Below are positions 1-64,000 of a DNA stretch of 64,000 nucleotides, in pieces (position 1 is the first letter of the stretch; every line of letters begins with the position of its first letter). A program made the position numbers and the translations under genes. Source of the stretch: Clostridia bacterium (GTDB lineage: Bacteria; Bacillota; Clostridia; Oscillospirales; Acutalibacteraceae); NCBI GenBank assembly GCA_017502085.1, contig JAFVVQ010000017.1, positions 26,130 through 90,129 on the forward strand. Direction: 5' to 3'. A model generated the notes under the pieces. The model saw nothing but the letters and a program-made list of their open reading frames with translations. It was not told the origin of the DNA and searched no databases.

Positions 1-1
1 G

Positions 2-847
2 ACCTGCGACTTTGAAGCACTTCTGACAGAGGATTTCACACCGCAAAGTGAACAGGAAATTTTTCTTTATTCCGACGACGAACTTTTCGGCAAATTCATT
101 GTTGAAAATGCAACTCCCAACGGCAACGGAAGATACTTTTTTGAATGCTCGGATGAAATAATGAAGCTTGAGGGTTCAGAATTTCCCGAGCTATCGCAAG
201 GCTCATACACCGTATCCGAAATTGCGGAAGAAATAAAAAAAGCATCAAACATCGAAATTGACGTTGCACGTTTCGGTGCTATGAGCTTAACGGGATTCAT
301 TGAAAAAGAAAAAAGCTCCCGACTTGCGGCAACTATGCTCTCATTCGGCGCAGGTGTTTATATTATAAACGAGAAAAAGAAGTTGACACTTTGCAAGCCC
401 CGCAATCGAAGGAACAAAGTTATCAATTCAAATCAGATTATCGGTTTTGCGACCTATAAGCAGAAATCACCTTGTGCTGCAGTCGATTTGCAAACCTTCA
501 GCGGAGATTTTAAAACGATATCGTCGGAAAAGATATCCAGAAACCCCTCAAAAAAAGCAAGCGACAGCAATACGACCAAATTCTATAATAAATATTCGCT
601 GATCAGCAACGTTGACAGCCGGTTCAACGAGCTTCTTGAAATGGGATATCATTGGAACGAAATCGAAGCAGATATTATCCTGAAAGACGAGAAGGTCGGC
701 GATATATTGAGAATAGAAACCCCGTTCAACGGTGTTAAGACAGGAATAATCAAATCAATGGATTGTGCCCTTTCAACCGAAGCAACGGCTCACATCGTAA
801 TTATAGAACGTGATTATGCTGCGGAAGGGGTTGAATATAATGGCTGA
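2..847 (+). CDS. Phage tail/baseplate hub-like protein (5' partial)
   Basis: The reading frame is open from base 2, so the gene starts left of the window; at least 281 residues are present. No signal peptide or membrane segment is visible. The fold looks beta-rich, and the C-terminal part carries a segment on exchange of function (GVKTGIIKSMDCAL) typical of hub or tail-associated proteins that join the tube to the baseplate. That family call rests on position and general character, not on a catalytic motif. It overlaps the next gene by 8 bases (840-847), as in compact phage operons. It could equally be another tail protein upstream of the fibre genes. Confidence 0.55.
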   Translation, partial: TCDFEALLTEDFTPQSEQEIFLYSDDELFGKFIVENATPNGNGRYFFECSDEIMKLEGSEFPELSQGSYTVSEIAEEIKKASNIEIDVARFGAMSLTGFIEKEKSSRLAATMLSFGAGVYIINEKKKLTLCKPRNRRNKVINSNQIIGFATYKQKSPCAAVDLQTFSGDFKTISSEKISRNPSKKASDSNTTKFYNKYSLISNVDSRFNELLEMGYHWNEIEADIILKDEKVGDILRIETPFNGVKTGIIKSMDCALSTEATAHIVIIERDYAAEGVEYNG

Positions 848-2255
848 AAAATATCTCTATTTTGAGATGACAAAAACGGAGCACCCAAACACGGAATTCA
901 GAGCAAAAATCGAAACAATTCCCGAATACAAAAACGCCAAAGCGTATGTCCGTTTCGAAATACAGTACAAACACTCAGGAGCAGATGAAAAGATTAACAA
1001 CTTTTGCTTCTCATACACAATGAATGAGAAAACCTGGGGTCCTTCCGTTAATTACTTATGGACGGCACACGATACATCTAGCGAATGGGTCTCCATATCT
1101 CCGTTCTGGGGATACGAATGGATTGATTACTATCCCGGGTCTAATTCTTATTATGAAGCAAATTGCGATTTTGAAATCACAATTAAATCCGATCAGTCAT
1201 CTTTCATTACATATCTCTATAAAACCGTCGGAACAGCACATTCTTCGTGGGCACTTGAGAAGATAGATATGTCGTCACCGGAAGTAACAAATCTCAAGGT
1301 GTCCGGCAACAGATACGGTTTCAATATCGGGGCAACGTTCAACACTGCTCACCGTTCATATAAAATAAATTCAATTGTATTTGAGCTTACAGGGCTGACG
1401 TATGAACAGGCAGAATCCCGTATTGGAAAAACTACTCAAGCAGACACTTCAGATTTGATTTCAAGCAGCAGTTCTTACGGTATAAGACTCACAAAAGAGA
1501 AAAATCTATCCATATCAAATGAAACCTTTTTCGACCTCAATTCGCTCAACGACTTAAGTCCCCTCGATAGCGGCGGTACGTACTATTATTCACTCGAAGT
1601 AACAGCTGAAAACGGCAAATCGAAGTCTGTATCTGGTAAATTCACGTTGCCTCAAAAAGTTACAGGCATCACCTGCGACACAAACAACGAGTTACTTCCC
1701 GATACTCAGCATCAGCTGAATTACAACGTATTGCCATCAAATGCAGAAGAGCTATCTGTGACGTTTGAAACAAGTGATCCCACAGTAGCAGTCGTTGATA
1801 ATTACGGCAATATAACCGCAGTATCTGACGGCATATGTCAAATTCTTGTAATCACGGTTGACGGTAATTTTGCCGCAAGCTGTACAATCACAGTTGTTAA
1901 CACCGAAGTATTCCCAACACTCCACGAAATACAAATTCTTTCAGCAACAGATATATCCCGAATTGCATTCGCCTGCAATTTTATCCGTGAAGAACTTATC
2001 GAAAAAGGTATTACCGTCCCTGAACTGGCAGACACCAAGGCTCAGGGCAAAGGACACCCGGTCAAAGGAATCAAATCTCTTTTTGAAACGATCGAAGCAA
2101 ACTGTCAGATTCTCCGGACAGCCTCTCCCGTTGAAATCACAAATCTTCCGCAGATCCAGATTATCAATAAGCAAAATGAGGATTGGTATTTCGTAGTTAA
2201 CAACTGGATAGACTTCCTCAACGAAATTCACACAAAAATAAACGGAGGTGGTTAA
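840..2255 (+). CDS. Phage structural protein with a Big2-type Ig domain
   Basis: A 471-residue protein. I chose the ATG at 840 because a purine-rich GGAAGGGG lies at about 822-829, and the upstream ATG at 810 has no such site. The first two thirds is beta-rich with many aromatic residues and no known motif. Residues from about 275 to 360 form a bacterial Ig-like group 2 domain (pattern VTGITCDTNNELLPDTQ, then SDPTVAVVDNYGNITAVSDG). Such domains are common in phage tail and baseplate proteins, where they may help hold carbohydrate on the host surface. The last about 100 residues look alpha-helical. Likely a baseplate or receptor-region protein; the exact role is unknown. Confidence 0.6.
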   Translation: MAEKYLYFEMTKTEHPNTEFRAKIETIPEYKNAKAYVRFEIQYKHSGADEKINNFCFSYTMNEKTWGPSVNYLWTAHDTSSEWVSISPFWGYEWIDYYPGSNSYYEANCDFEITIKSDQSSFITYLYKTVGTAHSSWALEKIDMSSPEVTNLKVSGNRYGFNIGATFNTAHRSYKINSIVFELTGLTYEQAESRIGKTTQADTSDLISSSSSYGIRLTKEKNLSISNETFFDLNSLNDLSPLDSGGTYYYSLEVTAENGKSKSVSGKFTLPQKVTGITCDTNNELLPDTQHQLNYNVLPSNAEELSVTFETSDPTVAVVDNYGNITAVSDGICQILVITVDGNFAASCTITVVNTEVFPTLHEIQILSATDISRIAFACNFIREELIEKGITVPELADTKAQGKGHPVKGIKSLFETIEANCQILRTASPVEITNLPQIQIINKQNEDWYFVVNNWIDFLNEIHTKINGGG

Positions 2256-2256
2256 A

Positions 2257-3066
2257 ATGGATTTTCGTGTTGATTTTACATCAGATAACATCCTTCCCGA
2301 CGGCAATAATTTCGGACAAGTCGGCGAACATAATGCCGCAATCCTTGTAATTACACCGCCGAAGGAAATGACGGACAATGCAGAAATTCTTTATTTTTGT
2401 CTTGCCTGTGAGGTCGGCAGAGAATACATCAAATCAGTTGTCAGATCGGAACTTTACGAAAAAGCAGAAACAATCAGAGTCCCTCTCTGGCAACAGGCAA
2501 CAATCAGTGAAACAGCAAAGCTTCAGCTTGAAGGATATGATGGCAATAATAATGTTATTATCAAATCTAAGCTTGTTGCTTATAATCTCAATCCGTCAGC
2601 AAACGGACTTCAGGTTGAAAGAGACATAAACGGAGGCAGTCTTGCAGGAAGTGTCGCAAAACTCAGCAAGGAAATTGCTGAAATGAACGAACAGAGACCT
2701 CAAATGGTAGACGGCGTGGTAGACTACACCGAGATAGCAATGTTTACGACTGATCCGACTCTTGTAGTAATCGAAACCTCGTTACTTCCTGAAAATGCAA
2801 GAGTCAAAAAAATTGAAATTCCTGACATTATGAATCAGACCAACGAGTATGTTTCGCTTGAGGATGTAATTGCAAAAGATACTGAAAACGGATATTCGTC
2901 TCCGTACTACATTATGTATCCGAAAAATATGATCGGAAATTTCTTTACCACGGCAGCAATCGTTGTCTTCTCGGCAATGAGTACGAACTCCTTCTACACC
3001 ACGGTCGAAGCCAATTTGTTTATGGACCAGAAAATCAAAATTTATTATGAAATCGAGGAGAACTAA
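2257..3066 (+). CDS. Phage baseplate upper-protein-like (BppU-like)
   Basis: A 269-residue protein. The ATG at 2257 has GGAGG at 2244-2248 with ideal spacing; the GTG at 2248 lies inside that site and is not used. The N-terminal ~120 residues read as an Ig-like beta domain (ILPDGNNFGQVGEHNAAIL to KLVAYNLNP), as in the N-terminal domain of BppU-type baseplate proteins. A short helical linker follows (AGSVAKLSKEIAEMNEQ), then a second beta-rich domain. The assignment is by general layout and gene order, directly between the Ig-domain structural gene and the lysis genes; no catalytic motif is present. Confidence 0.5.
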   Translation: MDFRVDFTSDNILPDGNNFGQVGEHNAAILVITPPKEMTDNAEILYFCLACEVGREYIKSVVRSELYEKAETIRVPLWQQATISETAKLQLEGYDGNNNVIIKSKLVAYNLNPSANGLQVERDINGGSLAGSVAKLSKEIAEMNEQRPQMVDGVVDYTEIAMFTTDPTLVVIETSLLPENARVKKIEIPDIMNQTNEYVSLEDVIAKDTENGYSSPYYIMYPKNMIGNFFTTAAIVVFSAMSTNSFYTTVEANLFMDQKIKIYYEIEEN

Positions 3067-3067
3067 A

Positions 3068-3418
3068 ATGAAGATTATTATTGACACAAAAGAAACAATT
3101 ATGGTCGTTAACAACGAAACAAACTATTCAGTCATTCCCGATCTTTACGGCTACGGATCTGTCGCATTTCTTGCAGACTCTATTCCGAAGGATGCAATCA
3201 TAACGGGCATCTTTGCTGACGGCAGAAGTCTCGAAAATTATCGCCTTAATTGTGACGGCGCATCCATTATTCTTCCGAGCGAGGAAAAACACGAAGGACA
3301 CAATGTTGTAGCTGTATTCACAAGCCCCAACGGCGGGGATCTTTATGACCTTGCGGTGGCGAACCTCATCACAAACTTTGTAGTTGAGTATATCAATCCC
3401 GTCCTCCTGATTCAGTAA
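3068..3418 (+). CDS. Small phage protein of unknown function
   Basis: A 116-residue protein. The ATG at 3068 follows GAGGAG at 3055-3060 and starts two bases after the stop of the upstream gene. Not recognised. It is a mixed beta-rich sequence with no signal peptide and no clear membrane segment. Its place, between baseplate-type genes and the holin, is where phages often keep small tail-fibre accessory or pre-lysis proteins. Confidence 0.5.
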   Translation: MKIIIDTKETIMVVNNETNYSVIPDLYGYGSVAFLADSIPKDAIITGIFADGRSLENYRLNCDGASIILPSEEKHEGHNVVAVFTSPNGGDLYDLAVANLITNFVVEYINPVLLIQ

Positions 3419-3439
3419 AAAAAGAAAGGAATGTATAAG

Positions 3440-4492
3440 ATGAAACATATTGCTTTATTCAGCGCAGGTGCAGTCGGATCTGTAATTGCCTCTTTCTTTG
3501 GCGGTTGGTCGGCAGCGATGACAACGCTTCTTATTTTTATGACCATCGACTATGTGTCCGGCCTTATTGTTGCGGGTGTATTCCACAACTCAACGAAGAC
3601 CGAAACAGGCGCACTCGAATCAAGAGCAGGGCTCAAAGGTCTCTGCCGAAAAGGCGCAATGCTGCTCATTGTACTCATAGCCTGCAGACTCGATATTATG
3701 CTGACAACCGCATATGTCAAAGATATGGTTTGTATCGCATTCATTCTCAATGAGCTTATAAGTATTGTTGAAAATTTCGGCCTTATGGGTGTACCGATCC
3801 CGCAGATTATTGTTAAAGCAATCGACCTCCTGAAGAAGAAAAACCCTTCAGAAAAAGGTGGAGGAACAATGACTTTTGACGAGTTTATCGAAAAATATAT
3901 CGGAAAAGCGGTTGACTATGACGGTAGTTGCGGTGTTCAGTGTGTAGACTTTGCAAAAATGGTGATGAAATATGTTCTCGGAATAACCCCGAAAGCAATC
4001 GGCAATGCTCACGCATACTTTGATGATTTTTATGAACACAGCTTCCTTAAAAATAATTTTCTCCTTATAAAAAACACTCCTGAGTTTGTCCCGCAGAAGG
4101 GAGATTTTTGCGTATGGAGTAAATCAATGAACGGTTACGGTCACATAGCGATTGCATCAGGCGAAGGAGATACAAAACACTTCTTTACATACGACCAAAA
4201 CTGGGGAGGTAAACAGGCAAAAAAGGTAGAACACAATTACAAGTATTTTCTCGGAGTTCTCAGGCCGCTTGATCAGACTGCATTTGAAACAAGCAAAGCT
4301 ATTTACTTCCCGAAATATACGGGCGACAGCATCAGTTTTTCCGATGCGCTCAAAGAGATCGGAGCAAAGAACAGATTCGATTATCGCCGTAAAATCGCAG
4401 TCGCAAACAACATCAAAGCTTATATGGGAACAGCGCAACAGAACATCAAGCTTTTCTCTATGCTCAAGCAGGGAAAACTCTTGAAACCGTAA
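3440..4492 (+). CDS. Holin-endolysin fusion (phage holin 4 family + CHAP)
   Basis: A 350-residue protein from ATG 3440, which is well spaced from GAAAGGA at 3424-3430; the ATG at 3431 directly abuts that site. Residues 1 to about 135 are a phage_holin_4/TIGR01593-type holin: three or four hydrophobic segments, the motif TIDYVSGL, and a basic tail (LLKKKNPSE). Residues 144-350 are an endolysin with a CHAP amidohydrolase/peptidase domain: FIEKYIGKAVDYDG, candidate nucleophile Cys168 in GVQCVDF, and candidate His235 in GYGHIAIASG. The last about 55 residues look like a wall-binding repeat. In most phages these are two genes; here no stop lies between them. A strong internal ribosome binding site precedes Met144, so free endolysin may also be made. 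Confidence 0.85.
   Translation: MKHIALFSAGAVGSVIASFFGGWSAAMTTLLIFMTIDYVSGLIVAGVFHNSTKTETGALESRAGLKGLCRKGAMLLIVLIACRLDIMLTTAYVKDMVCIAFILNELISIVENFGLMGVPIPQIIVKAIDLLKKKNPSEKGGGTMTFDEFIEKYIGKAVDYDGSCGVQCVDFAKMVMKYVLGITPKAIGNAHAYFDDFYEHSFLKNNFLLIKNTPEFVPQKGDFCVWSKSMNGYGHIAIASGEGDTKHFFTYDQNWGGKQAKKVEHNYKYFLGVLRPLDQTAFETSKAIYFPKYTGDSISFSDALKEIGAKNRFDYRRKIAVANNIKAYMGTAQQNIKLFSMLKQGKLLKP
3857..3871 (+). promoter_or_regulatory. Internal in-frame ribosome binding site and ATG for the endolysin part
   Basis: GGTGGAGG at 3857-3864 is followed by ATG at 3869-3871. This ATG is in frame with the holin-endolysin ORF (codon 144) and sits exactly at the domain junction. It would give a 207-residue endolysin without the membrane part. 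Inferred to be a working second start; the signal is as strong as that of any gene around it. Confidence 0.65.
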
Positions 4493-4508
4493 GAAAGGAC
4501 GTGCAACA

Positions 4509-4604
4509 ATGGGACACTGGATTCTCACAAGCGGCAGCCTCTATGTCGTAATTTTCGTTACAATCATCAGAGGGATCATTGATAACATCGCAAATCTTTT
4601 CTGA
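4509..4604 (+). CDS. 31-residue single-span membrane protein
   Basis: Starts at ATG 4509 after AAAGGA at 4495-4500, 17 bases downstream of the endolysin stop. The 31-residue product begins MGHWILTSGSLYVVIFV and holds one hydrophobic segment of about 15 residues followed by an Arg and polar residues. It is the last ORF before the terminator at 4642. Small membrane proteins after endolysins are often second holins or lysis regulators; nothing else in the sequence supports a specific job. Confidence 0.5.
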   Translation: MGHWILTSGSLYVVIFVTIIRGIIDNIANLF

Positions 4605-4641
4605 TTTTGTAAAGGCATAACATAACAAATAAAAAAACATT

Positions 4642-4680
4642 CCCCCGGAACAACAAAAGTGTAGTTTCGGGGGATTTTTC
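4642..4680 (+). terminator. Intrinsic terminator of the phage lysis operon
   Basis: Stem CCCCCGGAAC (4642-4651) pairs with GTTTCGGGGG (4664-4673, one G-T pair), loop of 12, then ATTTTTC. It follows the last rightward phage ORF. Two copies of GACTTGCAT (4681-4689 and 4692-4700) lie just after it. Confidence 0.8.
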
Positions 4681-4760
4681 GACTTGCATTTGACTTGCAT
4701 ATTTAATTTGTTTTTCAATTTTTACGATTTTTTTCGCCTTAAAATAAAAAATAACAAGCA

Positions 4761-4803
4761 AAAGAAAAAACCTCAAAACCCTTATTTTTCAAGGATTTCA
4801 AGG
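4761..4803 (-). terminator. Intrinsic terminator of the tRNA-fMet gene
   Basis: Read on the minus strand, a 13-pair stem with some G-T pairs (4791-4803 with 4771-4783) and a 7-base loop is followed by TTTTTTCTTT. It begins 9 bases past the tRNA 3' end. Confidence 0.7.
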
Positions 4804-4812
4804 CTTTTTCTT

Positions 4813-4889
<77 letters not shown>

Positions 4890-4918
4890 ATATATATTCT
4901 CTTGCTTGGTGCTTTATA

Positions 4919-4946
4919 ATTATACACGTATTTCAGGATTTGTCAA
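4919..4946 (-). promoter_or_regulatory. Promoter of tRNA-fMet
   Basis: On the minus strand TTGACA (4941-4946), 16 bases, then TATAAT (4919-4924): both hexamers match the consensus fully. The expected start lies about 20 bases before the mature tRNA 5' end. Confidence 0.85.
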
Positions 4947-5160
4947 GTGTTTTTTTAAAATTTTCTTTTATATTTATTTTTACACTTTTTCATTTCTTAT
5001 TATATGCGTTTTTTTCAAAATTATCCCACCTAAAAACAAACACTTTTTCCTTCTACTGTTCAAACACACGGCATATCAACATAATGTTTGACACGCCAGT
5101 TAATAGTATGTTAATATTATAATATTAATACTTTTAACGTATGAAACAGGAGATGATTGT

Positions 5161-6648
5161 ATGGGCGAAGAAAACAAGAGCGTTGAAACTCAGAACAGCA
5201 AACAGGAGCACAAGCGACTTATCCGTCCGAGAGAAATTGCCGCTTTTGCCGCAACGTCATACACAATCAATAATCTCACCTCGTTCATCGGTGCCACAAA
5301 GCAATACTTTATGATGAGCTTTATGGGACTCTCAGGCACGGCATTCGGTACTCTCAGCATGGTTTCTACTATCTGGGATGCTCTTGACGATCCGATTTCA
5401 GGCGTCATCATCGACCGTTGCAGAACACGTTGGGGCAGACTTCGTCCGTTCCTCATTTTTTCAATGCCGTTCTGGGCAATTGCATCCGTGCTTTTTTATA
5501 CGGTACCTAACAGCTTCAACAATACGCAGATGTTTATTTACGCCCTTGCGGCAACCATCATCTACGGCATCGGTTTTTCATATCTGAGCGGCTGGGAACT
5601 TCTGCTTTATAACATAACCCCGAACACAAACGAACGAAGCACTCTGATTGCAACTCAGAAATTCGTTAATCTTTTCACATGGCTCCCCTCCCTCGTTCCC
5701 GTTTTCGTCGACTTCGTTCCGAATATCACGAAAAATGCCGTCACCCAGCCTGAGGTTTACAAAGGCTTTTCAACCTTCTTCGTGCTTTTCGCCGTGGGCG
5801 GTGCATTATTCGGCTTCTTCAATATGAGGGAAAGAGTTTCCATCGCTTCGAAAGAAGAACTGAAGGAAACGGGATTTTTCAAATCCGCCAAGTCCATTAT
5901 TACCTGCCGTCCTCTCGGCGCACTTCTTCTCTCAAACTTCTTCGGAGGAATCAAGGGTGTCGGCGGTGCATCGGAAGATTTCTTCTGGCTAAACTGTACG
6001 GGTAAGCTCTCAAACAGGCTCCTCTGCAGTCTTTTCACGGGTATTCCGAATTATTTCATCACTCCCCTCGCCCCCAAACTGATTGCAAAGCTCGGTCTGC
6101 GCACCACCGCAATTTCAGCAGGTATTTTCAGCGGCGCCGCATACACGATTCTCTATTTCGTCGGCTATAAACCTACGGGCAACAGTCTCATCGACTTTAT
6201 CTGGGTTACCGTTGCACTGACGGTATGCGGTTTGCCCAACCACGTTATGGGTGTTTGCGATCCCCTTCTCAAGGGTGATATGTACGACTACCTCGAATGG
6301 CAGACGGGTATCCGCAACGAAGGTATCGTCAATGCGGTTTCAAGCTACGTCAACAAGCTTTCATCCAGTGTTCATTCCTGGCTTTCCGGTGCGGTATTCG
6401 ACTGGATAAAGTTCAAGCCGCAGAAGGATATCTACGGCAATATTGTTCCCCACAAGAATCCGAAGGTGCTTCAGGGCATCTGGGGAATTTTCTGCCTCGC
6501 TCCCGCCGCCGCAAGATTCGGCTACGGACTTTCACTTCTTCTTTTCAACGTTCACGGCGAAAAGAAGGAGAGAATGCTTGCAGAACTCGAAGAACACAGA
6601 ATAGCACGAACTGCTATGAAACAAAAGGATTTGGAGAGTATAGAATGA
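5161..6648 (+). CDS. GPH-family sugar:cation symporter (MFS_2)
   Basis: A 495-residue inner-membrane protein with about 12 hydrophobic segments. The loop after the second segment, DDPISGVIIDRCRTRWGR followed by LRPFL, is the signature of the glycoside-pentoside-hexuronide:cation symporters, which import sugars or uronides with H+ or Na+. RBS AGGAGA at 5149-5154. A TTGACA at 5088-5093 suggests a promoter, but its -10 is unclear in an AT-rich stretch. The stop overlaps the start of the next gene (ATGA), so the transporter and the hydrolase are translated together and probably share a substrate. The substrate itself cannot be read from the sequence. Confidence 0.85.
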   Translation: MGEENKSVETQNSKQEHKRLIRPREIAAFAATSYTINNLTSFIGATKQYFMMSFMGLSGTAFGTLSMVSTIWDALDDPISGVIIDRCRTRWGRLRPFLIFSMPFWAIASVLFYTVPNSFNNTQMFIYALAATIIYGIGFSYLSGWELLLYNITPNTNERSTLIATQKFVNLFTWLPSLVPVFVDFVPNITKNAVTQPEVYKGFSTFFVLFAVGGALFGFFNMRERVSIASKEELKETGFFKSAKSIITCRPLGALLLSNFFGGIKGVGGASEDFFWLNCTGKLSNRLLCSLFTGIPNYFITPLAPKLIAKLGLRTTAISAGIFSGAAYTILYFVGYKPTGNSLIDFIWVTVALTVCGLPNHVMGVCDPLLKGDMYDYLEWQTGIRNEGIVNAVSSYVNKLSSSVHSWLSGAVFDWIKFKPQKDIYGNIVPHKNPKVLQGIWGIFCLAPAAARFGYGLSLLLFNVHGEKKERMLAELEEHRIARTAMKQKDLESIE

Positions 6649-8861
6649 TTAAATATCTGGAATTCAGAATATTCGCAGAGACTCCGCCGTCAAAGAAAGC
6701 GGCGGGACTCTTTTCCGATGAACTCAGACTGCGTATCAACGATACATACATAACCGAATGCGGCAAAGACCGTGCAAATTTTCTTTTCATCGAGGATTCC
6801 TCGTTATCAAAGGACAGCTACTCCATCGTTTGCACAGACGAAAAAACAACCGTTTACGCAAGCGGGATCCGAGGCTTTATTTTCGGCATCGGTATGTTCC
6901 TTCGCAAGATTGAAAAGGTCGGCAACTATATTTATCTGACCGAAGATATTTCAGGAAATTATACTCCCGATAAGGTTATCAGAGGTCATCAGATAGGTTA
7001 CAGAACAACACCCAACACATACGATGCCTGGAGCTACGAAGACTACCGCAGATATTATCTCGATATGATGTTTTTCGGCTCAAATACGGTTGAACACATT
7101 CCCTATGAAAACGGTGTTTCGAAGAGAAACCGCCTGATGAAATATGACGAGGAGGAATTCATCGTCAACGCTTCGGCAATGGCGGATGAATTCGATCTCG
7201 ACGTCTCCGTATGGCATCCCAACAATGACGGTGAAACAGTTGAATTTGCTGTTGAAAGGCGAAGAAAACTCTATGAAAAAATGCCTCGTCTCAACGTTGT
7301 TTTTCCGCCCGGAGGTGACCCGGGTGAGCTTCAGCCCGAGGAATTTGTTCTGCGTTGCAGAGAAATCGCAAAAGCGGCAAAAGCATCGCACCCCGATTGT
7401 CAGATGTGGCCATCGGCTCAACAGCCCCACTCAATCCACGATTGGGGAATCCGTTTCATTGGCGAAATGGAGAAACTTCCCGACGAAATCAGCGGTGTTA
7501 TTATCGGTCCCAACAGAGCATTCCCGATAGATGAGCTTCGCCGCAGATTACCTGCAAAATATCCGATGCGTCTCTATCCCGATATCACCCACAACGTCAG
7601 ATGCGAATATCCCGTTCATTTCGACCGCAACGATTGGCATTTCGCTCTCACAACGGGTCTGAGCCGTGAATGCACCAATCCCAGACCGCGTGAATACAGA
7701 CTCATCCACCGACTCACAAGACCTTACGTTATCGGCTCTGTCAGTTACTCTGAGGGTATAACAGATGACGTCAACAAGGCAGTCTGGGCAGATATGGATT
7801 TCTTCCCCGACTGCGACCTGAACACAACTCTGCTTGACTATTGCCGCCTTTTCTTCTTCGGTGCGGATGCTCGGAAGATAGCGGATTCCATTCTACTTCT
7901 TGAACTGAGCTGGCAATGTGATCCCGCCGAAAATCCATCAATCGACAACAATCTCCGCATTTATGATGAGCTTTCCGTTGCTTATCCGTTCCTCAACAAA
8001 AACTGGAGATTTCTCCAGCTTTATATGAGAGCAAAGTGCGACTGGGTGCTCCGTCACAGAAGGCTCTTTGAACTTGACCTCATCAGAAAGGCAAGCAAAA
8101 AAATCAGATACGGCAAAATCGATGAGGCAAAAACGATTCTTCTCACCGAATTCGATGAAAATTATAAAAAGATACGAAACGATATCACTGACCTGGCAAA
8201 AAAACTCTTCGATCTCATCGGCCTGCAGTCGGATATCAAGAATTACTGTGCCGATAACTGGGAAAGAGGTGCAATCCTCGAAACGATAGATTTGCCGATT
8301 ACCGACAGAAAATGGCTTCTCGGCAAAATTGATTCGGCAGCCGAAACGTCCGATCCCGTCGGATATATGCAGAAGATTCTTGACCGCAACAAAGTTGACG
8401 GTGATGAATACTATTTCTCTGTTGCTCTTAACGGTCTTGAACAGTGCGGCGTTGATCAGACGGGTGAAATCTATATGAATTTCCAGGGTGACAGACCCAA
8501 CGTGAATGACGGTTCGATGCCGACGTGTATGTTCAAGGTATATGACAACCTCACGTTCAGATGCAAAATCGGCGGTCTGACCGCTGACTGCGATTATGAA
8601 CTTAAAGTCACGTATGCTGACAGAAAAATCGACTCACACAATCATAAAATCACAGTAAACGGTGTTACGATCTATGAAGGTCCTCAGTTCGGCGGTGAAA
8701 CCGACGAAGAATTTGATAAAACTATGCTCTGTGACGGATTTGTCAGTGCGAGTTACGCAATACCGAAAAACATTCTCGTCAACGGCTGTGCCGAACTTGA
8801 GCTGAGCGAACCCGAAATGGGAGTTATGTTTACCGAATTTGTCATCAGAAAAAAGAGATGA
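6645..8861 (+). CDS. Putative glycoside hydrolase, GH67/GH20-like layout
   Basis: A 738-residue cytoplasmic protein without signal peptide. I chose ATG 6645, which overlaps the upstream stop as ATGA; the longer ORF to the left is an artefact. Residues about 1-105 resemble the small alpha/beta N-terminal domain seen before GH20, GH67 and GH84 barrels (VYASGIRGFIFGIGMFLRK). Residues about 110-500 look like a (beta/alpha)8 barrel rich in acidic and aromatic residues (IGPNRAFPIDELRRRL, SVSYSEGITDDVNKAVWAD). A helical section and a C-terminal beta domain, possibly carbohydrate-binding, follow. Exact family and catalytic residues are not certain; alpha-glucuronidase-like activity is one possibility given the GPH symporter it is coupled to. 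Confidence 0.6.
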   Translation: MIKYLEFRIFAETPPSKKAAGLFSDELRLRINDTYITECGKDRANFLFIEDSSLSKDSYSIVCTDEKTTVYASGIRGFIFGIGMFLRKIEKVGNYIYLTEDISGNYTPDKVIRGHQIGYRTTPNTYDAWSYEDYRRYYLDMMFFGSNTVEHIPYENGVSKRNRLMKYDEEEFIVNASAMADEFDLDVSVWHPNNDGETVEFAVERRRKLYEKMPRLNVVFPPGGDPGELQPEEFVLRCREIAKAAKASHPDCQMWPSAQQPHSIHDWGIRFIGEMEKLPDEISGVIIGPNRAFPIDELRRRLPAKYPMRLYPDITHNVRCEYPVHFDRNDWHFALTTGLSRECTNPRPREYRLIHRLTRPYVIGSVSYSEGITDDVNKAVWADMDFFPDCDLNTTLLDYCRLFFFGADARKIADSILLLELSWQCDPAENPSIDNNLRIYDELSVAYPFLNKNWRFLQLYMRAKCDWVLRHRRLFELDLIRKASKKIRYGKIDEAKTILLTEFDENYKKIRNDITDLAKKLFDLIGLQSDIKNYCADNWERGAILETIDLPITDRKWLLGKIDSAAETSDPVGYMQKILDRNKVDGDEYYFSVALNGLEQCGVDQTGEIYMNFQGDRPNVNDGSMPTCMFKVYDNLTFRCKIGGLTADCDYELKVTYADRKIDSHNHKITVNGVTIYEGPQFGGETDEEFDKTMLCDGFVSASYAIPKNILVNGCAELELSEPEMGVMFTEFVIRKKR

Positions 8862-8897
8862 TTCCGTCTGCCGAAATCAAAGATTTTTAATATCTGC

Positions 8898-8926
8898 TTG
8901 ACATAATTCTTTAATTATTTTATTAT
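8898..8926 (+). promoter_or_regulatory. Promoter of the flavoenzyme gene
   Basis: TTGACA (8898-8903), 17 bases, TATTAT (8921-8926), about 50 bases before the ATG at 8976. The upstream gene ends at 8861, so this flavoenzyme has its own transcript. Confidence 0.75.
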
Positions 8927-8975
8927 TATATAGGTTAAATTTTATAACAAATATTCATATAAGGATGTGTTATTG

Positions 8976-11036
8976 ATGGACAAACAGTATGAAGCACTGT
9001 TTACCCCTTGGAAAATCGGTAACGTCGAAATCAAGAACAGAATCGTTATGTGCCCTATGGGCGGCACATCTCTTTTCGGTTGGTTTGAACTCGGCGGCTG
9101 CCATTTTGACAAGGAAGCAGCAAAGCTTTTCCTCGAAAGAGCAAACAACAACGTAGGTCTCATCATCCCCGGTATCGCACCCCTTCGCGATACATTCTGG
9201 GGCAAATGGCTTTGGCAGAATCCCAAGATGTTCGAAGACCTCAAGGTTTTCATGGATGAAATCCATAAGACAGGTGCAAAGCTCTTCGTTCAGCTTACAG
9301 CAGGTATGGGCCGCTCATGGGCTATCACAGAGCTCGTTGCTCCCCTTCACAAAAACAAGTTCACTCGCGCTCTTGTCAAGCCGATTCTTGACACTTCCCA
9401 CGAACTCGCTTCACCCAGCCCCCAGCCTTCACGTTGGGCTCACGATATTATCTGCCCCGAAATGACAAAAGAGCAGATTCACGAAATCATCGAAGCATTT
9501 GCAAAAACAGCAAAGCTCTGCCGTGATGCAGGCGTTGACGGTGTTGAAGTTCACGCTGTTCACGAAGGTTATCTTCTTGACCAGTTCGCAATCGAATTCT
9601 TCAACAAACGTACAGACGAATACGGCGGAAACTTTGAAAACAGATACCGTTTCGCAGTTGAAGTTGTCAAGGCTATCAAGGAAGCCTGCGGCAACGATTA
9701 CCCCGTTTCTCTCCGTTACTCCGTTGAGTCCAAGATGAAGGGCTTCTGCGAAGGCGCTATGCCCGGCGAAGATTACGAAGAAGTCGGACGTGCAATGGAA
9801 GAATCCGAAAAGGCTGCAAAGTACCTTCAGGATGCCGGTTACGATATGCTCAATGCCGATAACGGTACATATGACTCATGGTACTGGGCACATCCCCCCA
9901 TGTATATGCCTCAGAACTGCAACCTCGAAGACGTTGCTCACATCAAAAAATTCGTTGATATCCCCGTTGTCTGCGCAGGCCGTATGGAACCCGACGTAGG
10001 TGCCAAGGCTGTTGCAGAAGGCAAGATCGACGGTGTCGGTGTTGCACGTCAGTTCCTTGCCGACCCTGAATGGGTTACAAAGATTATCGAAGACAGACTT
10101 GAGGACATCAGACCCTGTATCTGCTGCCACAATGCCTGCTTCAACTTCTCATCATCCAAGGGTCACGCAAACACTCAGGATCTTCTTGACACAATGGGTC
10201 TTTCACGCTGCGCCATCAACCCCCTTACAATGCAGTCCAAGAAATATAAGATCGTTCCCGCCAAGAAGGCAAAGAAAATTGCCGTTATCGGCGGCGGTAT
10301 CGGCGGTATGGAAGCTGCTATCGTTTGCGCAAAGCGCGGTCACAGCGTAACACTTTATGAAAAGAGCGACAAACTCGGCGGCGTATTTATCGCAGCCGCA
10401 GCTCCTTCCTTCAAGGAGAAGGACCGTGACCTCATCGCATGGTACAACCGTGAGGTTGCAAAGCTCCCCATCGAAGTCAAGATGAACACCGAAGTCAAGG
10501 ATATCGCTTCTCTCGGTGCTGATGAAGTCATCATCGCAACAGGCGCAAAGGCAAAGAAGATTCCCGTCAAGGGTACTGATACTGCAATTGAAGCAGTTGA
10601 TTTCCTTCTCGGCAATGCTGAGGTCGGCGAAAACGTTACAATCATCGGCGGCGGTCTCACAGGCTGCGAAATCGCTTATGAGCTCTACCTCAACGGCAAG
10701 AAGCCCACAATCGTTGAAATGCAGGATGACCTTGTAACAACTCCCGGCATTGCTCTTGCAAACACGAGCTATCTCAGAGACTTCTTCAAGACAAACAAAG
10801 TTCCCGTTCACCTTGAAACATCCCTCGTTGAAATCAACGAAGGCAGTGTAAAGGTCAAGGATAAGGAAGGCAAGGTATTTGATATCCCTGCTGATTCCGT
10901 TGTTATGTCCGTTGGCTATACTCCCACCCCCCTTGCTCCCAAGAGCAAACACGTTCACGTTATCGGTGATGCTGCCAAGGTCGGCAATCTCCGTACAGTT
11001 ATCTGGGGCGCATGGGATATCGCTATGAAGCTGTAA
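8976..11036 (+). CDS. NADH:flavin oxidoreductase / enoate reductase-type (BaiCD/FadH-like)
   Basis: A 686-residue cytoplasmic enzyme. ATG 8976 is spaced correctly from AAGGA at 8961-8965. Residues 1-380 are an old-yellow-enzyme FMN barrel (ALFTPWKIGNVEIKNRIV; GVDGVEVHAVHEGYLLDQF; TDEYGGNFENRYRF). A cluster CICCHNAC (about 381-388) plus a Cys in LSRCAINP binds a 4Fe-4S centre. Then comes an FAD-binding GGGIGGMEAA and an NAD(P)-binding GGGLTGCE. This layout is shared by 2,4-dienoyl-CoA reductase, clostridial enoate reductases and the bile-acid enzymes BaiCD/BaiH, which reduce or oxidise C=C bonds next to carbonyls. The substrate is not predictable; no bai genes are nearby. It has its own promoter and terminator. 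Confidence 0.9.
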   Translation: MDKQYEALFTPWKIGNVEIKNRIVMCPMGGTSLFGWFELGGCHFDKEAAKLFLERANNNVGLIIPGIAPLRDTFWGKWLWQNPKMFEDLKVFMDEIHKTGAKLFVQLTAGMGRSWAITELVAPLHKNKFTRALVKPILDTSHELASPSPQPSRWAHDIICPEMTKEQIHEIIEAFAKTAKLCRDAGVDGVEVHAVHEGYLLDQFAIEFFNKRTDEYGGNFENRYRFAVEVVKAIKEACGNDYPVSLRYSVESKMKGFCEGAMPGEDYEEVGRAMEESEKAAKYLQDAGYDMLNADNGTYDSWYWAHPPMYMPQNCNLEDVAHIKKFVDIPVVCAGRMEPDVGAKAVAEGKIDGVGVARQFLADPEWVTKIIEDRLEDIRPCICCHNACFNFSSSKGHANTQDLLDTMGLSRCAINPLTMQSKKYKIVPAKKAKKIAVIGGGIGGMEAAIVCAKRGHSVTLYEKSDKLGGVFIAAAAPSFKEKDRDLIAWYNREVAKLPIEVKMNTEVKDIASLGADEVIIATGAKAKKIPVKGTDTAIEAVDFLLGNAEVGENVTIIGGGLTGCEIAYELYLNGKKPTIVEMQDDLVTTPGIALANTSYLRDFFKTNKVPVHLETSLVEINEGSVKVKDKEGKVFDIPADSVVMSVGYTPTPLAPKSKHVHVIGDAAKVGNLRTVIWGAWDIAMKL

Positions 11037-11061
11037 TCCCCGATAAAACAACATAAATATA

Positions 11062-11100
11062 CTCCCGGAAAGTTCAGACTTTCCGGGAGTTTTTGTTTTT
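11062..11100 (+). terminator. Intrinsic terminator of the flavoenzyme gene
   Basis: Perfect 11-pair stem CTCCCGGAAAG (11062-11072) / CTTTCCGGGAG (11079-11089) with a 6-base loop, then TTTTTGTTTTT. The convergent SGNH gene ends at 11103. Confidence 0.95.
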
Positions 11101-11102
11101 AT

Positions 11103-12284
11103 TCATCTGAACCAATTCAGATCAACATTTTCTGCAACGTATCTGCCGCCCTCCATATTGGGATGCAGATTATCCTTGCCGAGGTATTCCTTCTTCGTGC
11201 AGTTAGGCTTATCGGGATTCACACACAAACCCGCCTGATCGTAAACTGCATGGAATCGGTCGCTGTTTTCTCCAAGCAGAGCATTATATTCACTGACCAT
11301 TGCTTCTTTTTCGGGTCTCGAATCGATACACTCGCCGAAATTCATAACATTGAAAACAACGGTTCTGACACCGTTTTTGCTGAGTCTCTCGGCAATACCC
11401 GAAACTGCATCGAGCATCTGCCTCGGAGTCGTCTTTTCGCTTTTGGGCGCGGCAATGGTATTATACTGCAGAAAATCGTTTGTTCCGAGTGCAAAAAGCA
11501 CGTACTCCGTATCAGGATAATTCAAAACATCACGTTCAAGACGGTTGATTCCGCCGATACCGAAAAGTCCCTTGCAGAAAAACCTTTTGCTGAAGTCAAG
11601 CCTAGTGCGGTTACCCATAATTGACTTATTGATAACAGAGTATCTGCCGGGAAATTCGTTGCGTATTCTCTCTGCAAAGCAGTTTGTCCAATAGCCCTGC
11701 TGACTGATCGAATCACCGAAAACAACAATGGAGGATGCATCGGTTTCATTAAGAAGCTGCACGGACTGAAAAATCGGGATGGGTTTATGGAAATACATGC
11801 GAAGCAATTCCGAGGCAACTTCTCTGACCTTATCCCTTTTTCTGCGCTGATTTTCAACCGCGGTTTCAGTTGTAACGTCTCCTTTGACGGTTATAAGCGA
11901 AACATTATCAATCAGATTGCCGCTTCTGAGCGCGCCCTTTTCAACGTAAACACTGATGCAGAAATATTCACCTGTGTCAACGGTGATATCAACAGGGTCT
12001 GTCATTACAACGTCACCGATGCCGAGATGTAACTTTTCGCTGCCGCTGACCGTAACTGTTTTATATTCTCCGATGAAATTACCGTTTTCATTGCATTTCG
12101 CCGCAGTTATTCTGCCTATGAAGACGTCGTTTTTTGCACATTCATTAGACAACTCAACACGCAATTTTTTGCCCGATATCGCAGACCTGATTACCATTCT
12201 GTAGGTCTTTTTGCACGAAGGATAATAAAAAAACGACAGCGCGGCGTGTGCCTGACCCCAGGCTTGTACCCATTTTTCAGCCAT
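11103..12284 (-). CDS. SGNH/GDSL hydrolase with N-terminal beta domain
   Basis: A 393-residue protein, no signal peptide. Residues about 1-160 are a beta-sandwich-like domain of the kind that precedes many carbohydrate-esterase SGNH domains. Residues about 185-393 hold the catalytic blocks: Ser in VFGDSISQQG (block I), Gly in the NKSIMGNR region (block II), Asn in ALGTNDF (block III), and Asp/His in DNLHPN (block V). Enzymes of this type remove acetyl or other acyl groups from sugars or lipids; with the glycan genes around it, sugar deacetylation is the likelier job. RBS GGGG upstream; own promoter at 12313-12341. Confidence 0.85.
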   Translation of the reverse strand: MAEKWVQAWGQAHAALSFFYYPSCKKTYRMVIRSAISGKKLRVELSNECAKNDVFIGRITAAKCNENGNFIGEYKTVTVSGSEKLHLGIGDVVMTDPVDITVDTGEYFCISVYVEKGALRSGNLIDNVSLITVKGDVTTETAVENQRRKRDKVREVASELLRMYFHKPIPIFQSVQLLNETDASSIVVFGDSISQQGYWTNCFAERIRNEFPGRYSVINKSIMGNRTRLDFSKRFFCKGLFGIGGINRLERDVLNYPDTEYVLFALGTNDFLQYNTIAAPKSEKTTPRQMLDAVSGIAERLSKNGVRTVVFNVMNFGECIDSRPEKEAMVSEYNALLGENSDRFHAVYDQAGLCVNPDKPNCTKKEYLGKDNLHPNMEGGRYVAENVDLNWFR

Positions 12285-12312
12285 ACCGAATCCCCTTTCA
12301 ATTTATATAATA

Positions 12313-12341
12313 ATACTATCACACATCCTTTTGCTTTTCAA
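12313..12341 (-). promoter_or_regulatory. Promoter of the SGNH hydrolase gene
   Basis: On the minus strand TTGAAA (12336-12341), 17 bases, TAGTAT (12313-12318), 28 bases before the ATG. It abuts the T-run of the upstream operon terminator. Confidence 0.65.
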
Positions 12342-12374
12342 GAAAAAAGATACCCTGCCTGATTGCAGGGTATC
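12341..12374 (-). terminator. Terminator of the polysaccharide/chromate operon
   Basis: Perfect 10-pair stem GATACCCTGC/GCAGGGTATC (12349-12358 and 12365-12374), 6-base loop, followed on the minus strand by TTTTTTCTT. It closes the long leftward operon. Confidence 0.9.
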
Positions 12375-12382
12375 CGATAGCT

Positions 12383-12961
12383 TTACATTGAGAAAACAAC
12401 ACCCGCAACGGCAGAAACAGCGATAAAAACGATGGGATGAAGTTTTCCGAGTTTCTTGATATTCGTCATAACAACAAGCACGACAGCAAGGATTGCCCCC
12501 TTCCAGTTGAATGCTGCAATGGAAAATGCCTCGGGGAAAAAATTCGCAACAGCTACGCTGAGACCCGCAGCGGCAATAAGGCCCGTCGATGCAGGTCGGA
12601 GACCGTAAAAAGCAGAATTGACATATTTATTGTCACGGAAGCTTTTAAGAAAAACGGCAACGATAAGAATGATTATCACCGCAGGTGTTACAAGACCGAG
12701 CGTTGCACTCAACGCACCGAGAATAGCGGTGGGTATACCCGCCACCTTCATACCTGTTACATATCCGACATAGGTCGCCATATTGACACCGATAGGTCCC
12801 GGAGTCGATTCACTGACCGCAATCATATTTGCAAGATCGTTGTGAGAAAACCAACCCGTACTGTCAGAAATGTCATAGAGGAAAGGAATTGTCGCCATTC
12901 CGCCGCCGACAGCAAAAAGCCCCGTTTTGAAGAATGCCCAGAAAAGTTGGAGAAAAATCAT
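12383..12961 (-). CDS. Chromate transporter family protein, half-size (second of a pair)
   Basis: A 192-residue membrane protein with about five or six hydrophobic segments. FKTGLFAVGGGMATIPFL and SESTPGPIGVNMATYVGY are the conserved signatures of CHR-family half transporters. Two such halves with opposed topology work together; its partner is the gene directly upstream, which it overlaps by 4 bases (ATGA). Members export chromate or move other oxyanions; many short pairs have no proven substrate. It is the last gene before the terminator at 12341. Confidence 0.9.
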   Translation of the reverse strand: MIFLQLFWAFFKTGLFAVGGGMATIPFLYDISDSTGWFSHNDLANMIAVSESTPGPIGVNMATYVGYVTGMKVAGIPTAILGALSATLGLVTPAVIIILIVAVFLKSFRDNKYVNSAFYGLRPASTGLIAAAGLSVAVANFFPEAFSIAAFNWKGAILAVVLVVMTNIKKLGKLHPIVFIAVSAVAGVVFSM

Positions 12962-13500
12962 GCCTTCTTACCTCCCGCATTCTTGATAACAATACCGAGC
13001 ACCGCCGCAATAACAACAAAAATTACGGGACTGAGATCTGTGAGAAAAGCCGCAAGTGCAACAACTATAAAAATCAGTGTAGACGGCAAATCGATAGCTG
13101 CTTTCTTGAAAAGCTTGATAACCGCATTGAGAATAAGTACGCATACACAAATGCGGATACCGCCAAAAGCATGCTGTACCCAGACGATGTGCGAAAAAGC
13201 CTCGATAACACCCGCAAGCAGAGAAATAATCACAAGCGACGGAAAAACAAGACCGAGGGTTGCAAAAATACCGCCGAGAATCCCTTTGTTCTTCTGTCCG
13301 ATAAACGTTGCGGTGTTGACGGCAATGATACCGGGAGTGCATTGACCGATTGCAAAAAAATCCATCAGTTCCTCTTCGGATGCCCATTTCTGCTTTTCAA
13401 CAACTTCTCTTTGAAGAATCGGCAACATCGCATACCCGCCGCCGAAGGTCATAACACCGACCTTTGCAAACACAAGGAACATTCTTAAAAGTAATTTCAT
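12958..13500 (-). CDS. Chromate transporter family protein, half-size (first of a pair)
   Basis: A 180-residue membrane protein of the same family: FAKVGVMTFGGGYAMLPIL and GQCTPGIIAVNTATFIGQK are the paired signatures. It starts 17 bases after the flippase stop, with no terminator or room for a full promoter between, so it reads as a passenger on the polysaccharide operon. Substrate unknown. Confidence 0.9.
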   Translation of the reverse strand: MKLLLRMFLVFAKVGVMTFGGGYAMLPILQREVVEKQKWASEEELMDFFAIGQCTPGIIAVNTATFIGQKNKGILGGIFATLGLVFPSLVIISLLAGVIEAFSHIVWVQHAFGGIRICVCVLILNAVIKLFKKAAIDLPSTLIFIVVALAAFLTDLSPVIFVVIAAVLGIVIKNAGGKKA

Positions 13501-13517
13501 TTTATCTCCTCATCTGT

Positions 13518-14852
13518 TCAGTATATATTATCAGCCTCTTCGGGAGTTTCTTTATTTTTCAGCATCGAAAACACATGTTTGCTTTCACGGAATGCAAACA
13601 TCGGATTGATACCCCTGAGAAGCAATCGGTTGTTTTGTCTGATCGGTCCGAAGATAAAACCGATAACAAAATTCATTATAAACTGTGTGATAAGCGACGC
13701 TGCGGCCGCTCCGCAGGCATCCCATCGGGGAATAAAAAATGCGTTGAGAACGATATTGGTCATCGCCCCCAAAAGATTGATAACCCAGAGATATTTCTGC
13801 TTCTGCTCCGCAAGAATCCAGACGTTTCTGACAACACCCATAACCGAAAAACTGTAATACCAGATAAGAATTCTCAGAACGGGAACAGCGGCAGAATATT
13901 CCGCTCCGTAGAGAACAATGATAATAAGCTCTGCCAGAACCGTAAACACAACACTCTGAGCTATCGCAAGATACTGCGTTACACAATAAAGTCTCGATAC
14001 GTTAAGACCGTATTCATCGGAATTTTGTTTTTTGTTTTCAAGAATAACAGGTCTGAAGGAATCAATAATTGCAATAAAAACAAACTGTGTCACCGAAGTG
14101 CAGGTTATTGCAGCAGAATATAACCCGTTCTGAAATTTTCCCGACATCTCAGTGAGCATAATATGGTCGGTATTCTGAAGGATGACAAGCATCATCGATG
14201 CAGTGATATAATGTTTGCTTCTGCCAAGCATTTCCTTTGCGGTGGCCAAAGAAAATGACAGTCTGCCGCCTTTTTTTATGTAAATCACTAAAAGCACTGC
14301 TGCAACAAGACCGTATTCGAGAGAAATTGAAAGCGCAAACCAATAAACACTTTTTCCGCTTGCAAGCAGAAAAACCTTATAAACCATCACTGCGGTGTAA
14401 ACGCAAAGCATAGTGATTGATGAATATTTGGACATCAGTTTATACTGAAACCAATATTGTATCATTTCAAGTGCGGCAAAAACCAGAGAAACACTGTAAA
14501 GAGCACAAACGAGAATCGTTTCTGTTTCTCCCGCATTCATTACGGATGCAAAGGCCGAAACCGCCCCCATACATGCAAGACTCGAAGCAAAATTCATCGT
14601 AAGAGAAGTACCGATAATTTTGCTCTCCATATGCGGTTTCTCAACGAGTTCATGAACGAGGGTTGCATCCATGCCAAGCTTCATAACGGGAAGCGCAAAA
14701 GCAACAACGGATGCCGCATATTTAAGCAAGCCATAGTTTTCGGGGCCAAGATATCTTGCACTGAACATACCGATAAGAAGCTGTAGCAAAGATTGCACAA
14801 CCTTACAGATAACTATCCACTTTGCATTATCAAAAATCCGCCTGTATTTCAT
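13518..14852 (-). CDS. Polysaccharide flippase (Wzx-type, MOP superfamily)
   Basis: A 444-residue protein with 12 or more hydrophobic segments. The N-terminus, WIVICKVVQSLLQLLIGMFS followed by ARYLGPENYG, is the classical start of oligosaccharide-repeat-unit flippases, which move undecaprenyl-linked units across the membrane. I prefer ATG 14852, which follows GGAGA, over the ATG at 14870, which sits in the arm of a hairpin. It pairs with the Wzy-type polymerase gene at 24108-25415. Confidence 0.9.
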   Translation of the reverse strand: MKYRRIFDNAKWIVICKVVQSLLQLLIGMFSARYLGPENYGLLKYAASVVAFALPVMKLGMDATLVHELVEKPHMESKIIGTSLTMNFASSLACMGAVSAFASVMNAGETETILVCALYSVSLVFAALEMIQYWFQYKLMSKYSSITMLCVYTAVMVYKVFLLASGKSVYWFALSISLEYGLVAAVLLVIYIKKGGRLSFSLATAKEMLGRSKHYITASMMLVILQNTDHIMLTEMSGKFQNGLYSAAITCTSVTQFVFIAIIDSFRPVILENKKQNSDEYGLNVSRLYCVTQYLAIAQSVVFTVLAELIIIVLYGAEYSAAVPVLRILIWYYSFSVMGVVRNVWILAEQKQKYLWVINLLGAMTNIVLNAFFIPRWDACGAAAASLITQFIMNFVIGFIFGPIRQNNRLLLRGINPMFAFRESKHVFSMLKNKETPEEADNIY

Positions 14853-14869
14853 AATTCTCCAAACAATCA

Positions 14870-14902
14870 TTCCGCAGTGCCACCCAAAGCAGCACTGCGG
14901 AA
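14870..14902 (-). terminator. Intercistronic hairpin, weak terminator or processing site
   Basis: A perfect 11-pair stem TTCCGCAGTGC/GCACTGCGGAA (14870-14880 and 14892-14902) with an 11-base loop lies between the giant gene and the flippase gene. It lacks a clean T-run, so it probably tunes or partly ends transcription, or protects the 3' end. Confidence 0.45.
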
Positions 14903-14916
14903 CGCTTTAAATTATC

Positions 14917-16440
14917 TTACCCGACAACTCTGCCGAGCTCATCGAACGTGTAGTTCATTTCAACGGAAAGACCGTTTGTTTCCCAGGCATAATATGTTCT
15001 GTTGACAGCAAGTAATCCGTCTTTGATGATGAAATAGTAATAACCGTCTATGTAGTTGAGACCTACTCTGCCGGGTTTACCCTTTTCATAATAGTATCTT
15101 TCGCCGTTCTTTTCAAAGAAACCGTCACGCATCTTACCGTCAGGTCCGAATTCATAATCGCCCTCGGGAAGAAGACCGTTATGCTTCCATACATTGATAG
15201 TCTTATCAACGGCAAGTTCACCGTTTGCACCGATTGCGTAATAGTAAGCACCGTTATACTCAACCAGGCCGTAGGATTCAGCCACACCGTCAATATAGAA
15301 ATAAAGAACTCCGTTCTTATCAACGATTCCGTCAAGCATTCTGCCGTCAGCTCCGAATTCATATTCACCTGCAGGAAGTATTCCGTTGCCAACGCTGACA
15401 TGCTGCTTCTTACCGACGGTCAGTTCACCGTTTGAGCCCTCAACATTGTAATACGCACCGTCGTATTCAACCAGACCCGCCTTCATCGGCTTACCGTTTT
15501 CATAATAACAAAGAACACCGTTCTTATCAACGATTCCTCTGAGCATTCTGCCGTCAGCTCCGAATTCATACTCCGCTTCGGGAAGAATTCCGTTCCCCTC
15601 CCAGACATATTTCTTCTGGGCGACAATGATTTCGCCGTTTGAGCCACCCGCGAAGTAATATTCGCCGTCAATCTCAACCAGACCTGCGGCTTTTGCCTTG
15701 CCTTTCACGTAATAGTAAAGGGTACCGTTCTTGTTTACAATACCGTCAAGCATCTTGCCGTCGGGGCCGAATTCGTAATTGCCCATCGAAAGAAGTCCGT
15801 TGGTCTCGCTGACATACTTAACGGCATTGACTGTCAATTCACCGTTTGAGCCGCTTGAGTAATAGTAATCACCGTCTATCAGCAGGAGACCCGCTCTCTT
15901 GGGCTTACCGTTTACAAAATACGTAAGAACACCGTTCTTATTTACAATACCGTCAAGCATCTTGCCGTCGGGGCCGAATTCATAGGAAGCTTCGGGAAGC
16001 AGTCCGTTTGTCTCCCATGCATACTGGACCTTGTTGGTTACAAGCTCACCTTCACCGCCTGCAAAATAATAGTATCCGTCAACATAAACCAGGCCGGCTG
16101 CCTTTGCTTTGCCGAGTTCATAATAATAGAGTGTACCGTTTTTGTTTACAATACCGTCAAGCATTCTGCCGTCGGCACCGTATTCATAGTTGGTGGCGGG
16201 AAGCAGACCGTTTGTTTCCCATGCATACTGGACTTTGTTGGTTACCAGCTTACCATCACCGCTCGCGAAATAATAATAACCGTCTTCATAAACAAGACCT
16301 GCGGCTTTGGGTCTGCCCTTATAGTAATAAATCTTTTCTCCGTCGATTTCATAAATGCCGTGAAGTGCCTTATAATCATCGCCGAAGGTGTAGACGCCCG
16401 TGGGAAGGTCGCAATGTGTTTCTGCCGCATACTCCTTACC
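14917..16440 (-). repeat. Seven tandem 204/207-bp coding repeats (wall-binding type)
   Basis: The coding repeat GPDGKMLDGIVNKNG recurs about every 204-207 bases: the matching gcat ends fall at 16164, 15960, 15753, 15546, 15339 and 15132. Each unit has DG(I)V-KNG, a YYY run, a GLV-DG-YYF segment and a (V/A)WETNGLLP segment. Copies differ by scattered substitutions, so they are older than a recent slippage event but still alike at DNA level. Confidence 0.85.
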
Positions 16441-19400
16441 CTTGACCGCCTTGCAACGGTAATCAAACAGATAATACGCTCCGTCAATCTCATGGAGACC
16501 CTCAAGCGCTATACCGTTAACAACGTAACTGAGAGAACCGTCTGCATCATTGTAGAAACCGTCAGGAATTATTTCATCCTTGCAGATGCCGTCAGTGCCA
16601 AAATCATACCACGTATAGAACTCACTGTTTGATTCCTGAACACAACGTATGCCCTCATATCGGTAACCGCCGTAGAAATAGTATCTGTTGCCATCAATAG
16701 TCAACCATCCACGCTGATGGAATGACGGACCATAATAATATCTTGTGCCGAATACACATTTTGCCCAAACGCCTGAAACGAGTCTGCCGTTTTCTTCAAA
16801 CTCATATTCGACGGCGCCAACCTTATATTTACCTTCTCTTGCGGCCTTTGTATCGGAATGGAAGTAATACCAATCCTCACCTATCAACTGCCAACCGGTA
16901 ACAAGTTCGCCGAGCTTTGCATAGCGATAAAGAGAATCTTTTTCGTCGCAGAATACACCGGTGAATTTCGTTTGTCCGACGTTGATTCCGTTCTCTCCGA
17001 AATCGTAATAATATCCGTCGACAAGCTTTATACCGGTATACTTTTCGCCGTCTGCATAATATGCAAAGCCACCACCTTCGTTCACCCAACCTTCCTTGAT
17101 TGCTTTTGAAAGCGTATATGTGTCGGTGAACGATGAATAAACAGCGCCGAACCAACCGCCTTTTTCATTTTCATCACTGGGATTAACAAAGGGATAAATA
17201 CCATAGTTCTGCTGATTTTCAGTCTTATTCGCGAAGGAGTAAAGAGCGGTTGCACGCATATAAACTTTATAGCTGACCTCTCCGCTGTGAACTGCCGCAA
17301 TTCTGTCATTCTTCCACTCGGCATCTGCTTTCGGAGTGAGCTTGATTCCGCTGAGAATGCAAAGCGGGTTAGCCATCGCGGGGTCAATCGCCTGAGTCTG
17401 GTCAATCCAGTTAAGAGTCAGAGTCAGAGTGTTTGTATCCTCGTCAAACTCTGTTGAGGTAAGTGCGAAATAATCGTTGATAACCTTCATTTCCGAATAA
17501 TCAACGTCAAATCTGCTGTCGATAACAACAGTGGGCTTGACCTGCGTAAGAACACTTACCCTTTCTGCAAGCTGCATAAGGAATGTCCATGCTGATGCAT
17601 TTTCAAGTTCTGCACCCGGCAGAAGCGATGTGAGCTCTTCGAGTTGCTCCGGAATGGGTATCTGCGTCATATCGATAGCAAACGAATAGCTTGTTTCCAT
17701 CGGTTTTTCCGGATCTATTGCTTCGTAGAGGTTATTATCCTCTGTGACGGAATTGCTGACCTCTCTGTACCAGGCAAAGGTTCTGTCTCCGCCCGTTGCC
17801 TGATCGAAATCGAATGAAAGCTCGCCCTGGTTGTAAAGTGAAATAACAACCGATGCCGTTACACTGTCATCCGCTGCAAGAGCTGCGTAAACAGTCAGAT
17901 TCTTGATACCGGTGCCATCTGTTCCGATGAAGTACGAGCCATCAATAACACCCGCATCATTGTTGCTCAACGTAAATACAACGTCATTCTCTGCAATTGT
18001 AACGGGTTTGTTCTCATAAAGCGCAATAATCGGAAGTTCTGTTTTCGCACCGTAAACAGTATCGATATTGGTCTTGGAGAAATAGATTCTGTCGGGAACA
18101 ACAACATTAAGTGTAATCGTTCCGAGAACGTCTTCACCGAGCATCAGATTCACGTCAACCGAGCCGTTTCTCAATGCGGTGAACACACCGTCGGCTGTAA
18201 CGGTACCCCACTTTTCATCAGAAACCATCCATGAAGTGCCTTCAGGAAGCGGAGCTGAATTGCCGGTTGCGCTGACACCCGAAGCGGTAAGCTGAACAGA
18301 GGCACCCTTTGTAAGATAATCAGTTTCGCTCTCTATAACAGCGTGATCGAATGCAGTTGAATTGGGAGCAGTCGAGACCATAATGAGTGACGTACTGACA
18401 GAACGTGAAGTACCGTCGGAAGGCTTGTTGACAACCTTCAGTTCATCCGTACCTTCAGGCTTTGAAACGAACGTTGTTGATCCGCCACCGTCAAGGTTGA
18501 TAGCTTCAACGCAGCCCGCTTCATACAGAATATGAGCGATTTCAACCATACTGCCGCCGCAGGAGACAGGTTCCTGTCTGCCGTCAAGCACCATAAACAC
18601 AACCTTGCCCGTTCTCGTTATGCCGATAGCCGTACGGCTGTGGCGGGTTGTGTAATAGCTTGAATCTTTGCTGATTTCAATCTCACCGTTTTTGATGAGT
18701 CTCGAGCCAAATCCGCCGACAGCTTCCTTGAGCTGACCTTTATAGATAGTGTTATACTCTTCCGTTGTGCCGATAATTGCTTTGCCGTCCTTGGTGATAC
18801 CGAAGAATCCGTTTGCACTCGGACCGTGGTACTCCTTACCGTCCATAACAAGAAGACCGCCCGGCTCACCGGTACTCATATTATAGCCGTCACCGTTGAT
18901 TGAGGCAATAACGTTATAATTTTCAACGTAATGCTCGCTTTCGGGATTGCCGTATTTTTCCTGAGCTGCGTTTGCCTGAGTAAGAACAGGTTGCATACCC
19001 CATTTGGTGGGGTCGTTATCCTTATAGTTTGCAAAAATATGAACGTCGTCTCTTGTCAGGTCAGCGGTAGCAGTGTAGAATACCATCTGCTTGTTATCCG
19101 CGGAAGTTGCGTGTTTGATATTCTGAACAATACCCGGAGCAAGATTCGAGGTTTCAGATGCAAAAACAGTGAAATAGGGGTTCGCTGTGTTTTCAACGTA
19201 GTCACCCGCAAGAGAACAGATATAATCTGCAAAGGCATAGCAACAAGCCTTTCTCAGGTCTGCAAGATTGTTTGTTTTAAACTCTCTGGTCGCCTCGAGG
19301 GTAGTTATCATTTTATTACCCGTATATGCATTATAGACGGCATTACGGATATCCTGCCTTGTGCTTACGCCGCCAAGTCTGTTCTTGAGGAAATAATCCG

Positions 19401-22400
19401 CTCTGCTCTCAAGTGTGAGTTCTTCGGTGAAATATTCCTCAAAGAGTGATGTAATAAAGAAATCGGAATAAGTTTTGCCGATAATGTTATTCATCAGATA
19501 AAGTGCATCCATGTCGGCATAAATATCCTGCTGATTGAAGCCGCCGACTTCATCGGGGTTATCCTTGAGCAGATAGTCCTCTGAAACGGTTTTAATCATT
19601 TCATCAAGGCTGCCGTCCGTTCCGCCGTAATCGGAAAATTCAATGAGGTCAACAATATCACCCGCCCAACCTGCAACGTCTGCATGGTTGCGGCTCTTTT
19701 TATTATGATATGTGATATCCATTGCACCAAACATATGGCCGAAATCAACGAGGTCGCCGTTGGGAAGTTCGAAAAGTTCAATATTCTTCATTTCGCTGAC
19801 AATGATGAACTCTTCGATGCCTTCCATCGAGTTATATTCATCCTCAACTCTGGCAACATAATCGGCGAAACCTTTATCTTCATAACCCGCCATAATGCCC
19901 CATGAACCGTCAACATAATCCTCAACACCCGTTCTGATATACTTGATAACAAGCTCTGCGGGGTCTTTGCCGGGAACCTCAGTTGCATAGGAAATTGCCA
20001 TTTCCTCAAGCAGGGCAAGATTAATCATAAAGGTTTCAAAATCAACAATACCTTCCGATTCAAGTCTCGGAATTTCAACACGGGTTGAATATGCACAGCG
20101 TGTACACTTTTCGTGAGCTTCCCAGCCGACACTTGTATAGGTGGGTGCCTTTGCGGGAACTTCAACAATGTTATGACCGAGCGCAGGAATTACCTCTTGT
20201 TCTGCAAGAACTTCGTCGCATACAGAACAATGGCTGCCGTCTGTAAGACCTTCATCCTCACAGAATGCGGGAATTCCCTCATCGATTACCGGAGTATGAC
20301 CAAGAGCCTGACCCTCGGTATAACCGCAAACCGAACAATGCGAAGCAGTTGTGCAAGTTGCCGCCACCATACTGTGGCCCATTGCAACTGACTCGGATTC
20401 AATATACTGATAGCGGCAACGGGAACAAGTATAAACGGTAATACCGTTTTCCGTACATGTTGCCGGCGTTTCTGTTTTGGAAAGTTTATGTTCAAGCATC
20501 GGAGCGATCTCTGTGCCGCACTCAGTGCAGAACTGTGCATTTGTGCAGGTTGCTCTTCTGCCCGGAGTGTGTCCCTTTGCGGGTGAAACAATTTCACCGC
20601 ACTTGAGACAAGTCTGTGCTTTATCGCAGGTTGCACTTTCCCCTGCCGTATGCCCCGTTGCATCCGCAAGCACATCTCCGCAATCCGTACATAACTGTGC
20701 CTGGGTGCAGGATGCCGCCTTGTCGGGAGTATGCCCCTTGGGTGCAGTCTGCGAATCAGTATAACTGTCTCCGCAGTTGAGACAAGTATGAACTGTATAT
20801 CCCATAGTTGAGCAGGTGGGAAGTATTGTCTGTGTTCTGTAATTATGACCCTTTGCGGGTGCGATTTCAGCAAAACACTCAGTACATATCTGATTATGCG
20901 TACAGGTTGCCGCCGCTCCCGGGGAATGACCCTTTGCGGGAAGCACGTGGCTTCCTTCCGAATATCCGCATCTTGTACAGTGACTGCCTGAACTGTAACC
21001 GTCATCAAGGCAGGTAGGCTCTACCGAATCAAGATGAACGGTTTCGTGACCGAGAGCAGCTTTGAGTTCTATGCCGCAAACGGTGCAAATCTGAGCCTCG
21101 GTGCAAGTCGCTGAAGCACCCGGAGCATGACCGTTTTCAGCTTTGATAATATCGCCGCACACGGTACATGACTGAGGCTCTGTGCAGGTAGCTTCGGCGC
21201 CCGGAGTATGTCCGTTTTCGGGAACCACTGAATCGGTATACGAGTCACCGCAAACCGTACACTTGTGAGTTGTGAAACCTTTTTCCGTACAGGTAGGTGC
21301 GGTCACCGTATGGGAATAGCTGTGACCCTTTGCATCGGAAAGCATTTCGCCGCATACGGTACAGAATGATTTTTCAGTGCATGATGGTGCTTTATCAGGT
21401 TTATGACCGAGTGCAGCAACCTCACTGTTAACGGTAACCTCTCCGCATTTCGAACAGGTATGGGTTGTATAACCTTTTTCCGTACAGGTCGGTGCGGTCA
21501 CAACGGAAACGTACTTGTGCCCGAGAGGCGCTTTGAGTTCCTTACCGCAGGTAAGACATATCTGTGCATCCGTGCAAGTTGCGTCATCGCCGTGCTTATG
21601 ACCCGTTGCGGAAATCTTCTCTGTGTAGGTGCTTCCGCAGAAACAGGTGAAGGTTCTGACACCGTCATTCTCGCAATCAGGCTGCAAAGTTACGGAAGAA
21701 CTATATTGATGAGCGGCATGATCTTTCCAAATACCGCCGTTATAAACACTTGTTGATGAAGACGCCGTCTGCTCCTTATATGTACCGTCAGCATTCTTCA
21801 GTTTTGCGGGAGTAAGTCCGATATTGGAATATCCTGTGCCCTGAACAAGCTGATAAGTTGCGGTCTGGGTGCCTTTTTTCAGTCTTGCTTCACCTTTTTC
21901 TCCACCGCAGATATCCGCTCCGCCGACAGTAGTATAAAGATAACCTTGTGATGCGTCCAGCAAACCGTCCACACGGATTTTTGCATCCTTGAGATCAGAC
22001 GCCTTGCGGTTATATTTTCTGCCCGGGGCATAAGTCAACGGAATAAACGGCTTATTATATGCGCCGCAGAAATTACCCCATTCAGCTGAATCATAAAGAT
22101 AAACATTGGTACCCGAAGCAAGAATACAGCTTCCGTTTTCGCCGATTATGATTTCGGCACCGGGAAGAAGCGAAACATCCTGAGAAAGAATTACTTTACC
22201 GCTCGCAACGTTAACTGTTATATTGCCGTTGATAGGAAGCTCATAATTTTTGGAATTGATTTTTGTTGAAAGAATGCCGGAACCGATTGAGAGCTCTATG
22301 GGACTTATCGACATTTCGCCGTTAAGCTCAAAAACCAGTCTGTCGGTATTGACGTCATAATATTTTGTGACCGTACCCGACGAAAGATTGAACATTGCTC

Positions 22401-24111
22401 CGCTTTTCGCAAAGACCTCAACACCTGCACCGAGATTCATGTTCGAAATGCACATGGTTGTATAACAGCTTTCAACCGCACCCGATTCGATGGTCAAAGG
22501 TACTTCGATATTCTGAATATAATACTGCGAAAGCGGGAAAACGCCGTTTTTCATATCAGAGGTCTGGCTTCCGCCTCTGAAGTCCATTACCTGGAAATAT
22601 TCATAAACGGATGAACCGTTTTTAGCCGTAACACTGCCTGAGCCTGTAATAAAACCGTAGGCATAAAGTGCTGCACCTCTGTTGACTGTAATACTGCTGC
22701 CCTCATGCATTTTAATGAAGCTGCAGGCACCGTCGGGTGAGCCCGTATCCGTTCTGCCGCCGACTGCCGAATAATGCTTTGCCGGCAGACTCAGAACGCC
22801 GTTAACCGTAATATGAGCGCCGGTTGACATTGTGAGTGTGCGGTATGCGGTCGGTGCGGTATGAGTTCCGCTGACGCATTCGGGAACGGTTGTATAAACA
22901 GTATGTGCATCGTCAAACGGAACAAGCAACGTTACACCCGCCGGAACCGTATAGTTGCCCGCCGGAAGCGTTGCATTGTTCATAAGAACAACCGTTTTCG
23001 ACCCTGCATTTGCGGCATAAGCCGCTGCTTCGTTAAGGTCATCGAAAAGATATTTTCCGCCGTCAACGAGAAAATACGGAGTTGAAATCTTACCGCCGAA
23101 AACAGCCTTGACGGTCATTGCCGATGCCGGTTTCAGAACGTATTCTTTGTTTGTCGAAAGAACTCTGTTGTCGAGTGCATCAACCCACGCAACAAACTCG
23201 GTACCTACGGCGGGAGTTGCAACAAGCTTTGCGCCCGACTTGAAGCTGACGCTCTTTGATGAGCCCGCAGTTACGTCGGCGCCGTCAACCGTCACCTTTC
23301 CCGATGATGAATCAAAGCTGAATACGATATCGGAATTATCAGTTGCGGGAACAAGACTGAAATTATTCAGAACAAGTGTTGCAGTTTTACCCGCATTCGC
23401 CTTGATTGTTATGGTGATGTTTTTATCGGGTTCGAGAACAACAACATATTTGCCTTTTGTTCCGCTTTCGCTGAAAGAACTGAAACCCGATGCACTGTAT
23501 TCAAACCTCAGTGTTGCCGCAGTTGAAGAATTATTATAAATATCAACCGTATTGGTCTTGGCAGAAAGTGTACTGCCCTTTGCGGTAATTGTTACGGAAT
23601 CGCCCGAAACAACACCCGTGCCGAGTGAATCAGTAACAAGAACTTTGCCGCCGAGCACACTGTTTGTACCCGCCGCCTGAAGAACGGGATTGAGTACGGA
23701 ATCGACTGTATCATAAAGAATACCGAGTGACTTTGCCGTATCAGTCGCAAAGAGCATTTCCTTTTCCTCTTCGCCAAGACCGTTCCACACGGGCTGAAGA
23801 GAATCTATATCCTCCTTTACACGGAGCATAGTTTCTTCATCCATCGCATAAACAGCGCTGACTATCTCCTCCTCCGAAAGAAATTCAGGGCCGAGATAGC
23901 GTATCATAACTTTGTTCATTTCTATCAGCGCCGACCAAAGCGGGTTACCCTGCGACAAGTCGGCAATTTCTTCAAGAATCTCCGACCCTGCAGTCTGACC
24001 CGCCTCTTTTCCCGTTTCGGGAGATGGCTGAATCGGTGCAGACGAAAGCATAACTATTACCGACATCAGCCACGATATCAGCCTTTTAAAGATGATCACT
24101 GTTGTTGTCAT
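14917..24111 (-). CDS. Giant secreted phosphodiester glycosidase (NAGPA) repeat protein
   Basis: A 3,064-residue protein. The ATG at 24111 follows GAGGAGG and overlaps the stop of the polymerase gene (ATGA). In order: hydrophobic leader (residues 1-30); beta-rich modules including a cell-surface repeat of the InlB/Flg_new kind (about 280-340) and a beta-helix-like stretch (about 400-790); a Cys/His array with about 16 CxxC units (about 797-1353); a helical domain of unknown function with DFGHMFGAMD (about 1355-1650); a NAGPA/phosphodiester glycosidase domain (about 1660-1914) ending in INLDGGGSTTF; Ig-like domains; and C-terminal Tyr/Gly-rich repeats of 68-69 residues like choline/glucan-binding repeats. 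NAGPA-type domains cleave sugars from sugar-phosphate diesters. No LPXTG: wall attachment is probably by the C-terminal repeats. Confidence 0.85.
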   Translation of the reverse strand: MTTTVIIFKRLISWLMSVIVMLSSAPIQPSPETGKEAGQTAGSEILEEIADLSQGNPLWSALIEMNKVMIRYLGPEFLSEEEIVSAVYAMDEETMLRVKEDIDSLQPVWNGLGEEEKEMLFATDTAKSLGILYDTVDSVLNPVLQAAGTNSVLGGKVLVTDSLGTGVVSGDSVTITAKGSTLSAKTNTVDIYNNSSTAATLRFEYSASGFSSFSESGTKGKYVVVLEPDKNITITIKANAGKTATLVLNNFSLVPATDNSDIVFSFDSSSGKVTVDGADVTAGSSKSVSFKSGAKLVATPAVGTEFVAWVDALDNRVLSTNKEYVLKPASAMTVKAVFGGKISTPYFLVDGGKYLFDDLNEAAAYAANAGSKTVVLMNNATLPAGNYTVPAGVTLLVPFDDAHTVYTTVPECVSGTHTAPTAYRTLTMSTGAHITVNGVLSLPAKHYSAVGGRTDTGSPDGACSFIKMHEGSSITVNRGAALYAYGFITGSGSVTAKNGSSVYEYFQVMDFRGGSQTSDMKNGVFPLSQYYIQNIEVPLTIESGAVESCYTTMCISNMNLGAGVEVFAKSGAMFNLSSGTVTKYYDVNTDRLVFELNGEMSISPIELSIGSGILSTKINSKNYELPINGNITVNVASGKVILSQDVSLLPGAEIIIGENGSCILASGTNVYLYDSAEWGNFCGAYNKPFIPLTYAPGRKYNRKASDLKDAKIRVDGLLDASQGYLYTTVGGADICGGEKGEARLKKGTQTATYQLVQGTGYSNIGLTPAKLKNADGTYKEQTASSSTSVYNGGIWKDHAAHQYSSSVTLQPDCENDGVRTFTCFCGSTYTEKISATGHKHGDDATCTDAQICLTCGKELKAPLGHKYVSVVTAPTCTEKGYTTHTCSKCGEVTVNSEVAALGHKPDKAPSCTEKSFCTVCGEMLSDAKGHSYSHTVTAPTCTEKGFTTHKCTVCGDSYTDSVVPENGHTPGAEATCTEPQSCTVCGDIIKAENGHAPGASATCTEAQICTVCGIELKAALGHETVHLDSVEPTCLDDGYSSGSHCTRCGYSEGSHVLPAKGHSPGAAATCTHNQICTECFAEIAPAKGHNYRTQTILPTCSTMGYTVHTCLNCGDSYTDSQTAPKGHTPDKAASCTQAQLCTDCGDVLADATGHTAGESATCDKAQTCLKCGEIVSPAKGHTPGRRATCTNAQFCTECGTEIAPMLEHKLSKTETPATCTENGITVYTCSRCRYQYIESESVAMGHSMVAATCTTASHCSVCGYTEGQALGHTPVIDEGIPAFCEDEGLTDGSHCSVCDEVLAEQEVIPALGHNIVEVPAKAPTYTSVGWEAHEKCTRCAYSTRVEIPRLESEGIVDFETFMINLALLEEMAISYATEVPGKDPAELVIKYIRTGVEDYVDGSWGIMAGYEDKGFADYVARVEDEYNSMEGIEEFIIVSEMKNIELFELPNGDLVDFGHMFGAMDITYHNKKSRNHADVAGWAGDIVDLIEFSDYGGTDGSLDEMIKTVSEDYLLKDNPDEVGGFNQQDIYADMDALYLMNNIIGKTYSDFFITSLFEEYFTEELTLESRADYFLKNRLGGVSTRQDIRNAVYNAYTGNKMITTLEATREFKTNNLADLRKACCYAFADYICSLAGDYVENTANPYFTVFASETSNLAPGIVQNIKHATSADNKQMVFYTATADLTRDDVHIFANYKDNDPTKWGMQPVLTQANAAQEKYGNPESEHYVENYNVIASINGDGYNMSTGEPGGLLVMDGKEYHGPSANGFFGITKDGKAIIGTTEEYNTIYKGQLKEAVGGFGSRLIKNGEIEISKDSSYYTTRHSRTAIGITRTGKVVFMVLDGRQEPVSCGGSMVEIAHILYEAGCVEAINLDGGGSTTFVSKPEGTDELKVVNKPSDGTSRSVSTSLIMVSTAPNSTAFDHAVIESETDYLTKGASVQLTASGVSATGNSAPLPEGTSWMVSDEKWGTVTADGVFTALRNGSVDVNLMLGEDVLGTITLNVVVPDRIYFSKTNIDTVYGAKTELPIIALYENKPVTIAENDVVFTLSNNDAGVIDGSYFIGTDGTGIKNLTVYAALAADDSVTASVVISLYNQGELSFDFDQATGGDRTFAWYREVSNSVTEDNNLYEAIDPEKPMETSYSFAIDMTQIPIPEQLEELTSLLPGAELENASAWTFLMQLAERVSVLTQVKPTVVIDSRFDVDYSEMKVINDYFALTSTEFDEDTNTLTLTLNWIDQTQAIDPAMANPLCILSGIKLTPKADAEWKNDRIAAVHSGEVSYKVYMRATALYSFANKTENQQNYGIYPFVNPSDENEKGGWFGAVYSSFTDTYTLSKAIKEGWVNEGGGFAYYADGEKYTGIKLVDGYYYDFGENGINVGQTKFTGVFCDEKDSLYRYAKLGELVTGWQLIGEDWYYFHSDTKAAREGKYKVGAVEYEFEENGRLVSGVWAKCVFGTRYYYGPSFHQRGWLTIDGNRYYFYGGYRYEGIRCVQESNSEFYTWYDFGTDGICKDEIIPDGFYNDADGSLSYVVNGIALEGLHEIDGAYYLFDYRCKAVKGKEYAAETHCDLPTGVYTFGDDYKALHGIYEIDGEKIYYYKGRPKAAGLVYEDGYYYFASGDGKLVTNKVQYAWETNGLLPATNYEYGADGRMLDGIVNKNGTLYYYELGKAKAAGLVYVDGYYYFAGGEGELVTNKVQYAWETNGLLPEASYEFGPDGKMLDGIVNKNGVLTYFVNGKPKRAGLLLIDGDYYYSSGSNGELTVNAVKYVSETNGLLSMGNYEFGPDGKMLDGIVNKNGTLYYYVKGKAKAAGLVEIDGEYYFAGGSNGEIIVAQKKYVWEGNGILPEAEYEFGADGRMLRGIVDKNGVLCYYENGKPMKAGLVEYDGAYYNVEGSNGELTVGKKQHVSVGNGILPAGEYEFGADGRMLDGIVDKNGVLYFYIDGVAESYGLVEYNGAYYYAIGANGELAVDKTINVWKHNGLLPEGDYEFGPDGKMRDGFFEKNGERYYYEKGKPGRVGLNYIDGYYYFIIKDGLLAVNRTYYAWETNGLSVEMNYTFDELGRVVG
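20050..21720 (-). repeat. Cys/His repeat array within the giant protein
   Basis: About 16 units alternate between a short form, such as GHTPGAEATCTEPQSCTVCG, and a longer form with TCTEKGYTTHTCSKCG. Each has a lone TC, a CxxC pair and a GH, i.e. three Cys and one His per unit. This is the ligand set of a zinc ribbon, though metal binding is inferred, not shown. Confidence 0.75.
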
Positions 24112-25415
24112 ACCGAAACCTCCTCATTTATAGATTCCGTTTCTGCCACGTTGTTTTTTGTTCTGTTTACGAACGGCAGAGCTAACGAAAAGAACGCCAT
24201 ATATGCAATTTCCGTTCTCAATGATGAATTATAAAATACCATAATAAAACACACTATTGACATTATCATCGCAATACGACAGAATAGCTGATCGGAGACT
24301 TTTTTCTTCATTCTTCTCCATGCATTGATAAATACGAGCACAAAGAATGAAAGATAAGCCATCAAACCGACATACCCCGTTTCAAGAAACAAAAATGCAC
24401 TCGAAAACCAGTTATAATTCATATAAGCATGGCTCTGATAGAATGAGCTGTTGCAAATTGCGAAAGACGAAGTATCGCAGTTGCCAAGTCCCATACCGAA
24501 AAGGCGGCTCAACGGTGTGGTCAAAATTTCACGGCTGATTATCGGAATAGCCGTAAATCTGCCCAGATCCCTTGCCGATGAATAGTTGGATGCCGTTATT
24601 GTTTTGAGTATGTTTTCTACCGTAAGCGCTCTGCTTTCACCGAAAAATATCGGAAGAAGCAGTCCTGAAACTGTCAGCAGAAGCGCCGCAACAATAATAA
24701 GCAATGCTTTTTTGAACGAAAATCGGGTCATAACCGTACAAAAAGCGAGGATGATTACAAAAAGAATAAAGAAGAATTTAAGCTCTGCCATTGCTGATAT
24801 CAGCAATGCGGTACCGCATTTTAAAAGACAAATGCCTGTTTTTTCATTTCCGAGCATAAAGTTAAGCAACGATTTGCTGAGAACAATTGCAAAGAATATG
24901 ACCGTGTATGCATTGCATCCTCTTTCGACTCCGAACAGTCCTCCCAGATAGTCCTGCCTGAGTCCCATAAAAAAGAACTGAAATGCAGTCACAATTGCAT
25001 TGAGCCAGAAAACAACGTCCATAAATCTGAGGCATCCGTTTGCTTCCTCCTCATCAAACACCATAGCAAACAGGAAAAACGCTGCAAAAAACCTGAAATT
25101 ATTCCGCAAACCCCAGAGATAATAAAACGGCGACTGGAAATTGAAAAGATATATAAATAATGTATAAAACAAAAAGACTACCGTAAAAACAGCAAACGGA
25201 GCATACTTCTTTTCAATAATCTTTCCTCTTTCCAACATAACAAGAATAACCGCAATAAAATACATCCCGTCAACGGCGTACTTGATAAGCGACGGAAAAT
25301 GAAGAAACTCCAGTAGGAAAGACATTATGAACGGAAACACAAAAATGCCGAGAGTCAGCGCCTCTTTGAATGTCCGTTTTTTTATATACAACAGTCCTGA
25401 CCTTTTTTTGAGCAT
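24108..25415 (-). CDS. O-antigen ligase/polymerase-like membrane protein (Wzy-type)
   Basis: A 435-residue protein with about 11-12 hydrophobic segments and a larger outside loop around residues 250-330 (GESRALTVENILKT; LFGMGLGNCD). This is the usual build of Wzy polymerases and O-antigen ligases, which are poorly conserved in sequence. A Wzx-type flippase (13518) in the same operon supports the polymerase role. It lies 17 bases after the GT2 gene and overlaps the giant gene by 4 bases. Confidence 0.8.
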   Translation of the reverse strand: MLKKRSGLLYIKKRTFKEALTLGIFVFPFIMSFLLEFLHFPSLIKYAVDGMYFIAVILVMLERGKIIEKKYAPFAVFTVVFLFYTLFIYLFNFQSPFYYLWGLRNNFRFFAAFFLFAMVFDEEEANGCLRFMDVVFWLNAIVTAFQFFFMGLRQDYLGGLFGVERGCNAYTVIFFAIVLSKSLLNFMLGNEKTGICLLKCGTALLISAMAELKFFFILFVIILAFCTVMTRFSFKKALLIIVAALLLTVSGLLLPIFFGESRALTVENILKTITASNYSSARDLGRFTAIPIISREILTTPLSRLFGMGLGNCDTSSFAICNSSFYQSHAYMNYNWFSSAFLFLETGYVGLMAYLSFFVLVFINAWRRMKKKVSDQLFCRIAMIMSIVCFIMVFYNSSLRTEIAYMAFFSLALPFVNRTKNNVAETESINEEVSV

Positions 25416-25432
25416 AAGAATTCTCCGATAAT

Positions 25433-26449
25433 TTATTTTTTTGCTTTTAAATCAAGCAAAATCAGACACAAGACAAAAGCTTTGCCTTTCAAAAGTTTCC
25501 AGAAAATTGCCGAAGCTTTTGAAACCAGATTCAACGCCCCGGAGTTTATAACCGACATAAGCGTTTCATCTTTATAAAGTCGCTTGAGCAACAAACGTTT
25601 TTCATTAACAGAAGCCTTTACAGATGCTATCTGTTTAGCACCGACAAGAGCATAGTCAAGATATCTCGCCTTAAGATGATTCCTGACTTTTTCGGAATAG
25701 TTGTTTGACTCAGAAATTTCCATAATCATTTTCAGAAAAAGGTTGTTTTTTTTCTGAAAATCATTCTTGATTTCATTTGAAAGTGAATCGGAATGAATCA
25801 CGCACATATATAAATGCTCAGGGATAACCTTTGCCGATCTGACTGCTGAAAAATATTCTGTCAGGAAAACCGCATCCTCCGAAAGAAAAACTCTCTCCGA
25901 ACGAAATCTGATTTTTTCATCCTTTAGAATTTTCATTTTCAGCATTTTACCGACAACACCGAGACCGAATCCCTTTGAATGATTGCAAAGGCTTGAAAAA
26001 AGCTCTTCAAGCACTTCTGAATCTCTGTAATATAACTTATCTGTGTAAACAGTTTTTTTCGATATATCCCCGTTCGGCAAAACATCTGCTCTGGCGCAGA
26101 GAACAGTATCTGCGTCACACCCCATTGATGCCGCAACGCATTTTGTAACCGTTTCAGTCCGGATATAGTCATCACTGTCAATAAATACAACGTATTCTCC
26201 CGTTGCGACGTCAAGACCTGAATTTCTCGCAAGGCCCGCGCCTTCATTGACCTTATGAATGACCTTAAGACGTTCATCTTTTTTCGCCCACTCATCACAG
26301 ATCGCAGGACTTGAATCGACTGATCCGTCATCAACAAGAATTATTTCAATATTTTCATACGTCTGATTAACGGCAGATTCAATGCATCTGTCAAGATATT
26401 TTTCCGCATTATACACAGGAATAATTACCGAAACTCTCGGCTGACACAT
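25433..26449 (-). CDS. Glycosyltransferase family 2
   Basis: A 338-residue GT-A enzyme. VSVIIPVYNAEKYLDRCIES is the nucleotide-binding start, ILVDDGSVDSSP holds the first acidic pair, and FIDSDDYI carries the DxD that binds metal and nucleotide-sugar. The C-terminal ~60 residues have a hydrophobic segment typical of membrane-bound EPS transferases. Adds one sugar to the lipid-linked repeat unit; donor and linkage unknown. Confidence 0.9.
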   Translation of the reverse strand: MCQPRVSVIIPVYNAEKYLDRCIESAVNQTYENIEIILVDDGSVDSSPAICDEWAKKDERLKVIHKVNEGAGLARNSGLDVATGEYVVFIDSDDYIRTETVTKCVAASMGCDADTVLCARADVLPNGDISKKTVYTDKLYYRDSEVLEELFSSLCNHSKGFGLGVVGKMLKMKILKDEKIRFRSERVFLSEDAVFLTEYFSAVRSAKVIPEHLYMCVIHSDSLSNEIKNDFQKKNNLFLKMIMEISESNNYSEKVRNHLKARYLDYALVGAKQIASVKASVNEKRLLLKRLYKDETLMSVINSGALNLVSKASAIFWKLLKGKAFVLCLILLDLKAKK

Positions 26450-26464
26450 TACGATTCACCACCG

Positions 26465-27481
26465 TTAGTCAATAAAATTTTTTATTGCCGCATTCCAGTC
26501 ATAATCAAGCACGGCAAGACGGGAACCCGGGTTTTTGCAGTTTACCGCTTCGCTGACAAGACGGTTGATTACATCTGCATTGAAAGAATCAATAAAGTGA
26601 AATCCATTTTTACCGTTGAACGACTTCATTTCGCCGAAATCTGTTGTGACAATCGGCTTGTTGCACGAAGCCGCCTCAAGGCAGGATAACGGAACATCAA
26701 TGCATCTGCCCTCTTCGACAACAGGGAAGAAATAAACGTCTGAAAGCTGATAAATTTCCTCAATATCCGGGATATAATCGTCAATCAACCTGACAGCAGG
26801 ACAAGACAAAAGTTTTTTCCTCAGTTCTTCATCCTGTTCATTTTTTGTCAAGGTGCTTGTGACAAGCAAAACAAAAAATCTGTCGGCAAGTTTTATTAAC
26901 TGCGATATATTTCTGCCCTCATTGAGATGTCCCACGTGGAGAACAACGGGCTTGTCGCAGGGAATACCGTATTTCTTTTTCAGTTCAGTTGCCTTTTCGT
27001 CAGATACGGGAATGAATTTTTCCGTATCGATGCCGAGACAGATTTTTCTGATTCTTTTTTTATTTACGGTTTTCTCCATTTTCTGCTTTGTATCCTCTGA
27101 AATCACAAAAAACTCCGCATTACAAAGCAAAAGAAAAATCTTTGCCGCAAAGCTTATTTCCGTCACCTGAGAGAGTAGAACTCTGACTTTTTTTCGTGCA
27201 AAAAATGACAAAATTAGTATTCTCAAAGCCGTTGCAGACGATCTTGCGGGAAACGGAATATAAAGGATATCATCATCGCATTTTCTGACTGCAGCTATCA
27301 TTTCTCTTGTCAGAAGAAATTTGTTTGATCTGACAAAAACATCTGTCAGGCAGGATTTACGTTCATAAGAAATAACCGTCACACCATCAAATGCTTTTTT
27401 GATTCGGCTGACAAGACTGTTTGCTACTCTGAGACATCCCTCATCAGGTGTCTCTGACAAGCAATTAGTTAATACTGTCAT
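26465..27481 (-). CDS. Glycosyltransferase, GT4-like (GT-B fold)
   Basis: A 338-residue protein. I start it at ATG 27481 after GGAAAG; a GTG 12 bases upstream is possible. The C-terminal half holds VVLHVGHLNEGRNISQL (donor-domain start) and LSCLEAASCNKPIVTTDFGE, a version of the E-x7-E region. The N-terminal half is less conserved. It stands 18 bases after the radical SAM gene in the operon. Confidence 0.8.
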   Translation of the reverse strand: MTVLTNCLSETPDEGCLRVANSLVSRIKKAFDGVTVISYERKSCLTDVFVRSNKFLLTREMIAAVRKCDDDILYIPFPARSSATALRILILSFFARKKVRVLLSQVTEISFAAKIFLLLCNAEFFVISEDTKQKMEKTVNKKRIRKICLGIDTEKFIPVSDEKATELKKKYGIPCDKPVVLHVGHLNEGRNISQLIKLADRFFVLLVTSTLTKNEQDEELRKKLLSCPAVRLIDDYIPDIEEIYQLSDVYFFPVVEEGRCIDVPLSCLEAASCNKPIVTTDFGEMKSFNGKNGFHFIDSFNADVINRLVSEAVNCKNPGSRLAVLDYDWNAAIKNFID

Positions 27482-27499
27482 TTTTATCAACACTTTCCG

Positions 27500-28582
27500 T
27501 TATTTGTTTGCCGTGCAGTTTTCACAAGTTGAACAAGCGTCAAGCTGCTCTTTCGTTACCTTTCCGTCGCGGTAATCACGGACAATTTTATTCTCATACA
27601 TTGAGTATTTCTTCTTTTTAAAGAAATGCAGAAACTTGTGCTTCACAACCCAAAATGCAGGTTTCCATATGTATTTATGCATTGCGGGGGAAACAGAGCC
27701 GATCATCCAGCAATTTCTGTCGCAACAGCGTACCTTTTTGCGTACAGCTTCAGCTTCCTGACTGTTCCACAGCTCGTCCCAGCTCTGCTCATTGAGATTT
27801 CCCATAACCTCTTTTTCTTTAGTTCCGTTACACGGCATAACATCACCGTAGGGGTCAATAAAAAATGTGTCAAAACTCATATCGCAGGGCAGAAGTCTTT
27901 TCTGACTGAAAATATAATTTATCAAGCCGTGATTAAAATATGCTCTGAACCACTTCTTGGGACTGTTTGAGTCCAGAAGACGGTTAATGAGATTCTCAAA
28001 ATTTTCCGCAACCGTCAGTCTGTCATGAATTATATTGTTCGATTCAACAAAATAGAAACTGTTATGGAGCGAAGCAGTTGCAAACTCCATATCAAGCTCG
28101 TTTGAAATCTCATAAAGCGGCACAAGGTCAGGTGCATTTCTGTCCTGCACCGTCATACCGAAGCCGACGTCTTTCATACCCATATCAACAAGGGTTTTCA
28201 GCGTTGTGTAGCCTCTGTTGAAGCCGTCATCAAGACCTCTGATTTCATTGTTTGTCTTTTCGAGACCCTCGATTGAAATTCTGATTCCGACCTGAGGAAA
28301 CTCCTTGCAGAGATCAACGATTCTGTCCGTAAAAAATCCGTTTGTGGAAATAACGATACGGTCACTTTTTTTGTAAAGCTCACGGACTATTTCCTTGAGA
28401 TCCTCTCGGATAAAAGGCTCTCCTCCCGTTATGTTGGTAAAATACATTTCAGGTAATTTACGGATTGTTTCAACCGTGATTTCTTCCTCGGGTTTTGAAG
28501 GCACCTTATATCTGTTACACATCGTGCACTTGGCATTGCAACGGTAGGTCACAATCACAGTGCCGTTAAGTTTTTTGGCCAT
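27500..28582 (-). CDS. Radical SAM/SPASM protein in the polysaccharide operon
   Basis: A 360-residue enzyme. CNAKCTMC near residue 15 binds the catalytic 4Fe-4S cluster and S-adenosylmethionine; NITGGEPFIREDL is the GGEP SAM-binding strand. The C-terminal part has the SPASM-type Cys pattern: LPCDMSF, GDVMPCNGTKEKEVMGNL, CCDRNC and CSTCENC, for extra iron-sulfur clusters. SPASM enzymes modify peptides, proteins or other substrates; some lie in cell-surface glycan clusters with unknown targets. No precursor-peptide-sized ORF adjoins it (gaps of 8 and 18 bases), so a sugar, lipid or protein target in the pathway is as likely as a peptide. It is flanked by glycosyltransferases on both sides. Confidence 0.9.
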   Translation of the reverse strand: MAKKLNGTVIVTYRCNAKCTMCNRYKVPSKPEEEITVETIRKLPEMYFTNITGGEPFIREDLKEIVRELYKKSDRIVISTNGFFTDRIVDLCKEFPQVGIRISIEGLEKTNNEIRGLDDGFNRGYTTLKTLVDMGMKDVGFGMTVQDRNAPDLVPLYEISNELDMEFATASLHNSFYFVESNNIIHDRLTVAENFENLINRLLDSNSPKKWFRAYFNHGLINYIFSQKRLLPCDMSFDTFFIDPYGDVMPCNGTKEKEVMGNLNEQSWDELWNSQEAEAVRKKVRCCDRNCWMIGSVSPAMHKYIWKPAFWVVKHKFLHFFKKKKYSMYENKIVRDYRDGKVTKEQLDACSTCENCTANK

Positions 28583-28590
28583 TTAAACAA

Positions 28591-29763
28591 TCACCTGCCG
28601 AAGCGGTCATAATATTTTGCGGCAACCGACTGCCACGTTAAATTCTTTACAGCATTTTCTCTTGCCGCCGCACAAAGCTTTCCGTGTTTTTCCGAATCAT
28701 ATATAATGTTTGAAATCTTTTCAGAGTCGGATTCACACACACACCCGTCGCCGACAGCGACACACATATCGCCGCAAACAATTACAGGCACACCTGCTGA
28801 AAGAGATTCAACGCATACAAGCGGAAATCCTTCATACCGTGATGCAATAACCGTTGCGTGAGCAATATTATAAATACCGTTCATCTCTTCGTTGGGTGCA
28901 AATGCACCTAAATATTTCACCTGTTTTTCAACACCGAGTCTCACGGCATCGGCAAGAATTTTTTCATGATATTCTGCCGAAACAATTTCACCTGCAAAAG
29001 CATAAACAAGGTCACTGTGCTTCTTCAATGCGGGTGTCAGTATTTCAAGCACCTTCATCTGACCTTTATTTTCATTAACGGAGCCAACCTGAAGAATAAT
29101 CTTTTTGCCACGAATACCAAAGTTTTCTTTTATTGAATTTTTTTCATCATCGGTCAACGGTCGGTAAACATCGGTATTCACACCGTTACCGATAAGAACA
29201 ACCTTTTCTGCGCTCAATCCAAGATTACCAACGATATTCCGACGCATTGATTCGTTGAGAACAAACACAGCATCGGCATTTTTCATGGCTTCAATTTCCT
29301 GAAAATAACGCTTTTTAAGTGTACCGCTGACTTCATTCCAGGGCAGACTCCACATACCGTTATGGTTAGTGTACGCAAGAAAAAACCGTGAACGGATTTT
29401 CTTCGGAACAAGCTTCAGAAAAAAGAACATATTATATTGATTATGAAAATGGAGAACAACTCTCTCTTTTTCATTTGCAAGAATTTTTCTCAGTCTGAAA
29501 GCAAGGCACACGGAATAAACAACTCTTTTGAGCTTATGAACAAGACCGAGTGCAACATCAGTCTTTGAAAATACTGAAGGAACCTTTACCTCGGTTATCG
29601 GCAAATCATTCGGTGCTCTGTCATTTGAAGCAATATCAATTATCTCAACACTGCACCCCATCTGCATGTACGCCTTTGTCAGTTCCTCAACAACGCTTTC
29701 CGTTGCCGCAGAAACACGCGCCGGAACAGGTGTATAACCCGTTCCGATTTCATATATTTTCAT
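28591..29763 (-). CDS. Glycosyltransferase family 4
   Basis: A 390-residue GT-B enzyme. The donor-binding half shows IILQVGSVNENKGQMKVLE and, near the end, SRYEGFPLVCVESLSAG, the E-x7-E motif of GT4. The N-terminal acceptor half has HFHNQYNMFFFLKLVP and TNHNGMWSLPWNEVSG. Cytoplasmic, membrane-associated. It abuts the next GT4 gene (4-base gap), so the operon is tight. Confidence 0.9.
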   Translation of the reverse strand: MKIYEIGTGYTPVPARVSAATESVVEELTKAYMQMGCSVEIIDIASNDRAPNDLPITEVKVPSVFSKTDVALGLVHKLKRVVYSVCLAFRLRKILANEKERVVLHFHNQYNMFFFLKLVPKKIRSRFFLAYTNHNGMWSLPWNEVSGTLKKRYFQEIEAMKNADAVFVLNESMRRNIVGNLGLSAEKVVLIGNGVNTDVYRPLTDDEKNSIKENFGIRGKKIILQVGSVNENKGQMKVLEILTPALKKHSDLVYAFAGEIVSAEYHEKILADAVRLGVEKQVKYLGAFAPNEEMNGIYNIAHATVIASRYEGFPLVCVESLSAGVPVIVCGDMCVAVGDGCVCESDSEKISNIIYDSEKHGKLCAAARENAVKNLTWQSVAAKYYDRFGR

Positions 29764-29766
29764 AAA

Positions 29767-30963
29767 TCAGTCCTCGTAAATACGAACAAGTTTTTCATAG
29801 TACGTTTCGGGAGTTTCAAAAAAAGTATTTCTGCAGTTTTCCGTGAACGCAGAAAGCTTTTCGGGGAAATACAAAAGACTTTTCAGCTTGTCCTCAAGGT
29901 CAGAAACATTCCCCGCTTCAAAAAGCAGACCCGTCTCCCCTTCTCTGATAAGTTCGGGGATTCCGCCCATATCCGATCCTATAACAGGGGTGCCGTATAT
30001 CTGGGATTCAATTACGGAATACGGACAGTTTTCATAGCATTCCGACGGGCAGACACTGCACGACGCCTTCGAAATAAGCTCCGAGAGTTCTTCACCGGTT
30101 TTGAACCCCACATACTCTGCGTTGGGAACATCGGCGATCGCTTCAACAGCTTCACCGAATCCGGCGAAAACAAAACGGATATCCGGCATATTCTTTGCCG
30201 CACGGAGCAAAGTCACGGTACCTTTTTCTTTCGAGAGATGACCGAATTCAAGAACATAATTCTCTTTTTTTTCCGCAACAACACATTTGGTTTCGATAAA
30301 ATTGTGAAGCACAACCGTTTTGTCTGAAAACCTTTTCTGACTATCAAGTTTTGATTTCAGAAACCGTGACGGACAAACAATTGTATCAATATAAGAATAA
30401 GCTCTGCCGTACTTCCAGCGATAAGCATCCGCCGTTGCAAGCAGGCTTTTTAATTTCGATTTTTTAACGCATACGGACTTGACACAGTACCAATAATTAC
30501 CGCCAAGACATTTTTCACACACATTCATCTGCGAATCAAACAAACCGTGACTCGGACAGACGAGTTGATAGTCATGAGCTGTATAAACCAGTTTCACTTT
30601 TTTTTTGCTCTTTCTGCGGTAACTTTGTGCCGCAAGAATTATACTTGGTGTCAGGTGAAACTGAATGTTATTGAAATGAATGACGTCAGGCTGAAAATTA
30701 TCCAGAACTTTTTTCATTCTTTTTTTAGCCACTGAAGAATAAATGACTTTGAACGGTGCACTCAGATTTTTGGTTGCACCTTTTGAAAAATCCACATTCG
30801 GAGAATAAACTCCGATTCGGTTGCCGATAACATTGTCTTTATGTTCCATTCCGAAATACTCAACCTCGTGACCCATTTTCTGCAAGGTTTCGCCGAGCCT
30901 GAAAACATAGGTCTCCGAACCGCCTTTCGGATATAAAAACTTATTCACCAGCAGGATTTTCAT
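29767..30963 (-). CDS. Glycosyltransferase family 4
   Basis: A 398-residue GT-B enzyme. KFLYPKGGSETYVFRLGETL is the Gly-rich acceptor-domain start of GT4, YVLEFGHLSKEKGTVTLL the donor domain, and PYSVIESQIYGTPVIGSDMG the E-x7-E motif. A Cys-rich stretch (CEKCLGGNYWYCVKSVC, about 147-163) occurs in a sub-group of Clostridia and Streptococcus EPS transferases. Acts on the lipid-linked repeat unit; donor unknown. Confidence 0.9.
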   Translation of the reverse strand: MKILLVNKFLYPKGGSETYVFRLGETLQKMGHEVEYFGMEHKDNVIGNRIGVYSPNVDFSKGATKNLSAPFKVIYSSVAKKRMKKVLDNFQPDVIHFNNIQFHLTPSIILAAQSYRRKSKKKVKLVYTAHDYQLVCPSHGLFDSQMNVCEKCLGGNYWYCVKSVCVKKSKLKSLLATADAYRWKYGRAYSYIDTIVCPSRFLKSKLDSQKRFSDKTVVLHNFIETKCVVAEKKENYVLEFGHLSKEKGTVTLLRAAKNMPDIRFVFAGFGEAVEAIADVPNAEYVGFKTGEELSELISKASCSVCPSECYENCPYSVIESQIYGTPVIGSDMGGIPELIREGETGLLFEAGNVSDLEDKLKSLLYFPEKLSAFTENCRNTFFETPETYYEKLVRIYED

Positions 30964-30966
30964 AGG

Positions 30967-32112
30967 TCACTTCCTTTTTCGGTAAAGCTCAACGGTCTGA
31001 TAAACAACGTCATCCCAATTATATTTATTGCAGACATATTCTGCACTTTTTGAGGCATAAGAACGAACAATATCAGGGTTTTTGCATAGCATTTGAAGTT
31101 GGTTTTTCAAATCATCCGTCTTATCTCTGTCGAAAACAACCCCGCAATCGCCGATAACCGAGGTGCACTCGGGAATATCGGAAACAAGACAGCAATTGCC
31201 GTAGCTCATAGCCTCAAGCAGACTCAAAGGCATTCCCTCAACATCAGAGGGAAGAACGTAAAAATATGCGTTGCTGAAAAGCTCTTCAAGCAACCTTCCT
31301 TGAACAAACCCCGTGAAAACGATATCGGGACAGTCCTTTGCGGCAGCCTTCAGTTCTTTTTCATACTCATCGGTATCCGACGAGCCGCCCGCAATAACAA
31401 GCTTTTTTTCGGGTGAAGCTTTTTTGAATGCTTCGATAAGGCGCATAACACCCTTTTCGGGAACAAGTCTTCCGAGATAAAGTATGTACTCTCCTTCGGC
31501 AAGACCGAAACGGCTGATAATTTCATCGGCACGTTTCTTTTCAACGGCACTGACACCGTTGGGAATAAATACCGTCTGACGGTTATAGGTTTTCAAAAAA
31601 TACTCACGTACGTTTTCACTGAGCACGATTATTTCATCAGCAAATCTGACTGCACATTTTTCACCGAAACGGATATACCACGAGGCAAATCTGCCCCATT
31701 TGGCACGTTGATGATCGAGCCCGTGAACCGTTGCCACACATCTTTTGCCGAAAAATTTCGGCAACCAGATCATTGCACAAGGACCCTCGGCATGGAAATG
31801 AACTGCGTCATATATGCCGAATGCCGCTTTTAAAGCGGCAAAGAAGGATGATGATGCAGCGGCAAGACCGCCCTTTCTGACGGTAAAGACGCTTTTTATT
31901 CTGACACCTTTATATTCGGTGAGTCGCTCCGAATCGAACTCCTCACCGCTTACGTGGTGACCTTTTCTGTTGTAGCAGGAAACACTGTGCCCCGACGCCG
32001 CCATTCTTGTTGCAAGTTCCGTCACAACAATCTCAACGCCGCCCTCTCTTGACGGTATTCTTTTGTGTCCAAGCATCGCTATGCGAAGCCCGCCGTCTTT
32101 TTTCGGAGCCAT
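30967..32112 (-). CDS. Glycosyltransferase GT4 with DUF1972-type N-terminus
   Basis: A 381-residue GT-B enzyme. Its start MLGHKRIPSREGGVEIVVTE (from residue 13) is the DUF1972 signature of transferases that follow the initiating enzyme in capsule and EPS loci, several of them rhamnosyltransferases. YILYLGRLVPEKGVMRLIEA and VEGMPLSLLEAMSYGN mark the GT4 donor domain. Its ATG overlaps the stop of the sugar-phosphate transferase by one base (TAATG), so it probably adds the second sugar. Confidence 0.88.
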   Translation of the reverse strand: MAPKKDGGLRIAMLGHKRIPSREGGVEIVVTELATRMAASGHSVSCYNRKGHHVSGEEFDSERLTEYKGVRIKSVFTVRKGGLAAASSSFFAALKAAFGIYDAVHFHAEGPCAMIWLPKFFGKRCVATVHGLDHQRAKWGRFASWYIRFGEKCAVRFADEIIVLSENVREYFLKTYNRQTVFIPNGVSAVEKKRADEIISRFGLAEGEYILYLGRLVPEKGVMRLIEAFKKASPEKKLVIAGGSSDTDEYEKELKAAAKDCPDIVFTGFVQGRLLEELFSNAYFYVLPSDVEGMPLSLLEAMSYGNCCLVSDIPECTSVIGDCGVVFDRDKTDDLKNQLQMLCKNPDIVRSYASKSAEYVCNKYNWDDVVYQTVELYRKRK

Positions 32113-32789
32113 TATATGCCCTCCATACCAAAAACCACAGCAAAGGTTTTTATGAAAATTTTAATATCAGTAATGATGCTTCGCTCTTCAATGTATCTGA
32201 TGTCACACTTCATCCAATCATCAAACGAAACATCGTTTCTCTGCGGAGTTACTTGCCAGAAGCAGGTAAGTCCCGGCTTGACGCAAAGACGCTGCAACTG
32301 ATAATCGTTATACATTTCCACTTCTCTGGGCAGAGGAGGTCTCGGACCCACAAAGCTCATATCACCCTTTATAATATTGATAAGCTGAGGAAGCTCATCA
32401 ATACAGGATCTGCGTATAAACTTGCCGAATCTTGTGATTCTCGGGTCATTATGCATTTTGAACGCGGGTCCGTCCATCTCATTCTGCTCAAGAAGCGAAT
32501 CGAGCATAGCTTCCGCATTTGGTACCATAGACCTGAATTTATAAAATTTGAATTCTTTTCCGTTTTTGCCGACACGCTTCTGAACATAAATCGGAGAAGC
32601 GCCGGGACTGTCGATCACGATAATCACTGAAATAATCGCAAACGGAACAAGCAATATCACAAGAGCAAGAACAGCAAAAACAACGTCAAGCACCCTCTTG
32701 AAAGCCTCGTAGACAGGTTTCTCCGCTGCTTTGACCTTGATATTCAGTTGTGCGTCTCTTGTGATATTTTCTTCAGGAATCTGTACCAT
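32112..32789 (-). CDS. Undecaprenyl-phosphate sugar-phosphate transferase (initiating)
   Basis: A 225-residue short-form bacterial sugar transferase. One membrane segment (about 35-58) is followed by the catalytic domain: YKFRSMVPNAE, RSCIDELPQLINIIKGDMSF, VGPRPPLPREVEMY and KPGLTCFWQVTPQRN. These enzymes put a hexose- or bacillosamine-type sugar 1-phosphate onto undecaprenyl phosphate at the inner face of the membrane and so start the repeat unit. It lacks the long multi-span N-terminal domain of WbaP/WcaJ. Confidence 0.92.
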   Translation of the reverse strand: MVQIPEENITRDAQLNIKVKAAEKPVYEAFKRVLDVVFAVLALVILLVPFAIISVIIVIDSPGASPIYVQKRVGKNGKEFKFYKFRSMVPNAEAMLDSLLEQNEMDGPAFKMHNDPRITRFGKFIRRSCIDELPQLINIIKGDMSFVGPRPPLPREVEMYNDYQLQRLCVKPGLTCFWQVTPQRNDVSFDDWMKCDIRYIEERSIITDIKIFIKTFAVVFGMEGI

Positions 32790-32826
32790 CAGAAGCTGCT
32801 CCTAACTGAAATTCTTTTTATTACCG

Positions 32827-33840
32827 TCAGCCTTTCTGTTCGTAGAAAAGGCTGATGACTGTTGCATCGACCGAAGCTTTATCGGGATAAAACTCCATAT
32901 GCTTTTCACCCTCAACATATTTACCTTCAAGAGCAAGAATATCATTGAACTGATAATCCATAATCTTCTCAGCAAACTTTTGAAGGGCGTTGCCCGAATA
33001 ATCCGACACGATGAACTCCGAAAGCTTTGCACCTGCATTGACCGCAAAATTGCTGTTTTCTTTGCTTTTTGCCAAAGCCTTTGCATAAAGCGCCTCGATA
33101 AACTGGCGCTGACGTTCCATTCTTCGTGAATTTGAACTATCCTCGAGACCGTATCGTGTTCGTACGTATGTGAGTGCCTGTTCACCGGTAAGGTTGACTT
33201 TTTCACCCATAACAAGTGTATCATCAATGCCCGTGAAATCATCAAGCACGTCAACTTCAACACCGCCGACATAATCCACCAAAGTCGGAACCGCATCCAT
33301 TGTTACAGAGATATAACGGTCAATCTGAATATTGTTCAGCAAAGCTGAAACAGCATCGGCGGAATTTCTGCAGCTGACTTCTTTGCCATTACCGTAGGTA
33401 TGGGCAAGGGCAATCTGCTTGCTGACTGTTCCGACCTTATCGCCCGCAACTCCGAGAATATTCATCTCCGCAACGGTATCACGGTTGATGTGGAGCGCAG
33501 AACACTTTTCTGCCTCGTGATCAATAACAAGAAGCATCATAAAATCCGACTGCTTGTCATTGTTATATGATTCTTCGGTATCGGATCCGGACTCATATTT
33601 GTCCAGACCAAGAATAAGAACAGTTTCAATATTCTTCCTGAGTTTATATTTCTGACCGTTATATTCAACAACGGATTCTGCTTTTGACGGTTGTTCAGAG
33701 GAATATCGATTATTATGCCTTTCCCACAAACCGATAAAAAGCAAGGCGGACGAAGCAAACAACAACACAGCCAGAACAATCGCCGCATATCTGAGTTTTT
33801 TTATCCGCTTTTCTTTCGTTGTGTAGTGGTGATTACTCAT
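32827..33840 (-). CDS. LytR-CpsA-Psr (LCP) family wall-glycopolymer ligase
   Basis: A 337-residue type II membrane protein: a short cytoplasmic basic N-terminus, one hydrophobic segment (about 15-37), then an outside domain. LILGLDKYESG, SDFMMLLVIDHEAEK, LHINRDTVAEM and TRYGLEDSSNSRRMERQRQF are the LCP signatures that hold the pyrophosphate lipid and Mg2+. LCP proteins move capsule or teichoic polymers from the lipid carrier to peptidoglycan. Starts 4 bases inside the upstream gene's end (ATGA). Confidence 0.92.
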   Translation of the reverse strand: MSNHHYTTKEKRIKKLRYAAIVLAVLLFASSALLFIGLWERHNNRYSSEQPSKAESVVEYNGQKYKLRKNIETVLILGLDKYESGSDTEESYNNDKQSDFMMLLVIDHEAEKCSALHINRDTVAEMNILGVAGDKVGTVSKQIALAHTYGNGKEVSCRNSADAVSALLNNIQIDRYISVTMDAVPTLVDYVGGVEVDVLDDFTGIDDTLVMGEKVNLTGEQALTYVRTRYGLEDSSNSRRMERQRQFIEALYAKALAKSKENSNFAVNAGAKLSEFIVSDYSGNALQKFAEKIMDYQFNDILALEGKYVEGEKHMEFYPDKASVDATVISLFYEQKG

Positions 33841-34508
33841 GCTTCCTGCTTTTTCTTCTTAAGAACAACAAGAACAAATGCAAGCGACACTGCGGAAATA
33901 ACCATTACTGCTGCAGGGATAACAAGCATTTCACCAGTAACAGGAATATCGCTTGCGCTCTTGTCAACAACGATTGCAAAAGGTGAAAGGTCATCAACTG
34001 TGAAAGTCAATTCATTTTCAGCCTTATTAACAACAGCATTTTCAACTACTTCCCAATCCTTATTGCCGTGGCGATGAAGGAGAGCTGCAAAGTTTTTGAG
34101 GGTTTCTGCCGAAATGGTGATTGTAACAGAACCGCAATACTCGTGACCGTCCTTATGATATGCACTGATATCATAAAGGTCGCTTACTGCAAGATCGGTT
34201 GTCTTTGCGCCGAGAGCGGTTGCGATGCTGATAAGCTTTGATGAAAGGTTGGAGAGATTCTTGTTTGCAGCGATTTCGTCATATGCCTTTTCAAGAGCTG
34301 CTCTCTTTTCTGCGCTGAGCTTGTGACGCTCTGCATAAGAAGTGATAACGATTTCGGGTTCACATGAATCTTCGCCGTACTCAACGTTTTCGATAACGGG
34401 TGCCTTGTTGCCGGAGGGACTTGCAAGGAAGCCGCCCTTTGCGAATGCGACAACGCCTGTGGAAACTGCGATGATTGCTGCGAGGATGAGTGCCAGAACT
34501 TTTTTCAT
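33837..34508 (-). CDS. Small secreted protein with LPXTG-like C-terminus
   Basis: A 223-residue protein with a signal peptide (KKVLALILAAIIAVSTGVV, then FAKGGF) and a C-terminal IPVTGE followed by a hydrophobic segment and KKKKQEA. The layout is that of a sortase substrate, but the motif is IPVTG, not LPXTG; no sortase is in the window. The middle part, about 60-190, reads as two small alpha/beta segments. It lies between the CpsB-like phosphatase and the LCP ligase, where no such gene is usual, and could be a surface partner or carrier of the polymer. Function unknown. Confidence 0.8.
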   Translation of the reverse strand: MKKVLALILAAIIAVSTGVVAFAKGGFLASPSGNKAPVIENVEYGEDSCEPEIVITSYAERHKLSAEKRAALEKAYDEIAANKNLSNLSSKLISIATALGAKTTDLAVSDLYDISAYHKDGHEYCGSVTITISAETLKNFAALLHRHGNKDWEVVENAVVNKAENELTFTVDDLSPFAIVVDKSASDIPVTGEMLVIPAAVMVISAVSLAFVLVVLKKKKQEA

Positions 34509-34529
34509 AATAGATCTTCCTTTCGAAAA

Positions 34530-35228
34530 TTAATTTTTATTTGTGAAAAAATTATCTGCATATGCTGAAAAGCCGGACATATAATTACTGCCAAGCTTAT
34601 TTAAAAGAATAGAATGCGCCCTTCCGATATCGGGGGCTCTGGAATGAGTGTTGTGGCAATCGGAGCCGAGAAAATGCACCTTGCTTTTTTTGAAAAGCTT
34701 CATTGCCCTGAATCGGGTTCGGAAATCATTGATGAAACCCGAATTCATCTGCATAAGAATGCCGTTTTCAAGCAACCTGCCGAAAACCTCTTTACTTTGG
34801 AAAAATATGCAACGTTCAATATGAGCTATAACAGGAACCGTTTTGCCTCCCGAAGCAATGTCGGTAAGTTCTCTGACCGCATATTCCGACCATTTGCCGA
34901 CAGGCATCTCAATCAACAGAAGATTTGTATTTTCTATGCAGAGTGATGAGAGTCCCTCAAGACGGCTGATGCCTTCATAATAAGCTACCTCTGCACCCGG
35001 AAAAATCCGAGGCATTCCGCGGGGTATCTCAGCCTCAAGCTTTGCCAGTGAATCACGCCGCCTTACAAGAAAATCCGCAACGGTTTCACGGTCAGGATTG
35101 TAGTGAGGCGTTGCCGCGACCCTGTCAATCCCCTGTTGTTGCAGAAGCCTGAGCATTTCACAGCTTTCGGCAACGCTGCGGCTCCCGTCATCCATTTCGG
35201 GAAGAACGTGAGAGTGGATATCAGTCAT
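34530..35228 (-). CDS. CpsB/CapC-type PHP tyrosine-protein phosphatase
   Basis: A 232-residue cytoplasmic enzyme. MTDIHSHVLPEMDDGSRS is the PHP metal-site start (HSH and D); VAATPHYNPDRETV, FPGAEVAY, IAHIERC and FLGSDCHNTHSR carry the other metal ligands. These manganese-dependent phosphatases remove phosphate from the C-terminal tyrosines of CpsD-type kinases and so set chain length and output. Lies next to CpsD. Confidence 0.92.
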   Translation of the reverse strand: MTDIHSHVLPEMDDGSRSVAESCEMLRLLQQQGIDRVAATPHYNPDRETVADFLVRRRDSLAKLEAEIPRGMPRIFPGAEVAYYEGISRLEGLSSLCIENTNLLLIEMPVGKWSEYAVRELTDIASGGKTVPVIAHIERCIFFQSKEVFGRLLENGILMQMNSGFINDFRTRFRAMKLFKKSKVHFLGSDCHNTHSRAPDIGRAHSILLNKLGSNYMSGFSAYADNFFTNKN

Positions 35229-35240
35229 ACCGTCACCTTC

Positions 35241-35984
35241 TTATTCTTTTTCAGGTGATTCACCGTAAGTCTTATATTTGTAATAACGCTTGTATTTGCC
35301 GTAGGATCCTCTGCCGTCTTTGTAATCGTTGATAACACAGCCGAGAACGTTGACGTCAGAGAGTCTTAACTGTCTGAAGCAGTTCTCAAGTTCTCTCTTT
35401 TCGGAATAATCGGCTCTGATAACAACTACCATTCCGCTGATAAACTGCGAAACCGCAAGAGCATCGGAAACAAGATTGACGGGCGGAAGATCGAGAACTA
35501 TGCAGTCAAAACTCTCGGAAAAAGACTTAAAAATGTTTTTCATTCTCACCGAGCCGAGAAGTTCCGACGGGTTGGGAGGCAATGCTCCGGACGGCATAAT
35601 ATAAAAATTGTTGAATTCTTCATATTTGAAATCGTTCATTTGAACGGAGCCTGCGCCTTTGAGCAGATCGGTCAGACCGAAATTGTTTTCTATGCCCATC
35701 TTCTTGGCTATACTCGGAATACGCATATCGCCGTCAATCAGAAGAACTTTTTTGCCGCTTTCCGCCAGAACGTAGGCAAGATTGACGGAGGTTGTACTCT
35801 TGCCCTCTCCTCTCATCGCACTCGTTACACCTATAATAGGACATTTTTCATCCTGCGGAAGAGTAAACGAAAGATTGGTTCTCAACAGTTTATATTGCTC
35901 CATCGCAGTGAACTCAAGGTTCTTGTGAAGCGTTTTCTTGCTCTCGTTACCCGAGAAAAAACCGGTTTTATTTTTCTTTCTCAT
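35241..35984 (-). CDS. CpsD/CapB-type tyrosine autokinase
   Basis: A 247-residue P-loop kinase. TSAMRGEGKSTTSVNLAYVL is the Walker A, LLIDGDMRIPS the Walker A', and CIVLDLPPVNLVSDALAV the Walker B. The C-terminus has a tyrosine cluster (YGKYKRYYKYKTYG) for autophosphorylation. It works with the membrane adaptor CpsC to control polymerisation and export. Located right after CpsC. Confidence 0.93.
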   Translation of the reverse strand: MRKKNKTGFFSGNESKKTLHKNLEFTAMEQYKLLRTNLSFTLPQDEKCPIIGVTSAMRGEGKSTTSVNLAYVLAESGKKVLLIDGDMRIPSIAKKMGIENNFGLTDLLKGAGSVQMNDFKYEEFNNFYIMPSGALPPNPSELLGSVRMKNIFKSFSESFDCIVLDLPPVNLVSDALAVSQFISGMVVVIRADYSEKRELENCFRQLRLSDVNVLGCVINDYKDGRGSYGKYKRYYKYKTYGESPEKE

Positions 35985-35998
35985 ATCGATTATGCACC

Positions 35999-36763
35999 TT
36001 AATTGTTTTTGTAGTAGGAATAGGCGTATCTGCTTCTCCTGGAGCCCGAATCAAGGAGATCGGGAACCTTTGCAAGAATCGGGTAGCCGTAATTGTTGAG
36101 GATATATTCTTCATCGTGAACAGTGTTATCAAGAAGAGCAAGAATAACAAGAAGAATAACCGAAAGAAGAATTCCGAGAACAAAACCGATTGCCGTGAAC
36201 ATCGTTATGCTGGGAGCAATCTTTTTCGTGTTGGCAATCGCCGAATCGACAACTTCCATTGAGCTGCCCTCAACGATTTCAGAAACACGTTTCGGCAGAA
36301 TTCTCGCAATACCGTTTGCGATTTTTTCCGCTTCATACGGATCTTTTGAAGTTACAGTGATTGACATAATTTCCGTATCGTTTACCGGAGCCGCTTCAAT
36401 CATCTTATAAAGCTCTTCCCACGTATAGTTGATCTTTGTTTCGTCGATGACTTTTTCGAGTGTCGTTCTGTTTTTGAGAAGCACCGTATAAGTTTTGACA
36501 AGACTCTGTGCTGCTGTGATTTCAGATGAGCTGATGCTGAAGCCGATATCTCCGACAGTAAATGAACTGTTGTTGACGTAAAGCATAATCGAAGACGAAT
36601 ATGTCGGCGCTATCGCAAAAGCTGAAAGGAAGAATCCGATTGCACCCGAAACGACGCCCGCAAGTATAACCGCCCATATTCTGCTCCAGACACTCTTGAC
36701 AATGTGCGCAATATCGACAACATAATAATCTCTTTCAGCCGCACCGTTTTTTCTCTGTTCCAT
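35999..36763 (-). CDS. CpsC/Wzz-type chain-length determinant
   Basis: A 254-residue membrane adaptor with two hydrophobic segments (about 31-52 and 195-220) around an outside loop. The Wzz motif is present (SVWSRIWAVILAGVVSGAIG near the start; ITMFTAIGFVLGILLSVILL near the end). I prefer ATG 36763, which has AGGAGAG upstream, to ATG 36787, which has none. It activates CpsD and is the first gene of the operon. Confidence 0.9.
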   Translation of the reverse strand: MEQRKNGAAERDYYVVDIAHIVKSVWSRIWAVILAGVVSGAIGFFLSAFAIAPTYSSSIMLYVNNSSFTVGDIGFSISSSEITAAQSLVKTYTVLLKNRTTLEKVIDETKINYTWEELYKMIEAAPVNDTEIMSITVTSKDPYEAEKIANGIARILPKRVSEIVEGSSMEVVDSAIANTKKIAPSITMFTAIGFVLGILLSVILLVILALLDNTVHDEEYILNNYGYPILAKVPDLLDSGSRRSRYAYSYYKNN

Positions 36764-36855
36764 TTGCTGTTTACTCTCCTGTAACATTCATATCGGTTGT
36801 GCAGCACCCATAATCGGGCATTGCACTGATTTTATGGTATAAAATTACATAGATA

Positions 36856-36884
36856 ATTCTATATCAAATATAATTAAAAGTCAA
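36856..36884 (-). promoter_or_regulatory. Promoter of the polysaccharide operon
   Basis: On the minus strand TTGACT (36879-36884), 17 bases, TAGAAT (36856-36861). Start expected near 36849, giving a leader of about 60-85 bases. No other convincing promoter lies between here and 12383, and gene gaps are short, so this one probably drives the 24-kb operon. Confidence 0.75.
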
Positions 36885-36910
36885 TAAGAATATATAAATT
36901 TATAATATTA

Positions 36911-36946
36911 CATAAAAAAGGCATCGGATTTTTTGTTCCGATGCCT
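36911..36946 (-). terminator. Terminator of the BspA-like gene
   Basis: Perfect 10-pair stem AGGCATCGGA/TCCGATGCCT (36919-36928 and 36937-36946), loop of 8, then TTTTTTATG on the minus strand. Confidence 0.92.
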
Positions 36947-36972
36947 TTATCTGTGATTGGTTTATTGGTATT

Positions 36973-39900
36973 TCACCATTTCGCTGCAAAAAAATTCTGA
37001 TTAACCGTTCTGTTGAGCCTGAAAAGATTTTTGAAAAAAGATATAAGTTTCTGGAAAAATCCCGCTTTAACGGTAACCTTCTGTGAATCGGAAATCTCAT
37101 TTCCTCTTTCATCGGTCAGAGTTTCTCCCTCGCTGTCAAGCAGTTTGACCTCGACTGTTTTTGTGCCGCTCAAGAAATAAAGCATAAAGGTCTCTCCTCT
37201 GCCCTTTTCAACGCCGTCAACAAACCAGCAAACCTCAACGTCAAGTTTTCCCGTAACCTTTGCCGTGAGGCACAATGTTTCACCGTATTTGATCACGGCT
37301 TCCTTGGGATTTCTGGCAATTTCGACCTTCATTGTCTTTCGTTCGTATTCATAAGCAAGGTGTTCATTGAACACATCCTCGTCATCAAAAACATCTCCGC
37401 AATCGGAGCAGACATAGAGGTTTTTATCAAACATTGCTTCGAAAGTCAGATCGCCAGCCGGCATGGAATCAGGAACTTCGGGCATCCAGCATCTGAAAGT
37501 ATATCCGCGTTTTTCGGGATTCTGCGGAAGAACAATCGTCTGCATATACTCATAAGTCTGAACTGTCGAAACACCGTCAACAACCCACGTTACAGTATAG
37601 CTGAGTTTACCAAAATGCGGAATAATTACGGCAGGAACGTCCTCACCTGCAACAAGCGGAAATTCCACCACAATACCGTTTTCGTCCGTCCAGCCCACAA
37701 ACGAATGTCCTTCAGGCGCATCGGGAGTCTCGGGAGCAGGGATCGTTTCGCCGTAAAGATATTCGTTCGTTTCTCCGTTGACCGTCACGGGATATTTTGA
37801 TCTGTCAATGAAAACCTCAAGAACAAGAGAACCGTCAGCGGCAACAACGCCTGAAAGAACGCTCTTTTCTTCATTGAGAACGAAACCGCTCTCAACAGAG
37901 TATTCCGCAGTGACAGTCGAATCTGTCTCTGCCGCAAACTTTTCAACGGTTGCTTTATAGCGGCCGTCGGTCTGCATAACATAAGTTCTGACTGTATATT
38001 GAATATGAGAATCTGCCGCCCAGACAGCAACAAATTTCTTGCCGTCAACGCTGTCCATCACATCGGGTTCAGGAGTCCATTTAAGGAAGAAATAGCCATT
38101 TCTCGCGGGTGACTCGGGAACAGGTATTCTTCTGCCGAAGTCAACTGAATAATTCTTTTCAGCAGAACCGTCCTGCCACGAACCGCCGTTGGCATCAAAG
38201 GATGCAACGTAGCTGTTGACACGCCAGTTTGCAACAAAAACAAGATCTGTTGCAGGCATTGAAGCGGGAATCCCGGGAGTCCAGCCAAGGAATGTATAAC
38301 CCGTCTTTACGGGATCTGTATGTTTCGGAATCAAGCCGCCTTCAGTCACCGTATCGGAATATATTTCAGTTCCGTCAGAAACCCACGAAACAACAAAATC
38401 CCTCAACGAAACGTTCACCTTGCAGGTCGCTGAAACCGTGCCGTCAAGAGTTTCAACGGTGATTAACGCTTCACCTGCAGAAATCGCACTGACAGTTCCG
38501 TTTTCATCAACATAAGCAACAGAAGCATTGTCCGTGCACCACTTGACAGGAGTATCCGCAGGGGTTACTTTGACATCGGGTCTGTAAGTCGAGCCGACCT
38601 TGATATCGATTTCATTTTCCGCAAAGGAAATGTTGATTTTATTGTGATTATCGCAAAGCATAAATTCATATCCGTTTGATTCGGCATAGGTTTTCGCATA
38701 TGCTTCAGCCGAGTCTGAACAGATATATGCTCCGTCGGGAATTACGTCTGCGCCGATTGCGGTAACCGACGATGGAATATGAATGAATTCAAGTTTATCA
38801 CATCCGGCAAAAGCACATTCGCCGATTTTTTCAACCGTTTCAGGAATAATCACCGTTTCAACCGCACAGCCGATAAATGCACCGTCACCGATTGAAGTCG
38901 CGTTTGCGAAATCAATCTTTGTTGCGTTTGTGTTACCCGCAAACGCATAGTCCCCGATTTCTTTGACGCACTCGGGCAATGCAATATTTTCAAGAAGTTT
39001 TCCGTCAACAAAGAGTTCGGATGCGAAGGAATCGGGATTTGAATATTCGTTACCGAATCCGATATCGCACCAATCCTCCAGAGAACCGTCAAAGGTTGCT
39101 TTTTTCATCGAATCACAACCCTCAAACGCAGACACACCAATGCTTTCAACAGATTCAGGCATAACGGTTTCCGCAAGAGAGGAAAGACCCCTGAAAGCAT
39201 TTTCACCGATATGTGTGATACCGTTTTCAACAGTCAGTTTTTTAATGCTGTCGGTATATTCCGACCACGGCGCACCGTTTTCTCCGAAATCACTCACAGC
39301 ACCTGTGCCCGACACAACCAGCTCACCGTCGGCATAAAGCACCCATTTCGCACTGTCTCCGCAAGTGCCGTATGCAAGAATTTTTCTGCCTTCACCGTGG
39401 GCGGTGCAAAGTCTGAATTCATAGCCGTTTTCATCCGCATATTCCTTTGCATGGGAATCAGCAGAATCCGAACAGATATATGCTGCAGTATAATCGGCGA
39501 TTTCTTCGCCGATAACGGTAATATCCGAAGAAATATGCACATACTCAAGGTTTTCGCAGTATAAGAACGCATAATCACCGACGGCACTGATGCCATCAGG
39601 AAGAACAACACCCTTGAGATTTGAAGCATTGCGGAACGCACCGTCCGCAATAACTTCAACGGTTTCGGGAATGTAATATTCCGTTTCCTTGCTGCACGAA
39701 GGATAACTTATAAGCTCGGATTTATCTTTGTTGAAAAGCACTCCGTAAGCATCGTTTGAATAGTGATCATTATCTGCGGAAACGATGATATTTTCAAGCG
39801 AACAGTTAAAAAACACACCTCTTCCGATTTCTGCTACGTTTGCGGGAATTGAAACAGTTTTGAGCAGATGGCAGTTTTCAAAAGCATCATCCGCAATTTT

Positions 39901-40539
39901 TTCAACGGATCCGGGAACTGAATATCCGCTGACCGCACAGTTATTCGGGAATTTGAGAAGTTCGGTCTTGTTCTTGTTGAAAAGAACGCCGTTTTCATCG
40001 CTTGAATACCTTCCGTTATCTGCTGAGACCGTTATTTTTTCGAGATCTGCACACCAACCGAAAGCATTCACTCCGATTGATTCAACAGAGGCGGGAATAT
40101 CAACTTTATCAAGACCCGATGCATAGAAAGCAAACGCACCGACAGACACAGTTTCCTCAGGAATCATCAGTTCATCGAGTGCCTCGCAGTCACGGAAAGC
40201 ATTGATGCCGATATCCGCAACGCTTTCGGGAAGATTCACAGATTCGAGAGAAACACAGCAACTGAAAGCATTGTTACCTACGCTTTCAACACCGTCACTT
40301 ATATTGACAGTTTTTATCTGCAAACGGACATTATACCAAGGAGTCTGGTTCGCAAGATAATCCTGCATCTCTCCGCTTCCCGTAATTCCGAGAATTCCGT
40401 TTTCAGAATCGTAACTCCATTCAAGATTTTCACCGCACACTCCGTCTGACGAAGCGGCAAAAGCCGACACCGCACCCGAACTGAGCGCAATAACAACCGA
40501 CAAAACCGCGGCAACGGTCTTTCTGAAAAACTTATTCAT
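36973..40539 (-). CDS. BspA-like leucine-rich-repeat surface protein
   Basis: A 1,188-residue secreted protein. I start it at ATG 40539, after GGAGGA. Signal peptide about 1-28 (ending SAFAAS). Two blocks of LRR_5/BspA repeats (about 60-370 and 405-590; units such as ESVGNNAFSCCVSLESVNLP). Then a Big2 domain (about 610-690), InlB/Flg_new-type modules (about 700-1080, GYTFLGWTP; GYTFRCWMP), a short Cys pair (CSDCGDVFDDEDVFNEH) and a last Ig-like domain, ending in an amphipathic helix (FFQKLISFFKNLFRLN). No LPXTG or wall-binding repeat is seen. Likely an adhesin-type protein; how it is held at the surface is not clear. Confidence 0.88.
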   Translation of the reverse strand: MNKFFRKTVAAVLSVVIALSSGAVSAFAASSDGVCGENLEWSYDSENGILGITGSGEMQDYLANQTPWYNVRLQIKTVNISDGVESVGNNAFSCCVSLESVNLPESVADIGINAFRDCEALDELMIPEETVSVGAFAFYASGLDKVDIPASVESIGVNAFGWCADLEKITVSADNGRYSSDENGVLFNKNKTELLKFPNNCAVSGYSVPGSVEKIADDAFENCHLLKTVSIPANVAEIGRGVFFNCSLENIIVSADNDHYSNDAYGVLFNKDKSELISYPSCSKETEYYIPETVEVIADGAFRNASNLKGVVLPDGISAVGDYAFLYCENLEYVHISSDITVIGEEIADYTAAYICSDSADSHAKEYADENGYEFRLCTAHGEGRKILAYGTCGDSAKWVLYADGELVVSGTGAVSDFGENGAPWSEYTDSIKKLTVENGITHIGENAFRGLSSLAETVMPESVESIGVSAFEGCDSMKKATFDGSLEDWCDIGFGNEYSNPDSFASELFVDGKLLENIALPECVKEIGDYAFAGNTNATKIDFANATSIGDGAFIGCAVETVIIPETVEKIGECAFAGCDKLEFIHIPSSVTAIGADVIPDGAYICSDSAEAYAKTYAESNGYEFMLCDNHNKINISFAENEIDIKVGSTYRPDVKVTPADTPVKWCTDNASVAYVDENGTVSAISAGEALITVETLDGTVSATCKVNVSLRDFVVSWVSDGTEIYSDTVTEGGLIPKHTDPVKTGYTFLGWTPGIPASMPATDLVFVANWRVNSYVASFDANGGSWQDGSAEKNYSVDFGRRIPVPESPARNGYFFLKWTPEPDVMDSVDGKKFVAVWAADSHIQYTVRTYVMQTDGRYKATVEKFAAETDSTVTAEYSVESGFVLNEEKSVLSGVVAADGSLVLEVFIDRSKYPVTVNGETNEYLYGETIPAPETPDAPEGHSFVGWTDENGIVVEFPLVAGEDVPAVIIPHFGKLSYTVTWVVDGVSTVQTYEYMQTIVLPQNPEKRGYTFRCWMPEVPDSMPAGDLTFEAMFDKNLYVCSDCGDVFDDEDVFNEHLAYEYERKTMKVEIARNPKEAVIKYGETLCLTAKVTGKLDVEVCWFVDGVEKGRGETFMLYFLSGTKTVEVKLLDSEGETLTDERGNEISDSQKVTVKAGFFQKLISFFKNLFRLNRTVNQNFFAAKW

Positions 40540-40600
40540 CGTATTCCTCCGCAAAAATATAATAAAACTGACAAATCATAGCAATATGCTCTGAAAATAT

Positions 40601-40629
40601 ATTATATAATTAAATCAGATATATTTCAA
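40601..40629 (-). promoter_or_regulatory. Promoter of the BspA-like gene
   Basis: On the minus strand TTGAAA (40624-40629), 17 bases, TATAAT (40601-40606), about 60 bases before the ATG at 40539. Confidence 0.75.
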
Positions 40630-40648
40630 GGTTTTTTTTAGTATGGTT

Positions 40649-42283
40649 TTATCCGACAATATTGGCGGTATACGTAACCTTACCGACACATTTCGTATTC
40701 ACGGCAAAAGGAGCGTCGAATCGGTTATCGGTAATCTCCGCTTCGGCAAGATATTCAAGCCGGAAAGAATGTGTACCGTATACGGCTTTTTCAAACGTGT
40801 TTCCGCTGACAACGAGTCTCCCGTGAACATATTCCTGCGATTCTTCGTTCATAACCTTCGGACTGTATCGGATGACGGGAGCAGTCTCCCACGTTTTACC
40901 GAATTCGCAACCCGTAACAATGTTGTTACGGAATAAAATTTCCTTTGTATAGCCTGATTCAAACCAGAAATTGCAGTCATCCTCGATAAGGAGCGCGGGA
41001 CCCCAGAGGCTTTCAAAACGGTTATTCTCGATAATAACTTCTCCCCTTGTCGTACAAAGGATTCCTCTGCCCGACGTATGACCGAAATCACAACCGACAA
41101 CGTGAAGATCGGGAGTCCACGTCACATTTTCAACAACGTCTTTGCCGATAACGGCACTTTCGGGAACACCCTCGGTAAGACTGAGTTTTATGTCGGTATC
41201 ATTCAGTTTTTCATATGACAAAACGGAGGTTTTGCCGTACGGTATAAGTGTGTCCCAACGGATAAATTCAAGTTCATCACCGACTTCAAATGCCTGAAAT
41301 CCCCAACTCTCAGAGTGCATAAAACGGACAACGACAGTTTTACCCGAATCATCTTTTTCAACTATGCGAAGGTGGGTACCGTGCACGTTGACATAGTCAT
41401 CCTGAGCACCCCAAGCCTTGCAATTTTCGATTTTCAGTTTACCTCTGCATCCCGAAAACTGAAAGAAATCGGCGGTGCTTGCGATTGTTCTACCCTCTTT
41501 CGGAGTCAGATCACAGTTCCTGTATGTCACATTTTCGCAGAACTGCGAAACCATACCGAGACCATGCATAAACATAATTCTCAAGTCCTCAAAGCAGAGA
41601 TTTCTGCATCGCTGAAACATACTGCCCGTCTGGTCTCTGACAATATTGCGTGTCTGAAAAACATTACCCGTCCCAAAGCGTACGCCTTTGTTTTTCGGGA
41701 ACAAACGAAGAGTGTTTTCATCAATGCATTCTATCCTCTCGAACTCAAGGTCTTCACGGCGAAAATCCTTTGTATGCCTTGTTTTCGGATTGAGAACTTT
41801 GACATATCTGCCTCTTTCGCTGCTCTTGTTTTCCCAATAAAAACCTCCGTCGGATTTCTCTTCTCCGTGCCAGATAAGCTCATTGTTTTCAACCCTGAAA
41901 AGGCAATCGGAATTAATTCTGATCACAACGCTTTCACCGTCTTCGGAAAGAACGGTAAACTCTGTCATCGTCGGGCAGGCATAATCAAAAGCAATGTTCC
42001 GCACCGTCACATTTTCACAGTTATCAAATATCATCGGAGTCATCTTTCCGTGAACAATTACAGCGGCACCTCTGCCGTCGATAACGATATTCTTCTTATC
42101 CTTCAGATAAATTGCCGCAAACTTGGTGCCCAAAGGATTTTCGTGAAGTTTGGCGGTGTTTGAGCAAAAATATCCCGTCAGATTATATGAATCCTCGGGT
42201 CTGACATCATAGACCTTGCCCGATTCCAGAGTCACCGTTGCGCCGTCTTTTATATCGGCAAAAATTTTGCTTAAATCATTCAT
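40649..42283 (-). CDS. Right-handed beta-helix glycosidase, GH110-like
   Basis: A 544-residue cytoplasmic protein without signal peptide. ATG 42283 is preferred since GGAAGGCGG is spaced right for it and an ATG at 42304 has none. It has many short beta-helix rungs (NCENVTVRNIAFDY; CRGKLKIENCKAWGAQDDYV; IIENNRFES). The stretch AQDDYVNVHGTHLRI resembles the acidic region of GH110 alpha-1,3-galactosidases, which cleave blood-group-B-type galactose. I am unsure of the exact family; other parallel beta-helix lyases or hydrolases remain possible. It is monocistronic on the minus strand, next to a divergent flavodiiron gene. Confidence 0.6.
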   Translation of the reverse strand: MNDLSKIFADIKDGATVTLESGKVYDVRPEDSYNLTGYFCSNTAKLHENPLGTKFAAIYLKDKKNIVIDGRGAAVIVHGKMTPMIFDNCENVTVRNIAFDYACPTMTEFTVLSEDGESVVIRINSDCLFRVENNELIWHGEEKSDGGFYWENKSSERGRYVKVLNPKTRHTKDFRREDLEFERIECIDENTLRLFPKNKGVRFGTGNVFQTRNIVRDQTGSMFQRCRNLCFEDLRIMFMHGLGMVSQFCENVTYRNCDLTPKEGRTIASTADFFQFSGCRGKLKIENCKAWGAQDDYVNVHGTHLRIVEKDDSGKTVVVRFMHSESWGFQAFEVGDELEFIRWDTLIPYGKTSVLSYEKLNDTDIKLSLTEGVPESAVIGKDVVENVTWTPDLHVVGCDFGHTSGRGILCTTRGEVIIENNRFESLWGPALLIEDDCNFWFESGYTKEILFRNNIVTGCEFGKTWETAPVIRYSPKVMNEESQEYVHGRLVVSGNTFEKAVYGTHSFRLEYLAEAEITDNRFDAPFAVNTKCVGKVTYTANIVG

Positions 42284-42372
42284 AACGAAACCGCCTTCCG
42301 ACATTCTTTTTTCTGATTCTCATTATACTTTACCGCTTTGAAAAAAACAACATTTTTTCACTTATTCGGCAG

Positions 42373-42401
42373 TTGATATTTTGTCGCTTACGTGCTATAC
42401 T
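42373..42401 (+). promoter_or_regulatory. Promoter of the flavodiiron gene
   Basis: TTGATA (42373-42378), 17 bases, TATACT (42396-42401), start about 20 bases before the RBS of the ATG at 42430. Confidence 0.75.
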
Positions 42402-42429
42402 TTAAAAAAACAGCAAACGAGGTATTGAA

Positions 42430-43584
42430 ATGAATATTACAAATGATATTATATATATCGGAGTTAACGACAGAAATATCGACCTTTTTGAAGGTCAGTA
42501 TATCGTCCCCGAAGGTATGTCATATAACTCCTACGCAATTATCGATGAAAAAATCGCAATCACCGACACGGTTGATGCCGCATTCACGGAAGAATGGCTC
42601 GGAAACATCAGAAATGCTCTCAGCGAAAGAAAGCCCGATTATCTCATCATTCACCATATGGAGCCCGACCACTCGGCAAATATCGTGAATTTTATGAATG
42701 CATATCCCGAGGCAAAAATCGTATCTTCCGCAAAAGCTTTTTCAATGATGAAAAACTTTTTCGGAACGGAATTTGAAGACAGACGTATCGTTGTCGGCGG
42801 CAATGATACCCTCTCGCTCGGCACTCACGAGCTGACTTTTGTCACCGCTCCGATGGTACATTGGCCCGAGGTTATCGTTTCATATGACAGCAAGGATAAA
42901 GTTCTTTTTTCTGCCGACGGTCTCGGCAAATTCGGTGCCCTTGATGCCGATGAGGACTGGGCTTGTGAAGCAAGAAGATATTATTTCGGTATTGTCGGTA
43001 AATACGGTGCTCAGGTACAGCTTCTTCTGAAAAAAGCGGCGGCGCTTGACATTCAGATTATCTGTCCCCTTCACGGCCCCGTTCTGACCGAAAATCTCGG
43101 CTATTATATCGGTCTCTACAACACATGGTCATCCTACGGCGTTGAATCGGAAGGCGTTGTTATCGCATACACCTCCGTTTACGGTAACACCAAGAAAGCG
43201 GTTGAAAAGCTCGAAGAATTGCTCAAAGCAAAAGGCTGCCCGAAGGTTGCAGTCACCGACCTCGCAAGAGATGGTATGGCTGAGGCAGTTGAGGATGCAT
43301 TCAGATACGGCAAAATCGTTCTCGCAACAACAACCTATAACGGCGAGATTTTCCCGTTTATGCGTGAATTTATAAATCATCTTACCGAAAGAAATTTCCA
43401 GAACAAAACGGTTGCACTCATTGAAAACGGAAGCTGGGCTCCCCTTGCGGCAAAGGTTATGAGAGAGATGCTCGAAAAGAGCAAGAATCTCACTTTTGCA
43501 GAGAATACGGTTAAGATTATGTCCGCACTCAACAGCGAAAGTCTTGCACAGCTTGAAGCACTCGCAGACGAGCTTTGCAGATAA
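42430..43584 (+). CDS. Flavodiiron protein (class A, FprA-like)
   Basis: A 384-residue cytoplasmic enzyme that reduces O2 to water or NO to N2O in anaerobes. Residues 1-250 are the metallo-beta-lactamase-like domain, with the di-iron ligands in HHMEPDH (His75/76, Glu78, Asp80, His81) and further His and Asp in VHWPEVIVSYD, LFSADGLG and CPLHGPV. Residues about 255-384 are the flavodoxin domain for FMN (VIAYTSVYGNTKKAVEKL). No rubredoxin or extra domain is fused. Its presence fits a strict anaerobe that must deal with oxygen or nitric oxide. Confidence 0.95.
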   Translation: MNITNDIIYIGVNDRNIDLFEGQYIVPEGMSYNSYAIIDEKIAITDTVDAAFTEEWLGNIRNALSERKPDYLIIHHMEPDHSANIVNFMNAYPEAKIVSSAKAFSMMKNFFGTEFEDRRIVVGGNDTLSLGTHELTFVTAPMVHWPEVIVSYDSKDKVLFSADGLGKFGALDADEDWACEARRYYFGIVGKYGAQVQLLLKKAAALDIQIICPLHGPVLTENLGYYIGLYNTWSSYGVESEGVVIAYTSVYGNTKKAVEKLEELLKAKGCPKVAVTDLARDGMAEAVEDAFRYGKIVLATTTYNGEIFPFMREFINHLTERNFQNKTVALIENGSWAPLAAKVMREMLEKSKNLTFAENTVKIMSALNSESLAQLEALADELCR

Positions 43585-43598
43585 CAGAATAAACAAAG

Positions 43599-43643
43599 AA
43601 TGGCTTGAACAGGATTGATTCCCGTTCAAGCCATTTTCCGTTT
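43599..43643. terminator. Bidirectional terminator between flavodiiron and GH43-like genes
   Basis: Stem AATGGCTTGAAC/GTTCAAGCCATT (43599-43610 and 43624-43635), loop of 13, T-rich on both sides (TTCCGTTTT rightward; TTTG leftward). It closes both convergent genes. Confidence 0.85.
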
Positions 43644-43653
43644 TAACCGATAA

Positions 43654-44580
43654 CTACATATTTTTGAGACGCTCGTATTCTTCGTCGGTTATCTCAATGA
43701 TTCCGCCGTGCTTGAAGCCGTAGGGGAAGGAAAAGCCTTCATTCATTCTCTCGAAAACCGCCTTACCGGGTTCGTCGGAAACAAAGGGCACGTAGCCCAT
43801 TTTTTCTTTTTCACATCCGAAGAAATCGAGGAAAAGACACCATCTTCCGTCGGCAAGCACGCAGCTTGTCGGGCCTTCGTAGGAACCGGGATTTTTGATT
43901 TTTTCATCCATATACTTTTCAAAATCCTCATCGTGCTCATACGGTCCGAAAAGATTCTTTGACGTTGCGTGCATATTCATCGGAGGATGCTCTGCATTCT
44001 TATAAAAAAGATGATAGGTATCACCGAATTTTCTGATGTGGGAATCCAGGATTTCGTTATCCTTTGTAAAAAACAGTTTCGGAGCGGAGAAGGTTTCGAA
44101 ATCTTTCGTTGTGCTGCAATAAATCGACATATGCTTATAATTAGTTTCGGCAACTGTTGATCCCCAATGAATAAGGTATTCTTCCGTTTCCTCATCGAAG
44201 AAAACCTCGGGCGCCCACATACAGCCGAAATCATCTCTGCCGAAATGAACGAGTCTTTCTTCGCTGAAATGAATCAGGTCATCGGTTTTCCACATTCGCA
44301 GACATTTGCTGCCCGTACTGTTTATATTCTTCCAGTCAAGATTAAGGTTTTCGTCATAACGGTATGCAACGCAGAGGTCTGTTGTAACTATAACAAATCC
44401 GCCCGTGTGCAGACGGACTATCTCGATATCCCGACAGCCCTTTTCACCGAGCTTTGCGGTCAGAACAGGATTGCCGCCGTTGACCTCCTCCCAGTTGAAT
44501 CCGTCACGGCTGATACCGAAATATACCTGTTCACCGTCGGGGGTGATTTTTTCTTTGAAATGAGTAAAAAGATAAGGCAT
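43654..44580 (-). CDS. GH43-like five-bladed propeller glycosidase
   Basis: A 308-residue cytoplasmic protein. ATG 44580 has GGAG seven bases ahead; the ATG at 44586 has no space. GH43 features: CRDIEIVRLHTGG (base-Asp region), CMWAPEVFFDEETEEY (Asp region), and SYEGPTSCVL (acid-Glu region), with repeated W/Y-rich strands. GH43 and close relatives remove arabinose, xylose or galactose side groups. The exact sub-family is not resolved. It has no room for its own promoter, so it appears to be reached by read-through of the terminator at 44600. Confidence 0.75.
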   Translation of the reverse strand: MPYLFTHFKEKITPDGEQVYFGISRDGFNWEEVNGGNPVLTAKLGEKGCRDIEIVRLHTGGFVIVTTDLCVAYRYDENLNLDWKNINSTGSKCLRMWKTDDLIHFSEERLVHFGRDDFGCMWAPEVFFDEETEEYLIHWGSTVAETNYKHMSIYCSTTKDFETFSAPKLFFTKDNEILDSHIRKFGDTYHLFYKNAEHPPMNMHATSKNLFGPYEHDEDFEKYMDEKIKNPGSYEGPTSCVLADGRWCLFLDFFGCEKEKMGYVPFVSDEPGKAVFERMNEGFSFPYGFKHGGIIEITDEEYERLKNM

Positions 44581-44599
44581 TCTCATTCTCCTTTCCTGA

Positions 44600-44636
44600 C
44601 AAAAAACCGCACCAAAGGACAGCCGATGGTGCGGTT
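44600..44636 (-). terminator. Terminator of the serS operon
   Basis: Stem AACCGCACCA/TGGTGCGGTT (44627-44636 and 44605-44614), loop of 12, followed on the minus strand by TTTTG. It lies 9 bases past the serS stop and just before the RBS of the GH43-like gene. Confidence 0.88.
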
Positions 44637-44645
44637 ATAAATTTC

Positions 44646-45932
44646 TTATTTCACGGGAACAAGCTTTTCCTTGCCGCCCATATAAGGTCTGAGAGCAACG
44701 GGGATATCAACGCTTCCGTCCTCGTTAAGGTTGTTCTCAAGAAAGGCGATAAGCATTCTGGGAGGAGCAACGACGGTATTGTTGAGAGTATGTGCAAAAT
44801 ACTTGCCGTCTTTACCGTTGACTCTGATTTTAAGTCTGCGTGCCTGAGCATCACCAAGGTTTGAGCAGGAGCCTACTTCGAAATACTTCTTCTGTCTGGG
44901 TGACCATGCCTCAACGTCAAATGACTTCACCTTGAGGTCAGCAAGGTCACCTGAGCAGCATTCAAGAGTTCTGACGGGAATATCAAGTGAACGGAAAAGA
45001 TCAACGGTATTCTGCCAGAGCTTTTCAAACCACATCATACTTTCTTCGGGTTTGCAGACAACGATCATTTCCTGCTTTTCAAACTGATGGATTCTGTAAA
45101 CACCTCTCTCCTCGATACCGTGAGCGCCCTTTTCCTTACGGAAGCAGGGTGAATAGCTTGTAAGAGTATGGGGAAGAGTTGCTTCGTCAACGATGGTGTC
45201 GATATACTTACCGATCATTGAATGTTCGCTTGTGCCGATAAGATAAAGGTCTTCTCCCTCGATCTTATACATCATTGCATCCATTTCAGCAAAACTCATA
45301 ACGCCCGTTACAACATTGCTTCTGATCATAAAGGGAGGTACGCAGTAAGTAAATCCGCGTTCAATCATAAAGTCTCTTGCATATGAAATACAAGCGGAAT
45401 GAAGACGCGCAATATCACCCATAAGATAGTAGAAGCCGTTACCCGCAACGTTTCTTGCCGCATCAAGGTCGATACCGTTGAAGCGTTCCATAATTTCGGT
45501 ATGATAAGGAATATCGAACTCGGGAACAACGGGTTCACCATACTTCGTGACCTCAACGTTTTCACTGTCATCCTTACCGATGGGTACACTGGGATCGATG
45601 ATATTGGGAATAATCATCATAATCTTTGTGACCTTCTCGGAATATTCAGCTTCAAGCTTTTCGCACTCTGCAAGTCTCTCGGAGAATTCTGTTACCTTTG
45701 ACTTTGCAGCCATAGCCTCTTCTTTCTTGCCCTGAGCCATAAGTGCACCGATTTCTTTCGAAACCTTGTTTCTGTTTGCTCTCAGGGAATCAGCTTCTGT
45801 CTTGACTGCCCTTGACTTTGCATCGAGTTCGATTACTTCGTCAACAAGAGCAAGTTTGGAATCCTGAAACTTCTTTTTGATATTTTCTTTAACGATATCG
45901 GGATTTTCTCTTAAAAATTTGATATCAATCAT
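44646..45932 (-). CDS. serS: Seryl-tRNA synthetase
   Basis: A 428-residue class II synthetase that charges tRNA-Ser. Residues 1-110 are the long helical arm that reads the tRNA-Ser variable arm. Motif 2 is FRKEKGAHGIEERGVYRIHQ followed by FEKQE; motif 3 is NNTVVAPPRMLIAFLENN. These differ from the usual bacterial GSYGRDTRGL-type motif 2 and LNGSGLAVGR-type motif 3, so the enzyme belongs to the sub-group with HTLNNT and AHG-EERG. It is the third gene of a run with Mrp and a DUF1624 protein; no T-box leader is present. Confidence 0.95.
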   Translation of the reverse strand: MIDIKFLRENPDIVKENIKKKFQDSKLALVDEVIELDAKSRAVKTEADSLRANRNKVSKEIGALMAQGKKEEAMAAKSKVTEFSERLAECEKLEAEYSEKVTKIMMIIPNIIDPSVPIGKDDSENVEVTKYGEPVVPEFDIPYHTEIMERFNGIDLDAARNVAGNGFYYLMGDIARLHSACISYARDFMIERGFTYCVPPFMIRSNVVTGVMSFAEMDAMMYKIEGEDLYLIGTSEHSMIGKYIDTIVDEATLPHTLTSYSPCFRKEKGAHGIEERGVYRIHQFEKQEMIVVCKPEESMMWFEKLWQNTVDLFRSLDIPVRTLECCSGDLADLKVKSFDVEAWSPRQKKYFEVGSCSNLGDAQARRLKIRVNGKDGKYFAHTLNNTVVAPPRMLIAFLENNLNEDGSVDIPVALRPYMGGKEKLVPVK

Positions 45933-45967
45933 ATTTTCAACTCCTAAAAAGTTTTAACTTCTCTATT

Positions 45968-46798
45968 TTACTGCATCTTTGACAAAAAATCAACCGCATC
46001 GGCAACATATTTATCGTCTGCAAGTTCCACCGCACCCTTGTCAACAAGTGCCGCTGTTGCGGGGTCAATGGGAAGCCTTGCAAGAACGGGAACACCGAGT
46101 TCCTCCGCAACGGTTTCAAGCTTGCTTTCGCCGAAAACAGGGAATTCCTTTCCGCAATCGGGGCAGACAACATAGCTCATATTTTCAACCAAACCGAGAA
46201 CGGGAATATTCATCATCTTCGCCATATTGAAAGCTTTTTTGACAATCATTGTAACAAGATCCTGAGGTGTTGTGACAATGATAATGCCGTCAACGGGAAG
46301 ATTCTGGAAAACGGTGAGCGAAACGTCACCCGTTCCGGGAGGCATATCAACGAACATATAATCAACGTCGCCCCACGCAACGTCCTTCCAGAACTGCTGG
46401 ATAACACCCGAAATAACGGGACCTCTCCATACGACGGGTGAATCCTCGCTCTCAAGGAGAAGGTTGACGGACATAATCTTGATGCCTGTATTGCTTTCTT
46501 CGGGAAGAAGACCCGTTTCGTCTGCTTTTGCTCTTGTTCTGATACCGAATGACTTGGGAATCGAGGGACCTGTTATATCCGCATCAAGCACCGCACAGGC
46601 ATTGCCTCTTGCCTGCATTGCGCTTGCGAGCATAGACGTTACAAGTGACTTACCTACGCCGCCCTTACCGCTGACAACACCGATAACCTTTTTAATGTTG
46701 CTGAAAGGACCGCTGGGAATTCTTAAATCTTCTTTTTTCGATGAGCAACCGCCCGCTGATGCACAGCTTGAGCAATTGCCGCTGCATGCTTCACTCAT
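45968..46798 (-). CDS. mrp: Mrp/NBP35-type Fe-S carrier P-loop ATPase
   Basis: A 276-residue cytoplasmic protein. A short Cys-rich N-terminus (CSGNCSSCASAGGCSSKK) precedes the Mrp core: deviant Walker A VSGKGGVGKSLVTSML, the CPDC motif (VVCPDCGKEFPVFGES) that binds the 4Fe-4S cluster between two subunits, and DMPPGTGDVSLTVFQNL. It assembles or transfers Fe-S clusters. AGGAGA precedes ATG 46798. Lies 37 bases before serS. Confidence 0.93.
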   Translation of the reverse strand: MSEACSGNCSSCASAGGCSSKKEDLRIPSGPFSNIKKVIGVVSGKGGVGKSLVTSMLASAMQARGNACAVLDADITGPSIPKSFGIRTRAKADETGLLPEESNTGIKIMSVNLLLESEDSPVVWRGPVISGVIQQFWKDVAWGDVDYMFVDMPPGTGDVSLTVFQNLPVDGIIIVTTPQDLVTMIVKKAFNMAKMMNIPVLGLVENMSYVVCPDCGKEFPVFGESKLETVAEELGVPVLARLPIDPATAALVDKGAVELADDKYVADAVDFLSKMQ

Positions 46799-46837
46799 AG
46801 TAATTCTCCTATCTAAAAAAAATAATTATAAATTAAT

Positions 46838-47626
46838 TCAAGCCGCTAACAACTTTGAAACGAGCCGGACAAGCTCCGCAACTACATAGATGAGCGGCAT
46901 ATGTGCAATATAGATTATGAGGGCGTTTCTGCCGAGAAAACCGAAAAGCCTTATTCTCTGAGGATAAGCCCATTCGGGGAAACCTGTTGTTCTGAAGTAT
47001 CTGCCGGCAAATACACCCGCAAAAAAAATGAACATCCACGGCAGAAGCGGAAAATAATCCGCCGAGAAAAATGACGGCGATGAAATCCCGATGGGTACAA
47101 GCCAATCGGATTCATATAAGACTTCGGGAATTTTCAACAAAAGCAGATCGCCGTAGCTGAGCATACCCGATGATATTCCGCTTGTGAACGGATAAAGCAC
47201 CGCACACACAAGAAGCCCCGCAAAAGGAGGTATCCTGCCAAACGGCTTTTCGAGCAAGGTGCTGATAAGGATGCACACCGACAAAAGGTGAAGAATACCG
47301 AAATATATTTCACATTCTATAAAACCGAAAAGCGGCATAATAAATGCGGTAAAAAACGTCACAACCGCCGCCGCACCGATAAGCTTCGCCCCTCTTTTGA
47401 GATTGCTTTTTGAAAGCGAACACGATACTCCGCAAATCAGGATAAACAGACCCGCAAAAAACGGCTGTGCAGGAGCAAAAAACACAAAAAGCTTTTTTGC
47501 CCACTCATATCCGAACATCGTGCCGAGCATATAAAATGCGTGATAAAATATCATGCAGAAAACCGCTATGCCACGGAGTTCATCAAGAAAAAATATTCTT
47601 TTTTTATCCGTCGGTTTCGCTTTCAT
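46838..47626 (-). CDS. DUF1624/HGSNAT-like acyltransferase membrane protein
   Basis: A 262-residue membrane protein with about 7-8 hydrophobic segments. ATG 47626 follows GGGGAG; the longer N-terminus up to 47686 overlaps the divergent promoter. Start KRIFFLDELRGIAVFCMIFY is the DUF1624 signature with the conserved Arg and a His (FYHAF) close by, the site at which the human HGSNAT enzyme takes acetyl groups across a membrane to glucosamine. The bacterial role is unknown; O- or N-acetylation of a sugar at the cell surface fits the many sugar genes here. Confidence 0.75.
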   Translation of the reverse strand: MKAKPTDKKRIFFLDELRGIAVFCMIFYHAFYMLGTMFGYEWAKKLFVFFAPAQPFFAGLFILICGVSCSLSKSNLKRGAKLIGAAAVVTFFTAFIMPLFGFIECEIYFGILHLLSVCILISTLLEKPFGRIPPFAGLLVCAVLYPFTSGISSGMLSYGDLLLLKIPEVLYESDWLVPIGISSPSFFSADYFPLLPWMFIFFAGVFAGRYFRTTGFPEWAYPQRIRLFGFLGRNALIIYIAHMPLIYVVAELVRLVSKLLAA

Positions 47627-47654
47627 CTCATACTCCCCGCATTTTATAAATAGT

Positions 47655-47682
47655 ATTTTATCATATTGTATCAAAAATGCAA
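47655..47682 (-). promoter_or_regulatory. Promoter of the DUF1624-mrp-serS run
   Basis: On the minus strand TTGCAT (47677-47682), 16 bases, TAAAAT (47655-47660), about 30 bases before the ATG at 47626. It is back to back with the gtrA promoter. Confidence 0.55.
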
Positions 47683-47689
47683 GCATTTA

Positions 47690-47718
47690 TTGACTTTATT
47701 CCCTGATTGTTTTAAAAT
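47690..47718 (+). promoter_or_regulatory. Promoter of the gtrA-metH operon
   Basis: TTGACT (47690-47695), 17 bases, TAAAAT (47713-47718), start near 47726. No other promoter is seen before metH, so GtrA and the methionine synthase genes are co-transcribed. Confidence 0.75.
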
Positions 47719-47758
47719 AATACGATGTAGTATTGTGCTTCACGAAAGGAAGATCGGA

Positions 47759-48328
47759 ATGATAGATAAAATAAGAGAACTGCTCTTCAGAATTTTCAGA
47801 AAAGACAGCTTCATCGGTAAGCTTATTGATAAATTCTTCACCCGCGAAATTGTTTCGTATATTTTCTTTGGCGTACTGACCACCGCCGTCAATCTCATTG
47901 CATTCTATATTTTCAAGAAGTTATTTATTGCAATCGGTTGGACAGGTATACTCAACACGTTGCTTTCATCTGCGGGCTGGGAGAAGGCTCTCGCGTTTCT
48001 TTCGGACGGTTCTGATTATCTCGACGCAAACACCATTGCGTGGGTAATCGGTGTTATCTTCGCTTTCTTCACAAACAAGCTTTTTGTTTTCGAATCAAAA
48101 AGCTGGAGTCCATCCGTTGCCGGCAAAGAATTACTCGGATTCGTGGGTGCAAGAATCCTTTCTTTCTTTGCAGAAAGCTTCCTGATGTTCGTTCTCGTAA
48201 CCGTACTTTCGCAAAACGAAATTCTCGCCAAAATCCTCGTCGGAATTGTGGTTATCGTTATGAATTATGTTTTCAGCAAGCTTTTCATCTTCAAAAAGAA
48301 AAACACAGAGGATGCAAAGGGTGAATAA
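47759..48328 (+). CDS. GtrA-family membrane protein
   Basis: A 189-residue membrane protein with four hydrophobic segments; ATG 47759 has AAAGGA upstream. REIVSYIFFGVLTTAVNLIA and WVIGVIFAFFTNKLFVF are the GtrA signatures. GtrA-like proteins help flip or supply polyprenyl-linked sugars to glycosyltransferases. A charged N-terminus and a longer mid-loop (about 75-100) are extra. Its tight link to methionine synthase genes (3-base gap) has no clear reason. Confidence 0.9.
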   Translation: MIDKIRELLFRIFRKDSFIGKLIDKFFTREIVSYIFFGVLTTAVNLIAFYIFKKLFIAIGWTGILNTLLSSAGWEKALAFLSDGSDYLDANTIAWVIGVIFAFFTNKLFVFESKSWSPSVAGKELLGFVGARILSFFAESFLMFVLVTVLSQNEILAKILVGIVVIVMNYVFSKLFIFKKKNTEDAKGE

Positions 48329-48331
48329 GTT

Positions 48332-48991
48332 ATGATTAAAATTATCACCGTCGCTCCCGATGAAATCGAAATAAAGCAAAGTGCAATCGAAGAATATCTC
48401 GGCTATTTCGGAGCAAAGGCTGATGCCGTTACTCTTCCGTTGATCGAAGAATGCAGAAAGGAAATTCTTGAATGCATTGATTTCAGGGCGTGTATTGCCG
48501 AGGTCGGCTGCTGTGAAAACGAAAACGGAGGAATCTGTCTCGATTTCATGCAGATCAACAGCAAATCCCTCGCAGGCAATCTGAAAAACTGCGAAACGGC
48601 TTTTGTTTTTGCCGCAACAACCGGCACCGCACTTCATCGGCTTATCGCAAAAAATTCGCTGATATCTCCGTTGAAAGGCATTGTGACCGATTCAATCGGC
48701 TCGGCGGCAATCGAGGCTTTCTGCGATTATATCAACAAAAGCATCGGAGATACCGACTATCTGCGCCCGAGATTCAGTCCCGGATACGGTGATTTATCCC
48801 TCGGATGCCAGATAGCAATTCTTGATTTTCTTGAAGCGAAAAAGCATATCGGTCTTGCTCTCACTGACGGCGGTATGCTGACTCCCGTCAAATCAGTCAC
48901 GGCAATACTCGGGCTGAGCAAAGAAAAAAACAAATGCAGAAATAAAAAGGGCTGTATGGTTTGCAACCGTATCAACTGCCCGTATTCATAA
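48332..48991 (+). CDS. Cobalamin methionine synthase activation-domain protein
   Basis: A 219-residue protein. RPRFSPGYGDLSLGCQ is the SAM-binding loop of the MetH activation domain, and GGMLTPVKSVTAILG its C-terminal partner. The end carries a Cys set (CRNKKGCMVCNRINCPYS). In E. coli this domain is fused to MetH and rescues oxidised cobalamin with SAM and reduced flavodoxin; here it is a separate gene, as in Thermotoga and many Clostridia. It sits directly before metH. Confidence 0.88.
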   Translation: MIKIITVAPDEIEIKQSAIEEYLGYFGAKADAVTLPLIEECRKEILECIDFRACIAEVGCCENENGGICLDFMQINSKSLAGNLKNCETAFVFAATTGTALHRLIAKNSLISPLKGIVTDSIGSAAIEAFCDYINKSIGDTDYLRPRFSPGYGDLSLGCQIAILDFLEAKKHIGLALTDGGMLTPVKSVTAILGLSKEKNKCRNKKGCMVCNRINCPYS

Positions 48992-49004
48992 AGAAGGAAT
49001 TGAT

Positions 49005-51350
49005 ATGAATATACTCGAAAAAATCAGAAACGGAATAACCTATGTTGACGGCGGAGCGGGTACTCTGCTCCAATCGTGGGGACTTGAAGCGGGAATTTCC
49101 CCCGAAATCTGGAATATCACCAATCCCGAAAAAATAAGAGAGATGCACCGCCTTTATCTTGAAGCGGGTGCAAATATTATCACCGCCTGTACCTTCGGCG
49201 CAAACAGACTGAAATTTGACAATACTGAAGAAATCATAACCGCCGCAATCAACAACGCAAAAGAAGCGTGCAAGGGTTATGAGGATTCATTCGTTGCGCT
49301 CGATATCGGTCCTACGGGCAAGATGCTCGAGCCTCTCGGCGACCTTCCGTTTGAAGAAGCGGTTTCGGTGTTTGCCGAAACGGTCAGAATCGGTGCTTCC
49401 GCGGGTGCGGACCTGATACTGATTGAAACGATGAACGACTCCTATGAGACAAAAGCAGCCGTCATTGCCGCAAAAGAAAACTGCGATCTTCCCGTTTTTG
49501 TAACAAACGCTTACAGTGACGGCGGCAAACTTATGACGGGTGCAGATCCCGCCGCTATGGTTACAATGCTCGAGGGGCTGGGGGTTGACGCAATCGGTAT
49601 GAATTGCTCAATGGGACCCGCTCAGATGCTTGAAATCACAAAAGAAACGGCAAAATATGCTTCAGTTCCGATTATTGTAAACCCCAATGCGGGTCTGCCG
49701 AAAATCGTTGACGGCAAAAGTGTTTTCGACGTTGATGCACAAGAGTTTTCCGACATAATGTGCGATATCGTCAAAGCGGGTGCAACAATCATCGGCGGCT
49801 GCTGCGGTACAACTCCCGAATATATCCGCAAAACCGTTGAGAAAACAAAAAATCTTCCTTTTGCGTTACCCGAAAAGAAAGAAAAAACACTTATTTCATC
49901 ATATACTCACGCCGTCGAAATCGGCACAGACCCCGTCATTATCGGCGAAAGAATCAATCCGACGGGCAAAAAGAGATTCAAAGAAGCACTTCGGAACAAC
50001 GATCTGAACTATATTCTCGGTGAAGGTGTTTCGCAACACAAAAAAGGTGTTTCGGTGCTCGACGTCAACGTCGGTCTGCCCGAAATCGACGAAAAAGAAA
50101 TGCTCACCAAAGTCGTTGCATCCCTTCAGGCTGTTTCGGATCTTCCTCTCCAGATCGATACCGTTGACTACTTCGCAATGGAAGCCGCAATGAGAATATA
50201 CAACGGCAAGGCTCTTATCAATTCCGTCAACGGCAAGTCCGAAAGTATGGCGGCGGTTTTTCCGCTTGTGAAAAAATACGGTGGCTGCGTTATCGCAGTT
50301 ACTCTTGACGAAAACGGTATTCCCGAAACCGCACAGGGCAGAGTTGAAATTGCAGAAAAAATAATTGCCGAAGCCGCTGAATACGGCATCGGCAAAAATG
50401 AAATTATCGTTGACCCTCTTGCAATGGCAGTTTCAAGCGACTCCGAAAGCGCAAACGTTACTCTCGAGGCGGTCAGAATTCTCAACGGCAAGGGAATCCG
50501 CACAAGCCTCGGTGTTTCAAACATTTCATTCGGTCTGCCGTCAAGAGCAGACGTCAACGCAGTGTTCTACACAATGGCTATGCAGTGCGGTCTTGACTGT
50601 GCGATAATCAATCCCCACTCCGACGAAATGATGAAGGCGTGGCACGGTTTTATGGCTTTGACGGGCAGGGATACAAACTGCTGCGGATACATTGATTTTG
50701 CATCCGATTCCGCCCCGAAAGAAACAAAATCCGTTGCCTCCGAAACCCTTGATTCCGCTATTGTCAAAGGTCTCGGTGATTCGGCATATGCACTCGCATC
50801 CGAAATGCTCAGGACCGTTCCTCCTCTTGAGATTATAGATAAAATGATTATCCCCGCACTCAACACGGTCGGTAAAGGATTTGAAGAAAAGACGGTCTAT
50901 CTCCCCCAGCTTCTGATGAGTGCCGAAGCGGCAGGCAAGGCTTTTGATGCTGTCAAAGCGGCAATCCCTGCCGGTGAAAGCAAAAAGGGCATAATAGTTA
51001 TCGCAACAGTTAAGGGCGATATCCACGATATCGGTAAAAACATCGTCAGAACTCTGCTCGAAAACTACGGTTATGACGTTATTGACCTCGGCAGAGACGT
51101 TGCACCCGAAAAGGTTGTTGAAGCAGTCAGAGAAAGCGGTGCTCCGCTCGTCGGTTTAAGCGCACTGATGACAACAACCGTACCCGCAATGGAAGAAACA
51201 ATCAGTCTTCTCCGCAAGGAAATTCCCGATTGCAGAATCACCGTCGGCGGTGCAGTTATGACCGAGGAATATGCCGCAATGATAGGTGCGGATAACTATT
51301 CCCCCGATGCCATGAATACCGTCAGATACGCCGAAGAAATCTTTTCATAA
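49005..51350 (+). CDS. metH: Cobalamin-dependent methionine synthase, three-domain form
   Basis: A 781-residue cytoplasmic enzyme that moves a methyl group from methyl-THF to homocysteine via cobalamin. Residues about 1-285 are the homocysteine domain with Zn ligands in GMNCSMGP and GGCCGTTP. Residues about 310-560 are the pterin domain (GERINPTGKKRFKEAL; INSVNGKSE). Residues about 570-660 are the cap, and 660-781 the B12-binding Rossmann domain with base-off His in DIHDIGKN. The activation domain is missing; it is the upstream gene. GAAGGA precedes ATG 49005. No cobalamin or SAM riboswitch was found. Confidence 0.97.
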   Translation: MNILEKIRNGITYVDGGAGTLLQSWGLEAGISPEIWNITNPEKIREMHRLYLEAGANIITACTFGANRLKFDNTEEIITAAINNAKEACKGYEDSFVALDIGPTGKMLEPLGDLPFEEAVSVFAETVRIGASAGADLILIETMNDSYETKAAVIAAKENCDLPVFVTNAYSDGGKLMTGADPAAMVTMLEGLGVDAIGMNCSMGPAQMLEITKETAKYASVPIIVNPNAGLPKIVDGKSVFDVDAQEFSDIMCDIVKAGATIIGGCCGTTPEYIRKTVEKTKNLPFALPEKKEKTLISSYTHAVEIGTDPVIIGERINPTGKKRFKEALRNNDLNYILGEGVSQHKKGVSVLDVNVGLPEIDEKEMLTKVVASLQAVSDLPLQIDTVDYFAMEAAMRIYNGKALINSVNGKSESMAAVFPLVKKYGGCVIAVTLDENGIPETAQGRVEIAEKIIAEAAEYGIGKNEIIVDPLAMAVSSDSESANVTLEAVRILNGKGIRTSLGVSNISFGLPSRADVNAVFYTMAMQCGLDCAIINPHSDEMMKAWHGFMALTGRDTNCCGYIDFASDSAPKETKSVASETLDSAIVKGLGDSAYALASEMLRTVPPLEIIDKMIIPALNTVGKGFEEKTVYLPQLLMSAEAAGKAFDAVKAAIPAGESKKGIIVIATVKGDIHDIGKNIVRTLLENYGYDVIDLGRDVAPEKVVEAVRESGAPLVGLSALMTTTVPAMEETISLLRKEIPDCRITVGGAVMTEEYAAMIGADNYSPDAMNTVRYAEEIFS

Positions 51351-51364
51351 CTGCAAAGACGGAT

Positions 51365-52126
51365 TCACACCGTTTTCATCTGCAATTTGAGATTATCGCT
51401 TATCATTGCAATGAATTCGCTGTTTGTGGGTTTGCCTCTCTCATTCTGGATCGTGTAGCCGAAATATGAGCTCAGCACGTCGACGTCGCCTCTGTCCCAC
51501 GCTACCTCGATTGCGTGACGGATGGCTCTTTCGACTCTCGACGGCGTTGTTTTGAACGATTTGGCTACCGTCGGATAGAGGATTTTTGTCACAGAGCTGA
51601 TCATCTCACTGTTATTCACTGAAAGAATTATCGCCTCACGCAGATACTGATAGCCTCTGATATGGGCTGGTACTCCTATCTGATGCATTATGCGGCTGAC
51701 AACAACCTCAAGGTCCTTGAGTCCGTTTTTGCTTTCGGATGCGTTGTGAATACTCGCAAACTGCACGATTCTCTCTGCAAGCATCGTGGGATTATACGGC
51801 TTGAGAAAGTAATAATCCGCACCGTTTGAGAGGATTTCGCTCTCGATTCTTTCGTTATCGGCAGATGAAAGCACCATAACCATCGGTCTCTTCTCAAGGT
51901 GCATCGATTCGATTTCACGAAGCACTCCGAGTGCGTCGAGACGGGACATAAATCCGTCCATCAGGAGTACGTCGGGTCTCTCGCCCGCACGCAGTCTTTC
52001 GATTATCTGCGTGCCGTCCTTGATAACGGTCGATACCTCGCAGCCGTTACCTCTGAGTATCCCCGCAAGTTCGTGCAGGGTTTCGCTTCCGTCCTCGGTG
52101 AGCATAATTTTCAACTCTTTTGTCAT
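51365..52126 (-). CDS. spo0A: Sporulation master response regulator Spo0A
   Basis: A 253-residue DNA-binding response regulator. The receiver domain (1-120) keeps an acidic pair (Glu11, Asp12), the phospho-acceptor Asp57 in LLMDGFM, and Lys in FLKPYN, but the usual Pro after the acceptor is Ser (SRLDALGVL), and the N-terminal part is less alike. The C-terminal domain is nearly textbook: MHQIGVPAHIRGYQYLREAI, RVERAIRHAIEVAW (recognition helix) and KPTNSEFIAMISD. No sporulation gene lies beside it; in most Clostridia spoIVB is its neighbour. GGAGGT precedes ATG 52126. Confidence 0.97.
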   Translation of the reverse strand: MTKELKIMLTEDGSETLHELAGILRGNGCEVSTVIKDGTQIIERLRAGERPDVLLMDGFMSRLDALGVLREIESMHLEKRPMVMVLSSADNERIESEILSNGADYYFLKPYNPTMLAERIVQFASIHNASESKNGLKDLEVVVSRIMHQIGVPAHIRGYQYLREAIILSVNNSEMISSVTKILYPTVAKSFKTTPSRVERAIRHAIEVAWDRGDVDVLSSYFGYTIQNERGKPTNSEFIAMISDNLKLQMKTV

Positions 52127-52151
52127 TTTTCTACCTCCATCGACAATTTGT

Positions 52152-52194
52152 GACGCAAATTATCACCAATTTGCGTCTTTGTTGTGTTTCGTCA
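52152..52194 (-). promoter_or_regulatory. Spo0A leader: hairpin and 0A-box-like sites
   Basis: Perfect 10-pair inverted repeat GACGCAAATT/AATTTGCGTC (52152-52161 and 52168-52177), loop of 6, in the 5' leader. Just upstream on the minus strand TGACGAA (52188-52194) matches the 0A box TGNCGAA; TGTCGAT lies between hairpin and RBS with one mismatch. Suggests self-regulation by Spo0A and/or an RNA or operator switch. No T-run follows, so it is not a terminator. Confidence 0.55.
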
Positions 52195-52208
52195 CACTTT
52201 CTGTAGAA

Positions 52209-52237
52209 ATGTTAACACAGTGAGCGATAATTGTCAA
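52209..52237 (-). promoter_or_regulatory. Promoter of spo0A
   Basis: On the minus strand TTGACA (52232-52237), 17 bases, TAACAT (52209-52214). Start near 52203, so the leader of about 75 bases contains the 0A-box-like site and the hairpin. Confidence 0.8.
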
Positions 52238-52290
52238 TATTTTATAGTTAATGTCGCAATATTTTTCATCGCAAAATCCGACAAAATGCA

Positions 52291-52334
52291 GAAAAACGGA
52301 ACAGTCCGCTATGAACTGTTCCGTTAATTTTTTT
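52291..52334. terminator. Terminator downstream of the GNAT gene
   Basis: Perfect 11-pair stem AACGGAACAGT/ACTGTTCCGTT (52295-52305 and 52315-52325), loop of 9. Minus-strand T-run from 52295 down; AATTTTTTT on the plus side, so it can act both ways. Confidence 0.88.
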
Positions 52335-52341
52335 GATTCTT

Positions 52342-52896
52342 TTAAAGTTTCATTCCGAAAGCGACGTCATCTTTCCACTGTTCAATAAACTCAAAACCGT
52401 ATTTTTTATAGAATCCGATTCCCGTTGAATTTCTCTCTCCCACAGTAAGCATAACACCCTTTACGCCCTTGCTTCTGAGGTGATCAAAAAGTGCGTTTAT
52501 CAACTGACCGCCGTAACCTTTGCGATGATATTCGGGAAGAATATAAATATGAAGATGTGCGGGATATTCTTCTTTATATTTTTCCTGAAGTACGGTTGAT
52601 GTGCTTGCCCATTCATATCTGTGAGGAGGCATATCCAACGTCTGAGTCAGATATTCCGCATCAAAAACAGGCTTGAACTTATCATAGTTTTCTGCGCAGA
52701 TTACATATCCGACCGCTCTTCCGTCATCGTCAAGCACAAAACAGTTTTCGGGTTCCTTTTCTATATAATAGTTACAGAACGTGATAAGAACAAATCTCTG
52801 TGTCTGCTCAGGGTCTGTTGCGGGACCTTCGCTGTTAAGACACGCAAACTGCACGTTTTCATAATCCTTCGGATCGTATTTTCTGACCGATACCAT
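52342..52896 (-). CDS. GNAT-family acetyltransferase
   Basis: A 184-residue single-domain GNAT. IYILPEYHRKGYGGQLINAL is the acetyl-CoA motif (R/Q-x2-G-x-G), preceded by the usual strands and followed by GFYKKYGFEFIEQW. N-acetylates an unknown small molecule or protein. AAAGGGG precedes ATG 52896. Divergent from the hexosamine operon. Confidence 0.9.
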   Translation of the reverse strand: MVSVRKYDPKDYENVQFACLNSEGPATDPEQTQRFVLITFCNYYIEKEPENCFVLDDDGRAVGYVICAENYDKFKPVFDAEYLTQTLDMPPHRYEWASTSTVLQEKYKEEYPAHLHIYILPEYHRKGYGGQLINALFDHLRSKGVKGVMLTVGERNSTGIGFYKKYGFEFIEQWKDDVAFGMKL

Positions 52897-52930
52897 ATTC
52901 TTTTCCCCTTTATTTTTTTATTACCGATAA

Positions 52931-52959
52931 ATAATACAACAAAACGGAAATTAATTCAA
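52931..52959 (-). promoter_or_regulatory. Promoter of the GNAT gene
   Basis: On the minus strand TTGAAT (52954-52959), 17 bases, TATTAT (52931-52936). The rightward promoter of the hexosamine operon starts only 8 bases away at 52967. Confidence 0.6.
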
Positions 52960-52966
52960 GTATATA

Positions 52967-52994
52967 TTGAAATCGATTTATAATTGTGTATAAT
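52967..52994 (+). promoter_or_regulatory. Promoter of the hexosamine operon
   Basis: TTGAAA (52967-52972), 16 bases, TATAAT (52989-52994), about 36 bases before the GTG at 53037. The genes to 57792 overlap or nearly touch, so they form one transcript. Confidence 0.7.
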
Positions 52995-53036
52995 TATACT
53001 TAAGAATTATTTTCAAAATATTATGGGGGTGCAACC

Positions 53037-54506
53037 GTGAATATTGACAAGCTCACAAGAAAATCACTTGAAATTCTTTCAAAAAGCATAATCGCTTCAA
53101 TGCCCAAAAGCTATTTCACTTCACCCGAAAAAGCAAATAAATATATGCTGACGGGTGATGCGGAATTTACAGACAAAGCGGGTGAGTTTTTCACCTGCGG
53201 GTTTGCCAAAAAAACAGTAACACCCGACAATGTTGCCACTGAAAAATATTTTATCGCAGGTTACGATTCAAACAATCCTGCTCAGGGTGTACTTGACGAT
53301 ATGTTTGCACGCGCCGTTTATATTGATGACAATACGGGCAGAGGCGGTGTTGCACTCTGCTGTGTTGATGCTGTCGGCATCAGCCGAAAAGACATCAATG
53401 ATATCAGAAAACTCGTTATAGAAAGCGGCAGAATCCCCTCACTGAAATCAATTTCCGTTTCCGCAACCCACAGTCATTCTGCAGTTGACACACAGGGACT
53501 CTGGGGCGAAAAGATTTTCAAAAGCGGCAGAAACGAAGCTTTTATGGAAATCCTCAAAAAAAAGACGGCAGAAACAATCATTGCCGCTTATGAAAACAGA
53601 AAAGACGGCAGAATGTTTTTTGCGGTTTGCGAAGTGGAGGATATGCAGTTTGACTGCAGAACTCCGATTGCCTATGACAAAAATCTGACGAGAATCAGAT
53701 TTGAGGCAACCGACGGTTCGGGGCAGATCCAGATCATCAATTTTGCCTCTCACGCAGAGCTTCTCGGCAGCAAAACCAAGCGTATCAGCGCAGATTTCCC
53801 TGCCTATATGATTAAAGAAATTGAGGCAAAGAACAAGGATACCGAGGTTGTTTTCTTCAATGGTGCAATCGGCGGTATGATTTCAGCAAAAGAAATCAAA
53901 AAGGTTTACCGTGAAGAAATCGACTGCGAGGCATACACCAAAGAATTCGGTAAGACTCTCGGCGAAATCGCAAACTCCCTCACCGAAGAGACGGAAATCG
54001 AGCCGGTTATCAACGTCAGATCCTCTCCGATAAAGCTTGATGCGACAAACTACGTTCTTATCCTTGCCAGACTTCTCAAAGTGCTCAACAACGATATTTT
54101 CCGTGCCGATAAAAGAAGTAAGGCTCTCATCAGCTCCGAGGTCGGTTATCTTGAACTGGGCAAAAACAGAATCGGTATGTTCCTTATTCCGGGTGAGCTT
54201 TTCCCCGAACTTTGGAACGGCGAGTTCCTTTCAGCCGAGGAATCCGCCACAGGCAAGGCTGCAGATTACCGCATACTGCGTGATATGTGCAGATGCGACC
54301 ATCAGTTTGTTATCGGTCTTTGCAACGATGAACTCGGATACATAATCCCCGACAACGATTTCCTGACCGATAAAAAAACACCCTACATCAACAATGCAAA
54401 AGACAGATTCGACAGAAGCCATTATGAGGAAACAAATTCAACGGGACCCGAAACCGCAAGAACGATTCTTTGCGAAATCGGCAAGCTGATTGATTCGGTA
54501 AAGTGA
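53037..54506 (+). CDS. Neutral/alkaline ceramidase-like protein
   Basis: A 489-residue cytoplasmic protein from a GTG start with GGGGGT at 53025-53030. The layout is the Zn domain of neutral ceramidases: SVSATHSHSAVDTQG (His ligands), NFASHAELLGSK and FFNGAIGGMISAKE. Many Clostridia and Bacteroidetes have such intracellular proteins next to sugar-use genes, so a ceramide substrate is not certain; other amide or acyl bonds on amino sugars are possible. The C-terminal Ig-like domain of secreted ceramidases is missing. First gene of the hexosamine operon. Confidence 0.75.
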   Translation: MNIDKLTRKSLEILSKSIIASMPKSYFTSPEKANKYMLTGDAEFTDKAGEFFTCGFAKKTVTPDNVATEKYFIAGYDSNNPAQGVLDDMFARAVYIDDNTGRGGVALCCVDAVGISRKDINDIRKLVIESGRIPSLKSISVSATHSHSAVDTQGLWGEKIFKSGRNEAFMEILKKKTAETIIAAYENRKDGRMFFAVCEVEDMQFDCRTPIAYDKNLTRIRFEATDGSGQIQIINFASHAELLGSKTKRISADFPAYMIKEIEAKNKDTEVVFFNGAIGGMISAKEIKKVYREEIDCEAYTKEFGKTLGEIANSLTEETEIEPVINVRSSPIKLDATNYVLILARLLKVLNNDIFRADKRSKALISSEVGYLELGKNRIGMFLIPGELFPELWNGEFLSAEESATGKAADYRILRDMCRCDHQFVIGLCNDELGYIIPDNDFLTDKKTPYINNAKDRFDRSHYEETNSTGPETARTILCEIGKLIDSVK

Positions 54507-54530
54507 ATCCCTGAAGGACGGAGACATAAA

Positions 54531-55421
54531 ATGAAATATTATCTCGGAATTGACGGCGGCGGCACCAAAACAACTGCTGCCGTATCAGACGAAACGGGAA
54601 AAATTATTTTAAAAGAATCGGGCGAAACGATAAATTTCTATTCCGTAGGTATGGAAGCGGCAAGAAACAATCTTGCTGACGTTATCGAAAAGCTGAAGAA
54701 CACTCTCGGAATCTGCAGATTTGACGGAGCATTCATCGGATGCTCTGCGCTCGACAGCGATGCCGATGAAGAAACAATCAACGCTCTCTGCGGCGGAATC
54801 ATCAATGCGGACAGAATCGGTATGAGCAGCGACGTTTACGTTGCGCTCAAAGCTTCATCATCAAACTGCATAGCCATCTGCGGCACCGGCTCAATGGCGG
54901 TCGCTGAAAAAGATGACGGCACAATAATCGCAAAAGGCGGCTGGGGTCATATTGTCGGTGATGAGGGTTCGGCATATTCAATTGCAATCCGTGCTTTCAG
55001 GGAATGCTGTCTGATGTGCGACAAAAACGAGCGTACGGCTCTGCTTGAAAGTGCCGAAAAGTTTTTCGGCGTTGACAATTTAAGAAAAGCAATAGATTTA
55101 ATCTATTCTCCCGACAAAACGAAGGATTATTTTGCGGCATTCGCAAAAGACGTTTCGTCTCTTGCGGATGCGGGATGCGGAATTTCAAAAAGCATAATTA
55201 TTGAAGAAGCCAAAGCTTACGCACGTACGGTTATTTCTCTTCTCAAAGAAACAGATAACTGCCATACGCTTATGCTTTACGGCGGAGTTTTTCAGCACAA
55301 TGTGTTATTCAGAAATGAATTCATCACTGAAATCAGAAAGATTTACCCCTTGCTTCAGGCAGAAATTCTTGATATTCCGCCTGAAGAAGGCGCACTCAGT
55401 ATTGCGAGGTCTTTGAAATGA
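54531..55421 (+). CDS. BadF/BadG-type N-acetylhexosamine kinase
   Basis: A 296-residue ASKHA-fold kinase. YLGIDGGGTKTTAAVSDETG is phosphate-1; AICGTGSMAVAEKDDG is phosphate-2, and KGGWGHIVGDEGSAYSIAIR is the characteristic sugar-binding loop of NAGK-like enzymes. It most likely makes GlcNAc-6-phosphate from the sugar freed by the GH84 enzyme of the operon. GGACGGAGA precedes ATG 54531. Confidence 0.88.
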   Translation: MKYYLGIDGGGTKTTAAVSDETGKIILKESGETINFYSVGMEAARNNLADVIEKLKNTLGICRFDGAFIGCSALDSDADEETINALCGGIINADRIGMSSDVYVALKASSSNCIAICGTGSMAVAEKDDGTIIAKGGWGHIVGDEGSAYSIAIRAFRECCLMCDKNERTALLESAEKFFGVDNLRKAIDLIYSPDKTKDYFAAFAKDVSSLADAGCGISKSIIIEEAKAYARTVISLLKETDNCHTLMLYGGVFQHNVLFRNEFITEIRKIYPLLQAEILDIPPEEGALSIARSLK

Positions 55422-56155
55422 AAAAATATACCGAATACATAAACATTATCAAACATATCATTGCTGAAATTGAAGAGAAATGCTCCTGCGACATCGAAAA
55501 AACCGCAGATGCACTCAGCCGCGCACTGATTGACGGCAGAAGAATATTTCTTTTCGGCACGGGTCATTCGCATATGCTCAGCGAGGAGCTTTTTTACAGG
55601 GCAGGCGGATTACTCAACATTCAGCCCGTACTCATCGACACTCTTATGCTCCATATCGACGCCGCAGGAAGCACGGCTGCAGAAAGAGAAGAAGGTCTTG
55701 CAGAAAGAATTTTTGAGGACTACTCAATGAAAACCGATGATGTTATCGTCATCATCTCAAATTCAGGCAGAAACGGTGTTGTCATTGATATGGCTCTGCT
55801 CTGCAAAGAAAAGGGATTGACTGTTATTGCGCTGACCAATCTGCGTCACACCAACGCAGGTGCATCCCGTCACGGAAGCGGAAAAAGACTTTGCGAAATT
55901 GCGGATATCGTCCTTGACAACTGCGGATGCATCGGCGATGCTTGTATAAATGTCGACGGAGTTGAAGGCAATATCTGTGCCACATCCACCGTTGCCGGCG
56001 CTATGATTCTCAATGCCTGCGTTGCTCACGCTGTTGAGCTTTGTGCGGAAAAAGGATTCTATCCCGAGCATTTCTGCAGCGCAAACGTTGACGGCGGCGA
56101 CGATATCAACAATCGCCTTATCGAAAAATATAAAAAGGAGATCAAACATCTGTGA
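55418..56155 (+). CDS. SIS-domain phosphosugar protein (UPF0309-like)
   Basis: A 245-residue SIS protein. RRIFLFGTGHSHMLSEELFY and VIVIISNSGRNGVVIDMALL are the two phosphosugar-binding stretches. These are isomerases, etherases or regulators that bind sugar phosphates. It overlaps both neighbours by 4 bases (ATGA, GTGA), placing it directly after the kinase and before GH84. Acting on GlcNAc-6-phosphate or a related amino sugar phosphate is the best guess. Confidence 0.85.
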   Translation: MKKYTEYINIIKHIIAEIEEKCSCDIEKTADALSRALIDGRRIFLFGTGHSHMLSEELFYRAGGLLNIQPVLIDTLMLHIDAAGSTAAEREEGLAERIFEDYSMKTDDVIVIISNSGRNGVVIDMALLCKEKGLTVIALTNLRHTNAGASRHGSGKRLCEIADIVLDNCGCIGDACINVDGVEGNICATSTVAGAMILNACVAHAVELCAEKGFYPEHFCSANVDGGDDINNRLIEKYKKEIKHL

Positions 56156-57792
56156 TTTATCCGATTCCTCAGAAATACAATCTCAACGGCTCTCACGTCG
56201 TGGCAGAATCACTCGTTGTTTCGGGTGATTTCAAAGCTGTTGCCGAAAAAGTTCTTTCGGACTTCAACATTCTTTCCGCAAACGGATATCCCGTTGAAAT
56301 CAAATGTGTCAACAGCAAAAAGACAACCTATATTGACGAAATTTCCCGTCTGACAGATGAAAAATATATTATTACCGTTTCGGAAAACGGTGCCGTTGTC
56401 GAAGCATCCTGCGAAAAGGGCGCCTTCCGTGCGGCACATACGCTTGCCAAACTTGTTATCGGCAACGAATTGCACACAGGCACACTTGAGGATTATCCCC
56501 TGTTCAAAAAAAGAGGATATATCGAGGGCTTCTACGGCAACACCTGGGAAAACAAAAAGAGAGTTTCCGTTATGAAGCTGATGGCTTCATTCGGAATGAA
56601 CTCTTTCTTCTATGCACCGAAAGACGATATTTATCACCGTGAAAAATGGCGTGATTTATATCCCGAAAAAGAACTTGCTGAGCTTAAAACTCTTTTTGAA
56701 ACCGCCCGTGAAAACTTTCTCGATTTTCATTGGGCGGTCGGACCCGGTCTGACATATAAATACACCTCGGATTCGGATTTTGAACTTCTTATCAGAAAGA
56801 TAATGAGCCTTTATGCTGTCGGCATACGCAATTTCGGTCTTCTTCTTGACGATATTCCGCAAGAATTCCAGTATGAGGAAGATGCCGCAGAATTTGACGA
56901 AATCGTTGATGCGCATATTTATCTCGTCAACAAGACCTATGCCGCACTCAAGAAAGCCGACCCCGAAATTACACTTACCGTCTGCCCGACGCAGTACAGC
57001 GGCGACGAAAACGGTTACTACATTTCCAAATTCGGTTCAAACATCCCGAATGACGTCGACCTTTTCTGGACCGGGGCGGAAATCTGCTCAAGAGTGCTGA
57101 CTGTCAGAGAAGCCGATGAGCTTATGCGCTCAACCGGGCACAAACCCCTTTATTGGGATAATTACCCCGTAAACGACTGCGAAATGTTCCAGGAGCTTCA
57201 TCTCGGTGCAATTATCGGCAGAGACAAAGAACTTTACAAGCACTGTGAAGGTCTGATTTCAAACGTAATGGAATATGCAGAATGCTCTAAGATTCCGCTT
57301 ATGACGATTGCGGATTTCCTCTGGAATCCCGTTGCATATAATCCCGACGATTCGCTCAGAAATGCGCATCGGGTTATGCTCGGTAAAAACGCAGAGCTTT
57401 TCGGTCTGTTTGCAGATCACCTCGGAGTATCCTGCCTTTCGAAATACAGCTCGGCTTTTATGGGCGAAACTCTTATGCAGGTTGCTTTCTTTGAATCCCG
57501 GGGAGAGAAAGACAAGGCGCTCACTCACCTTGCCGATTATATCGCAAATATGAGAAAATGCCTCGATCTCATCAGCGACACGAGCATCCCTCTGTTTGAA
57601 GAAATGCAGAAATGGGTCAGAAAGTTTTCAATGTGCTGCGACCTGCTCGATGCAATTTACGATGCAAGAAACAATCCCTGCGATGAGACTAAATCAACTC
57701 TTGCGGTTTTGCTTGAGAAATACAATTCCGATGCGGTGCTTCTGACGGGCTTCTGTCTGCGCGAAGCCGCCGAAAAAACACTTAAAAATTAA
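56152..57792 (+). CDS. GH84-family beta-N-acetylglucosaminidase, intracellular
   Basis: A 546-residue protein with no signal peptide, from a GTG start (AAGGAG upstream). Residues 1-115 are the GH20b/GH84 N-terminal domain; RGYIEGFYGNTWENKKRVS and APKDDIYHREKWRDLYPEKE are clear GH84 signatures, and the catalytic Asp pair is Asp233-Asp234 in LLLDDIPQ. GH84 enzymes remove beta-linked GlcNAc by a substrate-assisted mechanism; many relatives are secreted mucin or hyaluronan enzymes. Here a cytoplasmic form is paired with a kinase and a SIS protein. No hexosamine transporter is in this operon, so the substrate route is not shown. Confidence 0.92.
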   Translation: MIYPIPQKYNLNGSHVVAESLVVSGDFKAVAEKVLSDFNILSANGYPVEIKCVNSKKTTYIDEISRLTDEKYIITVSENGAVVEASCEKGAFRAAHTLAKLVIGNELHTGTLEDYPLFKKRGYIEGFYGNTWENKKRVSVMKLMASFGMNSFFYAPKDDIYHREKWRDLYPEKELAELKTLFETARENFLDFHWAVGPGLTYKYTSDSDFELLIRKIMSLYAVGIRNFGLLLDDIPQEFQYEEDAAEFDEIVDAHIYLVNKTYAALKKADPEITLTVCPTQYSGDENGYYISKFGSNIPNDVDLFWTGAEICSRVLTVREADELMRSTGHKPLYWDNYPVNDCEMFQELHLGAIIGRDKELYKHCEGLISNVMEYAECSKIPLMTIADFLWNPVAYNPDDSLRNAHRVMLGKNAELFGLFADHLGVSCLSKYSSAFMGETLMQVAFFESRGEKDKALTHLADYIANMRKCLDLISDTSIPLFEEMQKWVRKFSMCCDLLDAIYDARNNPCDETKSTLAVLLEKYNSDAVLLTGFCLREAAEKTLKN

Positions 57793-57811
57793 ACAAATAT
57801 TCTATTAGTAA

Positions 57812-57840
57812 TTGAAAAAGATATAAACTCGTGATAGAAT
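57812..57840 (+). promoter_or_regulatory. Promoter of the secreted lipase-like gene
   Basis: TTGAAA (57812-57817), 17 bases, TAGAAT (57835-57840), 35 bases before the ATG at 57875; AGAGAGG is the RBS. Confidence 0.72.
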
Positions 57841-57874
57841 ATAACCATAATTTGTAAAGAGAGGTTGCAAAAAA

Positions 57875-59713
57875 ATGAAAAAATCCTTCAAAAAACTCAT
57901 TGCTCTCATTCTCTGTGCGGCCATGCTCGTTTCCGTTGCTTCAATCGGTTCATTTGCGGCAGAAGAACCCGGAACAGAATGCAACGGTGAATGCGAATAT
58001 TACCCCACAGTCATCATCCCCGGCCTCGGTCAGTCAAGTGTTTGCGTAACCGATGACGAAGGAAATTTCCTTCTCAACAAGGACGGCAAAAAGATTTCCG
58101 CCTTCCCCGCATACATCCAGATAGGCGATATCATCAAAAAAGCTGCCGTTCCGCTTATTCTTTCACTGCTGACTCAGAAGGACATCGGTCTTTCCAATGC
58201 TCTCAAGGAAGTTATCAGAAGCTGTTTCGGTATCAATCAGGCTGATCTCAATGCTCAGATTGTCACAAACGTTAAAGTTGAAAAGTTCCCCTATTCATTT
58301 GCAGAATGCAGTGAATATGAAATGAGCATCATCAACTCTCACATTCCCTTCAACAAATACGATACAGACCTCCCCTACGATCATCTCTACTATTTCTCAT
58401 ATAACTCATTCGGTAACCATATCCAGATGGCAAACGAACTCTATGACTATATTCAGATGGTCAAGGAGCAGACGGGTCACGATAAGGTGAATATCGTTCC
58501 CATCAGCCAGGGCGGTACCATCGCAAGTGCAATGTTTGAATACAGACCTGAGATTTATGACGATCTTCACAAGGTCATTTTCATCGTACCCTGCCTCGAC
58601 GGTTCAAGAATCATCGGCGACGTTTTCAACGACAGAATCACATTCACCAATGCCGATTATCTTTATAACGGTTTCCTTGAAGAAAGCCGTCTTCTCGACA
58701 GAAACACAGCCAGGCTCATCGAAGTTGTTGCAAGAATCCTCCCCGACGATGTTCTCGTCGGCGCTCTCAGCGGTGCAGTTGACGTTCTTGTAAATGAAAT
58801 TATGACAAGAAGCACAAGTATGTGGGCTATGTGTCCCTCAGCAGACTATCCCACCGCAAGTGAAAAATATCTCTCATCTCCCGACAGAGCAAAAATCAAG
58901 GAACAGACAGATAAATACTACAACGCTCAGCTTCACTGCAAAGCAAACATTCAGAAACTTGTTGACAACGGCATTCAGGTATTCAACGTTGCACAATACA
59001 ATTATGCAATGATAAACGTCGGCGAAAACTGGAACACAGAAAATGCTGACTACATTATCCAGCTCGATTCAACATCAATGGGCGCCCACGCAGCAAACTG
59101 CGGCGAAACTCTTCCAGAGGGCTACAAACAGGCCAACACAAGTCCCAACTGCTCTGACCCCACACATAACCACATTTCTCCCGACAACGTTGTTGATGCT
59201 TCAACAGGTCTCCTTCCCGACCACACCTGGTATTTTGAAGGTCAGCGTCACGACCTCACACAGCATAACAACATCATCCTTGAAACTGCTTTCTATCTCA
59301 TTGCTCACGACGATGTCACAGACGTATATTCAGACCCCAGATTCCCGCAGTTCAACAAGGGCAGGGACGTCAGAATTATCGAAAGTGCTATCGAACAGGC
59401 AAAGGCAGTTGACACCTCAACACTTTCAGCCGCAGATGCAGACGCTCTGAAAAACGCACTTGCAGTTGCCGAAGCAACACTTGCCGATACGTCTTCAACA
59501 AATCTCGACAAGGCTTGTGAAGATCTCACTGCAGTTCTTGTTAAAATCGGTGTGATGGAAGCCGTTGATACAAGTGACAATATATTCACAAAGATCAGCC
59601 CCTTCCTCTTCAGTTTATTCGGACCCAACGGTTTCTCTGAAATGCCGGGTATTATTATCGATACTGTAATCAAGCCCCTTTTCAGCTCCGCAAGTTCAAT
59701 TCTTTCCAGATAA
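57875..59713 (+). CDS. Secreted alpha/beta-hydrolase (lipase-like)
   Basis: A 612-residue protein with a signal peptide (KKLIALILCAAMLVSVASIG, cleaved after SFA). TVIIPGLGQSSV holds the oxyanion-hole Gly; VNIVPISQGGTIASAM the nucleophile Ser211 in PISQGG rather than the usual GHSMGG; DHTWYF and QRHDLTQ may give the acid/His. A large lid-like insertion follows the first strand. A helical FIVAR-like module (about 500-565) ends with ISPFLFSLFG and hydrophobic residues. No wall-anchor motif. Likely an extracellular lipase or esterase; substrate unknown. Confidence 0.75.
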   Translation: MKKSFKKLIALILCAAMLVSVASIGSFAAEEPGTECNGECEYYPTVIIPGLGQSSVCVTDDEGNFLLNKDGKKISAFPAYIQIGDIIKKAAVPLILSLLTQKDIGLSNALKEVIRSCFGINQADLNAQIVTNVKVEKFPYSFAECSEYEMSIINSHIPFNKYDTDLPYDHLYYFSYNSFGNHIQMANELYDYIQMVKEQTGHDKVNIVPISQGGTIASAMFEYRPEIYDDLHKVIFIVPCLDGSRIIGDVFNDRITFTNADYLYNGFLEESRLLDRNTARLIEVVARILPDDVLVGALSGAVDVLVNEIMTRSTSMWAMCPSADYPTASEKYLSSPDRAKIKEQTDKYYNAQLHCKANIQKLVDNGIQVFNVAQYNYAMINVGENWNTENADYIIQLDSTSMGAHAANCGETLPEGYKQANTSPNCSDPTHNHISPDNVVDASTGLLPDHTWYFEGQRHDLTQHNNIILETAFYLIAHDDVTDVYSDPRFPQFNKGRDVRIIESAIEQAKAVDTSTLSAADADALKNALAVAEATLADTSSTNLDKACEDLTAVLVKIGVMEAVDTSDNIFTKISPFLFSLFGPNGFSEMPGIIIDTVIKPLFSSASSILSR

Positions 59714-59727
59714 ATTTCGAATAAAAA

Positions 59728-59757
59728 AGCTCCTTCAACACGAAGGAGCTTTTTTTA
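59728..59757. terminator. Terminator of the lipase-like gene
   Basis: Stem AGCTCCTTC/GAAGGAGCT (59728-59736 and 59742-59750), loop of 5, flanked by A-run and TTTTTT on the two sides, so it serves both convergent genes. Confidence 0.92.
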
Positions 59758-59762
59758 CTGCC

Positions 59763-61130
59763 TTAAATATGTTCAAGCGTTTTATCCACTGCTTTCTCAA
59801 TTCCGACGGATTCCACTCCGAAAATTGAGGTGTGTATTTTTCCGTTTATCGGTTTTCGCCAATATTCATCAATACCGTCAATTGAGTTTCTCATCCCGAT
59901 AACCGAGCCGACGGTTGCACCGTTACAGTCGGTATCGAAAGCCATTCCGACAGCAATGCATATTGATTTGCCGAAATCACCTTTACCGTAAAGAAGTGCG
60001 GCGGTAACAATCATTGCGTTCGAAATTGTGTGACACCAGCCATGGTCGGTATATTCATCAAAATCAGAATGGATAATATCAAAGCATTCGTCAAGTGTGA
60101 CACCTTTTTTAAAGCCGTTAAAAATCTTCATTACCGCTTCGAAAAGTCTTGATGTCCCGGGAATCTGAGCAAGACCGCCGAGAATAATATCGTCAATGTT
60201 GTCGGTAACTGCGGCACAGGCTATCATCGCAGAAACAAACATCTCACCGTAAACACCGTTTTTGACGTGGGAAACACTCGCATCTCTGAACGCCATTTCC
60301 GCAGCATCCTCGGGTTTACCCGGATTGATATATCCGAAATAGTCTCCTCTTATCTGAGCGCCAATCCATTCGCGGCAGACGTTTTTATACATTGCAGATG
60401 CGGGAGGCTGAATGCAGTTGATAAAATTTACGTAAGCAATTCTCTCTGCGGTATAATAAGAATAAACCGACTGATACTTCATCCACGCAGTTGCAACGTC
60501 CTCGGACTTGAAATCTCTGCCGTAATCCTCAATAATCTTCTGCGCAAGAACAACGTAATTCGTATCATCGTCAACAGGCATACCGTCAACCGTATCGGCA
60601 TAACACTTGTTACGAAGTCCGAATTTATAGTGCGAACAAACGTCATCCGTGATATCAGTACTGAGAATATAGCGATGCATCGGATAGTTACCGGTTTCCT
60701 TGAGCAGCGGAATCAGCTCATCGCTGCGAATACACTCAATCGGTTTGCCCAGAAGGCATCCGCAAGCCCTGCCCATCCACGCACCAAGAAGCTTTTTGCG
60801 AAGAGTATCGGCATCAGGCTTGACTGCAACAAAATTATGGGGCTTTCTGTGAGCCTTGATTTCTTCAAGTTTCAGCGGTTCGATATATTCGTAATCAGTA
60901 CGCATCGGCGCACTCATAACCATATCGAAAACAACATCACTCAGGCGTTTTTTAAATTCCCCGTTTTCCATTTCCGAAATCGCCTCAAAAAGTGGCTTAT
61001 ATTTTTTAACGTCAAGCCCCTCTTCCATCGACTGATTGTATTCCGCCATAATATCGGAAGGATATCTGTTAAGCGCATCCACGTTGTTATAATCTATTTT
61101 GAATTCAGTACCGTAAGTATCTAAAAACAT
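59763..61130 (-). CDS. ADP-ribosylglycohydrolase family protein
   Basis: A 455-residue cytoplasmic protein. ATG 61130 has GGGG upstream; the ATG at 61151 has none. The DraG-like core is at about 100-440: LGAWMGRACGCLLGKPIE, PVDDDTNYVVLAQKII (the first metal-binding stretch) and FDTDCNGATVGSVIGM (the last). These proteins remove ADP-ribose from proteins or small molecules; some members of Firmicutes act on other N-glycosidic bonds. The first ~95 residues are extra compared with DraG and of unknown role. Confidence 0.88.
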   Translation of the reverse strand: MFLDTYGTEFKIDYNNVDALNRYPSDIMAEYNQSMEEGLDVKKYKPLFEAISEMENGEFKKRLSDVVFDMVMSAPMRTDYEYIEPLKLEEIKAHRKPHNFVAVKPDADTLRKKLLGAWMGRACGCLLGKPIECIRSDELIPLLKETGNYPMHRYILSTDITDDVCSHYKFGLRNKCYADTVDGMPVDDDTNYVVLAQKIIEDYGRDFKSEDVATAWMKYQSVYSYYTAERIAYVNFINCIQPPASAMYKNVCREWIGAQIRGDYFGYINPGKPEDAAEMAFRDASVSHVKNGVYGEMFVSAMIACAAVTDNIDDIILGGLAQIPGTSRLFEAVMKIFNGFKKGVTLDECFDIIHSDFDEYTDHGWCHTISNAMIVTAALLYGKGDFGKSICIAVGMAFDTDCNGATVGSVIGMRNSIDGIDEYWRKPINGKIHTSIFGVESVGIEKAVDKTLEHI

Positions 61131-61165
61131 ATTTCTACCCCGATTATTCATTTCTGATTTAAAAT

Positions 61166-61194
61166 ATCATAACACACTTTTCATGTCAATTCAA
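61166..61194 (-). promoter_or_regulatory. Promoter of the ADP-ribosylglycohydrolase gene
   Basis: On the minus strand TTGAAT (61189-61194), 17 bases, TATGAT (61166-61171). An overlapping TTGACA at 61184-61189 with TATTTT is a second option. Confidence 0.55.
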
Positions 61195-61307
61195 GACTGA
61201 AACAAAAGCATTTGGCTTTGCTGACAAAAAGAGATTCAGATCCGATGAATCATACATTTATAATAATTTGAGTTTAAGTTATAATAATAACCGTTCAGAA
61301 AAAGAAC

Positions 61308-61347
61308 AAATCCGAACCCTTCGCCGATTGGCATAAGGTTCGGATTT
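61308..61347. repeat. First intergenic hairpin, structured loop
   Basis: Perfect 11-pair stem AAATCCGAACC/GGTTCGGATTT (61308-61318 and 61337-61347) closing an 18-base loop that itself can form GCC/GGC. Leftward it is followed by GTTCTTTTTC, but no gene is transcribed into it from the right, so a terminator role is doubtful. Confidence 0.6.
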
Positions 61348-61351
61348 ATAC

Positions 61352-61407
61352 TGTATGGCAAGGATGATATATTTTGATACAAAATATATCCTGCACCCTA
61401 CCATACA
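61352..61407. repeat. Second intergenic hairpin
   Basis: Inner perfect 11-pair stem GATATATTTTG/CAAAATATATC (61366-61376 and 61380-61390) with a 3-base loop, and an outer TGTATGG/CCATACA clamp (61352-61358 and 61401-61407). The two hairpins are only 4 bases apart. It could be a small RNA, a mobile-element (MITE-like) remnant or an operator. Confidence 0.6.
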
Positions 61408-61448
61408 AACCTGCTAAACTTGAATTAATAAAAACAGCAATTATTCGC

Positions 61449-61477
61449 TTGAAGAATGCAGAGATGTGTTGTATACT
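61449..61477 (+). promoter_or_regulatory. Promoter of the GH99-like gene pair
   Basis: TTGAAG (61449-61454), 17 bases, TATACT (61472-61477). Start near 61484, ATG at 61560; GAGGT at 61549-61553 is the RBS. Confidence 0.65.
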
Positions 61478-61559
61478 AATTTTGATATAATCAAAATGAC
61501 AATTCCGCAAAGCAATGTGAATTAAAAAATCAGGCTGACTGCGTTTGTGAGGTAATGAT

Positions 61560-62690
61560 ATGAGAAATTATGATATAGCCGCCTTTATATGGCCGTCTTA
61601 CACAGGTGACGAGCCGAGAACCCGTATTTTCTGGCCCGAGGGCTATGGTGAATGGCAGACTGTTAAAGCAATGACCAACAGAGGCTATGAAGGTTGCCGT
61701 TGGCCCCGTATTCCCACCTGGGGATATGTTAACGAAGCTGACAGCAGGGTTATGGAAATGCAGATTAACTGCGCTGTTTCTTACGGCGTCAACGTTTTTA
61801 TTTATGACTGGTATTGGTATGATAACAGACCTTTCCTTGAAAACTGTCTTAATGACGGATTCCTCAAGGCACGCAACAACACTCAGATGAAGTTCATGCT
61901 CATGTGGGCAAATCATAACGCCAATCATCTCTGGGATAAGAGAAATTCCGATACAGACCTTTCAACCGTTATCTGGAGCGGCGTTGTTACTCCCGAAATT
62001 TTTTCGGAGATATGCGACAGAACAATCGAAAAATATTTCAAGCGTGAAAATTATTATATGATTGACGGATGCCCCGTCTACATGGTTTTTGATGTTGACA
62101 ACTTCATCCGTACATTCGGCACAACTCAGGAATGCAAAAAAGGTCTTGAAGAATTCCGAAGAAAAACCGTTGAAGCAGGCTTCAAGGGTCTCCATTTTCA
62201 GGCTGTAAACTGGAAAGGACATACATATAATTGGCTTAATGACGGTGACGACTGCAAAGGCATGACAGTTTATGAGCTTTATGATTATCTCGGATTTGAT
62301 TCCGTTACAAATTACAACTGGTTTTCATGCGTTGACCCCGACGGCGACTATGCGCAGCAGACCGACGCTTATATTGATAATCTTGAAGAAGAAACCAAGT
62401 TGATGAATGTGCCTTTCTATCCTAATATTTCAGTAGGCTGGGATAATAACGTGAGATTCAACAAGTTCATGCCCGGCGTTGTCAAAAACAACACTCCCGA
62501 AAATTTCAGAATTGCCTGCGAAAAGGTCAAAAAATTTGCTGATGAGTCAATGAAAAAAGGAATTATGAAAGCTCCGTTCATAACAGTTAACAGTTGGAAT
62601 GAATGGACTGAAACAAGCTATCTCCAGCCTGATGACCTTTACGGTTACGGCTATCTGGAAGCGATCAAAGAGGTCTTTACCGGGGAATGA
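61560..62690 (+). CDS. GH99-like WbsX-family protein
   Basis: A 376-residue cytoplasmic protein. YDIAAFIWPSYTGDE, GEWQTVKAMTNRGYEGCRWP and NVFIYDWYWYDNRPFLENC are the family signatures shared by WbsX proteins and GH99-like enzymes, and ITVNSWNEWTETSYLQPDD ends the barrel. Relatives occur in polysaccharide loci and as endo-acting mannosidases. Without a signal peptide it would act inside the cell. Its stop overlaps the start of the esterase gene (ATGA), so the pair is translated together. Confidence 0.85.
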   Translation: MRNYDIAAFIWPSYTGDEPRTRIFWPEGYGEWQTVKAMTNRGYEGCRWPRIPTWGYVNEADSRVMEMQINCAVSYGVNVFIYDWYWYDNRPFLENCLNDGFLKARNNTQMKFMLMWANHNANHLWDKRNSDTDLSTVIWSGVVTPEIFSEICDRTIEKYFKRENYYMIDGCPVYMVFDVDNFIRTFGTTQECKKGLEEFRRKTVEAGFKGLHFQAVNWKGHTYNWLNDGDDCKGMTVYELYDYLGFDSVTNYNWFSCVDPDGDYAQQTDAYIDNLEEETKLMNVPFYPNISVGWDNNVRFNKFMPGVVKNNTPENFRIACEKVKKFADESMKKGIMKAPFITVNSWNEWTETSYLQPDDLYGYGYLEAIKEVFTGE

Positions 62691-63493
62691 ATATGACTGT
62701 TTTTAAAGATTTTTCTTATGGTACCCACGAAAGACAGAAAGCTGACATTTATATTCCTGAAAAGCCTGTTTCCCAATCAGGACTGATACTTTTTATACAT
62801 GGCGGCGGCTGGACTGAGGGTGATAAATCTGCTCACACTCCCGATGCAGAGTTTTTTTCAGGACTTGGATATATATGTGCCGCTATTAATTACCGATATG
62901 TTTCCAAAAGCATAAATGTCCATCATGTGCTTGATGATGTAACAAGCTCACTTAACACCATAAAGCAAAAATGCAGCGAATACGGTTACAATATAAATGA
63001 GCTTATTTTATCCGGCGGATCTGCAGGCTCACATATCGCACTTCTTTATGCTTACACGAAAAAAGAAGTTTCGCCGATTAAGCCCTCGGCAGTCTGTTGC
63101 TACTGCCCGCCTACCGATTGCACAAGGGAAGATTTTCTTATGGGCATTAAAGGTGAATTTGAAAGTTGGAAATACGGACTCCTGTCACAGGTATGCAATG
63201 CAGATATATCAAAAGAAACTTTAAATAACGAAGCTTCACAAAAAGCTTTAAGTGAAATCTCACCTATAAACTACGTTGATGAAAACTGCATCCCTACCGC
63301 AATTTTTTACGGAAAAGAAGATGACCTTATTCCGGCAAAGCACATAGAGGATTTTGAGCGTAAGCTTGCCCGAAACGGTATTAAGCACGATTTCGTTCTT
63401 TACAAAAATTCAGGCCACTTACTCGATAAAGACCCCGATGCGGCAATCAAAGCCAGAAAGATTATCAAGCAATATGCAGAACTTTATTTCTGA
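62687..63493 (+). CDS. Alpha/beta-hydrolase (BD-FAE/esterase-type)
   Basis: A 268-residue cytoplasmic enzyme. LILFIHGGGWTEGDK is the HGGG oxyanion motif, LILSGGSAGSHIALLYAY holds the nucleophile Ser (GGSAGSH), FYGKEDDLIPAKH the acid, and YKNSGHLLDKD the His. These are bacterial esterases that often cut acetyl, feruloyl or other acyl groups from sugars. Coupled to the GH99-like gene, so both may work on one acylated oligosaccharide. Confidence 0.88.
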   Translation: MNMTVFKDFSYGTHERQKADIYIPEKPVSQSGLILFIHGGGWTEGDKSAHTPDAEFFSGLGYICAAINYRYVSKSINVHHVLDDVTSSLNTIKQKCSEYGYNINELILSGGSAGSHIALLYAYTKKEVSPIKPSAVCCYCPPTDCTREDFLMGIKGEFESWKYGLLSQVCNADISKETLNNEASQKALSEISPINYVDENCIPTAIFYGKEDDLIPAKHIEDFERKLARNGIKHDFVLYKNSGHLLDKDPDAAIKARKIIKQYAELYF

Positions 63494-63576
63494 CTTTTAG
63501 CAAACGTAACAACCCTGCTTATATCGCTGTGCCCCATTATCTTCACAAAGAATGTTCAATTCTTATGCTCAACGGC

Positions 63577-63623
63577 AAACAGCCCTCCGAGGTTTAATCC
63601 CGGAGGGCTGTTTAGTTTATTTG
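63577..63623 (+). terminator. Terminator of the GH99-like/esterase pair
   Basis: Perfect 13-pair stem AAACAGCCCTCCG/CGGAGGGCTGTTT (63577-63589 and 63601-63613), loop of 11, then AGTTTATTTG. It may also stop leftward transcription of the gene to its right. Confidence 0.9.
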
Positions 63624-63637
63624 TCACCGTTACACTT

Positions 63638-64000
63638 TCACGGTTGTTCCTGTTTCTGGCTGTAAATCGGCAGGCTCCAATTTTCTATCTCTTCTTTATC
63701 ACCGTAGAACAGATATTTTGTTTCGCCGATTTGAGCAGAGAATGTGACTGAATCCACATCTGTATACCATTTATTATTAAAATAGTCCCATACATCAGTC
63801 TTGCCTTCAAAGGTGACGGCTTTCTCCCCTGCAGTGACAGCGTGGAATACCACCATATTCTGATTTGCCATCAGCACGTCTTCTGAATCGGAATAAACAT
63901 GGATTCCGCAAGCACGTGCAATGGCTTTCAGATTGTTGACTGAAAGCAGCGAATCACCGTAAAAAATAGTGGTATAGTCTTTCTGTCTGTTGATTGCAAA
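63638..64000 (-). CDS. C-terminal end of a putative glycosidase (5' partial)
   Basis: The minus-strand frame is open to the right edge; 120 residues are seen, ending at 63638. GIHVYSDSEDVLMANQNMVV and VFHAVTAGEKAVTFEGKTDV resemble the small C-terminal beta domain found after the barrel of some bacterial glycosidases. The catalytic part lies outside the window, so family and substrate cannot be told. Confidence 0.6.
   Translation of the reverse strand, partial: FAINRQKDYTTIFYGDSLLSVNNLKAIARACGIHVYSDSEDVLMANQNMVVFHAVTAGEKAVTFEGKTDVWDYFNNKWYTDVDSVTFSAQIGETKYLFYGDKEEIENWSLPIYSQKQEQP

What the first reader, a model, noticed from the sequence alone, without database searches (positions are those of the whole stretch)
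14917..24111. 3,064-residue NAGPA-domain protein inside a polysaccharide operon
A secreted phosphodiester glycosidase is combined with a Cys/His array, Ig-like modules and seven wall-binding repeats, and its gene is translationally coupled to the Wzy-type polymerase. This hints at a surface enzyme that edits the polymer (for example removes phosphodiester-linked sugars or caps) while bound to it. The combination is unusual, and I know of no characterised example.
Basis: partly seen in the sequence, partly recalled or inferred. Interest (0 to 1): 0.7.

Follow-up and report, generated by a model that had tools for sequence, protein, structure and literature searches.

The report
TelC-NAGPA giant enzyme in polysaccharide operon
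A gut bacterium makes a giant surface protein with two neighbouring enzyme domains, both predicted to cut phosphate bonds that hold sugars, and its gene sits inside the operon that builds the cell's own sugar coat, so it may be the tool that frees or trims that coat.

Summary
In detail: a 3,064-residue, probably secreted protein (window 14917-24111, minus strand) has a clear NAGPA domain (1.6e-39), a 49-cysteine Cys/His array and seven 68-69-residue wall-binding units. Its start codon overlaps the stop of a Wzy-like gene, in a 15-gene Wzy-type polysaccharide operon. Profiles tie it to TelC, an antibacterial lipid II phosphatase: directly to structure 5UKH (E=0.0064, motifs in order) and through peptidoglycan-binding proteins. 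A 2025 eLife survey describes prok-TelC + NAGPA surface proteins and reads them as conflict weapons. New here: of 28 TelC-NAGPA loci, 17 have core polysaccharide-operon genes nearby (5 have none found; 6 run into contig ends), against 0 of 13 small NAGPA genes examined. NAGPA is the best-conserved part; no immunity-like gene adjoins it. Best reading: a wall-bound pair that cleaves sugar-1-phosphate and undecaprenyl-pyrophosphate bonds made by its own operon, releasing or trimming the polymer. Conflict toxin is the main rival. No activity was tested, and structure prediction was off.

The parts
14917..24111 (-). 3,064-aa giant protein (whole gene)
24046..24111 (-). hydrophobic N-terminus, signal-peptide-like (residues 1-22)
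   Evidence: hydropathy
20095..21675 (-). Cys/His array, 15 full units and two partial end units (residues 813-1339)
19171..20094 (-). TelC-like (prok-TelC lipocone) domain, residues 1340-1647; D1456/H1459, GWAGD 1481-1485, F1525, D1529/D1533/D1535, R1570, R1578, R1589
   Evidence: alignments A1-A5; match to 5UKH; hhalign to PGBD-type proteins; residues checked
18361..19170 (-). NAGPA phosphodiester glycosidase domain (residues 1648-1917; Pfam core 1732-1910; NLDGGGST at 1872)
17107..18360 (-). conserved linker region with one borderline Big_2 Ig-like stretch (residues 1918-2335)
14920..17106 (-). glucan/choline-type wall-binding region with 7 full C-terminal units (residues 2336-3064)
24108..25415 (-). 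Wzy-like polytopic membrane protein, overlaps the giant by ATGA
   Evidence: no family hit
25433..26449 (-). GT2 glycosyltransferase
26465..27493 (-). group 1 (GT4-type) glycosyltransferase
27500..28582 (-). radical SAM/SPASM protein
28591..32112 (-). three GT4-type glycosyltransferases
32112..32789 (-). priming sugar-1-phosphate transferase (Bac_transf)
32827..33840 (-). LytR-CpsA-Psr (LCP) ligase
33837..34508 (-). small protein with two hydrophobic ends, unknown function, conserved beside LCP
34530..36787 (-). CpsB/CapC phosphatase, CpsD-type ATPase, Wzz-type chain-length protein
13518..14870 (-). Wzx-type flippase, last gene of the cluster
14868..14904 (-). terminator-like hairpin (17 pairs) between the giant and the flippase gene
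36856..36884 (-). promoter-like site before the first gene, behind a terminator-like hairpin (36948-36917); consensus match only
   Evidence: 26 promoter-like sites found there, 26.2 expected by shuffles

Best explanation
The protein is an exported, wall-bound double phospho-hydrolase that belongs to the polysaccharide operon. The operon is predicted to make two kinds of sugar-1-phosphate bond: the undecaprenyl-PP-linked repeat or polymer (from the priming transferase onward) and, if LCP acts as elsewhere, a sugar-1-P diester to peptidoglycan. The TelC-like domain is predicted to cut the undecaprenyl-pyrophosphate end (Und-O-P); the NAGPA domain is predicted to cut the C1-O-P bond of the reducing-end sugar, on peptidoglycan or on the (pyro)phosphate left after the TelC step. 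Together they would release or trim the operon's polymer, setting how much stays as capsule and how much leaves as free exopolysaccharide. SHOWN (by sequence): domain identities, conserved motifs, operon position, recurrence in relatives. INFERRED: export, catalysis, substrates, order of action, effect on the polymer.
For: (1) NAGPA at 136 bits, aligned over the NLDGGGS block with solved bacterial and mammalian NAGPA. (2) TelC-like domain: hit to TelC structure 5UKH, E=0.0064, with xDxxH, GWxGD and DxxxDxD stretches in the same order (5UKH = TelC by the structure table in PMC5555719, passage); hhalign E=9.7e-16 to a profile of PGBD-type proteins, an architecture PMC12419801 section 31 assigns to TelC. 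(3) Core operon genes in the DNA held at 17 of 28 TelC-NAGPA loci against 0 of 13 small NAGPA genes; 7 of 7 in the genus, in different positions relative to the operon. (4) NAGPA is the best-conserved region in 8 of 8 relatives (69-86% identity); TelC (56-83%) exceeds the Cys/His array (47-61%) and wall repeats (36-68%) in 8 of 8. (5) Among the operon's 15 genes only the priming transferase and LCP are recognised as making sugar-phosphate bonds (two genes have no family). (6) A 2025 review says Gram-positive polymer is 'released as EPS by an unknown mechanism' (PMC12220298 passage). (7) The mammalian enzyme is said to hydrolyse UDP-GlcNAc, a sugar-1-pyrophosphate (PMC12024695 passage).
Against: TelC targeted to the Sec pathway is toxic in S. 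intermedius (PMC6193138 passage), so a self-acting copy needs different specificity or restraint. At 5 of 28 loci (L045, L050, L051, L052, L056) no core operon gene was found, and 6 of 28 run into contig ends. Three of the 17 (L035, L036, L049) needed extra DNA that the controls did not get; without them it is 14 of 28 (Fisher p=0.0013); in L036 and L035 the nearest core gene is about 7 and 11 kb past the giant, with other genes between that I did not identify. Of the controls, L078 has a GT4-type and L087 a CpsD-type match nearby. Linked loci cluster on the tree (12 of 500 shuffles as low), so p-values overstate. The region after NAGPA is as conserved as TelC or more in 6 of 8 relatives. The direct TelC E-value is modest, a designed repeat protein (RBL4) ranked above it, and profiles A2, A3 and A4 missed TelC. 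No structure could be predicted.
Confidence: 0.41

Rival explanations
1. Conflict weapon: the giant displays a TelC warhead (lipid II phosphatase) plus NAGPA on the cell surface to damage neighbouring bacteria; sitting in the capsule operon only times its display with the coat.
For: Published reading of prok-TelC + NAGPA proteins (PMC12419801 section 31), which that section places among systems that usually lack an immunity protein; TelC is toxic to Gram-positive bacteria from outside the cell membrane (PMC5555719 passage); accessory regions vary in length and make-up between relatives; patchy presence, 7 of 45 genomes of the genus.
Against: No gene lies between the giant and the flippase in the window (46 bp); in L039 and L047 that place holds an acetyltransferase-like gene (by reading). 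TelC is better conserved than the array and the wall repeats in 8 of 8 relatives, unlike variable toxin tips. No LXG domain was found. The operon link recurs. An immunity gene elsewhere in the genome is not excluded.
Confidence: 0.28
2. Matrix adhesin: the giant mainly binds wall and polysaccharide and glues the extracellular matrix; the enzyme domains act as binding modules or only tune cross-links.
For: About 2,490 of 3,064 residues lie outside the two enzyme domains, about 1,250 of them in the Cys/His array and the wall-binding region; likely co-expression with the polymer.
Against: The TelC motif residues are invariant in 24 aligned sequences, as is the NLDGGGS stretch of NAGPA, which suggests catalysis.
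Confidence: 0.16
3. Forager: the protein cuts phosphodiester-linked sugars of host, fungal or other bacterial glycans in the gut for nutrition, and the operon position is incidental.
For: Known NAGPA chemistry on GlcNAc-P-mannose diesters (PMC12024695 passages); the 13 small NAGPA genes examined lie away from core operon genes; L051 ends in dockerin-like motifs (regex and reading only).
Against: Recurrent operon placement (17 of 28) and the added TelC domain, which has no obvious use on host glycans.
Confidence: 0.1

Closest known systems
prok-TelC + NAGPA surface proteins of Bacillota (Burroughs, Nicastro, Aravind, eLife 2025, PMC12419801)
   Same: Two-enzyme core TelC and NAGPA, wall-binding hairpins, Ig-like stretch, large size, variable accessory domains
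   Different: They report no polysaccharide-operon linkage for it in what I read (sections 7, 12, 31 in full, otherwise passages) and infer possible conflict; here the gene is inside a Wzy-type operon, with a long Cys/His array
TelC of Streptococcus intermedius (lipid II phosphatase, 5UKH)
   Same: xDxxH, GWxGD and DxxxDxD stretches in order
   Different: T7SS/LXG-exported with TipC immunity (PMC5555719, PMC6193138 passages); here a signal-like N-terminus, fused to NAGPA, no adjacent immunity-like gene seen
NAGPA / uncovering enzyme and bacterial DUF2233 proteins (3OHG, 6PKG-type)
   Same: Same domain, well above cut-off, shared NLDGGGS block
   Different: No TelC domain was detected in the solved ones (one search matches lie in the NAGPA part); here it sits in a giant wall protein
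PGBD-fused TelC-like proteins (L123; Lactiplantibacillus and Streptantibioticus plasmids)
   Same: Homologous TelC-like domain
   Different: Other partner domains; no NAGPA seen
EpsL of lactococcal eps clusters (gene of unknown function, PMC12599335 passages)
   Same: Recalled as a NAGPA-related protein (COG4632) in an eps cluster; not tested here
   Different: No TelC domain recalled; the domain make-up was not checked

Membership tests
NAGPA (PF09992) | Profile score above the curated cut-off | tested here: met
   136 bits vs 25
NAGPA (PF09992) | Phosphodiester glycosidase activity | not testable with these tools
   needs purified protein
prok-TelC (lipocone) | Sequence homology to TelC | tested here: met
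   5UKH at E=0.0064 with profile A5, motifs collinear; not found with profiles A2, A3, A4; transitive hhalign 9.7e-16. Met but modest
prok-TelC (lipocone) | H2 His with an xD motif four positions upstream (PMC12419801 section 12) | tested here: met
   V1455 D1456 ... H1459
prok-TelC (lipocone) | H4 active Asp with a second Asp six positions on | tested here: met
   D1529 and D1535, invariant in 24
prok-TelC (lipocone) | Conserved Arg from a C-terminal helical extension | tested here: inconclusive
   R1570, R1578, R1589 invariant in 24; helix not modelled
prok-TelC (lipocone) | Lipocone fold with clasp and cap | not testable with these tools
   structure prediction switched off
prok-TelC (lipocone) | Ca-dependent lipid II phosphatase activity | not testable with these tools
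   needs assay
TelC-NAGPA surface proteins (eLife 2025) | TelC and NAGPA together with wall-binding hairpins and Ig-like domains | tested here: met
   Ig-like part borderline
TelC-NAGPA surface proteins (eLife 2025) | From spore-forming Bacillota | not tested
   sporulation genes not examined
Polymorphic toxin system | Adjacent immunity gene | tested here: not met
   46-bp gap to the flippase gene, Wzy-like gene upstream; a distant immunity gene not excluded
Polymorphic toxin system | Toxin domain more variable than the carrier part | tested here: not met
   TelC more conserved than array and wall repeats in 8 of 8 relatives, about equal to the region after NAGPA
Wzy-dependent polysaccharide operon | Priming transferase, Wzx, chain-length/BY-kinase-type genes, GTs | tested here: met
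Wzy-dependent polysaccharide operon | Wzy polymerase | tested here: inconclusive
   about 10 hydrophobic segments, no family hit

The most novel reading that the evidence does not exclude
The TelC-NAGPA pair is the missing release step of a Wzy-type Gram-positive polysaccharide pathway: TelC frees the finished chain from undecaprenyl-PP (or clears stalled carrier) and NAGPA removes the reducing-end phosphate or unhooks chains that LCP tied to peptidoglycan, so an enzyme class known as an antibacterial toxin works as a dedicated capsule-to-exopolysaccharide switch.
Probability: 0.2. Interest if true: 0.82.

Novelty: new variant of a known kind. Interest (0 to 1): 0.57.

Why it matters
How Gram-positive Wzy-made polymers leave the lipid carrier as free exopolysaccharide is described as unknown (PMC12220298 passage). 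Here is a concrete, testable candidate inside such operons, built from two enzymes whose predicted bonds are those that this pathway is predicted to make. It also gives the published TelC-NAGPA proteins, so far read as possible weapons, a genomic context that points to self-polysaccharide processing, and simple experiments separate the two ideas.

Tried and rejected
Narrow profiles of the new domain found no TelC in the PDB, and Pfam, PHROGs and PADLOC had no match to the domain. A search for LXG toxins as a TelC yardstick in 196 genomes of the class gave 6 with a match (2 over the cut-off), none with a credible TelC-like match. A class-wide search with profile A2 found only the own genome among 291; the broader A3 in 398 genomes of the phylum gave, besides the own genome, one credible remote relative, L123, and nine hits at E 0.012-0.90. 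L123 led to the homologous domain in plasmid-borne PGBD-type proteins. EpsL could not be checked: no lactococcal record among those named for the 20 plasmid records that matched, and the eps record tried is not held. The idea that the radical SAM protein modifies the Cys/His array was considered and dropped: L044, L045 and L049 have arrays and no such gene was found in the DNA held, while L062 and L070 have the gene and no long array (both proteins are cut by contig ends). The LRR neighbour seems a separate unit behind a terminator-like hairpin. Rows dropped before counts: duplicates L055, L057, L059 (same genomes as L033, L053, L051); the second TelC-NAGPA gene of G595 and the NAGPA-only neighbours inside L044, L053 and L057 were not counted apart.

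Full report
WHAT IS THERE. The reading frame at 14917-24111 lies on the minus strand and encodes 3,064 residues. It begins with a hydrophobic signal-like stretch (residues 4-22). Pfam gives NAGPA at 1732-1910 (E=1.6e-39, 136 bits, cut-off 25), Choline_bind_3 above its cut-off and a Big_2 stretch just below its own. Between residues 816 and 1345 there are 15 full units with three cysteines, in longer and shorter forms, most ending in GH, and a partial unit at each end: 49 cysteines in all. The C-terminus has seven full units of 68-69 residues and a partial one. The finding's description is therefore right, except that the Ig-like part is borderline.

THE OPERON. Upstream and on the same strand are genes for Wzz-type, CpsD-type, CpsB-type, a small protein with hydrophobic ends, LCP, a priming sugar-1-phosphate transferase, four GT4-type and one GT2-type glycosyltransferases, a radical SAM/SPASM protein and a Wzy-like membrane protein; downstream is a Wzx-type flippase. 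The Wzy-like assignment rests on position and hydropathy only. The giant's ATG overlaps the stop of the Wzy-like gene (ATGA) behind an AGGAGG. Of the relatives with a Wzy-like neighbour only L032 keeps an overlap; the others have gaps. A 17-pair terminator-like hairpin lies between the giant and the flippase gene; it is a consensus match, not shown to act.

A SECOND ENZYME DOMAIN. Relatives of residues 1340-1920 were sought. In 300 genomes of the family 90 had a match, most to the NAGPA part only. In genome contigs 23 loci matched almost the whole stretch at 53-84% identity; 16 of the 23 titles name a ruminant gut sample. The alignment of 24 sequences shows that the roughly 310 residues before NAGPA form a conserved domain of their own. 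Pfam, PHROGs and PADLOC do not know it. A 2025 survey of the lipocone superfamily describes large Bacillota proteins with Ig-like and wall-binding domains around a prok-TelC + NAGPA core (PMC12419801, section 31 read in full; sections 7 and 12 also read). I tested that. Published prok-TelC features that can be read from sequence are present: xD before the H2 histidine (D1456, H1459), the H4 aspartate with a second one six residues on (D1529, D1535), and invariant arginines after it. Profiles A2 and A3 did not find TelC in the PDB. A wider search found a remote relative, L123 (E=1.2e-13 in its genome; domain E 1e-16 among two reading frames), fused to a peptidoglycan-binding domain and DUF5675. 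Its TelC-like part matched 63 plasmid records, mostly Lactiplantibacillus, also Streptantibioticus and Streptomyces; most of the 20 listed are annotated 'glycoside hydrolase domain-containing' or 'peptidoglycan binding'. I took three (L133-L135, two of them near-identical); by annotation and reading they carry the partners that the survey names for other TelC proteins (PGBD, Rv2525c-like barrel), which I did not check by profile. hhalign between the window's family (A2) and these plus L123 (A4) gives probability 98.6 and E=9.7e-16. A profile of all of them (A5) then finds 5UKH at E=0.0064, with its xDxxH, GWxGD and DxxxDxD stretches in the same order as here; one unrelated designed repeat protein ranked higher, and A4 alone missed it. 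5UKH is TelC by the structure table of PMC5555719 (passage). I regard membership in the TelC family as well supported by sequence; the fold could not be modelled.

DOES THE OPERON LINK RECUR? I took the window, L032-L054, L056, L060, L061 and L110: 28 non-redundant TelC-NAGPA loci. Counting a locus as linked if a Wzy, Wzx, priming transferase, LCP, Wzz or CpsB relative of the window's genes lies in the DNA held, 17 of 28 are linked (window, L032, L033, L034, L035, L036, L039, L040, L041, L044, L046, L047, L049, L054, L060, L061, L110). For L035, L036 and L049 this needed further DNA (L114, L113, L115), and in L036 and L035 the Wzz gene lies about 7 and 11 kb past the giant with unidentified genes between. 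Five have no core gene found (L045, L050, L051, L052, L056; L056 has a GT2). Six run into contig ends so that one or both sides are unseen (L037, L038, L042, L043, L048, L053). As controls, of the 40 regions fetched around the best NAGPA matches, 13 centre on small NAGPA genes (440 residues or less); 0 of 13 are linked by the same rule (one, L075, has DNA on one side only; L078 has a GT4-type and L087 a CpsD-type match, which the rule does not count). Of 22 large NAGPA proteins without the TelC domain 8 are linked. Fisher tests: 17/28 against 0/13 p=1.5e-4; without the three that had extra DNA, 14/28, p=0.0013. Linked loci cluster on the tree of the core (12 of 500 shuffles as low), so these values overstate. 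On that midpoint-rooted tree each of the three deepest branches holds linked loci (L054; L060/L061/L110; the main clade), though L054 and L060 are long rows of unsure place; one clade (L050-L052) has none. Within the genus 7 of 45 genomes carry the full core and 7 of 7 have a polysaccharide operon near: after the Wzy-like gene (window, L032, L034), upstream of the Wzz gene (L033 directly; L036, L035 further off) or in a different cluster (L110).

WHICH PART MATTERS. In 8 relatives compared, NAGPA is the best-conserved region in 8 of 8 (69-86% identity). TelC (56-83%) exceeds the Cys/His array (47-61%) and the wall repeats (36-68%) in 8 of 8, but the region after NAGPA (57-76%) equals or exceeds TelC in 6 of 8. 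The array ranges from 0 to at least 49 units among TelC-NAGPA proteins (regex), so it is an optional part.

HOW IT MAY WORK. Of the 15 operon genes only the priming transferase and LCP are recognised as making sugar-phosphate bonds; no gene for an internal phosphodiester polymer was recognised, with two genes of no known family. The bonds available are therefore undecaprenyl-PP-sugar and, if LCP acts as elsewhere (PMC7831098 and PMC12220298 passages), sugar-1-P to peptidoglycan. TelC cuts lipid II at the bond to undecaprenyl (PMC5555719 passage). NAGPA cuts GlcNAc-P-mannose diesters and is said to cut UDP-GlcNAc (PMC12024695 passages). The two predicted activities meet on the two sides of the same pyrophosphate or on the wall link. 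I infer that the protein releases or trims the operon's own polymer. This is a hypothesis; nothing was assayed.

RIVALS. The published reading is biological conflict. In its favour: TelC is toxic from outside, accessory domains vary, presence is patchy. Against: no adjacent immunity-like gene (though the survey's class of weapon usually lacks one), a TelC domain that is not the variable part, operon linkage. Self-harm is a real problem for my reading, since Sec-targeted TelC is toxic in S. intermedius (PMC6193138 passage). A matrix adhesin or a forager are less likely.

NOVELTY. Domain combination: in print since 2025. Operon linkage: I saw no mention of it for TelC-NAGPA in the sections and passages of PMC12419801 that I read (figures and supplements not seen), and the listings of my searches on NAGPA/TelC with exopolysaccharide, capsule or related words showed no other paper that treats it (open-licence papers only, listings capped). 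I therefore file it as a new variant of a known kind.

Noticed in passing
window 27500-28582 (-): The radical SAM/SPASM protein of the operon is 85-93% identical in six clusters (L032, L034, L039, L041, L046, L047) where the Wzy-like neighbour is 41-65%. In the genus a close relative (E<=1e-60) is found in 6 of 45 genomes, which are six of the seven that carry the TelC-NAGPA core. Its role in a polysaccharide operon is unexplained.
   Followed up: partly
window 14868-14904 (-): Strong terminator-like hairpin between the giant and the flippase gene, reaching the flippase start; may set their ratio.
   Followed up: no
L049, L115, L116 (G591:C161): A relative with an open frame of 7,172 residues that holds the TelC-NAGPA core, shortly after a priming transferase and a GT4-type gene.
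   Followed up: partly
L051 9689-14602: A TelC-NAGPA protein that ends in dockerin-like motifs instead of wall repeats (by reading and regex, not by profile), with no core polysaccharide gene found near it.
   Followed up: no
window 33837-34508 (-): Small protein of unknown function with hydrophobic ends that keeps its place before the LCP gene in several clusters (L033, L041, L047, L061, L066, L113, L114).
   Followed up: no
L135, after the TelC-like gene: In Streptantibioticus the next frame encodes a protein with hydrophobic segments and cysteines, which recalls the 3TM-CCDN partner in the survey; seen by reading only.
   Followed up: no
Bacillus phage SPbeta group: NAGPA-family protein (yomE in SPBc2) in SPbeta-like phages, annotated phosphodiester glycosidase family in some records; possibly a wall-polymer enzyme of the phage.
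   Followed up: no
window 36973-40554 (-): BspA-type leucine-rich-repeat surface protein just upstream of the operon; a relative also lies beside the giants in L033 and L035.
   Followed up: no
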